Assembly (NCBI RefSeq): GCF_034424215.1
Contig: NZ_CP139960.1
Location: 4,712,001 to 4,776,000 of the forward strand
From: Niabella yanshanensis
Lineage (GTDB): Bacteria; Bacteroidota; Bacteroidia; Chitinophagales; Chitinophagaceae
Reading direction: 5' to 3'
Length of the DNA stretch: 64,000 nucleotides
The notes below the pieces were generated by a model. The model was not told the origin of the DNA, ran no database searches, and saw nothing but the letters and a program-made list of their open reading frames with translations. Both the position numbers and the translations under genes were made by a program. Positions 1-64,000 of the stretch are shown piece after piece (positions within the stretch are counted from its first letter, which is position 1; each line of letters begins with the position of its first letter).

Positions 1-1179
1 CCTTCAGTGATTCTCTGGTCTTTCGGTAACGAACTGCAAATGCGCGAAGACCTTGCCGGGTACCCTACAGGCGACTGGGGCGTAACTACCTACCGCATGA
101 TGAATGTCTTGGCTAGACGTTACGACTCCACTAGGAAAACAACGGTAGCTATGTTCCCGGCCAGGGCTGGCGGCGTTGGCAAAAATGATAAGGATTTTAA
201 TACGAATATCGTTCCGCCGGAACTGGCAACTGTAACCGATGTGGCCAGCTTCAATTACCGTTGGTATAACTATGCCGACTACCTGAAGCATGCGCCTGAC
301 ATGAATATTTACCAAAGTGAAGCCACTACTAATGAGCTGCTGGCACCCTATTTTGGTATGAACAGGGATAAAATGGTAGGATTAGCATATTGGGGCGCTA
401 TTGAATATTGGGGAGAATCTAACGGGTGGCCGAAGAAGGGCTGGGCATATTCATTTTTTAATCATGCCCTGGAACCCTTACCACAAGCCTATCTGGTTAA
501 ATCTGCATTCAGCGAAGATCCACAGGTGTATATCGGCGTAATGGACAGTGAAAAAGAAAATATCGAATGGAATGATATTACAGTGGGGCATCTGCCGCTA
601 TCTGCTCATTGGAATCGTGCTGCCGGCAGCAAGCAAAACCTGTTTACGTTTACCAATGCCGAGGAAGTGGAGTTATTGCTAAACGGGAAGTCGTTGGGCG
701 TTCAGAAAAATGATACCAGTGATGTTGCTAAACGGAATATGATCTATTGGCAGCAAGTGCCATACCAGGCTGGTAAAATAATTGCTATTGCACGCACCAA
801 TGGAAAAGAGATCGCCCGCCATGAGCTTGTCACGACAGGCGCTGCAGTAGCTTTAAAAATCGAAACAGAGAACGCAAGCTGGAAGGCAGACGGAATGGAT
901 TTGCAGTATGTAAAAGTATATGCCATTGACAGTAAAGGGCGGCAGGTACCAACCCTAAGCGGCCCTGAAGTGAGCTTTCAGTTGAGCGGTGCTGCCAATC
1001 TGGTTGCGGTGGACAACGGGGATCATCATAGCGATGAACTATTTAATACTAATAAAAGAAAATTACATAATGGTTTTGCCCAGGGTATTCTCCGGTCGCA
1101 ACAAACTGCTGGTGAGGTAACGATCAAAGTTGCGACTCCCGGGTTAAATCCTGCTGCATTAAAGATCATAACCAGGTAG
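1..1179 (+). CDS. Glycoside hydrolase family 2 protein, C-terminal part (5' end outside window)
   Basis: Reading frame 1 is open from the first base, so the gene starts upstream of the window. It opens with the GH2 signature SVILWSFGNE, whose last Glu is the general acid/base of the family. About 95 codons on, IYQSEATT (Glu codon 319-321) fits the nucleophile position. The TIM-barrel remainder is followed by beta-sandwich domains typical of Bacteroidota beta-galactosidase/beta-glucuronidase-type GH2 enzymes, including EEVELLLNGKSLG of the DUF4982-like region and a terminal Ig-like domain. It probably removes a terminal beta-linked sugar in the periplasm; the exact sugar cannot be read from this fragment. 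The GH27 gene starts 26 bp downstream, so it is probably the first visible gene of a long operon. Family call strong, substrate open. Confidence 0.9.
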   Translation, partial: PSVILWSFGNELQMREDLAGYPTGDWGVTTYRMMNVLARRYDSTRKTTVAMFPARAGGVGKNDKDFNTNIVPPELATVTDVASFNYRWYNYADYLKHAPDMNIYQSEATTNELLAPYFGMNRDKMVGLAYWGAIEYWGESNGWPKKGWAYSFFNHALEPLPQAYLVKSAFSEDPQVYIGVMDSEKENIEWNDITVGHLPLSAHWNRAAGSKQNLFTFTNAEEVELLLNGKSLGVQKNDTSDVAKRNMIYWQQVPYQAGKIIAIARTNGKEIARHELVTTGAAVALKIETENASWKADGMDLQYVKVYAIDSKGRQVPTLSGPEVSFQLSGAANLVAVDNGDHHSDELFNTNKRKLHNGFAQGILRSQQTAGEVTIKVATPGLNPAALKIITR

Positions 1180-1205
1180 GTCTTATCCCATTAATTCAAA
1201 AGTGT

Positions 1206-2357
1206 ATGAAATACTTTTTTTCTTTTCTGCTGGCTATGGGAATGGTAGCTGGCTATGCGCAACCACAGCCCCCTATCATGGGCTGGAGCAGCTGGAATCA
1301 TTTTCATATCAACATTGATGAAAAAATGATCCGGCAACAGGCTGATGCGATGAAATCCTCTGGTTTGTACAAAGCCGGCTATCGCTTTATTAACATAGAC
1401 GACGGTTATTTTGGTGGCCGCGATGCTTCAGGTAAATTGTTGGAAGATAAGAAGAAATTTCCTTCAGGTATGGGCGCTTTGGCGGCCTATATCCACAGCA
1501 AAGGTTTGAAGGCGGGTATTTATACAGATGCGGGAAAGAATACCTGTGGTTCTATTTATGATAAAGACCCCAATGGCTTTGGGGTGGGTATCTACGGCTA
1601 TGTGAAAGAAGATTGTGACCTGTTCTTTAAAGAATGGAAATATGATTTTTTAAAAGTTGACTGGTGCGGAGGCGAACGGATGAAACTGGTTGAGGAGACG
1701 GAGTATACAAAGATCATCAATGCCGTAAAAGCTATCAATAAGGAGATAGTTTTTAACGTATGCCGTTGGAAATTTCCCGGAGAATGGGCCATGCAAAAAG
1801 CAAACTCATGGAGGATCTCGGGCGATATCAGACCCCACTTCTCTTCCATCTTAAAGATCATTGATATGAATGCGGATCTTTGGAAATACGCGTCAGCAGG
1901 TCATTACAACGATATGGATATGTTGCAGGTAGGGCGCGGGATGAGCTACGAAGAAGATAAGGCGCATTTTTCAATGTGGTGCATGATGAATTCTCCATTG
2001 TTAGCAGGAAACGATCTGCGCGATATGAGTCAGCAAACAATAGATATTTTAACCAATAAAGATCTCATTGCCATTAACCAGGATATCCAACAGGTGCAGG
2101 CCCGGCGTATTTTAAAACGAGGCGATACTGAAGTGTGGCAGAAACAACTGGAAGGTGAAGCCCGGCTGGCTATCGCCATTTTAAATCGTAGTGGTGAGAA
2201 ACAATTATTTAAGGTGGATGCAAAGTCTTTAGGTCTGTCAGAAACCAGTGTGGTCAGAGATTTGTGGCAACAAGAAGATCTGGGTAAGTTTGGAAAAAAA
2301 GAAAGAACCTTTAGCCTGCCTGCTCATGGCATTGTAGTATTAAGGTCGGGTAAATGA
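1206..2357 (+). CDS. GH27 alpha-galactosidase family protein
   Basis: 383 aa with a signal peptide ending about YAQPQPP. The mature protein starts with the GH27 motif PPIMGWSSWNHF. Further family landmarks are FINIDDGYF, KAGIYTDAG, the nucleophile in FLKVDWCGG (Asp152), the acid/base region RISGDIRPHF (Asp207) and YNDMDMLQVG. A C-terminal beta-sandwich follows from about residue 300. Family members cleave terminal alpha-galactose or, in some branches, alpha-N-acetylgalactosamine or beta-L-arabinopyranose. Length is normal for a secreted single-domain GH27. It sits between GH2 and GH78-like genes, consistent with removing side-chain galactose or arabinopyranose from a branched plant polysaccharide. 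The stop overlaps the first possible ATG of the next gene. Confidence 0.93.
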   Translation: MKYFFSFLLAMGMVAGYAQPQPPIMGWSSWNHFHINIDEKMIRQQADAMKSSGLYKAGYRFINIDDGYFGGRDASGKLLEDKKKFPSGMGALAAYIHSKGLKAGIYTDAGKNTCGSIYDKDPNGFGVGIYGYVKEDCDLFFKEWKYDFLKVDWCGGERMKLVEETEYTKIINAVKAINKEIVFNVCRWKFPGEWAMQKANSWRISGDIRPHFSSILKIIDMNADLWKYASAGHYNDMDMLQVGRGMSYEEDKAHFSMWCMMNSPLLAGNDLRDMSQQTIDILTNKDLIAINQDIQQVQARRILKRGDTEVWQKQLEGEARLAIAILNRSGEKQLFKVDAKSLGLSETSVVRDLWQQEDLGKFGKKERTFSLPAHGIVVLRSGK

Positions 2358-2407
2358 TAATATTAAAATGCAGACAAATGATCCAGCCCTTTCATCTTTT
2401 ACCCGGC

Positions 2408-4597
2408 ATGACTTATTTCAGTAAAATAGCATTGATCCTGATTGCTTTCGGGATAAGTTTGGGGGTTACTGCACAGGAAAAAGCATTTAGCCCTTTACTG
2501 GATCCGGCGGTGATGCGTATCAATGAAACCGATAAAACAAACGGGGGGCTTTTTCTTTGGTATCCCGGACAGTTGAGCGCTCACTTACAACAGCGCCGGT
2601 TAAAAGAATCACAGGAGCGTTGTGTAAACGTAGGGTATCCCGGTAAATTCTATGCGCCTGTTTTTAGAACTGTTTTTAGAAAAGATGTCAATGTTCAGGC
2701 TTCAGCTACCATTTCCTGGGTGAGTACAGGCGCTGTAAAACTGGTAGTAAACGGAAAAGAATACCCTGCCCCGAATCAAACAGCCCGTTTGCCGAAAGGT
2801 AAATTGAGCCTGGCATTTGAAGTAGTAGCTACTGATGATCTCCCGGCTGTAAAAATCTTCTTCGACGGGCAGCCGCAAACAACGGGTTGGCAGGCGAGCC
2901 TCGATGGTACTAGCTGGAACCTGGCTGAAACGTCACCGGTCTTTGGAAGTGTGAAAAATAGCCCATTGCAGGATCCGGAACTGCTGCTCGATATAAAGCC
3001 GGTATCTGTGCTTCCTTTGCGAAATGCGGAAGTAATAAATGACAGGATCATCATCAGGAAAAACGGCTATGTGCTGATCGATTTTTTTCACCTGGAAATG
3101 GGCTCGGTTTCATTTAAAGTCAAAGGCACAGGCCGTATTACAGCTTATGCAGGAGAGAGCACTGAAGAAACGCTCAATGAGGATACTACCGTTTTTGAAC
3201 AACGGGCTATTCCTGCTTACAGCTTATCCGGTGAAAATCAAACAATAAGCCTCCCTGAAAGGGCAGTGCGATACATCAAAATCTTTAGTGATGCACATTG
3301 TGAACTGTCTGATGTAAACTTCACAGCTAAGGTCTGGCCGGTTGATTTTCAAATGAGCTTCCGCTGCGATGATGAGCGAATTAATAAGATATGGGATGCT
3401 TCTGTTGCCTCATTGCATACCAGCACACATGGGTTTTACCTGGATGGTATTAAGAGGGATTACCTGCCCTGGTCCATGGATGCCGTATTAAGCACTTTCG
3501 GCGGCGATTATGTTTTTTGCGATCAACAGGTTTCTTTAAACAGCCTTTCAGTGGCTTTACTACCTTTTAATCCGCAAAAAACAGATCTGGGAATACCCGA
3601 TTATCCTTTGCACGCGTTAATTGGATTTGATCAGCATTTTAAACGGTATGGCAATTTTCAAACTATTCTTTCTTATCGCGACAGGATAGAACAATTGCTT
3701 GACTTTTACGAAACGATACAGGATGAACGTGGATTTATATCAGCTAATGTAGGTGTGAGCTGGGGGTTTGTACCGGGTTGGGCTACAAAGCGTGGTCCGG
3801 ATAGAAAAGGCACTCCTGCCTACGCCCAAATGATGCTGTACAGAAATTATAAAATAGGGGCCGGATTCGCCCGGCAGTGGGGCGACTCAAAAAAAGCCCG
3901 TCATTATAATGAAAGAGCTGAATCTTTAAAGCAAAACATTGTCAGGCATTTTTGGGATGAAGAGCAAGGGCTGTTTTTTAATGGTTATACAGCAAAGGGA
4001 GAATTGGATAAAGGTATTTCCCATCACGCCCAGTATTGGGCTATCCTGGCGGGCCTGTTTCCGGAGAACAGATATGATCACCTGTTTACAATATTGCCTC
4101 AAATAGCTTATTATAAAGGCTATGTCAGTTACGAAAAAGGCTATGAGTTTATGGCCTATGCCAAAGCACGCAAGGTGACGGAGATGTGGGATTTTTTGTT
4201 TGATGTTTTTGGAGATTGGCTGGAACAGGGGCATTCCCGTTTCCCCGAAAATTTTTCCTACAAAAAGACAAAAAAAGAACAATTGGTTTTTTATAACCGG
4301 CCTTATGGTTTGAGCCTTTGTCACGGTGCAAATGGAGTGCCGGGTATTGTAGGAGTCTTAAACGGCATCATAGGGTTTAGCCAGTCTGAAACAGATCCCT
4401 CGCATTATATAATCAACCCCGATTTAATGCATCTGGCAACTGTAAAAGCAGTGTTCCCTGTCAAAGAAGGTAAGATCAAAATCGAATTCCGGAAGAACCA
4501 AAAGACCCGGATAGAAATACCATCAGGCTGTAAAGTGACTTTCAGATATGGCGGAAAGTTAAACAGTTTGACGAAGCCGGGATCCTATCAATTATAA
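2408..4597 (+). CDS. GH78-like alpha-L-rhamnosidase family protein
   Basis: I place the start at ATG 2408 because it opens directly into a signal peptide (MTYFSKIALILIAFG, cleavage near VTAQ). An in-frame ATG at 2354 overlaps the GH27 stop and would add 18 residues of non-signal sequence. The 729-aa product has N-terminal beta-sandwich domains and an (alpha/alpha)6 barrel with the GH78 active-site block DGIKRDYLPWSMD. Compared with the characterised family motif DGPKRERLGWTGD, the first and last Asp are kept and the middle Glu is Asp. PYGLSLCHGANGVP matches the late family block around the SxNH motif. Predicted role: periplasmic release of alpha-L-rhamnose. A GH106 gene lies downstream, so two rhamnosidase families are present. 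Substrate specificity is inferred. Confidence 0.8.
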   Translation: MTYFSKIALILIAFGISLGVTAQEKAFSPLLDPAVMRINETDKTNGGLFLWYPGQLSAHLQQRRLKESQERCVNVGYPGKFYAPVFRTVFRKDVNVQASATISWVSTGAVKLVVNGKEYPAPNQTARLPKGKLSLAFEVVATDDLPAVKIFFDGQPQTTGWQASLDGTSWNLAETSPVFGSVKNSPLQDPELLLDIKPVSVLPLRNAEVINDRIIIRKNGYVLIDFFHLEMGSVSFKVKGTGRITAYAGESTEETLNEDTTVFEQRAIPAYSLSGENQTISLPERAVRYIKIFSDAHCELSDVNFTAKVWPVDFQMSFRCDDERINKIWDASVASLHTSTHGFYLDGIKRDYLPWSMDAVLSTFGGDYVFCDQQVSLNSLSVALLPFNPQKTDLGIPDYPLHALIGFDQHFKRYGNFQTILSYRDRIEQLLDFYETIQDERGFISANVGVSWGFVPGWATKRGPDRKGTPAYAQMMLYRNYKIGAGFARQWGDSKKARHYNERAESLKQNIVRHFWDEEQGLFFNGYTAKGELDKGISHHAQYWAILAGLFPENRYDHLFTILPQIAYYKGYVSYEKGYEFMAYAKARKVTEMWDFLFDVFGDWLEQGHSRFPENFSYKKTKKEQLVFYNRPYGLSLCHGANGVPGIVGVLNGIIGFSQSETDPSHYIINPDLMHLATVKAVFPVKEGKIKIEFRKNQKTRIEIPSGCKVTFRYGGKLNSLTKPGSYQL

Positions 4598-4644
4598 GAT
4601 TCTTTACTTCAAATAATTGAATGGTTTAAAACATGAAATTTTAA

Positions 4645-5700
4645 ATGAGAAATCAAAAAATAGGAAAGCTGCTGTTGTTGCTGGTCCTGATTAGTAACTA
4701 TGATAAATCTTTGGCTCATCAGGCAAAAAGGGAGCCGGTGCATATGTTTGTTGAGGCAGGTCTATCAAATACAGGAGAAAGTGCAGGAAAACTACCGGAT
4801 TTGTCAGACACAGTTTTTCGCATAGCTCGCTATAGGAGTGATAAAACCTGTGCTATTAGCTACACTTTCGACGACGGTTTGAAAGAACATTATACCTGGG
4901 TAGTACCACAACTAAAACAGCTGGGTTTAAAAGGCACTTTCTGGATCAATGGGAGTAAGATCAACGATCCGGATGATCCCGGTAAAGATACTACCCGTAT
5001 GACCTGGGCTGAGCTAAAGGAGATGGCAGCAGCCGGGCACGAGATATCCAACCACGGATGGGCCCATAAAAATTTTGGCAGGTTTAGCCTTGATGAGACC
5101 AGGGAAGATATTGAAAAGAACGACAGCGCCATACTCAATAATATTGGTATTCCTTCACAAACCTTTTGTTACCCCAACAATACCAAAACACCGGAAGGTG
5201 TAAAGCTAGCCTCGGAGAACCGTGTAGGCACCCGGTTAGAGCAGCGCTCTGTAGGTGGAAAATCTACTCATGCAAATCTGGAGAAATGGGTAAGCGATCT
5301 GTTACGTGATCAGGGTTGGGGTATTACTATGACTCATGGCATTCATTACGGATACGATCATTTTTCAGATCCTGTCATTTTATGGGAGCATTTGAAACAA
5401 GTGAAGGATAGAGAAGATCAGATATGGGTAGGCACCTTTAAAGAAGTAATGGCTTATACAAAGGAAAGAGACGCCATCCGGTATGTAATAAGAACAAAAA
5501 AAAATGGGATAGTAGTGGAGCCCGAACTCGCACTTGATAAAGCCCTTTTTACACAACTGCTTACTGGTGTTATCGAAGGAAAGTTTAAAAAAATCAGGAT
5601 CAGCCAGGGAAAAAACAAACTGAATCACCGGATTCTCAAAAACAAAGTACTTTTTGATTTTGACCCTTTTGGAGGAGTAATCGATATTTCATTTATGTAG
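4645..5700 (+). CDS. Polysaccharide deacetylase (CE4/NodB-homology) family protein
   Basis: 351 aa with a signal-like N-terminus (KLLLLLVLISNYDKSLA). The NodB motifs are visible: YTFDDG (Asp76, Asp77) and the metal-binding HGWAH pair (His137, His141) in SNHGWAHKNF. FCYPNN follows, and THGIHYG near residue 230 is a plausible late catalytic His. Family members remove N- or O-acetyl groups from glycans with a bound divalent metal. The C-terminal 70 residues (from about KERDAIRYV) form a small beta-rich extension. Set in a run of glycosidases, it most likely deacetylates the same polysaccharide or its oligosaccharides. The next gene lies 358 bp away, so it may end a transcription unit. I see no strong terminator. 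Confidence 0.88.
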   Translation: MRNQKIGKLLLLLVLISNYDKSLAHQAKREPVHMFVEAGLSNTGESAGKLPDLSDTVFRIARYRSDKTCAISYTFDDGLKEHYTWVVPQLKQLGLKGTFWINGSKINDPDDPGKDTTRMTWAELKEMAAAGHEISNHGWAHKNFGRFSLDETREDIEKNDSAILNNIGIPSQTFCYPNNTKTPEGVKLASENRVGTRLEQRSVGGKSTHANLEKWVSDLLRDQGWGITMTHGIHYGYDHFSDPVILWEHLKQVKDREDQIWVGTFKEVMAYTKERDAIRYVIRTKKNGIVVEPELALDKALFTQLLTGVIEGKFKKIRISQGKNKLNHRILKNKVLFDFDPFGGVIDISFM

Positions 5701-6058
5701 CATCCTTCCCGGCTTTCTTACAGGCATTGACCGCCTTTATCAGCAATGATCCCTGTCCCCAGTGCCTTGATTCGTGTCTGCACGGATTATAAATATTGCT
5801 ATCAGGATGAAGCAGGATGGTTGTTAGCAAGATGACCTTATCTTTAAGGCTTCTTCAATAAAACGATCATATGCCTGATGAAGATTACTGCTTCGCCATT
5901 GCTACTCATCACTTTAGCCAGATGCAGGCCAACGCTATTCGGGCGAACTCGCATGATTGGATATCACCGGGTTTAAGACACAGAAAAATAAAAGCAATAC
6001 GATTGCGGTTTTATAACTTTTAGGAAAAAAAGCTCTTTTAGATATATAAAATAATTGG
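5701..6058. other. Intergenic gap with possible decayed coding sequence
   Basis: This 358-bp gap has no intact gene. On the minus strand, short open stretches read like protein, for example a piece containing HESRHWGQGSLLIKA between about 5701 and 5830. On the plus strand a short stretch ending near 6022 reads HHFSQMQANAIRANSHDWI. None is long enough to assign a family. The last 60 bp are AT-rich and probably carry the promoter of the GH106 gene. I take it to be the debris of a lost gene plus a promoter, with low confidence. Confidence 0.3.
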
Positions 6059-8812
6059 ATGAAAAAATTACTGTTTTCCTGTTTAATGATTTTGGGAATA
6101 AGCCAGTTGATGGCCCAGGCTCAATGGCCTGCCATTACACAACAGGCAAAGCCCTGGACCCGTTGGTGGTGGATGGGAAGCGCTGTTGATGAAAAGAATA
6201 TCAGCAACCTGTTGAAACAATATGGTCAATCCGGGTTGGGCGGTGTAGAAATCGTACCCATCTACGGGGCTAAAGGATACGAAAATCGTTACATCAAGTA
6301 TTTGTCTCCCCAATGGATGCAGATGTTGGATCATACGGTAAGCCAGGCCAATGCTTTAAATATGGGGGTTTATATATCGGTAGGCACCGGCTGGCCCATC
6401 GGCGGATCGCATGTTACCCAAGAAGATGCTGCGTCCAAAGCCCTTGTGCAGCAATACGACCTGAAAGCCAATACAACATTGCAGGATTTGATAGTAGTAA
6501 ATGATCCTAAACAAAAAGAGGGTGCTGTTTTAAGCGTGTTGATGGGATATAACAATGCAGGACAGGCCACGGAGCTAACCAATAAAGTAGACGCTGCAGG
6601 CAAACTAAATTTTAAACCCAACGAGGATTTAAAGTTATTGGCTTTGTTCAATGGTAAAACACGTCAGGCTGTAAAAAGAGCAGCGCCGGGTGGGGAAGGT
6701 TTCACTATTGATCATTTCTCAAAATCAGCTACGGTCAACTATTTTAAGGCATTTGATGCGGCTTTTGGCAATAGCTCACATGGCGTAAAAGGATTTTTTA
6801 ATGATAGCTATGAAGTATATGGTGCTAACTGGACACCCGAATTTTTTAACGAATTCAGCAAACGCAGGGGCTATGATTTGAAACAATATATTAACGCACT
6901 TTTTTCGGATGCAAAAGATGATCGTACCGCCCGCATCAAATCAGATTACCGTGAAACCATGGCTGACCTCATGCGGGAGAACTTCTCAACCGTATATACC
7001 AAATGGACCCACCAGCGTAAGGCGCTTTCTATCAACCAGGCGCATGGCTCACCCGGCAACCTGCTTGATCTGTATGGCGCTTTTGACGTACCTGAAACAG
7101 AAACCTTTGGCAGCAGCTATTTTCCTGTCAAAGGATTAAGAAGGGATAGCGCAGATATCAGGAATGTAGATCCTGATCCCAATATGTTGAAATTTGCTTC
7201 ATCAGCTGCCCATGCTTATGGCAAGCCATTAACGAGCTGCGAAACCTTTACCTGGCTCAGCGAGCATTTTAAAACTTCCTGGAGCCAATGCAAGCCCGAA
7301 GTAGACCAGGTTTTTCTTTCCGGAATTAACCATGTATTTTATCACGGTACTACCTATAGTCCTGCTGACGCAAAATGGCCGGGCTGGTTATTTTACGCTT
7401 CTGTAAATTTTGTGCCCAACAATAGCTTATGGCCCCATTTAAAAGGATTGAATGATTACATAGCCCGCTGCCAGTCGGTACTACAGGCTGGTATGCCAGA
7501 TAATGAACTGGCCATCTACTGGCCCATATATGATATATGGCATAATGCCAAAGGCATGGATAAACCATTGTCCGTGCATCATGTAGACGACTGGTTACAC
7601 CCGACAGCTTTTTACAAAAACCTGGTATCGCTGCAGAACGAAGGTTATGCGCTGGATTTCGTCTCCGATAAAATGTTGGAACAGGCTAAGGCTGGCGGAA
7701 CGCAATTCAGCATTTCGCCCAAAGGTGGCCGTCATAAAGTATTGCTGATTCCGGCAGCTGACAAAATGCCGGTAGCAACTTTTAAGAATATCGTCAGACT
7801 GGCGCATGAGGGCGCATCTGTTGTCATACAGCAATTTCCGCAGGATGTGCCGGGTTATAAAGATGTGGAGCTACAGAGGGCAGAACTGAAGCGCCTGGTC
7901 GCCGAATTGAGATTGTCGGCAAGTAATAAACTGCAGGTAGCCTCAGTTGGAAAAGGCAAGATCATTGTAGGTGATATGCACGAAGCTTTAGCCTATTTGA
8001 AAATAGCCCGGGAAACCATTGCAGATGAGGGCCTGAAATTTATCCGTAGAAAAACGACTGATGCCCGCTATTATTTTATAGTGAATAATACAGCAGGTGA
8101 TTTTGATAAAACAATTTTCCTGGAAAATACTGCAGCAACAGTTGTGATAATGGATCCAGTGAATGGCACAGTGAACAAAGTTGTACATCAAAAAAATAGC
8201 ACTGCAACGGGTTTCAGGCTGCAGCTAAAGTCAGGTGCATCGATAATTGTAAAGCTAACCGATAAGAAAGAAACAGCCGCTGCTTATAGGTATTCAGAAC
8301 CTGCAGGAGAAGCCATTTCGCTGCAAAATAGTAAATGGACATTAAGCTTTAAAGAAGGCGGACCCGAATTGCCTGCAGCACGACAGATGACGGGCATTAA
8401 ACCATGGACTGATTTTACAAACGATCCCCGCACACAGGCTTTTTCCGGGACTGGTGTTTATACAACTTCTTTTGTTCTGAAAAATAAAGCAGCAGATTAC
8501 CTGCTGCAACTGGACGAATTATATGAGTCGGCAAGGATCATTGTTAATGGTAAAGATGCAGGCCTGATCTGGAGTTTGCCTTTTGAAAAAAGAATAGGGC
8601 AATACTTAAAGCCTGGCAATAATACCATCAGTGTTGAAGTGTGTAACCTGATGGCCAATCGTATCCGTGATATGGATCAGAAGGGAGAAGTGTGGCGCAA
8701 TTATCATGAGATCAATTTTGTGAATATTAATTATAAAGATTTTAATGCCGGTAAATGGAATGTACAGCCGTCGGGATTAGGAGGTACTGTTCAATTAGTG
8801 CCGCTCAAATAG
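6059..8812 (+). CDS. GH106 alpha-L-rhamnosidase family protein
   Basis: 917 aa, signal peptide MKKLLFSCLMILGISQ with cleavage about LMAQA. The mature N-terminus carries the GH106 features KPWTRWWWMGSAV and GLGGVEIVPIYG, then GTGWPIGGSH (about residues 109-118) followed by VTQEDAAS. The central TIM barrel includes KGFFNDSYEVYG and HGTTYSPADAKWPGW. The C-terminal about 150 residues form a jelly-roll beta-sandwich with ARIIVNGKDAGLIWSLPF, as in GH2-like carbohydrate-binding folds. Length is usual for the family. Characterised members remove alpha-L-rhamnose from rhamnogalacturonan or glycosides. It follows the 358-bp gap, and GH29 begins 150 bp later in the same direction. A second rhamnosidase fold beside the GH78-like gene suggests two different rhamnose linkages in the target. 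Confidence 0.92.
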   Translation: MKKLLFSCLMILGISQLMAQAQWPAITQQAKPWTRWWWMGSAVDEKNISNLLKQYGQSGLGGVEIVPIYGAKGYENRYIKYLSPQWMQMLDHTVSQANALNMGVYISVGTGWPIGGSHVTQEDAASKALVQQYDLKANTTLQDLIVVNDPKQKEGAVLSVLMGYNNAGQATELTNKVDAAGKLNFKPNEDLKLLALFNGKTRQAVKRAAPGGEGFTIDHFSKSATVNYFKAFDAAFGNSSHGVKGFFNDSYEVYGANWTPEFFNEFSKRRGYDLKQYINALFSDAKDDRTARIKSDYRETMADLMRENFSTVYTKWTHQRKALSINQAHGSPGNLLDLYGAFDVPETETFGSSYFPVKGLRRDSADIRNVDPDPNMLKFASSAAHAYGKPLTSCETFTWLSEHFKTSWSQCKPEVDQVFLSGINHVFYHGTTYSPADAKWPGWLFYASVNFVPNNSLWPHLKGLNDYIARCQSVLQAGMPDNELAIYWPIYDIWHNAKGMDKPLSVHHVDDWLHPTAFYKNLVSLQNEGYALDFVSDKMLEQAKAGGTQFSISPKGGRHKVLLIPAADKMPVATFKNIVRLAHEGASVVIQQFPQDVPGYKDVELQRAELKRLVAELRLSASNKLQVASVGKGKIIVGDMHEALAYLKIARETIADEGLKFIRRKTTDARYYFIVNNTAGDFDKTIFLENTAATVVIMDPVNGTVNKVVHQKNSTATGFRLQLKSGASIIVKLTDKKETAAAYRYSEPAGEAISLQNSKWTLSFKEGGPELPAARQMTGIKPWTDFTNDPRTQAFSGTGVYTTSFVLKNKAADYLLQLDELYESARIIVNGKDAGLIWSLPFEKRIGQYLKPGNNTISVEVCNLMANRIRDMDQKGEVWRNYHEINFVNINYKDFNAGKWNVQPSGLGGTVQLVPLK

Positions 8813-8962
8813 GTAGCAGGTAAATCCTGAAACGGATATCATGGTAAGCTTGTCGCGAGGAATCCTTTGGAGACGAACCCTGCTTATGACCGAAATATTC
8901 CCATGTATAGATTGTGGTATCTGCATCAATTATTGATCTGAAAAAGCTAAACAAAAGGATGC

Positions 8963-10396
8963 ATGAAAAATAAAGAGCTTAAAAAGATATCCCTTTCGCT
9001 AATATGGCTGGTCAATTATCTTCCCTCCAATAGCCAGTCTGCCAAACCTTATGAGCCTACCTGGGAGTCGGTAGGTAATCATAATTCTGTCCCCGAGTGG
9101 ATACGGGATGCCAAGTTCGGTATCTATTGCCACTGGGGTGTATACAGCGTACCGGCTTACGATAATGAGCAATACTATTATTACATGCACCAGGATTCAT
9201 CCTACGATAAAATGGGTACCTGGCGCAGGCAGGAAGCCCTGTACGGGCCGTTGTCGAAATTTGGCTATCATGACTTCATTCCCATGTTTAAGGCCGATAA
9301 ATTTGATGCGAACGAATGGGCGCAAGTGTTTAAAGAGAGTGGCGCCCGTTTTGCCGGAACCGTTGCCGAGCACCATGATGGGTTTTCGATGTGGGATAGT
9401 AAGTACACCTCTTTTAATGCCAAAAATATGGGACCCAAAAGGGATGTAGTCGGTGAATTGGCTACTGCTATTAAGTCCCGCAATATGAAATTCTTTGCTT
9501 CTTTACATCATCCTACCAATTATACCTATCTCAAAGTAAAGCCGCATTGGGCTGCCGCCGATCCTAAATATAAAAAGATGTACGGTTCGCAGATGAAGCA
9601 TGACGAATGGCTGCAGATGTGGCAGGATAAGAGCAATGAAGTGGTCAATAAATATCATCCGGACATTATGTATTTTGATATCGGGCTTGACCAGATCCCC
9701 GATCCATATAAACTCAACTATATAGCCAACTATTTTAATGAGGGACGTAAGCATAACCAGGAGGTGATCATCACTTACAAGAATAAAGAATTGCCTGCTA
9801 ATGTAGGTATGCTCGATCATGAGAATAGCAATCCCGATAAAATAGAAGCTACTCCCTGGCTTTGCGATTATGCCATTGGCACGGGCTATCATTATTCCTG
9901 GGGCTATGTAAAAGGTATGCAGATCAAAACCGCAAAAGACATTATTCATAAACTTGTTGAAGTGGTGAGTAATAACGGGCAGATGTTATTAAACCTTTCT
10001 CCCATGGCCGATGGCAGCTTTCCACAGGATCAGAAAGATGTGGTGGCTAATGTGGGCGTTTGGTTATGGTCTTATGGCGAATCGGTATATGGCACCCGGC
10101 CTTATTCCGTTGCAACAGAAACCACGGCACAGGGGTACAGGGTTTACTATACAAAAAACAATAAAACCTTATATGCGATCTTTTTAGACTGGCCCCGCAA
10201 TGGAGAATACGTTCAATTGAAAGAACTGGGACTAGCTGATACGAAATCAGCGGTAAAATCGGTAACGGTATTGGGTTTAAAAGAACCGGCTACCTGTAGC
10301 TTTACACAAACGAATGAGCAGCTATTGATCACCATACCTCACAAAACGCGTATCCCTTCTGACATAGCACAGGTATTAAAAATCGAACTGGAATAA
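8963..10396 (+). CDS. GH29 alpha-L-fucosidase
   Basis: 477 aa. GH29 landmarks are DAKFGIYCHWGVYSVPAY, the YHDFIPMFKADKFDANEW block, GTVAEHHDGFSMWDSKYT and NMGPKRDVVGEL. The catalytic nucleophile is Asp239 in IMYFDIGLD, and NNGQMLLNLSPMADG lies near the barrel end. The C-terminus from about residue 370 is the usual beta-sandwich. The N-terminus (LKKISLSLIWLVNYLPSNSQS) is a signal peptide. The predicted reaction is release of terminal alpha-L-fucose in the periplasm. The next gene starts 1 bp after the stop, so the two are surely cotranscribed. Fucose with rhamnose, arabinose and galactose activities nearby points to a pectic or arabinogalactan-type substrate. Confidence 0.95.
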   Translation: MKNKELKKISLSLIWLVNYLPSNSQSAKPYEPTWESVGNHNSVPEWIRDAKFGIYCHWGVYSVPAYDNEQYYYYMHQDSSYDKMGTWRRQEALYGPLSKFGYHDFIPMFKADKFDANEWAQVFKESGARFAGTVAEHHDGFSMWDSKYTSFNAKNMGPKRDVVGELATAIKSRNMKFFASLHHPTNYTYLKVKPHWAAADPKYKKMYGSQMKHDEWLQMWQDKSNEVVNKYHPDIMYFDIGLDQIPDPYKLNYIANYFNEGRKHNQEVIITYKNKELPANVGMLDHENSNPDKIEATPWLCDYAIGTGYHYSWGYVKGMQIKTAKDIIHKLVEVVSNNGQMLLNLSPMADGSFPQDQKDVVANVGVWLWSYGESVYGTRPYSVATETTAQGYRVYYTKNNKTLYAIFLDWPRNGEYVQLKELGLADTKSAVKSVTVLGLKEPATCSFTQTNEQLLITIPHKTRIPSDIAQVLKIELE

Positions 10397-10397
10397 A

Positions 10398-11321
10398 ATG
10401 AATAAAAGTATAATGAAAATGTTGTTGGTTCTTTTAGGAATTCAGTCAGCAATTGGTCTGCAGGCTCAGGAGAAGATCGTACTCTGGCCGAAAGACAAAA
10501 TGCCTAATAGCAAAGGGCTGCAAACAAAAGACAGCATTATAAAAGAATATTTATTTACAACCACCAAGCCGCGGATGTATGCATACCCCGCTGCTAAAGA
10601 AAAAAATACCGGTGCAGCTATTTTAATAGTACCTGGAGGCGGATATTTAAGATTACCTGCTGATTATTCAAAAAATGCGACAGCCTTATATTACCAGTCA
10701 AAAGGTATTAATGTATTTGTACTTTGCCATCGTTTACCCGGCTCGCCCGATTTGATCAGCCCCGAAAAAGCGCCCCTGCAGGATGCACAAAGAGCCATGC
10801 GTATCATACATGCCAATGCTGCTCAATGGGGAATCGATACCAGCCGGATCGGGGTAGGAGGTACTTCTGCAGGCGGCCATGTGGCATCAGGCCTGGGAAC
10901 TCATATGGAAGATATAAGCGCTATTGGCGATGAATTGGATGGATACTCTTTTCGACCTGATTTTATGGTATTGGTTTCTGCTGTTATTTCTTTTAGAGAT
11001 GGCATTGCGCATAAGGGCAGCCGCGACCGGCTGATCGGGTCTACACCGCCCCAGACGCTGGTTACATTGTATTCTAATGAGAATAGGGTGACCAAAGCAA
11101 CACCACCCACCTTGCTGATCCATGGCAACGATGATCGAACCGTTTCTTCCTTAAATAGTGTGGTATTTTACCAGGCGCTGAAAAATTCGGGCATCTCATC
11201 ATCCTTACACATATTCCCTTACGGCGGTCACGGTTATACCGTAAATAAAAATCCTGGCTCCGCTAATATGTGGCCGGAAATTACTTTGGAGTGGCTAAGA
11301 GAAATGAAATACATACAATAG
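10398..11321 (+). CDS. Secreted alpha/beta-hydrolase esterase (acetylxylan-esterase-like)
   Basis: 307 aa with signal peptide MKMLLVLLGIQSAIGLQAQ. It has the alpha/beta-hydrolase oxyanion motif VPGGGY, the nucleophile elbow GGTSAGGH (Ser157), the acid loop LLIHGNDDRTV and the catalytic His in YGGHGY. This pattern matches the BD-FAE/Axe-like esterases that remove acetyl or feruloyl groups from plant polysaccharides. It begins 1 bp after the GH29 stop and 30 bp before uxuA, so it lies within one operon. Predicted role: deacylation of the glycan or its oligosaccharides in the periplasm. Acyl specificity cannot be read from the sequence. Confidence 0.88.
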   Translation: MNKSIMKMLLVLLGIQSAIGLQAQEKIVLWPKDKMPNSKGLQTKDSIIKEYLFTTTKPRMYAYPAAKEKNTGAAILIVPGGGYLRLPADYSKNATALYYQSKGINVFVLCHRLPGSPDLISPEKAPLQDAQRAMRIIHANAAQWGIDTSRIGVGGTSAGGHVASGLGTHMEDISAIGDELDGYSFRPDFMVLVSAVISFRDGIAHKGSRDRLIGSTPPQTLVTLYSNENRVTKATPPTLLIHGNDDRTVSSLNSVVFYQALKNSGISSSLHIFPYGGHGYTVNKNPGSANMWPEITLEWLREMKYIQ

Positions 11322-11351
11322 TTATCTTAGCGGATCAAAAAAGTATAAGGA

Positions 11352-12521
11352 ATGCAATTATTTGAACAAACATGGCGCTGGTATGGTCCTAACGACCCGG
11401 TTTCACTATGGGATGTAAAACAGGCAGGTGCCACCGGCGTAGTAACAGCTTTACATCATATTAAGAACGGAGAAATATGGACAATAGAGGAAATTCAAAA
11501 GAGAAAATCAGAAATTGAAGCCGTAGGCCTTACCTGGTCGGTGGTAGAAAGCGTGCCGGTTCATGAACATATCAAAACGCAGGAAGGGGAATATAAAAAA
11601 TATATCGATCATTATAAACAAAGCATCCGTAATCTGGCAGCATGTGGTATACACATCGTAACTTACAATTTTATGCCGGTGCTGGATTGGACGCGTACTG
11701 ATTTAGCCTATACAATGCCGGACGGGTCTAAAGCACTACGGTTTGAAAGGGCTGCTTTTATAGCTTTTGATGTGTTCCTGTTAAAACGTCCCGGCGCAGA
11801 AAAAGAATACACGGAAGATGAATTGACTAAAGCGAAGCTGAGACTGGAGGGTATGAGTGAAGAAGAAAAGAGCATGCTGGTAGCAAATATGATTGCAGGC
11901 TTGCCCGGTGCGGAAGAAAGTTTTACCCTGGAGGCCTTTCAAAAACAATTAGATCGCTATAGCAACACCGACGCAGAACGCCTGCGTTCGAATCTGATCT
12001 ATTTCTTATCTGAAGTAGCAGCCGTGGCTGACGAAGTAGGCGTGAAACTGGCTATTCACCCGGATGATCCTCCCTATGCGATCCTCGGCCTGCCCCGGAT
12101 CATGAGCACAGAAGCTGATTTTCAGAAACTGGTAGCCGCAGTTCCTAATGCATCTAACGGGCTTTGTTATTGCACGGGTTCTTTTGGAGTGATCCCTCAA
12201 AATGATTTGCCTGCTATGCTACGTAACCTGGGCGATAGGGTTAATTTCGTCCACCTGCGATCTACCCAGCGGAATGAAGAAGGGGACTTTTACGAGGCCA
12301 ATCACCTCGAAGGTGATGCCAATATGTACGCGGTGATGAAAGAGCTGGTGCTGCTACAACAAAAAAGACAAATATCCTTACCGGTTCGTCCCGACCATGG
12401 GCACCAGATGGTAGATGACCTGCGCAAAAAAACGAATCCGGGTTATTCCTGTATTGGCCGTTTACGTGGCTTGGCTGAGCTAAGAGGCCTGGAAATGGGT
12501 ATTGCAAATTCTATATTGTAG
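11352..12521 (+). CDS. uxuA: Mannonate dehydratase
   Basis: 389 aa with no signal peptide, so cytoplasmic. It matches UxuA throughout: [19 protein letters not shown] at the N-terminus, [41 protein letters not shown] and a C-terminal [11 protein letters not shown] with metal-binding residues. The enzyme converts D-mannonate to 2-keto-3-deoxy-D-gluconate, the second step of glucuronate breakdown after fructuronate reduction. A UxuB-type SDR reductase is encoded at 17328-18149 in the same cluster. Its presence implies that the polysaccharide degraded by the surrounding glycosidases contains glucuronic acid. UxuC isomerase and KDG kinase/aldolase are not in the window. Confidence 0.96.
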
Positions 12522-12522
12522 G

Positions 12523-13293
12523 ATGAAATCAATTTTGAATATATATAGTTGTATCCTATGCTGCCTGTTAACTATCGGTTCATCGGCGCAAACGGACAAA
12601 CCCGATAGCAGCATTCATTTGTATCTTTTAGTGGGGCAATCGAATATGGCGGGGCGGGGTAAACCCGATGCGCAAAGCAGGTTAACTAATCCAAAGGTCC
12701 TGATGTTGGACGCTACGAATAACTGGGTTCCGGCAACCGACCCCGTTCATTTTGATAAACCCAAAATGGCAGGGGTGGGGCCAGCTATTAGCTTTGCCAA
12801 TGAGATGTTGAAGGATGAAAAGGATATTACCATAGGCCTGATTCCCTGTGCCTGGGGCGGGTCGCCCATAAGAGTGTGGAGTCCCGGAGCTGCCTATTTT
12901 AACGCGCATCCTTACGATGATGCTATACGACGTACAAAAATAGCCATGCAAAAAGGAGTGTTGAAGGGTATTATATGGCACCAGGGAGAAGCTGATAATG
13001 ATTCCCTCCGTTCAAAAAAATACCTGCGGGAGCTGGTACTGCTGGTACAGCGGTTTCGCAAGGACCTCTCCAATGATCAGCTGCCTTTTGTAGCAGGAGA
13101 AATCGGCTATTTTAATAAACGGCACTTTATAAATCCGGTGATCAATCAATTGCCCCGGGAACTATCACATACATCCGTCGTATCGGCTGAAGGCCTGGTA
13201 GATAAGGGCGATCATTTACATTTTGATACGCAATCAGCCCGCGAGATGGGAAAGCGGTACGCCCGGGCAATGAAGCGATTGCAGGTAAAATGA
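12523..13293 (+). CDS. SGNH-type sialate O-acetylesterase-family esterase
   Basis: The start is ATG 12523, 1 bp after the uxuA stop and leading straight into a signal peptide (MKSILNIYSCILCCLLTIGSSAQ). An upstream in-frame ATG lies inside uxuA. The 256-aa protein has block I LLVGQSNMAGRG with the nucleophile Ser, the oxyanion Gly region IPCAWGGSPI, IIWHQGEADN with the conserved block, and DHLHFDTQS with the catalytic Asp-His. This is the SASA (DUF303/CE6-like) family, which removes O-acetyl groups from sialic acids or from plant polysaccharides such as acetylxylan and pectins. In a cluster with no sialidase, plant acetyl ester is the more likely substrate. It is the third deacylase in the cluster after CE4 and the alpha/beta esterase. 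Confidence 0.88.
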   Translation: MKSILNIYSCILCCLLTIGSSAQTDKPDSSIHLYLLVGQSNMAGRGKPDAQSRLTNPKVLMLDATNNWVPATDPVHFDKPKMAGVGPAISFANEMLKDEKDITIGLIPCAWGGSPIRVWSPGAAYFNAHPYDDAIRRTKIAMQKGVLKGIIWHQGEADNDSLRSKKYLRELVLLVQRFRKDLSNDQLPFVAGEIGYFNKRHFINPVINQLPRELSHTSVVSAEGLVDKGDHLHFDTQSAREMGKRYARAMKRLQVK

Positions 13294-13382
13294 TCTGGCG
13301 TTGATGATAACAGGCTACATTTATTGCAACTTTTTTATGGGATGATTGTTTTTTATAGCACATATTCTATAAAATAAAATAC

Positions 13383-14327
13383 ATGAATAAAGTAAGAATT
13401 TCAAATACAGACCTGGAGATCGCGCCGTTAAATTTTGGTGGTAATGTATTTGGCTGGACTTTGAATGAAGAGCAGTCTTTTGGTATACTGGATGCTTTTG
13501 TTGATAAGGGCTATAATTTTATTGATACGGCCGACACCTATGCCTGGTGGGTAAACGGTACCGGCGGTCAGTCTGAAACGATCATTGGTAACTGGATAAA
13601 AGCCCGTAATAACCGTGATAAAATTGTATTGGCAACCAAAGTGGGTTCAGAAACCAAAGAACACGGTTATGATATTAGCAAAGCGCATATTTTAAAGTCG
13701 GTAGATGAATCCCTGCAACGTTTGCAAACCGATTATATCGACTTGTACTACACGCATTTTGACGATAACAAAACCCCGGTAGAAGAAACCTTATCGGCTT
13801 ATGATGAAATGATTAAAGCCGGGAAAGTGAGATATATAGCGGCTTCCAATTTATCGCCTGAAAGACTGATGGCCTCATTTGAAGCTGCCGAAAAAAATAA
13901 CCTGCCACGTTACGTAGCCCTGCAACCGCATTATAACCTGGTGGAAAGGGAAAAGTATGAGCAACAATATGCTTCCCTGGCGCAACAATATAACTTATCA
14001 GTATTTCCTTACTGGTCTTTAGCAGCCGGCTTTTTAACCGGTAAATACCGTAGTGAAGCCGATTTCAGTAAAAGTACCCGTGGCGCCGGTGCTGCCAAAT
14101 ACCTGAATGAAAAAGGGTTGGCTGTATTGAGAGCATTAGACCAGGTAGCTGCTGCTCATAACAGTACCCCTGCGACGGTAGCGTTGGCCTGGTTGCTGGC
14201 ACAGCCTAATATAGATGCACCTATTGTAAGCGCCACCAGTAACCATCAGCTGGAAGCTTTGTTTGCCGCTCCTGAATTAACACTTTCCTGGGAAGACCTG
14301 GATGCATTAAATAAAGCAAGTCAATAA
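13383..14327 (+). CDS. Aldo/keto reductase
   Basis: 314 aa, cytoplasmic. The family tetrad is visible: Asp and Tyr in NFIDTADTYAWW, Lys in VLATKVG and His in DLYYTHFDDN. The NADPH-binding half includes LQPHYNLVER, FPYWSLAAGFLTGKY and a C-terminal TPATVALAWLLAQP. It resembles the YghZ/potassium-channel-beta-like subgroup of bacterial AKRs. The substrate is unknown; reduction of a liberated sugar aldehyde such as rhamnose, fucose or arabinose would fit the context, but this is inference. It is separated from the esterase by 89 bp of AT-rich sequence, so it may have its own promoter. A candidate terminator follows at 14350. Confidence 0.9.
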   Translation: MNKVRISNTDLEIAPLNFGGNVFGWTLNEEQSFGILDAFVDKGYNFIDTADTYAWWVNGTGGQSETIIGNWIKARNNRDKIVLATKVGSETKEHGYDISKAHILKSVDESLQRLQTDYIDLYYTHFDDNKTPVEETLSAYDEMIKAGKVRYIAASNLSPERLMASFEAAEKNNLPRYVALQPHYNLVEREKYEQQYASLAQQYNLSVFPYWSLAAGFLTGKYRSEADFSKSTRGAGAAKYLNEKGLAVLRALDQVAAAHNSTPATVALAWLLAQPNIDAPIVSATSNHQLEALFAAPELTLSWEDLDALNKASQ

Positions 14328-14349
14328 TCTGACAGAAAAAATTTTATAT

Positions 14350-14374
14350 AAGCCCGGGGAACCAGGCTTTTTTT
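14350..14374 (+). terminator. Candidate Rho-independent terminator after the aldo/keto reductase
   Basis: The arms AAGCC and GGCTT flank a short inner GG/CC pairing and are followed by a run of seven T. It lies 22 bp after the aldo/keto reductase stop. The stem is short, so the call is moderate. Confidence 0.5.
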
Positions 14375-14549
14375 ATGAGTGGTGGTCTGCACCCTATAAC
14401 AACCGGTATTATTTATAGAATGGCCTCCGGCCGGTTTGATACACATCACGGCGCAGCAACGGACAGTATCTCCACTGACCGGGCGGGGAATCGAAACCAT
14501 TTTGAATAATAATCCTGATATATGTTTGTAATAACCGATTATTTTTCTA

Positions 14550-14578
14550 TTTTTAATTGTACGATTAACAATTAAAAA
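14550..14578. promoter_or_regulatory. Perfect 11-bp inverted repeat directly upstream of the GH51 gene
   Basis: TTTTTAATTGT (14550-14560) and ACAATTAAAAA (14568-14578) are exact reverse complements around a 7-bp spacer, and end 9 bp before the GH51 ATG. The size and position fit a repressor operator. A mRNA hairpin that covers the ribosome-entry region is the alternative. Which regulator binds is unknown; it does not resemble the AAAAWCGWTTTT sites elsewhere in the window. Confidence 0.65.
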
Positions 14579-14587
14579 TCAATTGCC

Positions 14588-16132
14588 ATGAAGAAAATGA
14601 CGCTGGCGCTGCTTACAGCAGTTTTAGGAGCCGGAGTAAATGCACAGGTAGTAACTACTACTTTAAATACCTACGAAGCGAAAACAACCATCAGCAAACA
14701 TATATACGGGCATTTTGCCGAACACCTGGGGCGGTGTATCTATGACGGTTTTTGGGTAGATGAGAAAATGGATGTAAAAAAGCAGGGGCGCATCAGGTTG
14801 GATGTGGTAGAAGCATTGAAAAAAATTAAGATACCCAACCTGCGCTGGCCGGGTGGGTGCTTTGCTGACGAATATCATTGGAGAGATGGTATTGGTAAGC
14901 CGGCTGACAGACCGAAGATGGTGAACACGAACTGGGGGGGTGTTTCGGAAGATAATAGCTTTGGTACCCACGAGTTTCTGGAATTATGCGGCTTGTTGAA
15001 CACAGAACCTTATGTAGCAGGTAATGTGGGTAGCGGTACAGTAGAAGAAATGGCTAAATGGGTGGAATATTTAAATTCCCCTGCACAAAGTACCATGACG
15101 GAGCTAAGGAGGCAGAATGGCCGTCAACAGCCCTGGAAAGTGACTTACTGGGGGGTGGGTAATGAGAGTTGGGGCTGTGGGGGAAATATGACGCCGGAGT
15201 ATTATGCCGACCTCTATAAAAGATACGCTACTTATGCCCGTAACTATCCGGGTGCTCCCCTGAAAAAAATAGCCAGCGGTGCCAATTCCGACGACTATAG
15301 GTGGACTGAAGTGTTGATGAAGAATATTCCGCGTAACCAGATGTGGGGTGTGACTCTGCATTATTATACATTGCCCACAGGAAACTGGAGCGGCAGTAAG
15401 GGTTCTGCAACCGCCTTTAACGAACAGGAATATTTTAAAACTATGAAAAACTGCCTGCATATGGAAGAACTGGTGCAGAAGCATTCGGCTATTATGGATA
15501 AATACGATAAGGAAAAACGCGTGGCGCTGGTGGTGGACGAATGGGGTATCTGGACGGATGTAGAGCCGGGTACTAATCCGGGTTTCCTGTACCAGCAAAA
15601 TAGTTTGAGAGATGCATTGATTGCCGGAACCACCTTGAATATATTCAACAATCATGCAGATCGGGTAAAAATGGCCAACCTCGCGCAAACCGTAAACGTG
15701 TTACAATCCATTGTATTAACAAAAGGAAAAGAAATGTTGCTGACGCCTACTTATCATGTATTCGACCTGTTTATGGGGCATATGGATGCCAAACTGGTAC
15801 CCATGAATTTTACTACACCGGATTATACGAATGGTAATGAGAAAATTCCTGCGGTAAACGCTTCCGCTTCGCTCGATTCCAATGGTAAAATGCATATTAC
15901 ACTGGTTAATATTGATGCAGGGAAAGACATCGCATTGAATATATCGCTAAAGGGAAAGAGCTACAAAAAAGTAAACGGAAGAATATTGACTTCCAGAAGT
16001 TTTACAGATATTAATACATTTGACAACAAAAACAAAGTCATTCCGGCAGCTTTCAATGGCGCAACAATCGGCAAAGGCTCTTTAAATATTAAATTGCCCA
16101 GGTTGAGCGTGGTTAGTATTGAGTTGGAGTAA
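14588..16132 (+). CDS. GH51 alpha-L-arabinofuranosidase
   Basis: 514 aa with signal peptide [22 protein letters not shown]51 features in order are [46 protein letters not shown], the acid/base [12 protein letters not shown] (Glu193), GVTLHYYT and the nucleophile VVDEWG (Glu318). The C-terminal beta-sandwich ends [12 protein letters not shown]. The predicted reaction is removal of terminal alpha-L-arabinofuranose from arabinan or arabinogalactan side chains, here in the periplasm because of the signal peptide. It has its own leader with a strong inverted repeat, so it may respond to a different inducer from the upstream operon. The next gene lies 117 bp downstream behind a palindrome. Confidence 0.95.
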
Positions 16133-16151
16133 GGCCATTCCTGTAAGCTAA

Positions 16152-16163
16152 TCAAACGTTTGA
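16152..16163. promoter_or_regulatory. Palindrome TCAAACGTTTGA upstream of the phosphoesterase gene
   Basis: A perfect 12-bp palindrome with a central CG, 86 bp upstream of the next start codon. Palindromes with a central CG are typical of LacI-family operators. A LacI regulator is encoded at 23440. The sequence is only loosely similar to the AAAAWCGWTTTT sites, so assignment to that regulator is tentative. Confidence 0.4.
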
Positions 16164-16249
16164 AATAATAATTTATTAACAGTAAAACCGGAAATAGATC
16201 GATTATCGTTATTATTGTTGCCGCCATTTAAATTTTATACCCAAACGTT

Positions 16250-17305
16250 ATGAACAAGAAGTTTTTTCTGTTATTCTTTATAGCAGGTATTTTCAGTTGC
16301 AAAACAGCGTCGGTACTTACAGATTATGGCATTGAGAAGGGAGATGAGTATGCGTCCATTGCTGTGTTGCCCGATACCCAGTATTATACGGCATTGCGCC
16401 ATGGCGGCAAAATGAGTATGTTTCAGAACCAGATAGACTGGCTGATTAAAAATTATAAAAAAGAAAAAATAGCATATATCATTCATTTGGGTGATATTAC
16501 CGATCACAATGCGCCGGTGGAATGGGAACGGGCCACATCGGCTATGTATCGGCTGGATGCTACTAACGTACCTTATGGCCTGGCGGTAGGCAATCATGAT
16601 CAAACACCTAACGGAACACCTGCTGCAGGTAGTGACACCACCCAATATACCAGGTACTTTGGGAAAACTCATTTTGCTAACAAGCCCTGGTATGGAGGAG
16701 CGCTGGGTAACAACAATAACAGTGATACACATTTCGACCTGTTTACTGCCAACGGCGATAAATATCTCGTAATGTATTTTGCCTTTAATCAGCCCGATTA
16801 TAAGGGCTATAATGAAGCTTACGAGAAGCAAATGCTGCACTGGGCCGATAGTGTTTTAACTGCGCAGGCCGACAGAAAAGCGATTTTAGTATGTCATAGC
16901 ATGTTGGGGAAACCTAAAGGAACCTCCAGTGGTGATAAGCCCGGAGCGGGGGATAACAGCCTGCAAAGTAACTTTACCAAACAGGGTAAGGGTATTTATG
17001 AAATGGCCAAAAGTCACGGCAACGTATTTCTAATGCTGGGAGGACATATAGCCGGAGAAGGTCGCAGAAAAGACACTCACAATGGTAATATCATTAAAAC
17101 TTACCTTTCCGATTACCAATCAAGGCAAAGTGAGCCTTATGGAGGTGCAAAAGATCGTAATGGCGGTAACGGTACGATGCGATTGATGCGTTTGAATAAG
17201 ACAAGACAAACTTTAAGTGTGGTAACTTTTATTCCGCAGGCAAATGGCGCTGTTATCAAAGAAACAGACGGTGACAGCCAGTTTACGGATGCCTTATATC
17301 AATAA
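16250..17305 (+). CDS. Calcineurin-like metallophosphoesterase, lipoprotein
   Basis: 351 aa with a lipoprotein signal whose lipobox is AGIFSC (Cys17). Metallophosphoesterase motifs are VLPDTQYY, HLGDITDH, VGNHDQT and a late LGGHIAGEGR. The fold binds two metal ions and cleaves phosphomonoesters or phosphodiesters. It is probably exported and anchored in the envelope. Similar proteins occur in Bacteroidota glycan clusters, where they may act on phosphorylated glycan parts or nucleotides. No particular substrate can be assigned. The SDR gene begins 22 bp after its stop, which suggests cotranscription with the uronate and epimerase genes. Confidence 0.87.
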   Translation: MNKKFFLLFFIAGIFSCKTASVLTDYGIEKGDEYASIAVLPDTQYYTALRHGGKMSMFQNQIDWLIKNYKKEKIAYIIHLGDITDHNAPVEWERATSAMYRLDATNVPYGLAVGNHDQTPNGTPAAGSDTTQYTRYFGKTHFANKPWYGGALGNNNNSDTHFDLFTANGDKYLVMYFAFNQPDYKGYNEAYEKQMLHWADSVLTAQADRKAILVCHSMLGKPKGTSSGDKPGAGDNSLQSNFTKQGKGIYEMAKSHGNVFLMLGGHIAGEGRRKDTHNGNIIKTYLSDYQSRQSEPYGGAKDRNGGNGTMRLMRLNKTRQTLSVVTFIPQANGAVIKETDGDSQFTDALYQ

Positions 17306-17327
17306 AATAAAAGATCGAATATAAATT

Positions 17328-18149
17328 ATGAGCAACAACAAATTTTCTCTTGCAGGTAAAGTAATTATTGTAACCGGTGCTACAGGTGTGCTGGGGCACT
17401 CATTCGTAAAGGACCTGGCAGGCCAGGGAGCTATTGTAGGCGTGCTGGGACGTAATGAAAAAGTTGCGGAAGAAAGGGTTGCTGAAATAGAGGCCGCGGG
17501 GGGACATGCTATTGCGCTGATTGCCGACGTAGCTAACCAGGAGCAATTGGAAGCGGCTTTGAAGAAAGTATTGAATAAATATGGAAAAGTAGATGGTTTG
17601 GTAAATGCGGCCGGGGGTAATCAGCCCGGTGCAGTTGTACCGCCCGACGGGAAAATTTTTGAACTGGACATAGAAGCTTTAAAACAGGTAATGGACCTGA
17701 ACCTGTTTGGTACCTTATTGCCCACCCAGGTGTTTGGTAAAGCGATGGCCGAAACTTCGGAGAAAGGCAGTATTGTAAACATATCTTCGGTAGCGGCTCA
17801 TGGAGCGGTGACGAGAGTTTTAGGATATAGCCTGGCTAAAACTGCCATTGAATCCTATACCAAATGGTTCGCGGTGGAGATGGCTAATCGCTATGGCGAT
17901 AAACTAAGGATGAATGCGCTGGTACCCGGCTTCTTCCTGGCAGAGCAAAACAGGAGGTTGTTAACGAATGAAGACGGCTCTTATACAGACAGAGGCGATA
18001 AAGTAATCCGCAGCACACCTTATAAACGCTTTGGAAATCCTGATGAATTAACCGGCGCGCTTATCTGGTTATTAAGTGACGAATCTACCTTTGTAAACGG
18101 AACTTCTATTAAGGTAGATGGCGGCTTTACTATTTTTAGTGGTGTGTAG
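17328..18149 (+). CDS. SDR-family oxidoreductase, probable D-mannonate oxidoreductase (fructuronate reductase)
   Basis: 273 aa, cytoplasmic. The classical SDR features are the cofactor loop TGATGVLG, NAAGG with the structural Asn, the catalytic Ser in NISSVA and the YSLAK (YxxxK) pair. The C-terminal PGFFLAEQNRRLL and KVDGGFTIFSG are typical of the SDR branch that functions as D-mannonate oxidoreductase in many Bacteroidota. With uxuA in the same cluster, the likely reaction is reduction of D-fructuronate to D-mannonate. The family is certain; the specific substrate is inferred from neighbourhood and recalled similarity. It sits 22 bp after the phosphoesterase and 32 bp before the epimerase-like gene. 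Confidence 0.85.
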   Translation: MSNNKFSLAGKVIIVTGATGVLGHSFVKDLAGQGAIVGVLGRNEKVAEERVAEIEAAGGHAIALIADVANQEQLEAALKKVLNKYGKVDGLVNAAGGNQPGAVVPPDGKIFELDIEALKQVMDLNLFGTLLPTQVFGKAMAETSEKGSIVNISSVAAHGAVTRVLGYSLAKTAIESYTKWFAVEMANRYGDKLRMNALVPGFFLAEQNRRLLTNEDGSYTDRGDKVIRSTPYKRFGNPDELTGALIWLLSDESTFVNGTSIKVDGGFTIFSGV

Positions 18150-18181
18150 TGTATATTTACGCTATAACATAATCTGATTTT

Positions 18182-19051
18182 ATGCCAACAATAGAAAATA
18201 ATGATATCAGGGTAGAAGTAGCTACTCTGGGGGCTGAATTGCAGCGCATCACCGGTAAGCATACGGGCCTTGAATACATGTGGAATGCCGATCCTGCTTA
18301 CTGGGCGAAACATTCGCCCCTGTTGTTTCCTATTGTTGGTACTTTAAAGGACAATACCTATATCTGCGAGGGAAAAGAATATCATCTGCCCCGTCATGGG
18401 TTTGCAAGAGAAATGGAGTTTGAGTTGTACCAACAAAGCAATCACACACTTACTTTCAGGCTGGTCAGCAGCGAGGTTACTTCAGCCAAATATCCGTTCC
18501 CCTTCGAATTGTATGTAGCGTATTCTATTGCCGGACCCTCCCTGAACGTAAGTTATAGGGTTGTCAATACCGGCGAAAAACCAATGTATTTTTCCATCGG
18601 CGGCCACCCCGCTTTTAAAGTGCCTCTTTTTGAAGGGGACACTTATAACGATTATATACTTGAGTTCAATCAGGTAGAAAATGCCGGAAGATGGCTTTTG
18701 GACAATGGTTTGATCGAAGCGGGCACTGTTCCATTGCTGGAAGATGCGGATCGCCTGCCGCTTCGGAAAGAGTTGTTTGAAGCCGATGCCATTGTGTTGA
18801 AGCAATTAAACAGCACTAAAGTCCGGCTAATACAGGAGCAAACGCGCAAGGGCTTTGAATTTGACTTCAATGGTTTTCCTTACCTCGGTATATGGGCGGC
18901 GAAAGGTGCCGACTTTGTATGTATCGAGCCCTGGTGCGGCATAGCCGATAGCGTAGATAGTAATCAGCAACTGGTAGAAAAAGAGGGCATCAATGTGCTG
19001 AATGCGGGGGCCTTATTTGAAAGAGCCTGGAAATTTGCTGTTATCGATTAA
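18182..19051 (+). CDS. Aldose 1-epimerase family protein (LacX/YihR-like)
   Basis: 289 aa, cytoplasmic, no signal. Mutarotase-like landmarks are ADPAYWAKHSPLLFPIVG, HLPRHGFAREMEF with the conserved His, IGGHPAFKVP with the second His, and CIEPWCGIADS with the catalytic Glu. Family members interconvert anomers of free sugars or sugar phosphates. In this place it would act on sugars freed by the cluster, but which one is unknown. The downstream 135 bp is AT-rich and leads to the TonB receptor gene, so this is probably the last gene of region 1. Confidence 0.9.
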   Translation: MPTIENNDIRVEVATLGAELQRITGKHTGLEYMWNADPAYWAKHSPLLFPIVGTLKDNTYICEGKEYHLPRHGFAREMEFELYQQSNHTLTFRLVSSEVTSAKYPFPFELYVAYSIAGPSLNVSYRVVNTGEKPMYFSIGGHPAFKVPLFEGDTYNDYILEFNQVENAGRWLLDNGLIEAGTVPLLEDADRLPLRKELFEADAIVLKQLNSTKVRLIQEQTRKGFEFDFNGFPYLGIWAAKGADFVCIEPWCGIADSVDSNQQLVEKEGINVLNAGALFERAWKFAVID

Positions 19052-19186
19052 TGTCCTTGTTCAAGTTTTTAAGATTTATGTTGAAGTTGATCATACTCCC
19101 GAAGGAATACCTAATATATTTCTAAAATTTAACAACAGGGTTTACACGTCTCGCGTTTATCAGTTATCTTTCGGCCTGCTTAAATA

Positions 19187-21508
19187 ATGAAACAGGCTTT
19201 TTGTTTATTCCTTTTATTGATAGGGGTGTCTGTTAGCTATGCGCAACAGAAATTTACCCTCAGTGGTACGGTTCGCTCGGAGCGAACAGGCGAAACCGTT
19301 ATTAATGCCAGTGTCAGATCTGTCAATAGTACAGATGGTGTAAGCAGCAACGAGTATGGATTTTACTCCATTACGCTGCCAGCCGGCGATTACGAAATTG
19401 AATACAGTGCTGTTGGCTATAATTCCTTTATAGAAAAGATCAGTCTTAATCAGAATATTACCAGGAATATTTCTTTGCCCGACGAGGTAAAGGATCTGGA
19501 GAATGTGGTGGTATCTGCAAGTGGCAAGGGCCGGACGATTACCGGTACACAAATGGGAGTGGAGCGGCTCACGATGAAAGAGGTAAATACCATACCGATG
19601 TTACTGGGTGAGCGGGATATACTGAAAGCTATACAGTTACTGCCGGGTATTAAGCAGGCGGGTGACGGTAACAGCGGTTTCTACGTACGTGGCGGAAGCG
19701 CCGATCAGAACCTGATTTTGCTGGATGAGGCGCAGGTTTATAATGCATCGCACTTATTAGGTTTTTTCTCAACTTTCAACTCGGATGCTGTTAAAGATAT
19801 CACCGTTTATAAAGGAGGAATGCCCGCACAATATGGAGGCAGATTGTCTTCGGTACTGGATGTGAAAATGAATGAGGGGAATAATCAAAATTATGAACTA
19901 AGTGGCGGTGTAGGACTGATATCTGCGAAGCTGAACCTGGAAGGTCCTATTCAAAAAAACAAGTCATCCTTTTTGTTGTCGGGCCGCAGAACCTATGCCG
20001 ATGTATTTGTACCCTTAGCCAAAGACAGTGCGATAAGGGGCAATAAACTTTATTTTTACGATTATAACGCTAAGTTTAATTATAAAATAGGAGAGAAGGA
20101 TAATATCTATGTATCAGGATATTTCGGACGTGACTATTTAAAATTAGATCAGCAGTTTGGTATCAACTGGGGAAATATTACCGGTACATTACGATGGAAT
20201 CATATCTTCAATAGCAAGCTGTTTTCCAATACCTCCTTTATCTACAGCGACTTCGATTATAATATCAACATCAATAATCCCAGCAACGACCTGGATATCT
20301 ACTCCAAGATCCGTGACCTGAACCTGAAACAGGAATTTCAATGGTATGCCGGAAGCAGGCATTCGTTGCGTTTCGGGTTCAATTCTACCTATCATAAAAT
20401 AAGGCCGGGGGATGTTACTTCATCGGGCACTACCAGCTTTAATAATTTTTATTTACAAGACCGGTATTCCTGGGAGAATGCCCTGTTTGCCACTGACACC
20501 TGGAAGGCTGCGCCATGGCTGAACATTACCTACGGCGCAAGGCTTACCTCTTTTTCCATCCTGGGTGAGGGCGATTTTTACGAGGTTGACGGCGATGGAA
20601 ATGTTACCGATACCCTTACCTATACCAAAGGTCAGTTAGTTAAAAATTATGTCAACCTGGAACCCCGGCTGGCAGCCAGCTTTATCCTGAACCCATCTTC
20701 CTCTTTTAAAGCTTCCTATGTAAGGAACGTGCAGAACCTGCATTTAATGTCAAATTCCACCACTGGTTTTCCAACGGATAAATGGTTAGCCAGTACCAAT
20801 ATTATTAAACCCGAAATAGCCGACCTGGTAGCGTTAGGCTGGTACAAAAATCTGGCAGGGAATCAACTGGAATTTTCTACCGAGATCTACTACAAGAAAA
20901 TGCAGAACCAGATAGACTATAGAACAGGTGCAGATGTTTTCACCAATGATGCCATTGAGTCGCAGATATTATTTGGTATTGGCCGCGCTTATGGCTGGGA
21001 AGTTTTCCTGAAAAAGAAAACTGGTAAAACCACCGGCTGGATCAGTTACACCCTGGCCAAAACAGAAAGAAAAATTGACGGAATTAATGACGGAGAATGG
21101 TATAATGCCCGGCAGGATCGTACCCATGATATCGCCATCGTTGTGAATCATCAACTTAACAGGCGATGGAACCTTGCCGCCAACTGGATTTATTATACAG
21201 GCGATGCGGTTACTTACCCAAGTGGTAAATACATTATTGATAACCAGGTTGTATTTTATTACACTAAAAGAAATGCAGACAGGATGCCATCTTATCACCG
21301 TTTGGATCTGGGAGCCACCTGGTTGCTCAAAGACAGGAAAAAATTCCGGTCGGAGTTGGCTTTTAGCCTGTTTAATGCTTACGGAAGAGAAAATCCTTAT
21401 GCAATCACCTTCAGGCAGAGTGAAGAGGATGCTACAAAAACAGAAGCCGTCAAAACATCTCTTTTCCGGTTTGTGCCATCTATATCCTATAATTTTAAAT
21501 TTAAGTAA
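19187..21508 (+). CDS. TonB-dependent outer-membrane receptor with carboxypeptidase-like N-terminal domain
   Basis: 773 aa. The signal peptide ends about VSYAQQ. A CarboxypepD_reg-like domain (about residues 25-100; FTLSGTVRSERTGE) leads to a plug domain (about 115-225) with GFYVRGGSADQNLILLDEA and a 22-strand-type barrel ending in FVPSISYNFKFK. At under 800 residues it is shorter than SusC proteins and has no SusD partner. It belongs to the receptor group followed by DUF4249 lipoproteins, and two such genes lie immediately downstream (1-bp gap). Substrate unknown. A weak promoter-like TATCTTTC lies 15 bp upstream. Cotranscription with the two lipoproteins is very likely. Confidence 0.92.
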   Translation: MKQAFCLFLLLIGVSVSYAQQKFTLSGTVRSERTGETVINASVRSVNSTDGVSSNEYGFYSITLPAGDYEIEYSAVGYNSFIEKISLNQNITRNISLPDEVKDLENVVVSASGKGRTITGTQMGVERLTMKEVNTIPMLLGERDILKAIQLLPGIKQAGDGNSGFYVRGGSADQNLILLDEAQVYNASHLLGFFSTFNSDAVKDITVYKGGMPAQYGGRLSSVLDVKMNEGNNQNYELSGGVGLISAKLNLEGPIQKNKSSFLLSGRRTYADVFVPLAKDSAIRGNKLYFYDYNAKFNYKIGEKDNIYVSGYFGRDYLKLDQQFGINWGNITGTLRWNHIFNSKLFSNTSFIYSDFDYNININNPSNDLDIYSKIRDLNLKQEFQWYAGSRHSLRFGFNSTYHKIRPGDVTSSGTTSFNNFYLQDRYSWENALFATDTWKAAPWLNITYGARLTSFSILGEGDFYEVDGDGNVTDTLTYTKGQLVKNYVNLEPRLAASFILNPSSSFKASYVRNVQNLHLMSNSTTGFPTDKWLASTNIIKPEIADLVALGWYKNLAGNQLEFSTEIYYKKMQNQIDYRTGADVFTNDAIESQILFGIGRAYGWEVFLKKKTGKTTGWISYTLAKTERKIDGINDGEWYNARQDRTHDIAIVVNHQLNRRWNLAANWIYYTGDAVTYPSGKYIIDNQVVFYYTKRNADRMPSYHRLDLGATWLLKDRKKFRSELAFSLFNAYGRENPYAITFRQSEEDATKTEAVKTSLFRFVPSISYNFKFK

Positions 21509-21509
21509 G

Positions 21510-22361
21510 ATGTCAGCACTCTGGAAATGCATAGCCATGGTTGTAATCTCATTTCTGTTACTGGTGAGTTGTGAGCGCGTGATACAGGTAGATATAAAGG
21601 AAGAACCGCTGAAGTATGTAGTAGAAGGCATTTTGACAGACGACAGTACCTGCAGGGTGCGCCTGTCACAAACCAGCCATTTTTATGATACGATCAATTT
21701 AAGGGGAGTGAGTGGCGCGCGGGTCACCATTACCGAGGAAGGGAAGCAACCTGTTGTGTTGAGCGCCTCTAACAACCGTGGTGAATACAGTGCTCCCTTC
21801 ACCGGGGTACCTGGAAAAACTTACCACTTGCGTGTTGAATACAAGGATGCGACCACTGATCATGTATTTACGGCTACATCAACAATGCCGCAAAAGGTAA
21901 AGTTAGATAGCTTGTATGTGTCAGAACGCATTTTCCTGGGAAAGATGCGCATGATAGCGGCAATACGCTATAAAGACCCACCCGCACCGGGTAATGCCTA
22001 CCGGTATGTGCAACGCGTGGATGGAGAATTGGAGACGACAGTATTTGTTACCAAGGATGATCTGATTAACGGCCGCACGGTAGTAGATGAATTGCTGATA
22101 TTTAACGATGAATATACTTTGAAAAAATGCGATCAGCTCAATGTAGAACTGCAAAGTATTGATCAGCCTGTTTATTTGTTCTGGTATAGCCTTAACCAGG
22201 GCTCTCTCGGGTCTTCGCAGTCCGCGTCCCCCGGCAATCCGGCCTCCAATATCAAAGGAGGTGCATTGGGCTATTTTAGTGCTCATGCCGTGTCTTCCCT
22301 GCACATTGCGGTTTTTCCCGATTCAACCTGCAGTTATTCCCCGGAAAGCTCCAGGAGATGA
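21510..22361 (+). CDS. DUF4249 lipoprotein, copy 1
   Basis: The start is ATG 21510, 1 bp after the receptor stop. It gives a lipoprotein signal MSALWKCIAMVVISFLLLVSC with lipobox LVSC (Cys21). A much longer upstream reading frame lies inside the receptor gene and is not real. The 283-aa protein matches DUF4249: ERVIQVDI, YVVEGILTDD, a beta-sandwich up to TATSTMPQKVKLDSLYV, then KDPPAPGNAYRYV and WYSLNQGSLG. The function of the family is unknown; linkage to a TonB receptor suggests an outer-membrane accessory that helps uptake, similar in position to SusD. The C-terminus is slightly divergent (PDSTCSYSPESSRR). It overlaps copy 2 by 4 bp. Confidence 0.87.
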   Translation: MSALWKCIAMVVISFLLLVSCERVIQVDIKEEPLKYVVEGILTDDSTCRVRLSQTSHFYDTINLRGVSGARVTITEEGKQPVVLSASNNRGEYSAPFTGVPGKTYHLRVEYKDATTDHVFTATSTMPQKVKLDSLYVSERIFLGKMRMIAAIRYKDPPAPGNAYRYVQRVDGELETTVFVTKDDLINGRTVVDELLIFNDEYTLKKCDQLNVELQSIDQPVYLFWYSLNQGSLGSSQSASPGNPASNIKGGALGYFSAHAVSSLHIAVFPDSTCSYSPESSRR

Positions 22362-23176
22362 AACACAACACGCTCCATAAAACCACGCGGGGGAGTGTGA
22401 TGCACATGAGTTGCCTGGTTGTGTTGATAATAATAAGCTCCTGCGAAAAAGTAATAGATCTGGAATTGCCTGGTGCCGAAAAACTATATGTGATAGAAGC
22501 CGTGCTCAGTGATGCAGGCTGTAGGGTAAATTTATCCCGGACGCTGGATTTGTCGGATTCCAATCATTACGATATCGTTTCCGGCGCCAATATCACGATT
22601 GCAGAAGATGGCAGAACGCCTGTAAGATTAACCCAGGTAAATGGAGGCTATTACAGGGCAGGCATATTAGGCCGGCCTGGACGTAGCTATACGTTGCGTG
22701 TAGAGGTGAATGGTAGTGTATTCACTGCTACTTCATATATGCCGCAGAAAGTAGAAGCAGATAGTTTCTATATTGCCGAGCGGGTTTTCTTCGGCAAAAA
22801 AAGAAAAGTAGCTGCGTTGGAGTTTAAAGATCCCCCGGGCCTGGGAAATGTATATCGTTTCATACAATACATCAATACGAAAAAAGATAATAATATTTAT
22901 ATCACCAATGATCATTTAATTGACGGCCGTTCCACAGTATATGAAATGCTGGTTTTTGAAGATGAAAAGGAACCCTTGAGGGCTGGTGATCGCTTAAGTG
23001 TGGATCTATTAGCGATTACACCGTTTATGTATAATTACTGGTATAGTCTGGATCAGGGTGCATTGGGACAAACCCAGGTTGCTTCACCGACGAACCCTGT
23101 AAACCCTTTCCCAAAAGGAGCGGTGGGCTATTTTAGTACCCATACTCTAAGTTCACGCTCAACAGTGGTCCGGTAG
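22358..23176 (+). CDS. DUF4249 lipoprotein, copy 2
   Basis: 272 aa, starting in an ATGA overlap with copy 1. The signal has lipobox IISSC (Cys28). It follows copy 1 block by block: KVIDLELPG, YVIEAVLSD, TATSYMPQKVEADSFYIAERVFFGK, KDPPGLGNVYRFI and WYSLDQGALGQTQVASPTNP. The two are clearly tandem paralogues, similar across their whole length but diverged. As with copy 1, a role as surface accessory to the upstream TonB receptor is inferred from position. The end FSTHTLSSRSTVVR matches FSAHAVSSLHIAVF of copy 1. It is the last gene before the 263-bp leader of the LacI gene. Confidence 0.87.
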   Translation: MKHNTLHKTTRGSVMHMSCLVVLIIISSCEKVIDLELPGAEKLYVIEAVLSDAGCRVNLSRTLDLSDSNHYDIVSGANITIAEDGRTPVRLTQVNGGYYRAGILGRPGRSYTLRVEVNGSVFTATSYMPQKVEADSFYIAERVFFGKKRKVAALEFKDPPGLGNVYRFIQYINTKKDNNIYITNDHLIDGRSTVYEMLVFEDEKEPLRAGDRLSVDLLAITPFMYNYWYSLDQGALGQTQVASPTNPVNPFPKGAVGYFSTHTLSSRSTVVR

Positions 23177-23224
23177 TTTAATTGCGGAATTTTTATTAAA
23201 ATGTATTATATTCACTCAATTAAA

Positions 23225-23238
23225 CAAAAACGATTTTG
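23225..23238. promoter_or_regulatory. LacI-type operator candidate upstream of the LacI gene
   Basis: CAAAAACGATTTTG is a near-palindrome with a central CG, 201 bp upstream of the LacI start. With its 3' flank CCTT it is identical over 18 bp to the site at 51670. The reverse complement shares AAAATCGTTTTTG with 28408-28420. Autoregulation by the LacI protein is the simplest reading. Confidence 0.55.
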
Positions 23239-23439
23239 CCTTAATGTGCTGAACATTGATTATCGTGTGTCTGAATATAAAGCATTCCTGGAGTATAGCA
23301 AAAAATATTGTATAATTAAGCGGGGCATCATGAAGGTATTATCAGCAGAGTTGAGAGAGTTATCGTATTTTCACTTTACTAAATTCGAACTGCGTTTTAA
23401 CTATATGCAAAATAGCAGCCACTTAGAGATCACTTGAAT

Positions 23440-24447
23440 ATGAAACAACTATCTATTAAAGACATTGCCCGGATTGCCGGAGTTGTACCGTCTACCGTTT
23501 CCTTCGTTATTAATGGTAAGGAGAAAGAAATGCGTATCAGCGAGGAAATGGCAAAAAAGATCCGGAAGATTATAAAAGAAACCGGTTATGTGCCTAACCG
23601 TTCCGCAGCGAGCCTGCGTACCGGCAAAACACATGTAATCGGGTTGATTGTTGAAGATATCTCCAACCGTTTTTTTGCATCTCTCGCCAAAGCAATTGAA
23701 GATATCGCCTACCAGGTAGGATATCGCCTTGTGTATTGCAGCACCGAAAATGACGATAAAAAAGGCACCGAGTTAATAAGGATGTTGCATAAACAGGTGG
23801 ATGGCTTCATTGTAACACCCACCAGCGGTATGAAGGAGGAGGTGTTAAAACTGAAAAAAGCTAAAAAACCGATAGTATTACTCGACAGGTATTTTACAGA
23901 TGTGGATATACCGTCGGTACTGGTAGATAATAAAGAAGGTATTCAGTCAGGCGTACAGCTACTGGCAGGTAAAGGGTACAAAAAAATAGCCTTTATTGTT
24001 ACCGCATTAGAGCAGATGCAGATGCAGGACCGCTTAAATGCATTTAAAACAAGCGCCAAAGCGCATGGGCTTTTATTTCCTGAACTGATCCTGGAGCTTC
24101 CTTTTGCAGCTGAAGAAGACGCCTATGAAGAAGGTATCAAAGCATTTCTTAAAGGTCATCAGGAGGTAGATGCTATTTTCTTTGCTACCAATTACCTGGC
24201 TATACAAGGCCTGAAGGTATTACAGGAGCTGAAATGGAAAATTCCTTCACGTGTAGCTGTCCTGTCTTTCGATGATCACGAGATATTTAAACTATACACG
24301 CCGGCTATAACGTCTATAAGCCAGCCAATTGCTGCGATAGCCAGAGAAGGTATTGAGAACCTGAGGTTGCAGATGAATGCCCAGAAAGTGCCGGCTGTTC
24401 AAGAGCTGCTGTTGCCCTCCGAGCTGATAGTGAGAAAATCTGTTTAA
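23440..24447 (+). CDS. LacI-family transcriptional regulator
   Basis: The start is ATG 23440 (MKQLSIKDIARIAGV); a TTG two codons upstream is less likely. The 335-aa protein has an N-terminal LacI helix-turn-helix (about residues 3-25, with STVSFVINGKEKEMRIS as recognition and hinge-proximal part), hinge AASLRTGKT and a periplasmic-binding-like effector domain (VIGLIVEDISNRFFASL to the end). VLSFDDHEIFKLYTP and ITSISQPIAAIAREG are typical of the sugar-binding C-half. Effector unknown. Candidate operators with central CG occur upstream of this gene, in both copies of the 68-bp element and before a GH92 gene. It is convergent with the response regulator, overlapping it by 4 bp. Confidence 0.94.
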   Translation: MKQLSIKDIARIAGVVPSTVSFVINGKEKEMRISEEMAKKIRKIIKETGYVPNRSAASLRTGKTHVIGLIVEDISNRFFASLAKAIEDIAYQVGYRLVYCSTENDDKKGTELIRMLHKQVDGFIVTPTSGMKEEVLKLKKAKKPIVLLDRYFTDVDIPSVLVDNKEGIQSGVQLLAGKGYKKIAFIVTALEQMQMQDRLNAFKTSAKAHGLLFPELILELPFAAEEDAYEEGIKAFLKGHQEVDAIFFATNYLAIQGLKVLQELKWKIPSRVAVLSFDDHEIFKLYTPAITSISQPIAAIAREGIENLRLQMNAQKVPAVQELLLPSELIVRKSV

Positions 24448-25220
24448 GATGACCTGTAAGTTTTTTTAATATATTCAGACGGCGTCATGCCGAAGTGCTT
24501 TTGAAAATTCCTTCCTAACTGGGTTACAGAATTGTAGCCTACTGTATCAATCACTTCATTTAAGCGCATATTTTTGGTGCTTAATATTTCTATCGCTTTT
24601 TTCAACCGGGTCAGGTTAATAATTTCTGCCGGTGAAAGGTCGGAAAGAGAATTTATTTTTCTATACAAACTCGTTCGGCTCATATTCATACGCCTGGCCA
24701 GTAATGGCACGTCTAAGTCTGTATTAGACATATTTTCATGAATATGATGTTCTAATGTTTCCAGGAAAGACTTGTCAATGTCATTGGATGCCATACTGGT
24801 GATCTGCGCGGTTGGAGACTTGATAAAGTAGGATTTTAACCGGTCCCGGTTCATTAAAAGACTCTTGATCTGTGCAACCAGGAACTCCATCGAGAAAGGT
24901 TTTTCGACATATACATCAGCACCAACGTCCAATCCCTCAATTTTAGATTGTAAGGTATTCTTGGCAGTTAACAGTATAACGGGTATATGGCTGAATTCAT
25001 AATTGGATTTAATCTTTTCGCAAAACTCAAAGCCATTCATTTCCGGCATCATCACGTCGCTGATGACCAGCGTAACAGGATGTTCTTCCAGCAATGCCAG
25101 GCCTTCAGCGCCGTTTCTTACACATACTATCTCATAATCTTTTTTGAGGGTATCCGAAAGCATGAACAACATATCTTCATGGTCGTCTGCAATCAATATT
25201 GTTTTATTATTATGACTCAT
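24444..25220 (-). CDS. Response regulator with receiver and AraC-type DNA-binding domains (detached HTCS output half)
   Basis: 258 aa. The receiver domain (residues 6-120) has acidic pocket ADDHED, phosphoacceptor Asp55 in VISDVMMPEM, Thr in LLTAKN and Lys107 in VEKPFS. An AraC/XylS domain fills about residues 155-258, with LARRMNMSRTSLYRKI as first helix-turn-helix and TVGYNSVTQLGRNFQKHFGMTPSEYIK as second. These are exactly the C-terminal domains of a hybrid two-component system (HTCS), but here they are encoded apart from the kinase. The start ATG overlaps the kinase stop by 11 bp in a different frame, so the two proteins are translationally coupled. Predicted role: activator of the SusC/SusD operon at 28663 through the direct-repeat element found there. 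Confidence 0.93.
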   Translation of the reverse strand: MSHNNKTILIADDHEDMLFMLSDTLKKDYEIVCVRNGAEGLALLEEHPVTLVISDVMMPEMNGFEFCEKIKSNYEFSHIPVILLTAKNTLQSKIEGLDVGADVYVEKPFSMEFLVAQIKSLLMNRDRLKSYFIKSPTAQITSMASNDIDKSFLETLEHHIHENMSNTDLDVPLLARRMNMSRTSLYRKINSLSDLSPAEIINLTRLKKAIEILSTKNMRLNEVIDTVGYNSVTQLGRNFQKHFGMTPSEYIKKTYRSS

Positions 25221-28200
25221 CGTTAGTTGGGGAATTAATATCCAGACTGCTAATTTTCAATGGGAAAGCTACAGAAAAAATATTTATATTGTTAAATACA
25301 TTGTATTCCATTTTTCCCTGATGTAATTGAACAAGCGAGTAAACCAGCGAAAGCCCTATGCCCGAGCCTCCTACGCCTTTTTGATGATGACGTACAAAGG
25401 GTTCAAATATATGTGACCGCATATCCTCCGGAACAGTTGCTCCGTCGTTAGTTATGCTAAGCGTTACCCATTGCGCTACCTTATTGATCTCAAAATTTAC
25501 GGTAACCTGCTTATGGCAGTACTTTATTGCATTATCAAGCAGGTTACTGATAATTTTTACCAGGGCTTCTTCATCGGCAGCTATGATTATTCCGCCGGCA
25601 GGAGGCTCAAAACGAAGCGTGATGTTTTTTTCTGCAATAGCGGGAGAGAAGGACTGTAAAAGTTTTTCAGTGATTACTACTACATCCAGTTCTGCAAGAA
25701 ACAGGTGATAATGCTCTGTTTCAATTTTCCTGAAATCAAGCAACTGGCTTGTTAGCTCCAATAATCTCTCTGTGTTGCTGTTCATGATCTGAAGATATTG
25801 GTGCAGGTGTGGAGCATGGGTTAGTGCAGCCGTTATGCGTTCCAGGGGCAATTTAATAAGGGTGAGTGGTGTTTTGATCTCATGAGTAATATTTGTGAAA
25901 AAATCCATTTTAGATTGATACAGCTCCTTTTCTTTATTTAAGGTAAATACATTCATTTTATAAAGCTGCTTCTCTTTCTGGCGCCGGGTATAATAGCTGA
26001 GGATTGCCATAATAGAGGCAACGATAAGAATAACGTAGAGAAAATAAGCAAGTTTTGATTGCCAGAACGGCGGTAGTATTTCAATGGACAAGGTCTTGCT
26101 GTTGGGCATCCATTCGCCATTATTATTGGTAGATCTGACACTGATATGATATTTGCCGGGCGGCAGGTTAGTGAAGGTGATTTTCCGGCTGTTACCAATA
26201 GGATACCAGCCGCCATTGTTGATTTGGTAAGCATATTCAATATTGGTTGGATCTGTATAGTTGAGCGCCACGTAATCGATATTAAAAGTGGCTTCATTGT
26301 AAGCAAGTGTAACCCCGTCTTTATTGATCAGAGGAGTGTCATCTTTAGCTCCGGCTACAGTAGCCGAAGTCCCTAATTGCTGCAACCCGGTTATATAGAG
26401 TAAGGGGATATATTGACCGGGCCTGTGAAATGCCGGATTAAACCTGATCAGACCTTTAATGCTACCCAGGTAGATCTGACCGTCGGTGTCTTTAAACGCC
26501 GACTGGTAATTGAATTGGTTATTGAGTAGCCCGTTATATTGTCTGAATATTTTTATTTTTTTTGTTGTTGCTTCCATTAAGGCAAGACCACGGGATGTAG
26601 GGATCCAGTAGTTGCCCGAATTGTCTTTAATGATACTGTAGATAGTATTGCTGGGCAAGCCTTCATCCTGACTATAGTGTAGCAGGGTTTTGTTTTTCAA
26701 ATCGATGAGAAATAATCCGTCGATGGTGCAAACCCAAAGGTGATCGTCAGGGTCTGCCATCAGATAGAGTATACGGGTGCGCCCCAGTCTGTTGTCTTTA
26801 TCTGCATAGAGCTTAAAAGATAATGTGTCTTTATTATTGATGTAGAACAAGCCCTTGTTATGTGTACCAACCCATACAGTACCGTTTGTATCCTGCGTAA
26901 TAGCCGAATAAAATGCATCGCCGGGTAACGCTCTTACCGGGTAAAAGCGTTCTTTTTTAATATCGAAATGAAACAATCCGTGGGCGGTGCATATTAAAAT
27001 ACTGCCATTAGCTGTTTGCAGTATCTTGTTGATGAAATTGCTTTTTAAGTCATGGGAGCCTGCACCTGCGCTAAAGTGACGGGAAACTTTGCCACCCTGT
27101 ATATCCATAATATCAAGCCCGTGCTCAAAAGTACCAATAAGCAACTGGTTGCCGATGGCTAACAGGCCATGTACGTTGGTGCTGGAGAGACCGTTCTCAG
27201 TATCAGGGGTGTGTCGGGTAAACACTTTCTTTACAGGATCATACATAGTAAGCCCGCCATCTTCCGAACCGATCCATAGCCGGCCATAATGATCTTTGGT
27301 GATTTCCCGAACCGCATTGCCGCTTAGTGAGTGAGGGTGGGCGGTGGGAAAATATTTTTCGAAAGTCAGCGCGGCGTTAGGCAGGTAGTTCAAGCCGCCG
27401 AAATACGACCCTACCCATATACCTCCTTCGCGATCCTTACACAATGCATAAAGCGCATTGTCAGAAAGCGAAAATGGATTCATGGGGTCTTTGTGTATGC
27501 TTTGGTATTTTCCGTTAGCAGGATTATAAATATAGAGTCCGTCTTCGGTGCTTATAAAAATACTGGTATCAGAGGCCTGTAGAATGTTTCGTACAAAAAT
27601 AGTCTGATGGCTGTTTTTCTCCCGTATCAGGTGTCGCGTTTTTTTGCTTGTCAGGTCCAGCTCCAACAAGCCTTCTCTTGAACAGCCAATAAACAGGCGG
27701 TTATCTTTAGCAAGGGAAAGCGCTTCAATACTGTTCTGCGAAGGGGAAAACAAAGGATAGATTGTTGCATTTTTATGATGAATATAAACTACAGCGCCTT
27801 CAACAGATCCGGCCCAGATACCACCCTTTGGGTCCCTGGTGATAACCGAAACCTGGAGAACGCCGGGGATATATTTTTTAAATGTTTTTTTTGCAAGGGG
27901 ATCGTAATAGTATAGCTCATCCCTGAAGATGAACCATAAAAGCCCTTCGGTATCCTCACAGATACTTCGTACCGGCCCGTCCTCCATCAAAATAGGGTGG
28001 TGAAATTGATCAAGGTCTGAATCATAAGCCGCAATACCTTTTTCGGTACCCACCCAGAGATGACCTTTTCTATCTTCATACAAACAATAAACCGAATTGC
28101 TTTTCAGGCTGTGCGGGTTATTGGCCTGTTGACGGTACACCTTGAAACTATTTCCGTCAAACCGGTTCAATCCTTCCGAAGTCCCCAGCCAGATAAAACC

Positions 28201-28344
28201 ATACCGGTCTTGCAAAGCGGTGATTACAGTATTGTTGGATAAGCCATCCTCCACCTGGTAATGCCTGAAATCAAATGGCTGAGCTTTTACATGAGCTATA
28301 CAATAAAAGCAGGTAAACAAAAACAAAGCAAAATATCTCATCAT
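25210..28344 (-). CDS. Hybrid-type sensor histidine kinase with Reg_prop propellers (detached HTCS sensor half)
   Basis: The start is put at 28344 (MMRYFALFLFTCFYCIAHVKAQ, a signal peptide); the frame remains open for 38 codons upstream without signal features. The 1044-aa protein has Reg_prop repeats forming two seven-bladed propellers (about residues 25-660, repeated GxIWVGT/GLxxxD units), a Y_Y_Y domain (about 660-735), one membrane helix (LAYFLYVILIVASIMAIL), HisKA with His821 in FFTNITHEIKTPLTL, and HATPase_c with N box ISNLLDNAIKY and G box GSGIGLSLV. It ends after the ATPase domain, where a normal HTCS would continue into a receiver and AraC domain. The periplasmic part should bind an oligosaccharide of the co-regulated locus. 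Confidence 0.94.
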   Translation of the reverse strand: MMRYFALFLFTCFYCIAHVKAQPFDFRHYQVEDGLSNNTVITALQDRYGFIWLGTSEGLNRFDGNSFKVYRQQANNPHSLKSNSVYCLYEDRKGHLWVGTEKGIAAYDSDLDQFHHPILMEDGPVRSICEDTEGLLWFIFRDELYYYDPLAKKTFKKYIPGVLQVSVITRDPKGGIWAGSVEGAVVYIHHKNATIYPLFSPSQNSIEALSLAKDNRLFIGCSREGLLELDLTSKKTRHLIREKNSHQTIFVRNILQASDTSIFISTEDGLYIYNPANGKYQSIHKDPMNPFSLSDNALYALCKDREGGIWVGSYFGGLNYLPNAALTFEKYFPTAHPHSLSGNAVREITKDHYGRLWIGSEDGGLTMYDPVKKVFTRHTPDTENGLSSTNVHGLLAIGNQLLIGTFEHGLDIMDIQGGKVSRHFSAGAGSHDLKSNFINKILQTANGSILICTAHGLFHFDIKKERFYPVRALPGDAFYSAITQDTNGTVWVGTHNKGLFYINNKDTLSFKLYADKDNRLGRTRILYLMADPDDHLWVCTIDGLFLIDLKNKTLLHYSQDEGLPSNTIYSIIKDNSGNYWIPTSRGLALMEATTKKIKIFRQYNGLLNNQFNYQSAFKDTDGQIYLGSIKGLIRFNPAFHRPGQYIPLLYITGLQQLGTSATVAGAKDDTPLINKDGVTLAYNEATFNIDYVALNYTDPTNIEYAYQINNGGWYPIGNSRKITFTNLPPGKYHISVRSTNNNGEWMPNSKTLSIEILPPFWQSKLAYFLYVILIVASIMAILSYYTRRQKEKQLYKMNVFTLNKEKELYQSKMDFFTNITHEIKTPLTLIKLPLERITAALTHAPHLHQYLQIMNSNTERLLELTSQLLDFRKIETEHYHLFLAELDVVVITEKLLQSFSPAIAEKNITLRFEPPAGGIIIAADEEALVKIISNLLDNAIKYCHKQVTVNFEINKVAQWVTLSITNDGATVPEDMRSHIFEPFVRHHQKGVGGSGIGLSLVYSLVQLHQGKMEYNVFNNINIFSVAFPLKISSLDINSPTNDES

Positions 28345-28374
28345 CAGACAGTAATTACAATATGTTTCAAAATT

Positions 28375-28442
28375 GGTACAATTTGATGACATTTTGAGAC
28401 AAAATGAAAAATCGTTTTTGCTATAGAAGGATATCTTTACAA
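28375..28442 (+). promoter_or_regulatory. Candidate HTCS-binding element and promoter, copy 1
   Basis: A 68-bp block matching 36680-36747 at 53 of 68 positions without gaps. It contains a direct repeat TACAATTTGA (28377-28386) and GACAAAATGA (28398-28407) spaced 21 bp start to start, a central-CG near-palindrome (28407-28420) and a promoter -7-like TATCTTTAC (28432-28440). Two repeats two helical turns apart suit an AraC-type dimer. It faces the + strand operon starting at 28663 and would give a leader of about 215 bases. Confidence 0.75.
28407..28420. promoter_or_regulatory. LacI-type operator candidate within HTCS element copy 1
   Basis: AAAAATCGTTTTTG shares 13 bases (AAAATCGTTTTTG) with the reverse complements of the sites at 23225 and 51670. 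It lies between the direct repeat and the -7-like element, where a bound repressor would block transcription. Confidence 0.5.
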
Positions 28443-28560
28443 TCAGTTTGCCCGGCAATGAAATTAATTTGAACCAGAATTGGCCATAGTGAAAGAAATA
28501 TAAAATATACCTGCTACGACGCTTTATTGATCTGTAAACTTCGGGAATACTTCAACTGCT

Positions 28561-28577
28561 CAAACAGTAACTGTTTG
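28561..28577. promoter_or_regulatory. Perfect 17-bp palindrome CAAACAGTAACTGTTTG in the leader of the SusC/D operon
   Basis: Two 8-bp arms around a single base, 85 bp upstream of the first start codon. The one-base centre rules out a simple hairpin, which favours a dimeric DNA-binding protein. I did not see a second copy in the window, and the regulator is unknown. Confidence 0.5.
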
Positions 28578-28662
28578 TTAACAGGAGTAGTGTGCGTGGT
28601 AGCCCGGCGGGCAAACCCAATAAGGAACGGATTCTCAAATTGTATTTATAAACAACTGTCAT

Positions 28663-29988
28663 ATGAAACGAAATTTCTTATTGCATTTTAAGTATTTATG
28701 GGGTATTATAGCATCGCTTTTTATAGTGTTTGCCTGTAAAAAAGATGAGGCTGCTCAAAAGGATCGGCCCATTCCCTTTGATCCCTCCAAACCGGTGACC
28801 ATTGAAAGGTTCACCCCCGATAGTGGCGGTGTTACCACGCAAATGGTTATTTATGGGAGCAATTTTGGTACGGATACTTCCCAGATAAAGGTTTATATAA
28901 ATGATAAACGAGCGCCTTTAATAGGTTCATCAGGCTCCATTTTATATGTATTAGTACCATCCAAAGCGGGTACCGGCGATGTAAGGGTCGTAATGGGTAC
29001 CGGCGCTGATACGAAGGAAGTGAAATCAACTATGCCCTTTAGGTATATTTTCAGGCCATCGGTAAGTACATTAGCTGGTTTTACCAACGAAAGAGGAGAG
29101 TCTTCAATAGTAGATGGGGATATAAAAAAGGCCCAGTTTGAGGAACCCTATTGGCTTTGCTTCGATCAGCATAAAAATATCTATCTGCTGGAAGAATCGA
29201 GGGGACTACGATTCATAGACTCCGCGTTAACAACAGTAAAAACACTTTTTAGAAGCGGTAACGGATTGAGCCGTGTACGAACCTTATCATTCAACCCAAC
29301 CTGGGATACTTTATATGTGACTAATGATCAGGGTGATGACAGGGGCATCAGCTCGGTAGTGCTGACACCTATTTCAGGGTTCACACGTTGGAATGCCCTA
29401 ACTTATAGTAAACAATGCAACGGCGGTGATGTGCAGCCGCAAACAGGCGATTATTTTATTAACTCTTATGCTAACGGGCAAGTATACCAATGGGATCGTG
29501 GTACCAAGTCTTTAAAAGAATTATACAGAGTGGGTGATAATCAATGGGAATTTAATATACAGTTTGCTCCGAGTGGTGATTTTGCCTATCTGGTAGCCGT
29601 AAACAGGCACTATATACTAAAAGCTGATTATAACCGGCAAACCCGCACACTGGAATCACCGGTACATTTCGTGGGCCAAAGAAGCTCCGCCGGTTACCAG
29701 GATGGAGTGGGAACAGCAGCCAAGTTCAATGAACCACACCAGGGTGCTTTTGATGAATTTGACAATTTTTATGTGTGCGATAGAATGAACCATGTAATCC
29801 GCAAAATAACGCCAGATGGAGTTGTAAGCACGTTTGCGGGCAGGCCTAACCAATATGGATACACGGATGGTGCTTTGAGAGATGCCCGCTTTGACCGCCC
29901 ACATGGTATAATCTACAATAAGGACATTGGAACATTTTACATAGCCGACCAGAAAAACCGGCGCATCAGAGTAATCACAACCGAATAA
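28663..29988 (+). CDS. IPT/TIG and NHL-repeat lipoprotein (probable surface glycan-binding protein)
   Basis: 441 aa. The lipoprotein signal has lipobox IVFAC (Cys25). An IPT/TIG Ig-like domain covers about residues 45-130 (VTIERFTPDSGGVTTQMVIYG). The rest is an NHL-type beta-propeller with AGFTNERGESSIVDGD, DGVGTAAKFNEPHQGAFDEF, MNHVIRKITPDGVVSTFAG and QKNRRIRVITTE. Such TIG-NHL proteins are frequent members of SusC/SusD operons and are thought to bind glycan at the cell surface. It is the first gene of the operon and ends 11 bp before susC. The long leader holds the HTCS element and a palindrome. Substrate not evident. Confidence 0.87.
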   Translation: MKRNFLLHFKYLWGIIASLFIVFACKKDEAAQKDRPIPFDPSKPVTIERFTPDSGGVTTQMVIYGSNFGTDTSQIKVYINDKRAPLIGSSGSILYVLVPSKAGTGDVRVVMGTGADTKEVKSTMPFRYIFRPSVSTLAGFTNERGESSIVDGDIKKAQFEEPYWLCFDQHKNIYLLEESRGLRFIDSALTTVKTLFRSGNGLSRVRTLSFNPTWDTLYVTNDQGDDRGISSVVLTPISGFTRWNALTYSKQCNGGDVQPQTGDYFINSYANGQVYQWDRGTKSLKELYRVGDNQWEFNIQFAPSGDFAYLVAVNRHYILKADYNRQTRTLESPVHFVGQRSSAGYQDGVGTAAKFNEPHQGAFDEFDNFYVCDRMNHVIRKITPDGVVSTFAGRPNQYGYTDGALRDARFDRPHGIIYNKDIGTFYIADQKNRRIRVITTE

Positions 29989-29999
29989 AACCAGCCATA

Positions 30000-32900
30000 A
30001 TGAGAAAATATATCATTCTACTTTTTCTAACCTTTACGTTAGGCAGCTTACTGGCGCAGGATGTGGAAGTGATCGGTACTATTACCGATCCTACCAATGC
30101 ACCTATGCCAGCTGTAAGCATCACTATTAAAGACCAGGCCGGCCTTGGTACTTCTTCCAATGCCGACGGGAAGTATAAGATAAAGACCGATGCGTATAGT
30201 ATTCTGGTGTTCTCTTTTGTGGGATACAAAACACAGGAAATTAAAGTAGGTCAAAAATCGCTTGTAAATGTAGTGATGCAGCCGGCAGATTCCAGTATTA
30301 TGGACCAGGTAGTTATCACGGCAACCGGTATTAAAAAGAAGATCACCAACACAGGAGCAATTACAACTGTTAATATCGATGATATCAGGGTTCCGGGAGC
30401 CAATATCACCAATGCGCTGGCAGGTAATGTAGCCGGAATTATCGCCATGCAAACTTCTGGCGAGCCCGGCTTCAATAACTCGCAGTTTTGGATCAGGGGT
30501 ATGTCAACCTTTGGTGCTAACCAGGGTGCGCTGGTAATGGTAGATGGCTTTGAGAGGCCTTTCAACGAGATCAATATTGAGGACATAGAATCTTTCTCGG
30601 TATTAAAGGATGCATCGGCTACAGCTTTATACGGTTCCAAGGGTGCAAATGGAGTTATTTTGATTACCACCAAGAATGGTAAGGCGGGCCGAATTGCTAT
30701 CGATGGCAGAGTGCAGGCAGGCTACGTAACCCGAACACGCACGCCTGAATATGTAGACGGCTATGAATATGCAAAGCTGGTAAATGAAGCCCTTATTACC
30801 CGTAACCGCGAGCCGCTATACACACCTAATGAACTGGAGATTATTAAAAATAATCTGGACCCGGATCTCTATCCAAATGTAGACTGGATGGATCTGATGT
30901 TGCGTCCTTCTACCAATAATTTAAACGCCTCTCTCAATTTCAAAGGGGGTGGATCTACTGCCAGGTATTTTGTGTCTACAGCCTATTTTAATGAAGGCGG
31001 CATGTACGAAAGTGATGCCTCATTAAAAGAGTATAAAACCAATGCCAACCGCGAGCGGTGGAATTATCGCACTAATTTCGATTTTGATATCACTAAAACA
31101 ACTTTACTGCGCCTGGGTGTTGCCGGATTTTTGGAGAAAAAGAATTCACCTGGCTTAGGACATTTTATCTGGGAATCGCTGGTTGGTACCAATCCTACGG
31201 CAACGCCTGTATTATACTCGAATGGCCTGGTACCTGCTTATGGCACAGGGGCTCAAACTAATCCATGGGTGCTTACTACTCAAACAGGTTACAAAGAGTT
31301 CTGGCAAAACAATATCAATACCAATGTTAATGTGGAACAAAGGCTCGATTTTATTACCAAAGGTTTAAGAGCCGTGGCCCGTGTGGCTTTTGATGCTGAT
31401 AGCCGCAACGAAATATTCAGGCAGAAGTGGCCGGAGCAGTTTAATGTGGAAAGAAGAAGAGACCGCAATGGTAACCTGGTATTCGTACGCAAATCACCAG
31501 AATCGCTGATGTTTCAGACCAGTGCCGCCAGTGGTACACGTATTTTAGAGTTGAACGGCGAGCTGGTATATAACCGAAATTTTTCCGGTCATAATGTTGA
31601 TGCATTGGTTAGGTATTTTCGCCGTGAGTCCAGAAGTTCTGTAAGTGTGGGCACTGATATTGCTAACGGCATACCTTATCGCAATCTTTCTTTTTCAGGC
31701 CATACAGGATATTCTTTTAGAAATAAGTACCTGGCCGCTTTTGATTTTGGCTATACTGGTTCGGAGAATTTTAGAGTAGGCAGGCAGTTCGGATTTTTTC
31801 CTGCAGTTTCAGGTGGATGGGTGATTTCTGAGGAGAACTGGTTTAGAAAAGTTCCTTGGCTGGATCTTCTTAAAGTCCGGTACTCCCATGGTTGGGTAGG
31901 TAACGACAACTTGGGCAGACGCTTTGCCTATTTAAGCGTGCTGGATTATTACCGGAATGGAGATGGAGTGATAGACCGCAGTTTTAATTTTGGTGATTTG
32001 GTGAATCCTAACCGGTTCAATGCTTTGGGGTATATGCAGGTAGCCTCCAATGAATTAACCTGGGAAACAGGTGTGAAAAAAGACCTGGGTTTAGAGATCA
32101 ATATTTTAAAGAACATGTTTACTTTTTATATGGATCTTTTTGAGGAAACGCGCGACGATATCTTTATACAGCGCAACTTCCTTCCTGCAATGGTAGGTAT
32201 CACCAGCGCTCCGTTTGCAAATGTGGGGAAAACATTGAATCGCGGCTTTGATGGCAACTTCTCGTTCCGGAAAAACCTGGGCCAGGTAGACTTTACAGCG
32301 CGGGGCAATATCACTTATTATAGAAATGAGATCGTTGAAAGAGATGAGCAATATAATTTTTATCCCTATCGCTCACAGGAAGGTTTCCGGATAGATCAAA
32401 GAAGAGGTTTGATAGCAGAAGGACTATTTAAAGATTATGAAGAGATAAGAAACAGCCCGCGTCAGACGTATGGAGCTTATATGCCTGGCGACATCCGGTA
32501 CAAGGACGTAAACGGAGATGGCGTCATTAATGATGATGATATCGTACCTATCGGTGCCAGCAACAGGCCCGCACTGATCTATGGTTTAGGTACTTCTGCC
32601 AGATGGAAGGGCATTGACTTTAACATACATTTCCAGGGAGCCGGACGATCAGCCTATTTTATTGATGGACCCAGTGTTTATCCTTTCACTGCTGGTTCCT
32701 GGGGTAATATTTTAACCGAGGCCGGTAATCCAGCCAACAGGTGGATATCTGCAGATATCTCGGGCGATCCTGCCACAGAAAACCCCAATGCAAAGTATCC
32801 AAGGTTAAGTTATGGGGGTAACGCCAATAACTATCGACCTTCTACCTACTGGCTGAGAGACGGGCAGTACCTGAGATTAAAGACCCTGGAGCTGGGATAT

Positions 32901-33080
32901 TCTTTTCCTAAGCTGCAACTCCAGAAATTCCATATGTCTGTAGCCCGTATTTATGTAGTAGGCCAGAATCTTTTCGTATGGGATAAATTGAAGATATGGG
33001 ATCCGGAACTGGCAAATGGTAATGGCATGGCTTATCCGCCTGCTAAAACGATAACAGTCGGACTAAATATTACATTATAA
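30000..33080 (+). CDS. SusC-family TonB-linked outer-membrane transporter
   Basis: 1026 aa with signal peptide ending about SLLAQD. Order: CarboxypepD_reg domain (about residues 22-105, VIGTITDPTNAPM), then a TonB-dependent plug (about 115-225) with the SusC signature LKDASATALYGSKGANGVILITT, then the large barrel ending TITVGLNITL. There is no STN domain, which fits control by a two-component system and not by sigma/anti-sigma signalling. It forms the transport pore with the SusD protein encoded 73 bp downstream. The transported oligosaccharide is unknown. Confidence 0.96.
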   Translation: MRKYIILLFLTFTLGSLLAQDVEVIGTITDPTNAPMPAVSITIKDQAGLGTSSNADGKYKIKTDAYSILVFSFVGYKTQEIKVGQKSLVNVVMQPADSSIMDQVVITATGIKKKITNTGAITTVNIDDIRVPGANITNALAGNVAGIIAMQTSGEPGFNNSQFWIRGMSTFGANQGALVMVDGFERPFNEINIEDIESFSVLKDASATALYGSKGANGVILITTKNGKAGRIAIDGRVQAGYVTRTRTPEYVDGYEYAKLVNEALITRNREPLYTPNELEIIKNNLDPDLYPNVDWMDLMLRPSTNNLNASLNFKGGGSTARYFVSTAYFNEGGMYESDASLKEYKTNANRERWNYRTNFDFDITKTTLLRLGVAGFLEKKNSPGLGHFIWESLVGTNPTATPVLYSNGLVPAYGTGAQTNPWVLTTQTGYKEFWQNNINTNVNVEQRLDFITKGLRAVARVAFDADSRNEIFRQKWPEQFNVERRRDRNGNLVFVRKSPESLMFQTSAASGTRILELNGELVYNRNFSGHNVDALVRYFRRESRSSVSVGTDIANGIPYRNLSFSGHTGYSFRNKYLAAFDFGYTGSENFRVGRQFGFFPAVSGGWVISEENWFRKVPWLDLLKVRYSHGWVGNDNLGRRFAYLSVLDYYRNGDGVIDRSFNFGDLVNPNRFNALGYMQVASNELTWETGVKKDLGLEINILKNMFTFYMDLFEETRDDIFIQRNFLPAMVGITSAPFANVGKTLNRGFDGNFSFRKNLGQVDFTARGNITYYRNEIVERDEQYNFYPYRSQEGFRIDQRRGLIAEGLFKDYEEIRNSPRQTYGAYMPGDIRYKDVNGDGVINDDDIVPIGASNRPALIYGLGTSARWKGIDFNIHFQGAGRSAYFIDGPSVYPFTAGSWGNILTEAGNPANRWISADISGDPATENPNAKYPRLSYGGNANNYRPSTYWLRDGQYLRLKTLELGYSFPKLQLQKFHMSVARIYVVGQNLFVWDKLKIWDPELANGNGMAYPPAKTITVGLNITL

Positions 33081-33153
33081 AATTGTTGTGGATAAAGCCA
33101 TCATTAGATTTTAATAATCGGGTGACTTTTTTCATACACCAAATATTATAAAG

Positions 33154-35166
33154 ATGAAAAAAAGTTTTGTAGCATTCGTCACAGCCCTCCTGGTATTGCA
33201 GTTGGCCAGCTCCTGCAAAAAGTACCTGGACATGGAACATTTTTTTAAAGACCGCCAGAATATAGATACTGTTTTTGCACGCAGGGATTATACCGAGCAA
33301 TGGCTGGCAGACGTATATACTCATCTAAGAGGCCCTAATACAGATGTAGGAAATAAGAATGATGTATTGTCTAATTTCCTTTCAGATGATATGTTTTTCG
33401 GTGATAGGATAAAAGACGGGAGGTTTTCTAATTCCGAGTATAAAAACTTTAAGAACGGAGATTATAACGAGGCTAACTGGCAGGAGTCGTGGGCTTCCTG
33501 CTATCAGGGTATCCGGAAGGCTTCCATTTTTATTGATAATGTCGATAAAAACCGCCAGATGACCCGGGAAGAGATAACTGATCGCAAAGCACAAGCCAGG
33601 TTTTTAAGGGCCTATTACTATTGGCTGTTGATCAGGAAATATGGTCCCGTACCATTGGTGCCCGAACACGGCCTGGATTATACTGAAAGCTATAGTGATC
33701 TTTCCTTACCTCGTAATACACACGACGAATGTGTTGATTTTATCACAAAGGAACTGGCTTTGGCAGCCAAAGATCTGCCTGCTTCACTCAGGGACTCGCG
33801 TAATCTGGTTCGTCCTACTAAAGGTGCTGCTTTAGCTGCGAGAGCAAAGGTATACCTGTACGCTGCAAGTCCTTTATATAATGGCAATGCCGATATGGCG
33901 GATCTGACAGATGATAAAGGAAAGCAATTGATTGCTCAGCAATACAACGAAGAAAAATGGGCCAGGGCAGCCGCAGCAGCCAAAGAAATAATAGACCTGG
34001 GCGTATATAAATTGTACACCTATCCTTATCATGCTGAAAGCCAGGGACCAGACTATCCGCCGACGATTATTCCTCCGTTTAACGCTAAATATTCTAATGC
34101 TAATTTTCCTAATGGATGGAAGGATATTGATCCAATGGAATCGTACCGGGCCTTGTTTAACGGAAACGTATCGTTCCTGGGTAACCCTGAAGTAATATTT
34201 TCAAGGGTTACGGAAATTGGAAGCCAGTTAACAACAGATCTGCCCATGCACCAGGCGCCTTATTCTTTAAATGGCTGGAATACGTACGGTCTTACTCAAA
34301 AGCAGGTAGATGCTTATGCCATGAGCGATGGCAGCGATGTGCCTTTAAGCCCGAGAGTAACAGGATTCACTGCCAGCAACACCTCACACCTTCCTTTGCC
34401 GGCCAATGTATCGCTGCAATACGCTAACAGGGAGCCCCGCTTTTATGCATCAGTTGCTTATAACGGAAGTATATGGTATCGTACCAGCATTAACCTGCAG
34501 TCAGAACGGGAAAAGCAGGTGTTTTACTATCGTGGTTTGGCTGATGGAAAACAACCTGCGTCTCCTGAATTCTATATCAGAACCGGTATTGGTATCAAAA
34601 AATATGTAAATACACTGGATGCTGCATTTAGAAGCACGCCGGAGGGAGGTTATAATGTTCCCAAAACAGAACCCGCTATAAGGTATGCAGAAATATTGCT
34701 GATCTATGCGGAGGCGATGAATGAGCTCGGCAGCGCACATAGTATCCCAACTTTTGACGGTAGTGGTAATGTCAGCGTTAGCCGCAATGTTTCAGAAATG
34801 AGCAAAGCCATTAGCCAGGTGCGCATACGGGGTGGTGTACCTGATCATGAAGCAGCGGTATACGCCTCAAGAGACGAACTGAGAAAAAAGATAAAAAGGG
34901 AATGGCAGATAGAGTTCCTTGCCGAAAATCACCGGTACTTTGATTTAAGGCGATGGAAGGATGCGCCGGTTGAAGAAGCAACACCTGTGATGGGCTGTAA
35001 TATGGATATGACTTCAAACCAGAGAGATCTTTTTCATACACCAGTAATCATTGCGTCCCTACCCACGATTTTTGTGAAGAAAATGTACCTGTGGCCAATT
35101 CCCCATGAAGAACTGAGAAGAAATGTTAGATTAACTCAAAACCCGGGATGGACAACCCCTTATTAA
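33154..35166 (+). CDS. SusD-family (RagB) glycan-binding lipoprotein
   Basis: 670 aa. Signal and lipobox LQLASSC (Cys21). SusD-like N-terminal domain: LDMEHFFKDRQNIDTVFA, then RAYYYWLLIRKYGPVPLVPEHG; the RagB/SusD C-terminal domain includes RYAEILLIYAEAMNELG, KKIKREWQIEFLAENHRYFDLRRWKDA and YLWPIPHEELRRN. It is longer than typical SusD proteins because of insertions in the 300-500 region. It caps the SusC barrel and captures glycan at the surface. It lies 73 bp after susC and 19 bp before the DUF1735-type gene. Confidence 0.95.
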   Translation: MKKSFVAFVTALLVLQLASSCKKYLDMEHFFKDRQNIDTVFARRDYTEQWLADVYTHLRGPNTDVGNKNDVLSNFLSDDMFFGDRIKDGRFSNSEYKNFKNGDYNEANWQESWASCYQGIRKASIFIDNVDKNRQMTREEITDRKAQARFLRAYYYWLLIRKYGPVPLVPEHGLDYTESYSDLSLPRNTHDECVDFITKELALAAKDLPASLRDSRNLVRPTKGAALAARAKVYLYAASPLYNGNADMADLTDDKGKQLIAQQYNEEKWARAAAAAKEIIDLGVYKLYTYPYHAESQGPDYPPTIIPPFNAKYSNANFPNGWKDIDPMESYRALFNGNVSFLGNPEVIFSRVTEIGSQLTTDLPMHQAPYSLNGWNTYGLTQKQVDAYAMSDGSDVPLSPRVTGFTASNTSHLPLPANVSLQYANREPRFYASVAYNGSIWYRTSINLQSEREKQVFYYRGLADGKQPASPEFYIRTGIGIKKYVNTLDAAFRSTPEGGYNVPKTEPAIRYAEILLIYAEAMNELGSAHSIPTFDGSGNVSVSRNVSEMSKAISQVRIRGGVPDHEAAVYASRDELRKKIKREWQIEFLAENHRYFDLRRWKDAPVEEATPVMGCNMDMTSNQRDLFHTPVIIASLPTIFVKKMYLWPIPHEELRRNVRLTQNPGWTTPY

Positions 35167-35185
35167 AACTGATAATTTTTCAATC

Positions 35186-36151
35186 ATGAAATATTCTTAC
35201 TTATTAATATTATTGTTTAGCCTACTGACTGCAGGCTGTAACAAGGAATGGGAAGACGAGCTATTTGTAAAGGATGTAGCTTTTGTTAAGAACGGGGTAG
35301 TTCCTGTATATGCTAAATACCTTTCAACAGGAGGCGCCGTTACATTGAAAGTTCCGGTGGTTTTAAGTGGCAGCACTGAAAATACGGAAGAGGTACAGGT
35401 TACATTAGAACTGGATACAGATACACTGCAGAACCTTAATTTTGACCGGTTCAGGAACAGGCAGGATTTATACTTTATACAATTGCCCACTTCTAATTAT
35501 TCCTTTAGCTCCAATACGGCTACTATTCCTAAAAATTCCAATCTGGGCTACTTTGATTTAAACCTGAAGATGGAGAATATGGATATGTATAACAAGTATA
35601 TACTCCCGGTAAAGCTGGTATCCACTTCCAAATACGGTGTTTCCCAGCGCAGATGGTATAAGAAGTCGCTCATGCAGGTAATACCTTTTAACGATTACTC
35701 CGGTAATTATTCTGTGCCGGGCCAGGTAAAAAGAACAGAAGGGAATGAACCTGCTTTGACGGTGCCTAATCGTACTGCCTGGGTAGTTAATGAAAATACC
35801 GTATTCTTTTATGCAGGTGTAATTGAAGAAGAAGCTTATGACAGGTTGAAATATAAGATTAGCGCTCGTTTTAACACTGATGGCACAATTACTTTAACAG
35901 CCAATGATCCGGCCATTAAGTTTAAACAAAACGGCGGTACCTACACTGTTGCAAAAAAAATGGACGATGTACAGCCTTACCTGCAAAGAACAATTACCAC
36001 CATGAACCTGGATTACGAATATGAAGACATCACGCAGCCTACCTTTCCACTGCGGTACAGATTCACAGGAGCCATGGTATTGGAAAGAGTAAGAAACACA
36101 CAGATACCGGACGAGGATCAGCAGGTGGTGATCGATAGCGATATGTTCTGA
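35186..36151 (+). CDS. DUF1735-type surface lipoprotein (SusE-position)
   Basis: 321 aa. Lipobox LLTAGC (Cys18). The N-terminal half looks like DUF1735 (KDVAFVKNGVVPVYAKYLSTGG, YNKYILPVKLVSTS) and the C-terminal half like a DUF4361/DUF4973-type beta domain (DYSGNYSVPGQ, PLRYRFTGAMVLERV). Proteins of this build follow SusC/SusD in Bacteroidota loci and serve as accessory glycan binders. No catalytic motif is visible. It sits 19 bp after susD and 31 bp before the small secreted protein gene, inside the operon. Family naming is from recall. Confidence 0.78.
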   Translation: MKYSYLLILLFSLLTAGCNKEWEDELFVKDVAFVKNGVVPVYAKYLSTGGAVTLKVPVVLSGSTENTEEVQVTLELDTDTLQNLNFDRFRNRQDLYFIQLPTSNYSFSSNTATIPKNSNLGYFDLNLKMENMDMYNKYILPVKLVSTSKYGVSQRRWYKKSLMQVIPFNDYSGNYSVPGQVKRTEGNEPALTVPNRTAWVVNENTVFFYAGVIEEEAYDRLKYKISARFNTDGTITLTANDPAIKFKQNGGTYTVAKKMDDVQPYLQRTITTMNLDYEYEDITQPTFPLRYRFTGAMVLERVRNTQIPDEDQQVVIDSDMF

Positions 36152-36182
36152 TACAATTTTTAATGATGATAAAAAGAGGCTT

Positions 36183-36599
36183 ATGAAACATGTTTTTTTA
36201 GCTAGCTTGTGTTTAGCCGCCCATTTGTTTGTGTCGGCGCAAAAGATCTCAACAAAGCTGGAGCTTTTCGACGGAACCTGGCAGGTGACTATGCAAAGCT
36301 TACCCGGGGAACCAGGTAAGTTTGCGCCCCCAAAAACAAATGATTTTAAAGTGTATGACGGGGTGGGCAATTTCAGCCATATTATTTACGTGAATAATAA
36401 ATACGTAGAGCTGTCGAAGGGAACCATAGAATTTACTTCGGATTCTACCTATACGGAAAAACTTGAAAAGCATCTGGCGGTGCCTGCTTCGGTAAAAGAA
36501 GGTAAGATTGTATTCAGGTTTTTAGATGCGGATACATTTTTAATGAAATGGTCGCTCAATAATCTAAGCGGACAGGAAGTCTACAAAAGAGTAAAATAG
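36183..36599 (+). CDS. Small secreted protein, DUF4488/lipocalin-like
   Basis: 138 aa with a signal peptide (MKHVFLASLCLAAHLFVSAQ). The mature part opens with ELFDGTWQVTMQS, continues with FSHIIYVNNKYVELSKGTIEF and ends MKWSLNNLSGQEVYKRVK. This fits the DUF4488 lipocalin-like pattern (xGTWx start, small beta-barrel). Function unknown; it may bind a small ligand in the periplasm. Last gene of the operon, 31 bp behind the DUF1735-type gene. The next gene lies nearly 400 bp away behind the second HTCS element. Confidence 0.65.
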   Translation: MKHVFLASLCLAAHLFVSAQKISTKLELFDGTWQVTMQSLPGEPGKFAPPKTNDFKVYDGVGNFSHIIYVNNKYVELSKGTIEFTSDSTYTEKLEKHLAVPASVKEGKIVFRFLDADTFLMKWSLNNLSGQEVYKRVK

Positions 36600-36679
36600 G
36601 CGATTCTATTTCATGGCGCCTATGAATTCGACAGATATACAATGCCTGTAAAAGAAATAGTAATATCCGTATGAGAAAT

Positions 36680-36747
36680 GGTACAAAATGAATAATTTTT
36701 GAGACAAATTGAAAAATCGATTTTGTTCGTAAAGGTTACCTTTACAA
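36680..36747 (+). promoter_or_regulatory. Candidate HTCS-binding element and promoter, copy 2
   Basis: Second copy of the 68-bp block at 28375 (53 of 68 identical, ungapped). Direct repeat TACAAAATGA (36682-36691) and GACAAATTGA (36703-36712) at 21-bp spacing, then a central-CG palindrome and TACCTTTAC (36737-36745) as -7-like element. It lies 248 bp before the DUF4965 enzyme gene. It occupies the 36600-36994 gap, in which I see nothing else of note. Confidence 0.75.
36713..36724. promoter_or_regulatory. LacI-type operator candidate within HTCS element copy 2
   Basis: AAAATCGATTTT is a perfect 12-bp palindrome. It matches the AAAAWCGWTTTT core shared with 23225, 28407 and 51670, and sits between the direct repeat and the -7-like element. 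Confidence 0.5.
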
Positions 36748-36994
36748 CACATGCAATTCACCTGGAAAATGGTATATTAATCACAACCAGATGAGAAAAT
36801 GATTGCAACGATGCTTAATGTTCATAATGCCTGTAATGTTCAGTTCTGATCTTTCAATGGAGAACGTGCTATCAGGCCATTATTTTAAATCCCTCATTGA
36901 AGTCGCCGGGTTTTTTAAAGTAGCATATTGCTTTCATTAGCCAGTTCATTAATTACATTTAAACTTGTTTCAGATAAAATATAAAAATCTTTCA

Positions 36995-39466
36995 ATGATT
37001 AAGTATTGTTTAAAGCGCCTGAGTGTTTTTGTTTTTATTTTTTCTTTCCTGGCCGGTAATAGCCAGACCAGGAAAGCCCCTGCCTATCCGTTGATAACCC
37101 ATGATCCCTATTTTAGTATCTGGTCTTTTACAGATGATGCTACCGCATCACCCACTAAACACTGGACGGGTGCTGATCAATCACTAACCGGCTTTGTTAA
37201 AGTGGATAACAAAATATACCGCTTCCTGGGAAAAGAAAGCAAAGCTTATAAGGTTTTATTACCGGCATCAGAAGATAAAAGCTTTTCGGTTAAATATACC
37301 GAAGCTATCCCCGCTGAAGGATGGCAGCAAATTGGTTATAATGAAAGCGGCTGGAAGTGGGGCCAGGCGCCGTTCGGAGATGAAGCAGGAAATTTTAAAA
37401 CGGCATGGCGTTCTGATGATCTTTGGGTAAGGAGAGAATTTACAATGGTTAATAATAAAGAGGAAGATGTATACCTGAAGCTAAACCACGATGACAATGT
37501 AGAAGTGTATCTCAATGGACAAGAGATTTATAATGCAACCGGTTGGGTACATAAGTATATTTATATTCCCATTAAAAATGCTTCAACCGTCCTGAAGACC
37601 GGTAAAAATGTGCTGGCAGTACATATCAAAAATACTGCGGGTGGCCGTCACCTCGATTTCGGATTGGTAAAGGAAGAAAAGACCGTTGCTACTAAAAATG
37701 TGTTAAATGCCATTCAGAATAATGTAGACGTCAAAGCTACACAAACCATTTATGATTTTTCCTGCGGGCCGGTTGATTTGAAGGTAAATTTCGCATCTCC
37801 GCTAATATTAACGGATGTTGATCTCATGGCCCGTCCCGTGTCTTATGTAACTTTCACCGCTACGTCGAAAGACGGACGCGCCAGAAATGTAGAAGTATTG
37901 TTTAACACATCCACCAATTTAGCTGTAAATACTCCTGCCCAGGAAGTGATCGCAAAAAAATATAATTTGGGAGACCTGTCTGTGTTGAAAGCAGGAACTG
38001 TTGCACAGCCCGTATTGGCAAAGAAAGGCGATGATCTGCGCATAGACTGGGGCTATATACACGTCGCGGTACCTCGGACGGCTAACGCACGGCAGTTTAT
38101 TGCAGGCTCGGATGAATTGTCTTTGAACGTATTCAATAAAGTTGCTAAAGTTCCGGTAGCCGTTGATCAAAAAGGAAAGCAATTGCAGTTAAGTACCATA
38201 CTGCAATTGAATACAGGAAAGTCTGTAAGTTCTAAATTGTTATTGGCTTATGATGATATATGGTCAATTCAATATTTCGGAAAGAACCTTCGTCCCTGGT
38301 GGAATAAGGATAACAGCACCTCGATTGATGCGCAATTACAGGCTGCAAATGCAGATTACGCAGCTACCATTGCAAAATGTGATGCTTTGGATAAGACCAT
38401 TTATAATGACGCCTTCAAAGCTGGCGGTGAGGATTACGCGAAACTGTGTGAGATCAGCTACAGGCAAACTATTGCTGCTCATAAACTGGTACAAAGTCCG
38501 CAGGGTGAATTGTTGTGGCTTTCTAAAGAGAATTTTAGTAATGGTTGTATCAATACAGTAGATCTTACTTATCCTTCTGCTCCTTTGTTCCTGGTATATA
38601 ACCCAGACCTTGAAAAGGGGATGATGAACGGTATTTTTTACTACAGCGAAAGCGGAAAATGGAAAAAGCCTTTTGCAGCGCACGATATAGGTACTTACCC
38701 TCTTGCAAACGGGCAGGTTTATGGAGAAGATATGCCGGTGGAAGAATCTGGTAATATGGTGATCCTTGCTGCAGCTATTGCAAAAGCGGAAGGTAATGCG
38801 GAATACGCTAAAAAACACTGGAGTACTTTGACTACCTGGACGGATTACCTGGTTAAAGATGGCTTTGATCCCGCAAACCAGTTATGCACCGACGATTTTG
38901 CCGGTCACCTGGCGCGTAATTCCAATCTCTCTTTAAAGGCTATCATGGCTATTGAGAGCTACGCGATGTTGGCTAAAATGTTAGGCAAGGAGGAAGTGTA
39001 TAAGAAATATCATGATATCGCTACTGGCATGGTGCCTAAATGGATGGAACTGGCTGCAGATGGCGACCATTATACATTGGCATTTGAAAAGAAAGGTACC
39101 TGGAGCCAGAAATATAATGTGGTTTGGGATAAAGTTTTAAAGTTTAATATTTTCCCCGAAGAAGTGTTTCAGAAGGAAATGAAATTTTACCTGGCGCATC
39201 AAAACAAATATGGTTTGCCTCTGGATAGCCGCAAGACCTATACAAAAAGTGACTGGATTTTATGGACGGCCTGCCTTACCGGAAATGACAACGATTTTAA
39301 GGCCCTGGTAAAACCCGTCTATAAATATGCATTGGAGACGCCTACAAGAGTGCCATTAGGCGACTGGCATGAAACTACCGATGGCAAACAAGTGGGTTTC
39401 CAGGCAAGAAGTGTAATTGGCGGTTATTGGATGAAAGTGTTGGACATGAAATTGAACAGCAAGTAA
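36995..39466 (+). CDS. DUF4964/DUF5127/DUF4965/DUF1793 family enzyme (glutaminase-A-like, substrate unproven)
   Basis: The start is ATG 36995, which opens the signal peptide MIKYCLKRLSVFVFIFSFLAGNSQ; a TTG at 36965 is less likely. The 823-aa protein begins with a DUF4964-like segment (YPLITHDPYFSIWS, LTGFVKVDNKIYRFLG). A jelly-roll domain (about residues 100-235) resembling the GH2 sugar-binding fold follows (DLWVRREFTMVNN, NVEVYLNGQEIYN). Then come DUF5127 and an (alpha/alpha) barrel of DUF4965/DUF1793 (ISYRQTIAAHKLVQSP, FAGHLARNSNLSLKAIMAIESYAML, PLGDWHETTDGK). Homologues are often called glutaminase, but the barrel and jelly roll look glycosidase-like. It stands alone between an HTCS element and a strong terminator, so it is probably co-induced with the SusC/D operon. 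Confidence 0.83.
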   Translation: MIKYCLKRLSVFVFIFSFLAGNSQTRKAPAYPLITHDPYFSIWSFTDDATASPTKHWTGADQSLTGFVKVDNKIYRFLGKESKAYKVLLPASEDKSFSVKYTEAIPAEGWQQIGYNESGWKWGQAPFGDEAGNFKTAWRSDDLWVRREFTMVNNKEEDVYLKLNHDDNVEVYLNGQEIYNATGWVHKYIYIPIKNASTVLKTGKNVLAVHIKNTAGGRHLDFGLVKEEKTVATKNVLNAIQNNVDVKATQTIYDFSCGPVDLKVNFASPLILTDVDLMARPVSYVTFTATSKDGRARNVEVLFNTSTNLAVNTPAQEVIAKKYNLGDLSVLKAGTVAQPVLAKKGDDLRIDWGYIHVAVPRTANARQFIAGSDELSLNVFNKVAKVPVAVDQKGKQLQLSTILQLNTGKSVSSKLLLAYDDIWSIQYFGKNLRPWWNKDNSTSIDAQLQAANADYAATIAKCDALDKTIYNDAFKAGGEDYAKLCEISYRQTIAAHKLVQSPQGELLWLSKENFSNGCINTVDLTYPSAPLFLVYNPDLEKGMMNGIFYYSESGKWKKPFAAHDIGTYPLANGQVYGEDMPVEESGNMVILAAAIAKAEGNAEYAKKHWSTLTTWTDYLVKDGFDPANQLCTDDFAGHLARNSNLSLKAIMAIESYAMLAKMLGKEEVYKKYHDIATGMVPKWMELAADGDHYTLAFEKKGTWSQKYNVVWDKVLKFNIFPEEVFQKEMKFYLAHQNKYGLPLDSRKTYTKSDWILWTACLTGNDNDFKALVKPVYKYALETPTRVPLGDWHETTDGKQVGFQARSVIGGYWMKVLDMKLNSK

Positions 39467-39543
39467 CCCTGACTTAGTATATATAAATTCTATTTTAATA
39501 AGCCGGTACAATAATACACAGTTTAGTATACTGCTTTAGGCAG

Positions 39544-39576
39544 GATCCCGGTTTAGTAACCGGGATCATTTTTTAT
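39544..39576 (+). terminator. Strong Rho-independent terminator
   Basis: GATCCCGGTT and AACCGGGATC form a perfect 10-bp stem with a TAGT loop, followed by ATTTTTTA. It ends the DUF4965 enzyme transcript 78 bp after its stop. Confidence 0.92.
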
Positions 39577-39597
39577 TTAGAAAATGGGGAAAGTAGA

Positions 39598-39606
39598 TAT
39601 CTTTAG
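39598..39606 (+). promoter_or_regulatory. Candidate -7 element of the GH92 gene
   Basis: TATCTTTAG fits the Bacteroidota TAnnTTTG-type -7 box with one difference, 46 bp upstream of the GH92 ATG and just behind the terminator. No clear -33 TTTG is seen at normal spacing. Confidence 0.4.
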
Positions 39607-39651
39607 TGTCTTCCTTTTTAGTCATGATGACGTTTATAAATTTCACTATCT

Positions 39652-41916
39652 ATGTTTTTGTTAAAAAGAGGTTTGATATTGTTGCTTTTGCTGGCGGAAA
39701 TTCATTTATCTGCTCAGAATTTAGTTGCATACGTAAATACTTTACAAGGTACTAATTCCAGTTTCGAATTAACCAGGGGAAATACTTATCCCACTACAGC
39801 TTTACCTTTTGGCATGAATACCTGGACGCCTCAAACGGGTAAGAACGGGGATGGCTGGAAATATCAGTATACGAAAAAGAAAATACGCGGATTTCAACAG
39901 GCGCATCAATGCAGTTCCTGGTCCAATGACTACGCTGTTTTTTCTTTGATGCCTGTGGTGGATAATTTAAAAGTGAACGAGGATGAGCGGGCGTTAGCGT
40001 TCAGGCATGAAAACGAAATAGGGAAACCTCATTATTATAAAGTAAGGTTTGATAATAATATTACGACAGAAATGTCTCCTTCAGAAAGGGGGGCGCATCT
40101 GCGTTTCAGTTTCCCCGAAGGTAAAAAGGCCTACCTGGTATTAGATGGTTATACGGGCATAAGCGGTGTAGAAGTTTTCCCGGAGCAACAAATGATTACA
40201 GGTTTCGTAAATAACGGACATGGTTTTCAAAGAGGCTGGAAGAATCATTTTGTGCTTTACTTCGATCAACCTTTTACAGCCTACGGCACATGGGAAAACG
40301 AGAAGAATCAAATAGATGCGGGCAATAAAAAAGCGGAAGGAAGGGGAAGAGGCGCTTATATTGAATTCAAACCGGGTTCTAAAGTGCAGGTGAAAGTAGC
40401 GTCCTCTTATATCAGCATTGAACAGGCCAAATTGACATTAGAACATGAATTGGGTGGCGATAAAAACCTGGAGTCAACAAAAGCAAGAGCAGAAAGGGTA
40501 TGGAATAATCACCTGAAAAGAATTTTGGTGGAAGGCGACTCCGAAGAAGATAAAGCCACTTTTTATTCCTGCTTTTTCAGGGCAAGTCTTTTCTCCCGGG
40601 CTTTTTATGAAATCGGCAAAAATGGTATGCCTTACTATTTCAGTCCTTATGACGGTAAAGTGCACGAAGGTTATATGTTTACCGATACGGGCTTTTGGGA
40701 TACTTTCAGGGCACAGTTTCCTTTAAACATCCTGATGTACCCTACACAGCATGGGCGCTATATGCAGGCCTTGCTGAATGCGCAGGAACAATGTGGCTGG
40801 CTGCCTTCCTGGTCATTTCCTAATGAGCAGGGGAGTATGATCGGCAATCATGCTATTTCTTTACTGGCAGATGCGTGGGCTAAAGGCCTTCGTACCTTCG
40901 ATCCGCAAAGGGCTTTGGACGCCTATCATCATGAGGCAAATAATAAAGGCCCCTGGGGACCCGCCAACGGCCGTGATGGCTTTAAAGATTATAACAGCAT
41001 CGGCTATGTACCCTACCCCGAGGTAAGGGAAGCTACGGCGAAAACATTGGAATATGCTTACAACGATTTTTGCGGCTATGCCCTGGCCAAAGCGGTAAAT
41101 AACAAAAAATACCAGGATGCTTTTGGGCAGAAGATGTTTAATTATAAAAATGTCTTTGACCCCGCTACATTATTCATGCGCGCTAAAGACCGGAAAGGAA
41201 ACTGGGGTGATAATTTTGACCCGGTTGAATGGGGCGGCCCTTTTACCGAAGGTAATGCCTGGCATTGGGTTTGGTCGGTATTTCATGATATGAAGGGTTT
41301 GATAAACATGGTAGGCGGAGATGAAAAGTTTGCCGCAAAACTGGACTCCGTATTCACAGTTCCGAATACGGTGAAAGTGGGTACTTACGGATTTATGATC
41401 CACGAGATGACAGAAATGGTAATGGCCAATATGGGGCAATATGCACACGGCAATCAGCCCATTCAGCACATGCCTTATTTATACAATTATGCCCGTCAGC
41501 CCTGGAAATCGCAGCAGCGTACCCGCGAAGTAATGAGCAAGCTCTATAATGCAACGGAGAATGGTTACCCGGGCGATGAAGACCAGGGACAAACATCATC
41601 CTGGTATGTATTGAGCGCGTTGGGTTTTTACAGTGTTTGTCCTGGAACCGATCAGTATGTATTGGGCAGTCCTATGTTTAAAAAAATAACGATCTCTTTA
41701 GAGAACGGAAAAAAATTTGTGATCAATGCTAAAGGCAATAGTAGTCAAAATGTTTATATAACGGATGCCCGTTTGAATAATAAACGATACACCAAAAATT
41801 ATCTGAGTTATGGTGATATTATGAAGGGCGGTGAGTTCAATTTGCAGATGAGCGCTACACCAAATTACAAAAGGGGAGTGGGTGATGCCGATTTACCGTT
41901 TTCGGTGTCGAGATAA
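39652..41916 (+). CDS. GH92 alpha-mannosidase, copy 1
   Basis: 754 aa with signal peptide MFLLKRGLILLLLLAEIHLSAQ. GH92 blocks: YVNTLQGTNSSFELTRGNTYP, FGMNTWTPQTG, RGFQQAHQCSSWSNDY, GFWDTFRAQFP, FTEGNAWHWVWSVFHD, then IHEMTEM (Glu585 and Glu588, one of them the expected general acid) before NMGQYAHGNQPIQH, and GDEDQGQ with Asp642 and Asp644 as the base pair of the calcium-dependent family. The catalytic outfit is complete. Family members are exo-alpha-mannosidases (mostly alpha-1,2 or alpha-1,3) that strip side chains from mannan or N-glycans. It resembles the copy at 56499 more than that at 51767. Convergent with the GH76 gene. Confidence 0.95.
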   Translation: MFLLKRGLILLLLLAEIHLSAQNLVAYVNTLQGTNSSFELTRGNTYPTTALPFGMNTWTPQTGKNGDGWKYQYTKKKIRGFQQAHQCSSWSNDYAVFSLMPVVDNLKVNEDERALAFRHENEIGKPHYYKVRFDNNITTEMSPSERGAHLRFSFPEGKKAYLVLDGYTGISGVEVFPEQQMITGFVNNGHGFQRGWKNHFVLYFDQPFTAYGTWENEKNQIDAGNKKAEGRGRGAYIEFKPGSKVQVKVASSYISIEQAKLTLEHELGGDKNLESTKARAERVWNNHLKRILVEGDSEEDKATFYSCFFRASLFSRAFYEIGKNGMPYYFSPYDGKVHEGYMFTDTGFWDTFRAQFPLNILMYPTQHGRYMQALLNAQEQCGWLPSWSFPNEQGSMIGNHAISLLADAWAKGLRTFDPQRALDAYHHEANNKGPWGPANGRDGFKDYNSIGYVPYPEVREATAKTLEYAYNDFCGYALAKAVNNKKYQDAFGQKMFNYKNVFDPATLFMRAKDRKGNWGDNFDPVEWGGPFTEGNAWHWVWSVFHDMKGLINMVGGDEKFAAKLDSVFTVPNTVKVGTYGFMIHEMTEMVMANMGQYAHGNQPIQHMPYLYNYARQPWKSQQRTREVMSKLYNATENGYPGDEDQGQTSSWYVLSALGFYSVCPGTDQYVLGSPMFKKITISLENGKKFVINAKGNSSQNVYITDARLNNKRYTKNYLSYGDIMKGGEFNLQMSATPNYKRGVGDADLPFSVSR

Positions 41917-41974
41917 AGATAATGATATCACTCATTTGTGGCAGTCTTATGTATCTATTGCCTGAAAAGACTTC

Positions 41975-42233
41975 ATCGCTAAGTCACAAAGACGTAAAGA
42001 AACGCGAGGATCTTAATCGATTGATATCTCAAGCCCCTGTGCCTCAGCGATTCGATTACCTAAGCCAACTACCTTGTACCTTTAAGGTATTTGGCGCCCG
42101 GCCGTTGTTGTGTCTTTTTGACCAACAACTGAAGCGTGTTGTAGAGATGTTTAACCGCGAGGACGCCAGGTCGCAAAGAAAATGACAGATTATTTTGTAT
42201 AGGTCCTTGCGCCCTTGCGCCTTAGTGGTTAAA
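41975..42233. repeat. MITE-like imperfect inverted repeat in the GH92-GH76 gap
   Basis: Most of the 432-bp gap between the GH92 and GH76 genes is this material. The clearest part is 42150-42233, whose ends TTTAACC and GGTTAAA open arms of about 28 bp that pair imperfectly (GCAAAG-type against CTTGCG-type tracts). A further related arm, ACTAAGTCACAAAG-like, lies near 41979-42014. It resembles the short palindromic intergenic repeats common in Bacteroidota. A small frame over it (41922-42185) is not a believable gene. Confidence 0.6.
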
Positions 42234-42263
42234 TTAATAAGGCCATCAAAATCTCATAAAATC

Positions 42264-42290
42264 AGAAAGAGGCCATCGGCCTCTTTCTTT
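42264..42290. terminator. Bidirectional terminator between convergent GH92 and GH76 genes
   Basis: AGAAAGAGGCC pairs with GGCCTCTTTCT over 11 bp around a 3-base loop. T-rich sequence follows on both strands, so it can end the + strand GH92 transcript and the - strand mannan operon. Confidence 0.82.
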
Positions 42291-42348
42291 GTCTCCGGAT
42301 AAGATCGCGGAGCATGGTTCTTGTCAGTGTCGAAAAACTTTAATACTT

Positions 42349-43479
42349 TTATTGCATACCTGCTTTTTCGAACGCTGCTTTGGCTTCTATCATCATACAG
42401 GCGCTTGATTGGGCCGTTAGCTGGGCTTCACCGGCAGGGGGGGCGATCCATGAAGGACCAAATAATAATGAGTTCTTAAATGTTGCTTTAGTCCATAAAG
42501 TAGTAGCATTGTTGTTGAAGAAATTGATGAATTTTCGTTTATAATCTTCGTTCAACCCCGGCTCCTGTATCAGCATTAAATAGTAGCGGATAAAAATGCC
42601 TTTGAATAAAGCATTATCGCCCGTTCCTTCATCACGCAATACATTGTTACCCGAATCGATACATTTTGTGATGGTATAATTAGCGCATTTCTGCGCATCA
42701 TTCAGGTAGGCAGCGTCTCCGGTTATTTTATGCAGCTCCACCGCCGCACCTACAAACGTTCCTGTATTGTAAGTTAACACGGCTTTATTGATAGCGCCGC
42801 TTTCCCCGTTGATGTTATCATAAATACCACCGGTGGCCCACTCATACAAAGTGTTCTTTTCCCAGTCGTATATTTTGATGGCCCAGGTTTTGAACGACTC
42901 TTCTTTGGTGATATTATACAACCTGGCAGCAAGAATGGCAGCGGGGCCATTGGAGCAGGCGTTTTTACTGTACAGCATATCCTTGCGCCATGCTATACCG
43001 CCTTCTGCGTAAGTCTCATTCCAACCCTTGATGATATCGTTCCACAAATCTTTAGTGGCTGTCAGGTATTTTTCCTGTTTGGTCAGGTCATACATACGCA
43101 AAAAAGTAAGCGCATTCCATTCCATATCGTCATAAAACACGTTATAGTAGGTATTGCCGTTTTTACTCCTGATACCGGTGAACCATTTGTCAAAATAACC
43201 GCTGAATCGCGTATCATTCGTGCGGATGAATGCATCTATTAAAACATCCATGGCGTGGGCATTGGGCCAGTACTGAAACCCATTGTCCGATCCGTTGCTG
43301 CCATAATTGAAATAGCCTTCCTCATTCCAGAATTGGGCAATCAGCGCATTGGTAGCGCTATCCGCTGCAGCGTTCCAGTTAATATTTTCCGATTCCCCAT
43401 AAGTATATTCATCGTTGAACTTGGAGCAGGAAAACAACAAGCAGGCCAATATAGGTATGATCAATATTTTATTCCTCAT
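42349..43479 (-). CDS. GH76 endo-alpha-1,6-mannanase, lipoprotein
   Basis: 376 aa. Lipobox LLFSC (Cys18). GH76 features: NWNAAADSATNALIAQFW, GFQYWPNAHAMDVLIDAF, the catalytic Asp pair in FYDDMEWNAL (Asp117, Asp118), GGIAWRKDM and LTYNTGTFVGAAVELH. The family cleaves the alpha-1,6-mannan backbone of yeast and fungal mannan. As a lipoprotein in a SusC/D operon it is probably a surface or periplasmic enzyme producing backbone oligosaccharides. It is the last gene of the - strand operon, 7 bp after the SusE-like gene, which makes alpha-mannan the likely substrate of the whole locus. Confidence 0.94.
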   Translation of the reverse strand: MRNKILIIPILACLLFSCSKFNDEYTYGESENINWNAAADSATNALIAQFWNEEGYFNYGSNGSDNGFQYWPNAHAMDVLIDAFIRTNDTRFSGYFDKWFTGIRSKNGNTYYNVFYDDMEWNALTFLRMYDLTKQEKYLTATKDLWNDIIKGWNETYAEGGIAWRKDMLYSKNACSNGPAAILAARLYNITKEESFKTWAIKIYDWEKNTLYEWATGGIYDNINGESGAINKAVLTYNTGTFVGAAVELHKITGDAAYLNDAQKCANYTITKCIDSGNNVLRDEGTGDNALFKGIFIRYYLMLIQEPGLNEDYKRKFINFFNNNATTLWTKATFKNSLLFGPSWIAPPAGEAQLTAQSSACMMIEAKAAFEKAGMQ

Positions 43480-43486
43480 GGTATAA

Positions 43487-44635
43487 TTAGTTTACTTGAA
43501 CAGTATGTGTGTAGGGCGATGTTCCTTGCAGTAACACCGAAATGGTAGTTGACTTACCATCCACTGCAGGCATGAACTTCCATTTGTCGTCCCACTGTGA
43601 AGTGTTAGGCAATACTCTTAGGTAATAGTAAGATGCAGGCGAAGAAGCATTCGGCGGACTGTCTGTACCGGTTACAGTACCCAGTTGTGCCACTACATTG
43701 GCGCCATTGGATACAGTTTGCATCTGGAATTTATAACGCTCATCCCGTCCCCATGATTCCTGCCTGAAAGTAATAACACCTGTTCCTCTCCATATACCTT
43801 TGCCCTGGTAGGGTAGATTGAATAATACCTTGTTTTCCGGGCTAAAGAAGATGCCTATGGATGTAATCTCGGTGTAAGCAATAGTAGCTGTATTGAAATC
43901 CAGGTTGATGCGATACACTGCAGTTTTTGAGGCCGTTATTACGCCGGACTCTTCAGCTTCTTTCAGCGTGCTCCCATTGTCCGAATAGAAGATACGTGGA
44001 GTACCGCTGTTACGATCTGTGAAATAGTATGTTTTCCCAGCCTCCAACCGGGTATAGATCTCAAATTCTCCGGCTGCGTTTAGCTTGAATGGCATAGCCT
44101 GTGCGAGATTGGTACCTGTTTCAGAGCCTTCTCCTGTAATAAATACTTCGTCAGGAAGGTCTGCAAAACCCTGAAGGGCGGTAATGGTGAGCGTTGCTGA
44201 TTGATCAGATTTAACAACGTTGATCCCACGTGAGGAGAACACCGTCCATTTTACGTCAACTGAACCTCCGGGTTCTACACCAGCCAGGCCTGCGATCCGG
44301 TTCAGGATCTTATGAGTAATAGTGGCGCCACTCGAAAAGCCATTATTGTCTGATACAATTTTGTATAAAGGCTGCGAAAAATCTCCTGTGGGTTTGTCAA
44401 AAACTACTTCGTAAGATGCAGCACCGCCGTCTTCGGCTTTTACTGCTTCCCATTCAAAATAGAGAGAGGCAGAAGCAGAGCTCAATAATTTAATAGAGCG
44501 GTTATTGACAGGCGCATACAAGGTTTTAACCGCAGTAATATTAACGTCCTTGTAATTCATATCATCTTTCTTGCAGCTGAAAAACAGTATGCTTGCAAGC
44601 AGGGTGTAAAGGGATGTTACAATTATATTTTTCAT
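43487..44635 (-). CDS. SusE/SusF-like surface glycan-binding lipoprotein
   Basis: 382 aa. Lipobox ILFFSC (Cys21). The N-terminal region is SusE-like (AVKTLYAPVNNRSIKLL, LYFEWEAVKAEDGGAASYEVVFD). Two SusF/SusE-type beta-sandwich modules follow (DEVFITGEGSETG, FEIYTRLEAGKTYYFTD and GIFFSPENKVLFNLPYQGKGIWRGTG). It has no catalytic motif. The predicted role is binding of mannan at the cell surface beside the SusC/SusD complex. It lies 25 bp after susD and 7 bp before GH76 on the - strand. Confidence 0.85.
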   Translation of the reverse strand: MKNIIVTSLYTLLASILFFSCKKDDMNYKDVNITAVKTLYAPVNNRSIKLLSSASASLYFEWEAVKAEDGGAASYEVVFDKPTGDFSQPLYKIVSDNNGFSSGATITHKILNRIAGLAGVEPGGSVDVKWTVFSSRGINVVKSDQSATLTITALQGFADLPDEVFITGEGSETGTNLAQAMPFKLNAAGEFEIYTRLEAGKTYYFTDRNSGTPRIFYSDNGSTLKEAEESGVITASKTAVYRINLDFNTATIAYTEITSIGIFFSPENKVLFNLPYQGKGIWRGTGVITFRQESWGRDERYKFQMQTVSNGANVVAQLGTVTGTDSPPNASSPASYYYLRVLPNTSQWDDKWKFMPAVDGKSTTISVLLQGTSPYTHTVQVN

Positions 44636-44660
44636 TTGTGAAGAGTTTTGTAGTAAAGTT

Positions 44661-46283
44661 TTAGTTTCCGTATCCGGTATTGTTAGGCAATAAATTTTTA
44701 TTCAGATCAATCTCAGATCGAGGCACTGACCATAAATAATCGCGGCCCTCATCAAATTTCCGGGTGTCCAATACAATAAAAGCTGTGCTGTTGTTAGCGA
44801 ATTTTGCGCCATGTGCTACACCGTTTAAATACTGTGTACCGGCTTTCCATCGTACAATGTCGAAATATCGCAAACCTTCGAGCGCCAGCTCGCTCCGGCG
44901 CTCATTCCGGAGGGTATTACGCATTTGAGCGGTTGACAAACTTCCGGGGTAGTCCAGCGCAGAAGCTTGGGTGAAGCCTGCCCGGGTGCGAATGGCTTTT
45001 ATAGTTCTGTCCCAAACGGTGGCGTTCATTTGCCCCAGCTCAAACTTAGCTTCCGCATTCATGAGCAATACATCGGCATAGCGTAGCATAATGATGTTCA
45101 GGCCAGATTGAAAAGTGGAATTGGCTTTTACATCATAGTACTTTTTGATATAGTAACCGGTGGAAGTAGAGTTAGAAGCTGCATTTACATAGCTGTCCGG
45201 GGTATTGGTGCCTGGCCTTGTACGGATAGTGGTGGCAGAGCCATCCAGTTTCTGTATGGTGCTGCCATCATATACCACAGTGGCTGCTAACCGGGGGTCA
45301 CGATTAATGTAAGGATTGTTCTCGTTGTAAGAAGACTCCTCGGTAATGCTGCGACCATTGAGCATTACATAGCTATCTACCAGCTCTTGCAGTGGTGCAT
45401 AGGCATTTAAGCGGGCACCCAGCGACAGGGGGGCAGCATCGTAGTATTTAGACCAGGTCTTTTTGTCGATCAGGTAGCCATAATCAAAAATAACTTCTGA
45501 GTTATATTCATTCGCTACGGTAAAAAGTCCGGCGTAATCAGGAAACAGGCTGTAACTGCCAAACTTGTCGGGGTTGTTAATAAGGCTATCTGTATAGGTG
45601 GCTACTTTCTGCCAGTTACTTTCATACAGGTAGGCCCTTGCTTGCAACGCACAGGCTGCTGCTTTGTTGGCCCTGGCTTTATCCAAACCGGAAAGAGTGT
45701 TTTTAGAAGGGAGGATTTGCATTACCTCGTCTAACTCCTGGTGAATAAATGAAAGGATTTGCGCTTTGTCCGTTCTGGGTATGATGCGCGATTCCGCCAG
45801 GTTAATATCGCTGGTGGAAAAAGGTACGGCACCAAAGAAGTTAACCAACCTGAAGTAAACGTAGGCTCTTATAAACCGGATCTCTGCTATGCGTTGCTGT
45901 TTAAATGCGGCAGGCATATTAGGTACCCGGTCTACATTGGCCAGGTAAATATGACAGGTTTTTAAAGCTTCATAACCTTGCTTCCATTCGTCGTGAAAAA
46001 GCCCCAGGGAGGGATCTGCGTTGCCGTTGCGGATGATGCGTTGGTTGGTATTGGATCTTCCTTCAAATACGTTATCGCTTAAGGCTTCATCATTCCACAT
46101 TTTGTCGGCAGAGTACATCTGGTTATAGGCCATATTTACCATCAGGTCAGAGTTGCCCGCCGATAACCAATAGTTATCATCCGTGTATTCACCAACGGGT
46201 TGCAGATCCATCTTATTACAATTGCTGAAAAGGATAGCCAGGAAGAAACAGGCTATGCTCCATTTGAAATTTATATGCTTCAT
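44661..46283 (-). CDS. SusD-family (RagB) glycan-binding lipoprotein of the mannan locus
   Basis: 540 aa. Signal and lipobox AILFSNC (Cys22). SusD features: LQPVGEYTDDNYWLSAG, RFIRAYVYFRLVNFFGAVPF, IMLRYADVLLMNAEAKFELG, TLRNERRSELALEGLRYFDIVRWKAG and YLWSVPRSEIDLN. Normal length for the family. It pairs with the SusC protein 12 bp upstream on the - strand. It captures and delivers oligosaccharide, here probably alpha-mannan fragments, given GH76 in the same operon. Confidence 0.96.
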   Translation of the reverse strand: MKHINFKWSIACFFLAILFSNCNKMDLQPVGEYTDDNYWLSAGNSDLMVNMAYNQMYSADKMWNDEALSDNVFEGRSNTNQRIIRNGNADPSLGLFHDEWKQGYEALKTCHIYLANVDRVPNMPAAFKQQRIAEIRFIRAYVYFRLVNFFGAVPFSTSDINLAESRIIPRTDKAQILSFIHQELDEVMQILPSKNTLSGLDKARANKAAACALQARAYLYESNWQKVATYTDSLINNPDKFGSYSLFPDYAGLFTVANEYNSEVIFDYGYLIDKKTWSKYYDAAPLSLGARLNAYAPLQELVDSYVMLNGRSITEESSYNENNPYINRDPRLAATVVYDGSTIQKLDGSATTIRTRPGTNTPDSYVNAASNSTSTGYYIKKYYDVKANSTFQSGLNIIMLRYADVLLMNAEAKFELGQMNATVWDRTIKAIRTRAGFTQASALDYPGSLSTAQMRNTLRNERRSELALEGLRYFDIVRWKAGTQYLNGVAHGAKFANNSTAFIVLDTRKFDEGRDYLWSVPRSEIDLNKNLLPNNTGYGN

Positions 46284-46295
46284 ACCTAATTGTCT

Positions 46296-49200
46296 TTAAA
46301 ATTGAATATCTAATCCAAATCCGTAGTAACGCAATACAGGGTAGTTACGACCACTGTTAGCAGCGCCATCCATATCGGAATTAAATTCGGACGATTCAGG
46401 GTCAATCCATGATTCTTTTGAAAGTGTAATCAAATTTTGGGCGTTGATGTACAGCCTGGCTTTTTGTATACCGATCTTTTGCGTTAAACTATTAGGTATA
46501 GTATAGCCCAGCTGTATATTTTTAAGCCTTGCATAAGCACCATCAAACTGGTAAAGATCTGATCCTCGGCCATAATTATTCTGACGGGAAGGAGACCCGG
46601 TTGCCGTTAGCCTGGGCCAGCGTGCCCCGGTATTGGTAGGTGTCCAGTAATCCAGCTGGTGCTGGTAAATGACATAGGAGTAGTTTTCATGGAAAGGTTC
46701 TACCAGCTCACCGCGTACAAACATATCTCTTTTACCTACACCCTGCCAGAACATAGAAAAATCAAGGCCCTTGAAGCTTACATTGTAGGTAAGACCGAAT
46801 GTATAACGGGGAAATCCATAGCCCAGTATAAAACGGTCTTTTGAGTCGATCACACCGTCATTATTTCTGTCCGTATATTTTACGTCACCCGGTTTGAGAT
46901 CGGACGAACTTAAACCCACGGGCAGGGCAGAGGTCTCAATCTCTTGCATCGATTGGAAGAATCCGTCTGTTTTAAGGCCATAATAGGCATTGAAAGGAAC
47001 GCCTACACGGGTTAATTTGTCAATATTATCTGATGTGTTTACCAGTTCAAAGCCTACAAGCTTTGTTACCTTATTCCACGAATCTCCAATGTTACCTGTG
47101 AAACTATGAGCAACCGCACCGGTGTTAAAGCGATAGCCAATATTGAGTTCCCATCCCTGGTTGACCATTTCACCCGCATTAAAATCTTTAAGTTGGGTTC
47201 CAAAAGCCAATGGTATTACTGGTGGAACGAGGATGTCTACAATCTTCTTATAAAAATAATCTGCAGATACCGTGAGCCTGTTATTCAAAAATGAGGCATC
47301 AATACCAATATTGGTGTTACGCGTGGACTCCCATCGCAGGTCTTCATTTCCGTAAACAAAGCCGGAAGCTGCAAGCGCTGAATCTCCCGTAATATAGCTG
47401 TTGGGAAATATTGTATAACGAGTAAGGTATTGGTAGTTGTCGATAGCCTGATTACCCAGTACCCCGTAACTGGCTCTTATTTTCAAATCACCTACTTTGT
47501 TTTTATAGTTTTGCATAAAAGCTTCATTCGTTAATGTCCATCCTAATGATGCAGAAGGAAAGAAGCCCCAACGATGTTTTCTTGAAAACCTCGAAGATCC
47601 GTCGTACCGGAAATTAATCTCAGCGGTATAAGTGTTATTAAAAGAATAACCTAGTCGGCCAAAAACGGAGTTCAGGCTGCTTTGAAGGGTATGGCCGGGA
47701 TTGGTGGTCAGGTAAGTATTATCACGGTTTTCATCAATGATAGTGCCGGAAGTGGGCACACCTAAAAGAGAATCGGTATACCAGTAGGTAGTTCTGCTTT
47801 CGCGGCTGGTAAGAGATTCGTTGGAAGCGCCAAGCAAGCCGGTGACATTATGTTGCCCGAACTTTTTATTGTAATCCAGCATCAGCTGGTAGTTCATCAA
47901 ACTCATTTTTCTGTTGTAGTCGGATGTTTCTCTTCTTGGGTTCATAGTAAGTGCAGGTGCTGGTGCGTCTGCGCTGGCATATAGGGGAAATTCAATTCGC
48001 CTGCTGAACTGTGTATTGCTGTAAACGTCGGCACCCACTACACCTCGGAGCTTTAATCCTGAAAATAACTTCAATTCTGCATTGAAATTGGCATTGACAT
48101 AATCATTCCTGTCATCAATGAAGCCACCTTGTCTCAATTCACCCAGAGGATTTTGATCGGTGAGCGCATTGTTGATGAGGTATTTTCCATTTTCGGCCTG
48201 CATGCGATAATAATAGTATGGAGGAATGCGACTGGAATTGATAATAGCATTACCGGCAGTGGTATTGCTGGAGTTGTTTCTGGTATATGCGAGTATGGAA
48301 GTTATTTTAAGTGGCCCCAATTCAGTAGTTATATTAGAGCGCAGGTTATAACGCGTAATACCATAATTGCCAATAAAATTACTTCCCTGATCGAAGAACC
48401 CTCCCGAGAACATATACGTGGTATTCTGGCTTCCGCCCGATACGCGCAGGTTATAAGTTTGCTGTAATGCCGGCTGCAATATCTGGTAAAAGTTCCATTC
48501 TTCTTCGTTCCGGTGCTGGTACAAATCCTGTATTTGGTCTGGCGTGAATTCGGGTGAGGACCCGATATTAGTTAAAGCCAGGTTTTTCAAGGTAGCATTT
48601 TGATATCCCTGTACCGGTGCAAACAGTATCTTAGGATCCTGCCAGCCCATTTGTCCGTTCAGGCTTAGTGTTGGCTTTTGATTTTTAGTACCGCGTTTGG
48701 TAGTAACCAAAATAACACCGTTTGCTGACCTGGATCCGTAAATAGCTGAAGTACCCGCATCTTTTAAAACCGATACGCTTTGTATGTCGGTGGGATTTAG
48801 CTGGTTCAAACTGGCATTATCAGTGATCAATCCGTCGATGACAATCAGCGGTGCATTATTATTCATAGTAGAAATACCCCTTACGTTGATGTTCATATCA
48901 TTTCCGTTGGGGTTCATGCTCCGTTGCTGTATCACCAGGCTGGGCGCCGCACCTTGCAATGCCTGCGTCACATTGCCTACCGGGCGGTCTTCAAATTGCG
49001 AGGCTTTGATCTGGTCAACAGCTCCGGTTACATCTCTCCTGGTAGTGGTACCATACCCAATAACGATCACATCTTCCATCTGTTGGGTAGCTGTAGTAAG
49101 TAACACCGGCCCCAGGTCGTTAGACGTAATGGCGATCTCTCTTTCGTTATAACCTACCCTGGAAATAACAAGTATGGCACTTTTGTTGGCTACATTCAAT

Positions 49201-49700
49201 ACAAAACTACCATCTGCCCGGGTTGTAGTGCCATTGCTGGTTCCCTTCTCTACTACACTGGCTCCCGCAACAGGGCTTCCTGTAGAGTCGATGACTTTAC
49301 CTCTTACTTCATATTGAATTTTATTTAGTACACTGCCTGGCGTAATTACTACCAGGTTTTTGTTGACCTTTTTATAAGTAAACCCCGTGTTGTCCAGTAG
49401 CTGATTCATCACTTTTTCGATGGGGGCATCTTTCACATCCAGGCTTACTTTATAACGGCTTAAAGCAACACTATCGCTGTAAACAAACCGGTAGGCATGT
49501 TTAGCTTCAATGCTTTTAAGCACTGCGGCAAAAGATTGGTTATTAACCTTCATACTGATCAGGTCCTGGGCGGCTCCGGTAAAAGCCAGCGACTGAAAAG
49601 AAGTTAATAGAATAATAATAAGAGAACATTTCATTAGCAGCAGATATTTAATAAGACAATACCGCTCCCCCCGCATGGCAAGGCGATCATTTTTTTTCAT
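46296..49700 (-). CDS. SusC-family TonB-linked transporter with STN signalling domain
   Basis: 1134 aa. A long N-terminus leads to a signal peptide (KCSLIIILLTSFQSLAFTGAAQ), so a start nearer ATG 49634 is possible. Domains: secretin/TonB short N-terminal domain STN (about residues 45-120, MKVNNQSFAAVLKSIEAKHAYRF region), CarboxypepD_reg (about 131-215, VRGKVIDSTGSPVAGASVV), plug (about 220-340, LKDAGTSAIYGSRSANGVILVTT) and barrel. The STN domain contacts a FecR anti-sigma factor, and FecR and ECF sigma genes lie directly upstream, so transport and induction are linked. First structural gene of the mannan operon. Confidence 0.96.
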   Translation of the reverse strand: MKKNDRLAMRGERYCLIKYLLLMKCSLIIILLTSFQSLAFTGAAQDLISMKVNNQSFAAVLKSIEAKHAYRFVYSDSVALSRYKVSLDVKDAPIEKVMNQLLDNTGFTYKKVNKNLVVITPGSVLNKIQYEVRGKVIDSTGSPVAGASVVEKGTSNGTTTRADGSFVLNVANKSAILVISRVGYNEREIAITSNDLGPVLLTTATQQMEDVIVIGYGTTTRRDVTGAVDQIKASQFEDRPVGNVTQALQGAAPSLVIQQRSMNPNGNDMNINVRGISTMNNNAPLIVIDGLITDNASLNQLNPTDIQSVSVLKDAGTSAIYGSRSANGVILVTTKRGTKNQKPTLSLNGQMGWQDPKILFAPVQGYQNATLKNLALTNIGSSPEFTPDQIQDLYQHRNEEEWNFYQILQPALQQTYNLRVSGGSQNTTYMFSGGFFDQGSNFIGNYGITRYNLRSNITTELGPLKITSILAYTRNNSSNTTAGNAIINSSRIPPYYYYRMQAENGKYLINNALTDQNPLGELRQGGFIDDRNDYVNANFNAELKLFSGLKLRGVVGADVYSNTQFSRRIEFPLYASADAPAPALTMNPRRETSDYNRKMSLMNYQLMLDYNKKFGQHNVTGLLGASNESLTSRESRTTYWYTDSLLGVPTSGTIIDENRDNTYLTTNPGHTLQSSLNSVFGRLGYSFNNTYTAEINFRYDGSSRFSRKHRWGFFPSASLGWTLTNEAFMQNYKNKVGDLKIRASYGVLGNQAIDNYQYLTRYTIFPNSYITGDSALAASGFVYGNEDLRWESTRNTNIGIDASFLNNRLTVSADYFYKKIVDILVPPVIPLAFGTQLKDFNAGEMVNQGWELNIGYRFNTGAVAHSFTGNIGDSWNKVTKLVGFELVNTSDNIDKLTRVGVPFNAYYGLKTDGFFQSMQEIETSALPVGLSSSDLKPGDVKYTDRNNDGVIDSKDRFILGYGFPRYTFGLTYNVSFKGLDFSMFWQGVGKRDMFVRGELVEPFHENYSYVIYQHQLDYWTPTNTGARWPRLTATGSPSRQNNYGRGSDLYQFDGAYARLKNIQLGYTIPNSLTQKIGIQKARLYINAQNLITLSKESWIDPESSEFNSDMDGAANSGRNYPVLRYYGFGLDIQF

Positions 49701-49847
49701 ACTTTCGTTATCTGTTTTTAGATGATGGTTTTATTGCTTTTCAGGCAAGTTGAACTGTCGTTTTACGGCGGAAAATGTTCCAGCATTTTCTGCCTTTTTT
49801 ATTATCAGGCTTTCGTTTATTTCATGAGCTTTTTTTATGGTGAAGAA

Positions 49848-50918
49848 TTATTTATAAATCTTAAGGCGATTGCCATCGATAGTATACCGGAAGCCGGTAG
49901 CCAGTTTAAGAGACTCCATGACATCGCCAATGCTTTCGTTCTCGTAAATCCCGCTGATCTTTCTTGTTAATATTGAAGAATCCTTAACCGTAATGGTTAC
50001 CCCGTACCAGCGCTCCAGTTCCGGGAAAACTTCGCTATAACTAACCTGGTCGAAGGCCAGTTTATTTTTAGTCCAATCTGTTTCAAGTATACTTGAATCT
50101 TCCTGCTTTGTTTTAATTGTCAAGACGGAAATATCTGCAACAGGCATTTCGTCAGCTGTCAAAGGGGCCGTATGATCAGGATTATTATTGACCACTATCT
50201 TTTCATGGGGTTTTAACACCACCAGGTTGCGTTCGTTTCTTTTATTCAGTGTTACTTCAACCGACCCTTCCAATAAAGTAGTTTGCGTGTTTTTTTCATT
50301 TTGATAGGCCCGTACGTTAAAAACAGTTCCCAGTACCTTAATGTCCATTGCATTGGTATGCACAATAAAGGGGTGCCGGGCATCTTTTACCACTTCAAAA
50401 TAAGCTTCGCCTTCCAGTGTTACCTCTCTTGCCTCTTTGCCAAAAGATTGGTTATAACTAAGACGCGTATCTGAATTTAGTAAAACTTTGGTGCCGTCAG
50501 GTAATACCAGGTTCGACTTGGAACCTTTTTTTGTAGTAAGGATGTTTTTAGAATGATCGACCGGATTACTTTCAGTAAATTGCCTGTAAACTACCGTACA
50601 GCCTATGGTTAGCAACAGCACAGCTGCAATAATCCGGACAATCTTTCTGATGCGACCTTTAGGATCATCAGCGTTTGCAGGCGTAATGTCCTCCTGGCTT
50701 AGCCGTTCATGTATTCTTTGCAGACGTTTTTTGAGCTGTGCAGAATCGAAATTATCCTGTTGATGAAAACGGCCTTGCAGGGTTTTGTCTAATAGGTCGG
50801 CTAATTGGCTGTCTGAAGGGTTTTCTTTTAAGTACTCATTAAGCTCCCTTGCTTCAGGCAATGTTAAAATGCCCGATTCCCGTTTTGTAAATAGCTCAAT
50901 AAGTCTGTTTCTGTCCAT
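49848..50918 (-). CDS. FecR-family anti-sigma factor
   Basis: 356 aa. A cytoplasmic N-terminal segment (about residues 1-90) binds sigma. One membrane helix follows (IVRIIAAVLLLTIGCTVVY, about 93-111). The FecR domain (about 130-230) has LVLPDGTKVLLNSDTRLSY, EVTLEGEAYFEVVKDARHPFIVHT and IKVLGTVFNVRAY. The C-terminal DUF4974-type region (about 285-356) contains AFDQVSYSEVFPELERWYGV and GDVMESLKLATGFRY. It holds the ECF sigma factor inactive until SusC signals. It starts 66 bp after the sigma gene stop on the - strand, with susC 147 bp further on. Confidence 0.95.
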   Translation of the reverse strand: MDRNRLIELFTKRESGILTLPEARELNEYLKENPSDSQLADLLDKTLQGRFHQQDNFDSAQLKKRLQRIHERLSQEDITPANADDPKGRIRKIVRIIAAVLLLTIGCTVVYRQFTESNPVDHSKNILTTKKGSKSNLVLPDGTKVLLNSDTRLSYNQSFGKEAREVTLEGEAYFEVVKDARHPFIVHTNAMDIKVLGTVFNVRAYQNEKNTQTTLLEGSVEVTLNKRNERNLVVLKPHEKIVVNNNPDHTAPLTADEMPVADISVLTIKTKQEDSSILETDWTKNKLAFDQVSYSEVFPELERWYGVTITVKDSSILTRKISGIYENESIGDVMESLKLATGFRYTIDGNRLKIYK

Positions 50919-50984
50919 TTCTTAAGGATATACCATTATAAGTCGGTTTTATTATGATCATACCCCTAAATGAATCAAAAAAAA

Positions 50985-51563
50985 TTATGCTTTTTTTCTT
51001 AAAAGATGCTCTGCCATGTCCGGAAGCATTTGTTGAATGGTGATCGTTAGCTTTTTAATCGCAATAGTCATCTGGCTTTCAACGGTTTTTACAGATAGCT
51101 GCAGTAATTGCGCTACCTCCTCGTACTTAAGACCTTCTTCTTTAATTAACCGGAAGATCAGCCTGCATCTGGAAGGTAACTGGTTAATTGCATCGGTAAT
51201 ATGGCCGATGTTCTCATTGCTTATATAGACCAATTCCGGATTGGAGTAGGAGAGTCCCATATCGTCGGGATAGTCCTCAAGGGATATTGTTTGATGCTTC
51301 TTCAGTGCACTAAGCGACGCGTATTTAACCGCAGTATAAATGTAATGCGAAGGACTTTTGATAGATACCATGGTCTTTCGGTTCAGCCAAAGTTTGACAA
51401 ATACATCTTCAACTATTTCTTCAGCCAGCTGACGGTCTTTCAAAATATTGGATGCGAAAGAAACCAAACCAGGGAAATAGAAATTAAACAACTCGTCAAA
51501 CCCCTTTTGATCGTCATGCTCGGCAATCAATAACAGCAGGTATCGTTTACGATCTTCATTCAT
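50985..51563 (-). CDS. ECF-subfamily RNA polymerase sigma factor
   Basis: 192 aa. Region 2: FDELFNFYFPGLVSFASNI and LAEEIVEDVFVKLW. Region 4: INQLPSRCRLIFRLIKEEGLKYEEVAQLLQLSV with recognition helix KTVESQM. This is the Bacteroidota FecI-like group paired with FecR and STN-SusC. It should activate the downstream susC operon when the transporter meets its glycan. The gene diverges from the GH92 gene at 51767; the 203-bp space between them holds a LacI-type operator candidate and a good promoter facing GH92. Confidence 0.95.
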   Translation of the reverse strand: MNEDRKRYLLLLIAEHDDQKGFDELFNFYFPGLVSFASNILKDRQLAEEIVEDVFVKLWLNRKTMVSIKSPSHYIYTAVKYASLSALKKHQTISLEDYPDDMGLSYSNPELVYISNENIGHITDAINQLPSRCRLIFRLIKEEGLKYEEVAQLLQLSVKTVESQMTIAIKKLTITIQQMLPDMAEHLLRKKA

Positions 51564-51669
51564 AAATAATGAAAATAAAGTATGACAAAATTTGCAATTC
51601 GTTACACGGCTTTTATCGCCTTTTGAAGAATTATTTTATTTTCTTCACATCAAATATATACCTTTATCG

Positions 51670-51683
51670 CAAAAACGATTTTG
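51670..51683. promoter_or_regulatory. LacI-type operator candidate overlapping the GH92 promoter
   Basis: CAAAAACGATTTTG, with flank CCTT identical over 18 bp to 23225-23242. Its right end contains the TTTG (51680-51683) that serves as -33 box of the promoter below, so a bound repressor would block it. Confidence 0.6.
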
Positions 51684-51709
51684 CCTTTTCAATATTTTTT
51701 TTAAATTTG
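51680..51709 (+). promoter_or_regulatory. Bacteroidota-type promoter of the GH92-ROK-GH125 operon
   Basis: TTTG (51680-51683), 18 bp, then TAAATTTG (51702-51709), a full match to the TTTG/TAnnTTTG consensus. Transcription would start about 50 bp before the GH92 start codon. Confidence 0.65.
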
Positions 51710-51766
51710 GTACTTATCGTTGAAGATTGCTGATGATTGATTACTCATTCCTCTAACAAAAATGCC

Positions 51767-53917
51767 ATGTTCGGGAAAAAAAGATTGAATTTAGTAACAG
51801 CCAGTTTGTTAATAACCGCTATAAGTTTTGGACAAACCGGTGCCAAATCTTTTACCGGTTATGTGAACACTTTTATGGGTACCACAACGCTGTGGGATAG
51901 TGCTGACCTGGGGTACAAGCCCACCAGGAGAGCCTGGGGCGGTGAAACCTATCCGGGAGCGACACTTCCTAATTCTATGGTGCAGGTAACGCCGGTTACC
52001 ATGTGGCGTAGCGGTTCGGGTTACCAGTATGAAGATACCGTTGTATATGCATTTGCCCATACCAGCAAAGGACATTGGAATCTTTGCTATGTACCTTTAA
52101 TAGCAGTAAGTGGTAAGGTTGAGCCGAAAACCTATTACTCGCCGTTTAAACATTCACGGGAATCGGCCAGCCCGGGTTACTACCAGGTATATCTCGATAA
52201 ATATGATATCAATGCAGAAGTTACCTCAACCCTGCGTTGCGCCTTTCATAAATATACCTATAAAAACGGGGAGGGTAAGAAGTTGCTGGCAGACCTCGCA
52301 CGTTCCAACGAAAGAGTGAATGAATGGAAGATCGAAAAATTGAACGACAGTATTTTTACCGGCAATCAAAAGACCGGCGCTAATTTTTATTTTTATGCGA
52401 TCTCTAATTATAAGATCAGGAATGTGGAATCGGTAAAAGATGGCGATGCAGAAGTAAGTATTGTTAATTATATAGATAAAGCGCCGAATGATCCGCTTGA
52501 AGTAAAAATTGGTTTTTCTTATGTGAGTGTTGAAAATGCGCGCATGAACCTGGAAGCGGAAATGATCGGTAAAAGCTTTAATCAGGTTAGGGAAGATGCT
52601 ACACAAACCTGGGAAACGCTTTTGTCTAAAATCCAGGTATCCGGTGGCACCGAAGATCAAAAGGAGACTTTTTATTCCACGCTGTACCGATCTTTTCTCT
52701 GGCCCATTTTACTGAGCGATGTAAACGGAGCTTTTAAGAATGCGAAGGGTGAAACAGTAAACAAAGGCTTTCGATATTTTACTGATCCTTCCTTTTGGGA
52801 TGACTATCGCAATAAGCTCATTTTGTTGGGCATGATCTCGCCTGACGTAGCTGCGGATGTCATTAAATCCATTACAGACAGAGGGGAAATAAGAGGTTTT
52901 ATGCCTACATTCTTTCATGGGGATCATGCCTCCACATTCGTAGCGGGCAGCTATCTGAGAGGAATCAAAAATTTTGATGTGAAAAAATCCTATCAACTGC
53001 TATTAAACAATGCTTTTGTAGATGGTAAGGGAGGCAGGCCGCACCTGAAGGAATATATGGAACGGGGGTGGATATCGGAAATGGACGTACAAAATCCGCG
53101 GTTAGAAACGGTTGCCAAAGCGGCGGTTACTAAAACACAGGAATATGCCTATGATGATTATGCGACTGCTTTATTGGCCCGGGCCTTGGGTGATACTAAA
53201 AACTACCAGGCGTTAATGAAACGTACAGATAGTTACAAACATCTTTTTGATTCCCAAACTCAGTTGATGCGTGGCCGGCTGGCAAATGGAGAATGGATAA
53301 CACCCTTTAATCCGGAGCAGCCTTATTTTGAGTATATGTACCGCGAGGCCAATGGATGGCAATCTACTTTCTTTGCACCGCATCAACCGGAAGCATTTAT
53401 AGCGCTGTATCCTAGCAAAGCTGTTTTTGAGAAAAAGCTGGACTCCTTATTTACCATACCCTGGAAGGGATATGAAGCCCATAATATCACCACATTCATA
53501 GGGCAGTATTGCCATGGTAACCAGCCAGGTCATAGTTCGCCTTATTTATATTATTTTGTAGGGAAGCAGGAGAAAGCGCAAAAAATATTAAACCTCATCA
53601 TGAGCAAATATTACCGTATGGGACCGGAACGGCTGGCTTATTCGGGGATGGATGATGCTGGTGAAATGTCGGCCTGGTATGTAATGAACGCATTGGGCTT
53701 GTATACTTATTCGCCGGCTGATCCGGAATACCTCGTAACTGTGCCCTTGTTCGATAAGGTGCGGTTTAACCTGCAGGGTAAACCGTTTACAATTATTAAA
53801 AAAGGGAAAGGTGAGCGGATTCAAAAGATTACCTATGGAGGCCGGGCTGTTAAAGGCTATTTTGTAAAACATGACCAGTTGCAGCAGGGAAAAGAGCTGT
53901 TGATAGAAACCAATTGA
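51767..53917 (+). CDS. Divergent GH92-family protein with altered active site, copy 2
   Basis: The start is ATG 51767, opening the signal peptide MFGKKRLNLVTASLLITAISFGQ; an in-frame ATG at 51737 is less likely. The 716-aa protein has the GH92 frame: YVNTFMGTTTLWD, GGETYPGATLPNSMVQVTP, PSFWDDYRNK, EYAYDDYATALLARALG, GQYCHGNQPGH and MSAWYVMNALGLYTYSP. At the general-acid block both other copies have HExxEM, but this one reads YEAHNITTFIGQY; aligned back from GQY neither Glu is kept. The first Asp of the DxD pair is Met628, the second is Asp630, and the conserved Gln of the other copies is Glu. It may cleave a different mannose linkage, for example a mannosyl phosphate. First gene of an operon with ROK kinase and GH125. 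Confidence 0.9.
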   Translation: MFGKKRLNLVTASLLITAISFGQTGAKSFTGYVNTFMGTTTLWDSADLGYKPTRRAWGGETYPGATLPNSMVQVTPVTMWRSGSGYQYEDTVVYAFAHTSKGHWNLCYVPLIAVSGKVEPKTYYSPFKHSRESASPGYYQVYLDKYDINAEVTSTLRCAFHKYTYKNGEGKKLLADLARSNERVNEWKIEKLNDSIFTGNQKTGANFYFYAISNYKIRNVESVKDGDAEVSIVNYIDKAPNDPLEVKIGFSYVSVENARMNLEAEMIGKSFNQVREDATQTWETLLSKIQVSGGTEDQKETFYSTLYRSFLWPILLSDVNGAFKNAKGETVNKGFRYFTDPSFWDDYRNKLILLGMISPDVAADVIKSITDRGEIRGFMPTFFHGDHASTFVAGSYLRGIKNFDVKKSYQLLLNNAFVDGKGGRPHLKEYMERGWISEMDVQNPRLETVAKAAVTKTQEYAYDDYATALLARALGDTKNYQALMKRTDSYKHLFDSQTQLMRGRLANGEWITPFNPEQPYFEYMYREANGWQSTFFAPHQPEAFIALYPSKAVFEKKLDSLFTIPWKGYEAHNITTFIGQYCHGNQPGHSSPYLYYFVGKQEKAQKILNLIMSKYYRMGPERLAYSGMDDAGEMSAWYVMNALGLYTYSPADPEYLVTVPLFDKVRFNLQGKPFTIIKKGKGERIQKITYGGRAVKGYFVKHDQLQQGKELLIETN

Positions 53918-53946
53918 TAATAAGCTAAACGACAAATAAAAGAACT

Positions 53947-54849
53947 ATGAATTTTTGGGGTATTGACCTGGGAGGAACTAAAATAGAATGTGCTGTATTG
54001 GATGCTGGCAGTTTATCTGTTATCGAACGGCAGCGGATACCAACAGAGGCAGACAGGGGATATGATCATATTCTTTCACAGATAAAAAAACTGATCGCGC
54101 AGGTTTCTCAGAAAATTGGTGAGTTCCCGACAAAAATAGGCCTGGCAACACCGGGAGTATTAGAGCCCGAATCGCAAACTATGAAGAATTGCAACACTAC
54201 CTGTATGAACGGACAGCGCATGCAGGAGGACCTGGAGCAGCTATTGAAAATTCGGGTAAGGTTAGCCAACGATGCCAACTGTTTTGCACTGGCAGAGGCA
54301 TTGATGGGCGCTGGTAAAGATTATCCCGACGCTGAAGTGGTATGGGGAATTATTATGGGCACCGGCGTTGGCGGCGGTTTGGTTGTAAATCAAAAAATCA
54401 TTAATGGACATCATGGTATTGGTGGTGAATGGGGGCATAATATATTGGAAGACGGCGGAGAACTTTGTTACTGCAGTAAACAAGGCTGCGTAGAAACGGT
54501 TATATCAGGACCTGCATTGGAGCGTGCCTACGAAAAGCTGGCTGGTACTCCGTTGAAACTGAATGTGATCATCGAAAGGCATTTATCTTCTTCGGATATA
54601 CATGCAAGTGAAGTGGTAGAAAGGCTATTGGAGAATTATGGAAAAGCACTATCCTCCGTAATCAATATTATTGATCCCTCGCTTATTGTTATTGGCGGGG
54701 GTGTGGGCAATATAGATTTATTGTATACCGAAGGATATGAGCGCATAAAAAAGTATATTTTTAACAGCGGGCAACTCACAACACCTATATGCAAGCCTGT
54801 ATTGGGCGATAGCGCCGGTGTGTTTGGCGCCGCTTTACTCTGGAACTAA
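53947..54849 (+). CDS. ROK-family sugar kinase
   Basis: 300 aa, cytoplasmic. The phosphate-binding loop is GIDLGGTKIE at the N-terminus. The catalytic Asp109 is in LANDANCF. GTGVGGGLVVN and GIGGEWGHN (Glu161, His164) follow, then the ROK zinc motif CYCSKQGCVE and a late IVIGGGVGN. Family members phosphorylate glucose, fructose, mannose or N-acetyl amino sugars. Located 29 bp after a GH92 and 29 bp before a GH125 gene, it most likely phosphorylates mannose released from the mannan, or fructose after isomerisation. Sugar specificity is inferred from context. Confidence 0.93.
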   Translation: MNFWGIDLGGTKIECAVLDAGSLSVIERQRIPTEADRGYDHILSQIKKLIAQVSQKIGEFPTKIGLATPGVLEPESQTMKNCNTTCMNGQRMQEDLEQLLKIRVRLANDANCFALAEALMGAGKDYPDAEVVWGIIMGTGVGGGLVVNQKIINGHHGIGGEWGHNILEDGGELCYCSKQGCVETVISGPALERAYEKLAGTPLKLNVIIERHLSSSDIHASEVVERLLENYGKALSSVINIIDPSLIVIGGGVGNIDLLYTEGYERIKKYIFNSGQLTTPICKPVLGDSAGVFGAALLWN

Positions 54850-54878
54850 TTACTATAATAACCGATAAAAAGATCGAT

Positions 54879-56300
54879 ATGAATCGCAAAACTTTTCTTC
54901 AAAATACAAGTGTGTTGGGTGCAGGTCTGGCATTCAATAAGTTTTCTTTTGCCAAAACCACACAAAGCTTTCCCGAAGTACGCTGGTCCGTTTCTAAAAG
55001 ACATTTTAAAAGTGAGGTGATAGAGAATGCGATTAAAGCATTTCAGTCTAAAGTACCTAATAAAGAACTGGGGTGGTTGTTTAACAACTGTTTCCCCAAT
55101 ACCTTAGATACCACCGTGTTTTATAGTGAAAAAAATGGTAAACCCGATACGTACGTGATTACGGGAGATATAGATGCTATGTGGTTAAGGGATAGCTCGG
55201 CACAGGTGTTCCCTTATCTTCAATTTACGAAACAGGATAAAAATCTGCAAAAATTAATTGCCGGCGTTATCAATAAGCAAGTGGAGTTTATTCTGAAAGA
55301 TCCTTATGCAAATGCTTTTTATAACGACGAAAACAAAATAAGTAAATGGAAAGAATCTGATATTACAGACATGAAACCTGGTGTGCATGAAAGAAAGTGG
55401 GAGATCGATTCTTTATGTTACCCGATAAGATTAGCCTATCATTACTGGAGGGCTACAGGTGATACCTCTCCATTCGGGAACGATTGGAAAGGCTCTTTGA
55501 TTTTAACACTAAGAACTTTTAGGGAGCAGCAGCGAAAAGGAGGTTTAGGTCCTTATAAATTTCAGCGGAAAACAGAATTTGCGACCGACGGTGTGCCTAT
55601 GAATGGGTATGGTTATCCGGCGAAGCCCAATGGCTTGATCTGTTCAATGTTCAGGCCAAGTGATGATGCCACCGTATACTCATATCTTATTCCGTCTAAT
55701 TTCTTCGCTGTAACCAGCTTAAAACAGGCATCTGAAATGGCCAATGCTATTAGTAAAGATGCTGCGTTGGCAAATGATCTTTTAACATTAGCGGAAGAAG
55801 TAGAATTAGCGCTTAAAAAGTATGCAACTACGACGCATCCTGCTTTTGGAAAGATTTATGCTTTCGAAGTAAACGGATTCGGCAGCTATAACCTGATGGA
55901 CGATGCCAACGTTCCCAGTCTATTGGCAATGCCTTACCTGGGCGGCGTCACGGCCTCTGACCCGGTATATAAGAATACACGCAACTATGTATGGTCTCCT
56001 GAAAACCCATTCTTCTTTAAAGGTACGCAAGCCGAGGGCATTGGCGGGCCGCATGTGGGACTGGATATGGTATGGCCAATGAGCATTATTATGAAAGCGC
56101 TTACCTCTAAGGACGATAAAGAAATTAAATGGAGTATTGATACATTGAAAAAAACACATGGGGGAACCGGATTTATGCATGAGTCCTTTCATAAAGATGA
56201 TTCTAAAAAATTTACGCGCGAGTGGTTCGCCTGGGCGAACACCTTGTTTGGAGAATTGCTTTGGAAGACCTTTAAGGAAAAGCCACATTTGCTGGCGTAA
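54879..56300 (+). CDS. GH125 exo-alpha-1,6-mannosidase
   Basis: 473 aa. The N-terminus MNRKTFLQNTSVLGAGLAF looks like a signal peptide of Tat-like form but with RK in place of RR. The GH125 hallmark GDIDAMWLRDSSAQ is at residues 96-109. Further blocks are KWEIDSLCYPIRLAYHYW, GLICSMFRPSDDATVYSYLIPSN, NLMDDANVPSLLAMPYLG and the late GTGFMHESFHKDD with the conserved Glu. Family members are inverting exo-alpha-1,6-mannosidases. It would finish off the alpha-1,6-mannan oligosaccharides made by GH76. It lies 29 bp after the ROK kinase; the next GH92 begins 198 bp later, perhaps from its own promoter. Confidence 0.96.
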   Translation: MNRKTFLQNTSVLGAGLAFNKFSFAKTTQSFPEVRWSVSKRHFKSEVIENAIKAFQSKVPNKELGWLFNNCFPNTLDTTVFYSEKNGKPDTYVITGDIDAMWLRDSSAQVFPYLQFTKQDKNLQKLIAGVINKQVEFILKDPYANAFYNDENKISKWKESDITDMKPGVHERKWEIDSLCYPIRLAYHYWRATGDTSPFGNDWKGSLILTLRTFREQQRKGGLGPYKFQRKTEFATDGVPMNGYGYPAKPNGLICSMFRPSDDATVYSYLIPSNFFAVTSLKQASEMANAISKDAALANDLLTLAEEVELALKKYATTTHPAFGKIYAFEVNGFGSYNLMDDANVPSLLAMPYLGGVTASDPVYKNTRNYVWSPENPFFFKGTQAEGIGGPHVGLDMVWPMSIIMKALTSKDDKEIKWSIDTLKKTHGGTGFMHESFHKDDSKKFTREWFAWANTLFGELLWKTFKEKPHLLA

Positions 56301-56373
56301 AGGTATACAGTGCTTTAGCCTTTGCTAGTTCATGCCTTGCAACTGCACACTGAGTGAGTTTTAGACCTCAATG

Positions 56374-56381
56374 TATCTTTG
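56374..56381 (+). promoter_or_regulatory. Candidate -7 element before the third GH92 gene
   Basis: TATCTTTG matches TAnnTTTG exactly, 117 bp upstream of the GH92 start. A -33 TTTG at normal distance is not obvious, so the call is weak. Confidence 0.35.
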
Positions 56382-56498
56382 AGTTGACATCGTTTATACA
56401 GGATGCTATATGATCCGCAATTGAAAGGAGCGACGCAATACCGATGCTCTGTGTTTTTTGCCGGCATCATCAAATAGGCACCTATTAAAATGTAAAAA

Positions 56499-58772
56499 AT
56501 GAATCGCATTAAAAAACTTGTTGTTGTTTTTGTTTTAATTGCTACGTCTGCCCGGGCACAGCAACCGATCAATTATGTGAATCCTCTGATGGGGACACTC
56601 TCTAAATTCGAACTTTCCAACGGCAACACCTACCCGGCCATCGGTATGCCCTGGGGTATGAACCTGTGGACGCCGCAGACCGGTCGTATGGGAGACGGAT
56701 GGGCTTATAAATACCAGGACGATAAAATAACCGGTTTTAAACAAACGCACCAACCATCTCCCTGGATGAATGATTATGGCTATTTCGCTATTATGCCGGC
56801 TACAGGGAAAATGCGTTTTAAGGAGCAGGACCGGGCTAGTTGGTTTTCTCATAAAGCAGAAGTAGCGCAGCCGCATTATTACAAAGTATACCTGGCCGAT
56901 GCCGATATTACTACAGAGATCGCTCCTACAGAACGGGCCGCGCGCTTTCGTTTTACTTTTCCGCAAACGGATAGCGCCTACATAATCGTAGATGCCATAG
57001 ACCGGGGCTCTTATGTGAAGATCATCCCCTCAGAAAATAAGATCATTGGTTATAGCACCCGCAATAGCGGTAGTGTGCCGGAAAACTTCAAAAACTATTT
57101 TGTTATTCAGTTCGATAAGAAATTTGACTATAAAGCAACCTGGGATGAGGATAAATTTTCTGATAAAGAAGAAATGAAAAGTAAGCATGCGGGGGCTGTT
57201 ATAGGTTTTAAAGGATTGAATCGGGGTGATGTGGTGAATGCGAAAATTGCATCATCCTTTATCAGCTTCGAGCAGGCTGAGTTAAATCTGAAGTCAGAAA
57301 TTGGCAGCAAAGATTTTGATGCCATCAAGGCAAATGGAGCAAAGGAGTGGAACAATGTGCTCGGGCGTGTGAAGGTTTCAGGAGGTACAGAAGAACAAAT
57401 GCGCACCTTCTACTCCTGCCTCTACAGGATGGTATTTTTCCCTTTAAAAATGTACGAAAAAGATGCAGCCGGTAAGATCGTGCATTATAGCCCATACACC
57501 GGTAAAGCCGAGCAGGGTTATAAATTTGCCGGCACCGGTTTCTGGGATACTTTCAGGGCTTTATACCCTTTCCTTCACCTGGTGTATCCTTCCATTGCAA
57601 AAGAAATGCAGCAGGGCCTGATCAGCGATTTTAAAGAAGGGGGCTGGTTGCCCGAATGGTCGTCACCCGGATACCGGGCTGTAATGGTGGGTAATAATTC
57701 TGCGTCCGTGGTCTCAGAGGCTTATTTGAAGGGGCTGCGTGGCTACGATGCAGAGACCTTGTGGCAGGCTTTAGTGCATGGTGCCAATAATGAAGGCCCG
57801 CAGGCTACGGGGAGAAGAGGTGTGGAGTATTATAATCGCCTGGGCTATGTGCCCAATAATGTTAAGATAAGCGAGAATGTAGCTCGTTCATTAGAGTATG
57901 CTTATGATGATTATGCCATTTATGCTTTTGGCAAGGCATTGGGTAAGCCGGCAGTAGAAACCGATGTTTATAAAAAGCGCGCAATGAATTATAAGAAATT
58001 GTTCGATCCGCAAACATTACTGATGCGTCCCAAAAATGAAGACGGTAGTTTTCATGCGCCTTTCAATCCTTACTCCTGGGGCGGCGCTTTTACCGAGGGT
58101 AATAGCTGGCATTACTCCTGGAGTGTGTTCCAGGACATAGAAGGCTTAAAGCAATTGATGGGCGGTGATAAAATGTTTGTGCGCATGCTGGATTCCGTAT
58201 TTATTATGCCGCCGGACTTCGGCGATTACTCTTATTATGGTTCTGTTATTCATGAAATGAGAGAAATGCAGATCACCAATATGGGACAATATGCACATGG
58301 AAACCAACCAATCCAGCATATGACCTATTTATATAACTATGCAGGCCAACCCTGGAAGTCGCAATATTGGATAAGGGAAGTGATGGACAAATTATATAAT
58401 TCTTCCGCTGACGGATATTGTGGCGATGAGGACAATGGACAAACTTCAGCCTGGTATGTATTCTCCGCATTAGGATTTTACCCTGTTACGCCTGCCAGTA
58501 CGCAATATGTTCTAGGAACGCCATTATTTAAAAAAGCTGAAGTGACCTTTGAAAATGGGAAGAAACTCGTGATTAATGCATCGCAAAACAGTGCCACCAA
58601 CAGATATGTACAGTCGGTTTCCCTTAACGGAAAAGCCAGTTCCAAAAACTACCTGGACCATTTTGACTTGTTAAAAGGTGGTACTATCAATATGGGCATG
58701 AGCGCACAACCCAATAAAACACGAGGTGTGACCACCGCCGATTATCCTTTTTCTATGAGCACATCTGATTGA
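56499..58772 (+). CDS. GH92 alpha-mannosidase, copy 3
   Basis: 757 aa with signal peptide MNRIKKLVVVFVLIATSARAQ. It follows copy 1 closely in every block: YVNPLMGTLSKFELSNGNTYP, WGMNLWTPQTGRMGDGW, TGFKQTHQPSPWMNDYGYF, GFWDTFRALYP, FTEGNSWHYSWSVFQD, IHEMREM with Glu586 and Glu589, NMGQYAHGNQPIQH and GDEDNGQ with Asp643 and Asp645. It is therefore a complete exo-alpha-mannosidase, a paralogue of copy 1 and probably of related linkage specificity. Transcribed from the same strand as the GH125 operon. Its last 31 bp overlap the 3' end of the convergent nhaA gene. Confidence 0.95.
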   Translation: MNRIKKLVVVFVLIATSARAQQPINYVNPLMGTLSKFELSNGNTYPAIGMPWGMNLWTPQTGRMGDGWAYKYQDDKITGFKQTHQPSPWMNDYGYFAIMPATGKMRFKEQDRASWFSHKAEVAQPHYYKVYLADADITTEIAPTERAARFRFTFPQTDSAYIIVDAIDRGSYVKIIPSENKIIGYSTRNSGSVPENFKNYFVIQFDKKFDYKATWDEDKFSDKEEMKSKHAGAVIGFKGLNRGDVVNAKIASSFISFEQAELNLKSEIGSKDFDAIKANGAKEWNNVLGRVKVSGGTEEQMRTFYSCLYRMVFFPLKMYEKDAAGKIVHYSPYTGKAEQGYKFAGTGFWDTFRALYPFLHLVYPSIAKEMQQGLISDFKEGGWLPEWSSPGYRAVMVGNNSASVVSEAYLKGLRGYDAETLWQALVHGANNEGPQATGRRGVEYYNRLGYVPNNVKISENVARSLEYAYDDYAIYAFGKALGKPAVETDVYKKRAMNYKKLFDPQTLLMRPKNEDGSFHAPFNPYSWGGAFTEGNSWHYSWSVFQDIEGLKQLMGGDKMFVRMLDSVFIMPPDFGDYSYYGSVIHEMREMQITNMGQYAHGNQPIQHMTYLYNYAGQPWKSQYWIREVMDKLYNSSADGYCGDEDNGQTSAWYVFSALGFYPVTPASTQYVLGTPLFKKAEVTFENGKKLVINASQNSATNRYVQSVSLNGKASSKNYLDHFDLLKGGTINMGMSAQPNKTRGVTTADYPFSMSTSD

Positions 58773-59917
58773 TCAGGTGCTGCGCTTTTCTTGAGGAACA
58801 ATTGAAGCAACGTAAAACCAAGGGCGCCTGATACCAGTGAGGCGAGCAGGATAACCAGCTTGGTATTATTGATAATAGCCGGGTCGTCGAATGCCAGCAG
58901 CGCTATAAATATGGACATGGTAAATCCAATACCACCCAGGCATCCTGCACCAAGTATCAGTTTCCAGTTCAGGTCTGAGGGAAGCTGGCATATTTTAAAT
59001 TTCACAGCGAGAAAGGCTGATGCTAAAATGCCTAAGGGCTTGCCAATGATTAGCCCTAAGGCAATACCCTGGCTATACGGTTGTGTAGAAAGGCTTTCGA
59101 AATCGGGACTGATATAAATGGCGGTATTAGCCAGGGCAAAAATGGGCAGTATGATAAAAGCTACCGGCTTATGCAGGAAATCCTGCAAAATATAAGAGGT
59201 CGATTTTGTATCCCCTTTGCCAAATGGAATAGCAAAAGCCAGCAGTACGCCGGTTATGGTGGCGTGTACGCCCGAGTGCAACATAAACCACCACATAACG
59301 ATACCGCCAAGGATATAGGGAATGAGATTTCGAATCTTTAGTCTGTTAAACAATAGTAATAGACCCCAGGTACCCAATGCGATCAGCAGATTGGTCCATA
59401 AAATCCCTTTTGAATAGAAGAGGGCAATGACTAATATGGCTCCCAGATCATCAATGACAGCCAGTGCGGTTAAAAATACCTTAAGCGACAGCGGTACTCG
59501 TTTGCCAATAAGTGACAGCACAGCCAGCGCAAAAGCAATATCAGTAGCCATAGGGATGCCTGCGCCTGGCTGAGTAACGGTTCCGTAGTTGAAAAGAAGG
59601 TATACCCCCGCTGGCAGCAACATTCCACCTATAGCTCCAAATATCGGTAATAAAGCATTTTTGATATTACTAAGTTCCCCGATGTAAACTTCCCGTTCCA
59701 GCTCGAGGCCAATGAGTAAAAAGAAGATGGTCATCAATCCGTCATTGATCCAGTATTCAACCGACCCTTCTCCCAACCGGATCTCCCAGAAATGATGATA
59801 AGCGGGGCCAAAGGAAGAATTAGCTAATATAATAGAGGCTACTGTACATATGATTAGTACCAGCCCGCCGGATTTTTCGCTGTGAAAGAAATGATTGAAT
59901 AATCGGGTTAACCTCAT
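58742..59917 (-). CDS. nhaA: Na+/H+ antiporter NhaA
   Basis: The start is ATG 59917 (MRLTRLFNHFFHSEKSGGLVLI), giving 391 aa, the usual NhaA length; the frame stays open upstream through a GC-rich repeat and that extension is not real. NhaA landmarks: GLMTIFFLLIGLELERE, PAGVYLLFNYG, GIPMATDIAFALAVLSLIG with the unwound-helix Asp, ALAVIDDLGAILVIALFYS with the essential Asp pair, GVHATITGVLLAFAIP and GIGFTMSIFIALLAF. It exports sodium in exchange for two protons across the inner membrane. It is unrelated to the mannan genes and marks the end of the glycan region. Its 3' end overlaps GH92 by 31 bp. Confidence 0.96.
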   Translation of the reverse strand: MRLTRLFNHFFHSEKSGGLVLIICTVASIILANSSFGPAYHHFWEIRLGEGSVEYWINDGLMTIFFLLIGLELEREVYIGELSNIKNALLPIFGAIGGMLLPAGVYLLFNYGTVTQPGAGIPMATDIAFALAVLSLIGKRVPLSLKVFLTALAVIDDLGAILVIALFYSKGILWTNLLIALGTWGLLLLFNRLKIRNLIPYILGGIVMWWFMLHSGVHATITGVLLAFAIPFGKGDTKSTSYILQDFLHKPVAFIILPIFALANTAIYISPDFESLSTQPYSQGIALGLIIGKPLGILASAFLAVKFKICQLPSDLNWKLILGAGCLGGIGFTMSIFIALLAFDDPAIINNTKLVILLASLVSGALGFTLLQLFLKKSAAPDQSDVLIEKG

Positions 59918-60012
59918 GTATGTATTAATGCAAGTGAAAAGACAGCGCGAAAATAGGGTATTTACAACCGATAGGGGCAACCGCTGAACTGCGCTCTTCC
60001 GGAGACGGCTAT

Positions 60013-60046
60013 CCCCCGCGGGCGGGGGTGGCACGCCCACGGCGTG
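60013..60046. repeat. GC-rich double hairpin repeat
   Basis: Two palindromes stand side by side: CCCCCGC-GG-GCGGGGG (60013-60028) and CACGCC-CAC-GGCGTG (60032-60046), followed by GACGGGGGGA. The base composition stands out sharply from the AT-rich surroundings. It looks like a dispersed repeat inserted upstream of nhaA and next to a DUF559 remnant. Confidence 0.6.
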
Positions 60047-60090
60047 ACGGGGGGACCTTCCTATAGCGGAGCTCGACCCTCACGGATAGT

Positions 60091-60381
60091 TTACAAGTGG
60101 CAGGGGCTACTGTTCCCTGCCTGCTTGTCAATCCAGTTTTCAACAAAACCTTGCACCGCATTGATATGTTGAAGCACCTCCTCATCGGTAAACCGGATCA
60201 CTGTAAAGCCATGATTCTCCAGATCATTTGGCGCCTTTGATCTTTTGCTATAGCTTCTAGAGAGTGATGCGTGTTGCCATCTACCTCAATGATCAGCATT
60301 AGCTCCTTACATATAAAATCAGCAACATAATGTTCAATTTAGCATGCGGCGCAACAGGCAATGAAAGCCGAGGCGTATTTT
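60091..60381 (-). pseudogene. Frameshifted, truncated DUF559-family (endonuclease-like) remnant
   Basis: On the - strand, from about 60338, one frame reads IEHYVADFICKELMLIIEVDG and then NTHHSLEAIAKDQRR before hitting a stop. A second frame continues with NDLENHGFTVIRFTDEEVLQHI and GFVENWIDK to a stop at 60091. Joined, these are the conserved core of DUF559 proteins (ADFxC, IEVDG, RxxxLENxGFxVIRF, EVL). A short piece upstream in a third frame (GFHCLLRRML) fits the preceding family block. At least one frameshift and an in-frame stop at 60339 destroy it, and the N-terminus is missing. DUF559 resembles Vsr/restriction-type nucleases. It fills most of the 59918-60423 gap along with the GC-rich repeat. 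Confidence 0.75.
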
Positions 60382-60423
60382 CGCTTGGGCGGATCAGGAT
60401 GGAAGTTTTTGAGATGTTCGCTC

Positions 60424-61614
60424 TTACACCTTATACATCCGGTTAGCCGAGTTGATATATTCCAACGGGTCGAAAGTTTTATCAAAAGACTCCTGCAATT
60501 CTTTCATTTTTATTTCCAGGTCTTTCACCCTGGCGCCCAGTTGAGGGTCTGGCTTATATTTATCAAATAGCTCCTTATACTTTAGCAGATTCTGGCTGAT
60601 CCTGAAAGTGACCTGGCCAAAACGTTGTTTTAGCGATTGAACATCGTTCATTTGCACATAGGCTTTCTGACGCCAGTCTTTTGGATTTTTGGTTCTTTCT
60701 TCACTTACAAATTTAGCCGCCTCATCTCTCAACCTGGTAAGATATTGATATCTTTTTTCAGCATCGTTTTCCTTTGAAAAATTCGCCTGGAAGTCGGTAG
60801 GAGATGTTTTTATAATGGCCAGGTTTTCTTTTAACGATTTATCGTATTTGGCCTGCAGGTCCTGTAATTCCGCTGTGATCGACTCCCATTCATTTTCAAT
60901 GCGATCGTTATCATAATTGAACTGGCTGATCTTCATGGTGAGGGTTAACATTTGTTCACTTTGCTCTTTCAGCGCTTTTTCTTTTTTACCAATATTGTCG
61001 ATATAAGTGGTCATGCTGGAAAAGAGGGCAGAAGTAATAGGACCTGTTACCGGAGCGCCCTTCGTAAAATTACCTGCGAAGCTGAGCAGGTTGCTGGTTA
61101 CATTAAGTACCGGGCTTTCCGCCTTCTTATCTTTAACATACGCGGCATATTGGTTATACCATTTGGTGTAGCCGTCATAGTTCATGGGGTTGCCGGTTTC
61201 GCTAAGCGCATTAAAAAAAGACTTGGTAGAATTGAACAAGAGTAAGGGTTTTATTTCCCGGTCCATAGACACAAGATTCACCATTGCAGACTGATAGTTA
61301 GCCTGGAAAAGATTTAGCTCATTCTGTTCAATGGCTTTTTGTTTCTCCTCTACCGCCTGCACGCGTTGCTGTAATTTATCAGCTTTATCATTGGCATCAC
61401 GGGATTGTGAAATAGATTTATCAAGGCTGGACAAGCGTTGATCCAATTTGGTAACAGTAGAATCCAGCGTTTTATTCCGGCTGTCGAAATTATTCTGAAT
61501 ATCGTTCAAGACCTTGTCGCGAAGGTTCATTTCGCGCTTTATACTGTCTATTTGAGCAAAACAATTTGTTGTAAATAACACGAATAATGGCAAGAGTAGC
61601 TGTTTCATCTGCAT
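60424..61614 (-). CDS. Secreted coiled-coil protein of unknown function
   Basis: 396 aa with signal peptide MQMKQLLLPLFVLFTTNCFAQ; Met3 is an equally good start. I recognise no family. The mature protein is almost wholly alpha-helical: a heptad-rich coil at about residues 25-110 (LDQRLSSLDKSISQSRD, KLQQRVQAVEEKQKAIEQ), a middle segment with a Gly/Pro-rich stretch (FAGNFTKGAPVTGPITSALF, about 185-205), and further coils at about 215-275 and 355-390. There is no lipobox, no membrane helix and no enzyme motif. It is probably periplasmic and perhaps structural. Transcribed with the direction of the next two genes but separated from them by about 530 bp. Confidence 0.75.
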   Translation of the reverse strand: MQMKQLLLPLFVLFTTNCFAQIDSIKREMNLRDKVLNDIQNNFDSRNKTLDSTVTKLDQRLSSLDKSISQSRDANDKADKLQQRVQAVEEKQKAIEQNELNLFQANYQSAMVNLVSMDREIKPLLLFNSTKSFFNALSETGNPMNYDGYTKWYNQYAAYVKDKKAESPVLNVTSNLLSFAGNFTKGAPVTGPITSALFSSMTTYIDNIGKKEKALKEQSEQMLTLTMKISQFNYDNDRIENEWESITAELQDLQAKYDKSLKENLAIIKTSPTDFQANFSKENDAEKRYQYLTRLRDEAAKFVSEERTKNPKDWRQKAYVQMNDVQSLKQRFGQVTFRISQNLLKYKELFDKYKPDPQLGARVKDLEIKMKELQESFDKTFDPLEYINSANRMYKV

Positions 61615-62147
61615 ATCTTTAGTTTTTAATTTAGTTGCTCCGTCAAATATAGGCAGGAGCTACAAAATGCCCGATAATTACAAGGCATTTTACGAGAGCA
61701 TGCTTACAATAAGCAAATAATCCGCCAGTTTTTTAGGAATGGATTATAAATCTTTGATTGGTAGGTATATAAAAATCAAAAAAGGGGTCTAAAAATATTT
61801 GTTGAACCCTCCTGATAGGATTGGGACCACAGCGGATAATGGGATAGTCTTAGCCGTCATGGAATTGAACGGGGCAGGTTCTGCAGCTTGATATAAACGC
61901 GCTTTACAGGTCGACTGCGGCCTATATATTCTTTTTAGGCTTCTCCCAGCGGTCGATTGTTCAGGTGGGGCTGCCGGAGGTGCAGGCAAAAATGGAGAAA
62001 AACCGCACACCTGTTGTTTATCAAAAAAGCCGAAGAAATGATCTCCGGCCTGAGTGTATCAAATAGGTATAGCACCGGAAATTATGTTCTGCATCACTAA
62101 GAGAAGTCGGGGGTGTCTTGTATGCTGTGGGCACAAATGCTGCTGCA
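61615..62147. other. 533-bp gap with no recognisable gene
   Basis: The first 150 bp after the coiled-coil gene are AT-rich and probably hold its promoter on the - strand. The rest (about 61790-62147) is more balanced in composition and may be decayed coding sequence; a 73-codon frame at 61789-62010 shows no family features. I see no RNA gene, repeat or clear terminator. Confidence 0.4.
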
Positions 62148-62891
62148 TTAAAAGAATACGCTTAGCTTTAACTGCAGATTGTTGGTCTTTATTTTGCTTT
62201 TGCCATAAATGGTGGTGCTTTCCTGATCTACTTCAGTATACTCACTGTAGTTCATGTTGGTATTACCCGGCGCATAGTCCAGCGACAGGCCTATGATGCC
62301 CCGGCGTGCGGTAATACCCATATTAGGTTTAAAGCCAAATAACACATTATCGAGTATTTTTTCTTCTGAATCTTCTTCAATACCGTTTTCAAGTTGGAAG
62401 CTGTTGTTTCCAGTTTCGTAGCTATAGTTATAACCATGGGCATAAGCCATGAGCTGCAGCCTGGCATCAATAACAAGCTTTTCGATCGGGTTAAACGAAA
62501 TAGCCGGCCCCAGCTTGGTAGACAGGGAAGCTGCCAGCGGCTTGCTGGTAGCGCCCGGTTCTCCGGCCTGGCGCTCATATTCCTTCCACTTGCTAAGGGG
62601 GTTATAAGTAAGTGAGATCACCGTCCAGTCCAGCCCGTAGCCAATAAGGTCCCCGGATTCAGGTTTGTTAAAGTAATAGACCTTTCCCATTTCAAAAGCA
62701 AGGCCTGTTCCCGCTCCGTATTGCGAGGCGAGGATATTCTCTTTAGGCGACATAGCCGTGTTGATCTTACCCGGCAAGCTGTTAATGCCCAACCTCAGGT
62801 AGCCTCTTCTAAACGGGGAGCGTTCTGCTTTTTGTGCATGGGCTGATAGTATGCTTACGAGCATACCACAGCCCAAAATGATCCTTCTCAT
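62148..62891 (-). CDS. Outer-membrane beta-barrel protein, unassigned
   Basis: 247 aa with signal peptide MRRIILGCGMLVSILSAHAQ. The mature protein alternates polar and hydrophobic residues in strands such as RRGYLRLGINSL, GAGTGLAFEMGKVYYF, LIGYGLDWTVISLTY and IIGLSLDYAPG, and ends in a terminal strand LQLKLSVFF with a C-terminal Phe, as in 8-10-stranded outer-membrane barrels. I cannot name a family. It starts 23 bp after the upstream gene on the - strand, so the two are probably cotranscribed and may work together at the cell envelope. Confidence 0.75.
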   Translation of the reverse strand: MRRIILGCGMLVSILSAHAQKAERSPFRRGYLRLGINSLPGKINTAMSPKENILASQYGAGTGLAFEMGKVYYFNKPESGDLIGYGLDWTVISLTYNPLSKWKEYERQAGEPGATSKPLAASLSTKLGPAISFNPIEKLVIDARLQLMAYAHGYNYSYETGNNSFQLENGIEEDSEEKILDNVLFGFKPNMGITARRGIIGLSLDYAPGNTNMNYSEYTEVDQESTTIYGKSKIKTNNLQLKLSVFF

Positions 62892-62914
62892 TAGTAGTTT
62901 GTTTTAGCTGGTAA

Positions 62915-64000
62915 TTATTTTTGAGACAGTGGTCCGTAGTAGTGTAGTTCAAACAGGCCTAAACCGGGACCGGTAGATTCAAGATCTGCATATCCTTTCA
63001 TGGTTACTTCGTAGTAGATACCATGCCGTTTTATCCGGAGCTCTTCTGTAACCCTATCGTCTATAACGCCGCCGGTGTGGGGTCCCACCACAGTAGCAGA
63101 ATAATGGTCGGAAATGTCAACACCTATCAGCGAATAGTCAGGGCTGAGTGTTGCATCATCATTCCAGCCACCTGATGGATAGTTGCCTGGTAAATTGAAT
63201 ATTTGGTTGGCTGTTGTTGTGAGCGTTATATAAATGCTTTTTCCTACTCCTCTGTAGTCATCGCCTTGCAGCTTAAGGCCGTCGGTAGCAAAATAAACGC
63301 CGTGATATCGCCCGGTTTCATCCCACTCGAAAGGTTTGATACTTTCAAAACCGCCCTGGGTTAAAAGGTATTTGTTGCCTTTAAAGGTAAAATAGCTTTC
63401 CGGCCGGGGTGGTAGTGCAGCGGCAAAGTCAATTTTATTCAGTTCAATTTTAGCGCCATTAGTTTCAGCTATAGTGATTTTATTCAACGCATCAATGCCT
63501 GTCAGTGTCCTGGCAGATCCATTTTCAGTATAAGTGAGAGTGATCTGGGAACCGGAGCGGCTGACAGTTCCTTTTATCCTTTTAACATTACCGATTTCCT
63601 CAGCGTTTACAGAGGCTATTGTTTTGGATATAAGCTCAAAGCTGTTTCCATTTACAGAAAGATTATAGATACTGTTAGTAAAATCGGAAGCTGTTTCATT
63701 TAACCTCCATCCGTTATAATTTTCGGCAGGAGTGGTTGTTTCTTTAACTATTGTAGCTTCCATGTTTTCATGACCGGGGATTCTAAACGACGGGTTCATT
63801 AGTGCTCCCGTCGCATCTGCTTCAATCGTTATAACCATGTTCCCGCTTTTATCTACAAGAAATATCTGGCTCTGTTTCGTCAATACATTGTGGGATTCGA
63901 GAGCATACTTCACGCCTTCGAATATTAATGTCCCCGTAGCACCTGATTCTGTTATTTTTATCTGATAGGCACCTGTTGAACCCACTATTATGCCCGAGTA
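62915..64000 (-). CDS. Beta-rich protein of unknown function (5' end outside window)
   Basis: The frame is open to the window edge (five further codons, YSGII, precede GTG 63985), so the start lies outside. At least 361 residues are visible. The sequence is rich in beta-strand and turn patterns: TGTLIFEGVKYALESH, IFLVDKSGNMVITIEAD, YFTFKGNKYLLTQGGFESI, GRYHGVYFATDGLKLQG, and a C-terminal YYEVTMKGYADLES ending in FELHYYGPLSQK. No known family or catalytic motif is evident; it looks like a secreted adhesin-like or carbohydrate-binding protein. It sits 23 bp upstream of the barrel protein gene. Confidence 0.65.
   Translation of the reverse strand, partial: YSGIIVGSTGAYQIKITESGATGTLIFEGVKYALESHNVLTKQSQIFLVDKSGNMVITIEADATGALMNPSFRIPGHENMEATIVKETTTPAENYNGWRLNETASDFTNSIYNLSVNGNSFELISKTIASVNAEEIGNVKRIKGTVSRSGSQITLTYTENGSARTLTGIDALNKITIAETNGAKIELNKIDFAAALPPRPESYFTFKGNKYLLTQGGFESIKPFEWDETGRYHGVYFATDGLKLQGDDYRGVGKSIYITLTTTANQIFNLPGNYPSGGWNDDATLSPDYSLIGVDISDHYSATVVGPHTGGVIDDRVTEELRIKRHGIYYEVTMKGYADLESTGPGLGLFELHYYGPLSQK

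Follow-up and report, generated by a model that had tools for sequence, protein, structure and literature searches.

The window analysed here, a stretch of 64,000 nucleotides of the Niabella yanshanensis genome, contains two adjoining genes on the minus strand and two predicted transcription units on the plus strand. The genes of the locus, with domains assigned by Pfam, are as follows.

24444..25220, minus strand: stand-alone response regulator, 258 aa, with receiver and AraC-type HTH_18 domains (PF00072, PF12833, PF00165)
25210..28344, minus strand: sensor histidine kinase, 1044 aa, with Reg_prop, Y_Y_Y, HisKA and HATPase_c domains
28663..29988, plus strand: first gene of unit 1, TIG-domain protein
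30000..33080, plus strand: SusC-like TonB-dependent transporter with Plug and CarboxypepD_reg domains
33154..35166, plus strand: SusD-like protein
35186..36151, plus strand: DUF4973 / BT_3987-like_N / BT_3044-like_C protein
36995..39466, plus strand: unit 2, GtaA-like enzyme (PF16335/PF17168/PF16334)

The kinase gene and the regulator gene share 11 bp, the 3' end of the former lying over the start of the latter. The kinase start was set at 28344, where the protein has a hydrophobic start; with an alternative TTG start at 28458 the reading frame would extend across the operator described below. For the GtaA-like gene the ATG at 36995 was chosen, while an upstream TTG at 36965 is also possible. 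A first-pass annotation of this DNA had placed an AraC-type response regulator gene beside the first of two similar promoter regions, and the Pfam domains bear this out. A LytTR-type identity was the first idea for the 258-aa protein and was ruled out by Pfam; direct repeats of roughly 21 bp are used by LytTR-type regulators as well. The same annotation had spoken of a distant enzyme gene, which in fact belongs to this locus and forms its next transcription unit, at a distance of 8.3 kb.

The two regions first described as a duplicated 68-bp element, 28375-28442 (copy 1) and 36680-36747 (copy 2), do align without gaps with 53 of 68 identities (78%), with borders close to those claimed. The best other 68-mer in the window for copy 1 reached 34/68 on the plus strand and 35/68 on the opposite strand. 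For comparison, about 300 random 68-mers of the window gave a best other match of 34.6 on average and of 49 at most. Both copies match KACAAWWTGA-N11-KACAAWWTGA without a mismatch, as claimed, and the genome-wide search that had been proposed as a check found the exact pattern twice in 5.54 Mb, both times here and nowhere else. With up to three mismatches the pattern had 50 matches in the whole genome: two exact, one with a single mismatch (at 28356), four with two and 43 with three. Of the four places with two mismatches, three fall within open reading frames of 60 aa or more, and the fourth is at the border of a gene. Chance similarity of two A+T-rich intergenic stretches might be thought of, in that the relaxed pattern is common (the control gave 32 matches) and one of the random 68-mers reached 49/68 elsewhere. 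However, the exact pair is unique, with none for the reversed control, and conservation in congeners already contradicts such an explanation, which we consider hardly credible.

The sites within and around the two copies are given below. For copy 1 the 10-mers were located by pattern and their extent by the de novo motif.

28356..28365, plus strand: possible third half-site TACAATATGT, lying 21 bp upstream of the copy 1 distal half-site, one mismatch in the pattern scan
28374..28386, plus strand: operator copy 1, distal half-site TGGTACAATTTGA
28395..28407, plus strand: operator copy 1, proximal half-site TGAGACAAAATGA
28432..28439, plus strand: predicted -7 box TATCTTTA (TAnnTTTG type), 24 bp past the copy 1 proximal half-site
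36679..36691, plus strand: operator copy 2, distal half-site TGGTACAAAATGA
36700..36712, plus strand: operator copy 2, proximal half-site TGAGACAAATTGA
36737..36744, plus strand: predicted -7 box TACCTTTA, 24 bp past the copy 2 proximal half-site

The half-site KACAAWWTGA is present in both copies as described, yet it was drawn too short and extends to about TGRKACAAWWTGA. The possible third half-site is present in congener G203 and is not recognisable in N. defluvii. A palindrome with a central CG, initially listed for both copies, is perfect in copy 2 only (AAATCGATTT); it was rejected as a conserved feature because AAATCGTTTT stands in its place in copy 1 and at the four sites found in two congeners. 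The sequence TAYCTTTAC does lie at an equal distance in the two copies. It is best read as a -7 promoter element of the TAnnTTTG type and not as an additional box for the regulator. Transcription is predicted to start near 28446 for unit 1 and near 36751 for unit 2. No known element came up for the predicted leaders, which are about 215 and 240 bases long: Rfam, applied to the window at gathering thresholds, gave no RNA family match.

Both operator copies are kept in two congeners, where they lie 7.8 and 8.6 kb apart; copy 1 of N. defluvii has a mismatch in the proximal half-site. In congener G189 a GtaA relative (67%) is the second gene of a divergent unit behind such a site. At seven further loci, with regulators 54-62% identical, similar sites are located in the gap between the sensor gene and the divergent gene. 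The relatives listed were 80 of 570 confirmed, and the family sample comprised 195 genomes of a larger group. Only loci that had a sensor ORF, a divergent neighbour and a gap of 60-900 bp were kept. When 56 divergent regions were scanned for direct repeats, an offset of 21 gave at least 11/15 matches in 22 regions versus 0-9 at other offsets; several of these 22 (L174, L139 and L144) pass via a repeat other than the operator, and the region of the window itself, with 10/15, falls below the threshold.

A de novo search of 23 related divergent promoters, the window included, found TGAKACA-like half-sites 21 bp apart. The model with two half-sites scored 25.3 bits, whereas six runs on sequences shuffled so as to keep base composition only gave 12.4-12.9. 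Regions for this search were those with a regulator at least 48% identical, to which L138, L139, L174 and L175 were added by hand; L172 and L173, which are near-copies of the window, and L006 were dropped. The first motif model contained the -7 box; the search was repeated without it, and the box, which then had no part in finding the motif, was tested afterwards. The box (TAnnTTTG/A) peaked at a single distance across the 23 promoters, 24 bp after the position of the window's proximal half-site (z 5.2, next distance 1.4), with a good box (at least 5/6 matches) at that distance in only 12 of them. Both window copies carry the TAnnTTT core at this place, with A instead of G as the eighth base. 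No distance for a -33 TTG was shared by more than 2 of the 23 promoters. PMC7366714 reports that promoters of Flavobacterium johnsoniae as a whole yielded no -33 motif, so this absence is weak evidence for substitution by an activator.

With the copies 78% alike and the -7 box falling within the shared 68 bp, one could also read the similarity as a recent promoter duplication or as shared promoter sequence lacking tandem-dimer regulation. Such an origin is very improbable in view of the half-site pair being found de novo in the promoters of relatives, some of them with other genes behind, and of the stretch from half-site to box, in which the bases vary while the spacing is constant.

Hybrid two-component systems (HTCSs) are defined by a sensor kinase and a response regulator in one polypeptide (PMC11253607). 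The first-pass annotation had called the regulator an HTCS, and in this strict sense the name does not hold, as kinase and regulator are two ORFs. The full HTCS set of Reg_prop sensor, HisKA, HATPase, receiver and AraC-type DNA-binding domain is nonetheless there, spread over two proteins. In the 258-aa regulator, SHIP at 77-80, D149 and K188 match the published S/CHIP-DK contact motif of HTCSs, with D149 and K188 equated to the published positions by reading of the alignment. Across 24 split regulators the commonest letters at these positions are S (21), H (24), I (21), P (24), D (24) and K (23). In a midpoint-rooted tree of 94 sequences these 24 fall within a group of 31, the other 7 being fused, with support 100/98; the regulator thus belongs to a mostly split group inside the fused-HTCS tree. 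Among the open-licence literature searched, no title or abstract opening matched split HTCSs or a fixed HTCS-to-box distance.

Because the genome holds at least six split systems of this type, and a 58% identical paralogue (G000:C1:1685573) has a similar operator, we infer the window regulator to be the binder of both copies from its position. The sites might instead be bound mainly by a paralogous regulator such as this one, or by several split regulators in common. At up to three mismatches, the pattern derived from related promoters has only two matches genome-wide: one is copy 1, the other the operator of the paralogue itself. However, that pattern misses copy 2, a search with the exact window motif does not return the operator of the paralogue, and in two congeners the window motif is accompanied by its own regulator gene. 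We therefore regard binding mainly by paralogues as unlikely.

With about 21 bp between its tandem sites and a place upstream of susC/D, the candidate operator of the window has the layout of an HTCS-type operator. Bacteroides HTCS operators have been predicted to be direct repeats of two conserved sites at an average distance of 21 bp, and a dimer on one DNA face was proposed (Ravcheev et al. 2013, PMC3878776). Like the sites described here, these lie upstream of susC/D units, and some of those regulons include a second distant unit. The earlier suggestion that tandem half-sites two helical turns apart would suit an AraC-type regulator dimer is supported on a comparative basis, in a form already predicted. 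The Bacteroides cases are single-chain HTCSs, whereas the present one has a separate AraC-type regulator and lies outside Bacteroides. The string TAnnTTT does not occur in the main text of that report, and in this text no link to a -7 box is seen. BT4124 and BT4663, for which binding to promoters of susCD homologues was tested by EMSA (Gao et al. 2024, PMC11253607), have receiver and HTH_18 domains with the S/CHIP-DK residues, as does the window regulator. In those proteins kinase and regulator form one polypeptide; here they are separate, so that the tether holding two DNA-binding domains together is missing. The primary promoter of Bacteroidota has TAnnTTTG at -7 and TTTG at about -33 (PMC7366714), and TATCTTTA and TACCTTTA resemble the former at a constant distance beyond the half-sites, although the last letter is A in both copies rather than G.

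Taken together, each 68-bp copy is very probably an activator-dependent promoter with a tandem-dimer site, one driving the SusC/D operon and the other the GtaA-like gene. The neighbouring sugar-sensing kinase would phosphorylate the AraC-type response regulator, two monomers of which would bind head to tail, on one face of the DNA, to TGRKACAAWWTGA half-sites spaced by 21 bp. Of the two monomers, the downstream one would end 24 bp before the TAnnTTTA -7 box, which puts it just upstream of the would-be -33 element, where it presumably contacts RNA polymerase. Copy 1 would then activate a putative TIG-SusC-SusD-DUF4973 operon and copy 2 the gene of the GtaA-like enzyme, giving a two-promoter regulon inside one locus. 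As a 21-bp tandem site was already predicted for Bacteroides HTCSs (PMC3878776), the type of switch is known, and the locus is a clear, well-conserved case of it, run by an unusual split regulator.

The same repeat-to-box register was seen around Bacteroides faecis and other HTCS genes, in a test whose position range was fixed after an earlier HTCS-neighbourhood and B. faecis result; nearly the same place had already come from 31 regions of the window's relatives. The sets compared are not fully independent: near-duplicate species occur in the set of other relatives, which also overlaps those 31 regions and has one B. faecis locus (L023, L179) in common with the B. faecis set, and some gaps count on both strands. 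Around the other HTCS genes of the N. yanshanensis genome the register was not significant (35 boxes, z 0.7, 758/3000), and the test failed for B. faecis promoters of genes of at least 900 aa alone (32 boxes, best offset 20).

The chances seem evenly balanced that HTCS-type activators share a rigid, Bacteroidota-wide grammar (two half-sites 21 bp apart, followed at a set distance by the -7 box) that was kept after regulator and kinase split in a Chitinophagaceae/Sphingobacteriaceae lineage. In that case the tandem geometry is set by something other than tethering. Where these sugar-sensing regulators bind is so far known mostly from prediction, and a fixed repeat-to-box register would permit HTCS targets to be predicted genome-wide by geometry alone, with no motif needed beforehand. 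The split lineage would serve as a natural experiment on whether fusion of kinase and regulator is needed for tandem binding, and on whether it is needed to keep parallel pathways apart.

The two 68-bp stretches at 28375-28442 and 36680-36747 are identical at 53 of 68 ungapped positions, with likeness dropping steeply beyond their borders, and each carries KACAAWWTGA twice at 21-bp spacing, just as the first-pass annotation described. The exact pair occurs only twice in the genome (5,543,186 bases), both times within the window, while the reversed control pattern gave no match. Of the four genomic places with two mismatches, three fall within ORFs and the fourth at the edge of a gene, and with up to three mismatches the relaxed pattern quickly approaches background (50 matches versus 32 for the control). 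Upstream of copy 1, a weaker third half-site keeps the 21-bp register. The locus is arranged as follows.

24444-25220, minus strand: 258-aa regulator, with a receiver domain and AraC-type HTH_18 (Pfam)
25210-28344, minus strand: 1044-aa Reg_prop/Y_Y_Y histidine kinase, its gene overlapping the regulator gene
28345-28662: divergent gap, given a kinase start at 28344
28375-28442: copy 1; downstream a TIG-domain gene, then SusC-like, SusD-like and DUF4973 genes
36680-36747: copy 2; downstream a GtaA-like enzyme gene, then a GH92 gene

The kinase start at 28344 was our choice; the listed TTG start would extend across the operator. The enzyme gene behind copy 2 is not the distant one that had been proposed, since the copies are 8.3 kb apart inside one locus. 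A DUF4488 gene (138 aa, 36183-36599) sits between the operon and copy 2, and no counterpart was matched in the N. defluvii locus. The predicted leaders (28440-28662 and 36745-36994, about 215 and 240 bases) gave no Rfam match at gathering thresholds. A LacI-family regulator gene (23434-24447) lies tail to tail with the response-regulator gene, with a 4-bp overlap. The neighbouring locus at 42349-53917 contains SusC/SusD/SusE, GH76 and GH92 genes and a FecR anti-sigma/ECF sigma pair, so that two kinds of regulation adjoin. The families near both loci are alpha-mannan enzyme families.

Among 56 divergent gaps beside such systems, offset 21 stands alone, with 22 reaching 11/15 matches against 0 to 9 gaps at the other offsets from 12 to 60. 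Because the window's own gap scores 10/15, below the cut, and some of the 22 (L174, L139 and L144) pass on a repeat other than the operator, this count describes a class trend rather than single sites. De novo searching of 23 related gaps, the window's included, returned one 34-base block (consensus AtTGAGACA.TTTGAtGAAA..tTGAgACAaATT) with 25.3 bits of information, versus 12.4-12.9 in six shuffled runs.

TAnnTTT(G/A), measured in the 23 gaps after motif finding, showed a single-distance downstream peak (z 5.2; next best 1.4), which in the window is 24 bp after the proximal half-site; at least 5/6 box matches were found at the peak distance in 12 gaps. TAYCTTTAC, present in both copies as first noted, is best read as this -7 box (consensus TAnnTTTG as quoted in PMC7366714) and not as an extra element. 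TTG was not enriched between half-sites and box in the 23 gaps; a missing -33 element need not be special here, because that source reports no identifiable -33 motif in F. johnsoniae either. Around Bacteroides faecis HTCS genes the second copy at offset 21 ends about 25 bp before TAnnTTTG (118 boxes, z 4.3, 0/3000 random placements), and other relatives outside the group have the same register (143 boxes, z 4.6, 0/3000), figures that are generous because the range was fixed after an earlier run had been seen and the sets partly overlap. No signal was obtained around this genome's other HTCS genes (35 boxes, z 0.7, 758/3000), nor with the B. faecis set restricted to promoters whose genes encode at least 900 aa.

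Direct-repeat operators whose sites lie about 21 bp apart were predicted for 16 Bacteroides HTCSs, and second units elsewhere for several of their regulons, in PMC3878776; EMSA binding is reported for two HTCS regulators in PMC11253607. The present case shares the repeat and the second unit and is a variant of these HTCS-type operators. It differs in lying outside Bacteroides, in a regulator split from its kinase, and in the fixed register to the -7 box, of which no description was found in the open-licence literature searched. Judging from sequence, the sensor would most likely bind a glycan fragment and then phosphorylate the regulator, two monomers of which would bind as a head-to-tail pair spaced by two helical turns, with the downstream monomer ending 24 bp before the -7 box beside the position of a would-be -33 element; the SusC/D and GtaA-like units would be switched on together.

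Niabella defluvii, whose regulator is 85% identical, keeps both sites at a separation of 7.8 kb, one of them exact and the other with 1 mismatch; congener G203 (regulator 92%) keeps both at 8.6 kb and has the third half-site as well. Many reading frames of this locus are broken in the N. defluvii record (L003/L173), possibly through sequencing errors. Places with at most one mismatch occur in 7 of 17 genus genomes searched, the window's included; G199 was taken as the same genome as N. defluvii, with identical coordinates in this search. G206 and G208 each have one such place in the gap preceding a SusC match, adjoining a 57-60% identical regulator. Within 20 kb inspected, no such regulator adjoins one place each in G202 and G189 or the second in G208, where locus L176 has a 45% identical regulator about 10 kb off. 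The G189 copy (L178, G189:C1:4177118-4177148; 1 mismatch) precedes a SusC match by about 290 bases and is possibly a distant target. Other relatives, whose regulators are 54-62% identical, carry versions that can still be recognised, at 2-4 mismatches, in the stretch separating the sensor gene from its divergent neighbour. In G189 the divergent unit behind such a site consists of a GH127-like gene and then a GtaA relative (67%), an independent link between this regulator type and GtaA. Compared with 28747-36335, G203 (L172) retains the regulator (92%) and GtaA (86-94%), but identity is down to about 52% for SusC/SusD and about 40% for the TIG protein, unlike the N. defluvii transporter cassette (about 88-95%); it seems that in G203 the cassette flanked by the two operators was either replaced or evolved rapidly.

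The earlier HTCS label does not fit the regulator: kinase and regulator are separate proteins here, and HTCSs are by definition single chains in PMC11253607. In a tree of 94 regulators, from 105 loci supplied, the 24 split regulators and 7 fused ones make up a group of 31 with support of 100/98, and three state changes are needed. With the tree rooted only at its midpoint, fission of a fused ancestor is likely, and re-fusion is possible. The S/CHIP-DK contact residues, published as an autoinhibitory motif (PMC11253607), are kept in the split group, so both the tandem geometry and these autoinhibition residues persist without the tether. Five further split pairs occur in the same genome (G000:C1 1685573, 143563, 1550193, 563384 and 5163330), and as untethered paralogues they raise the question of how cross-phosphorylation is avoided.
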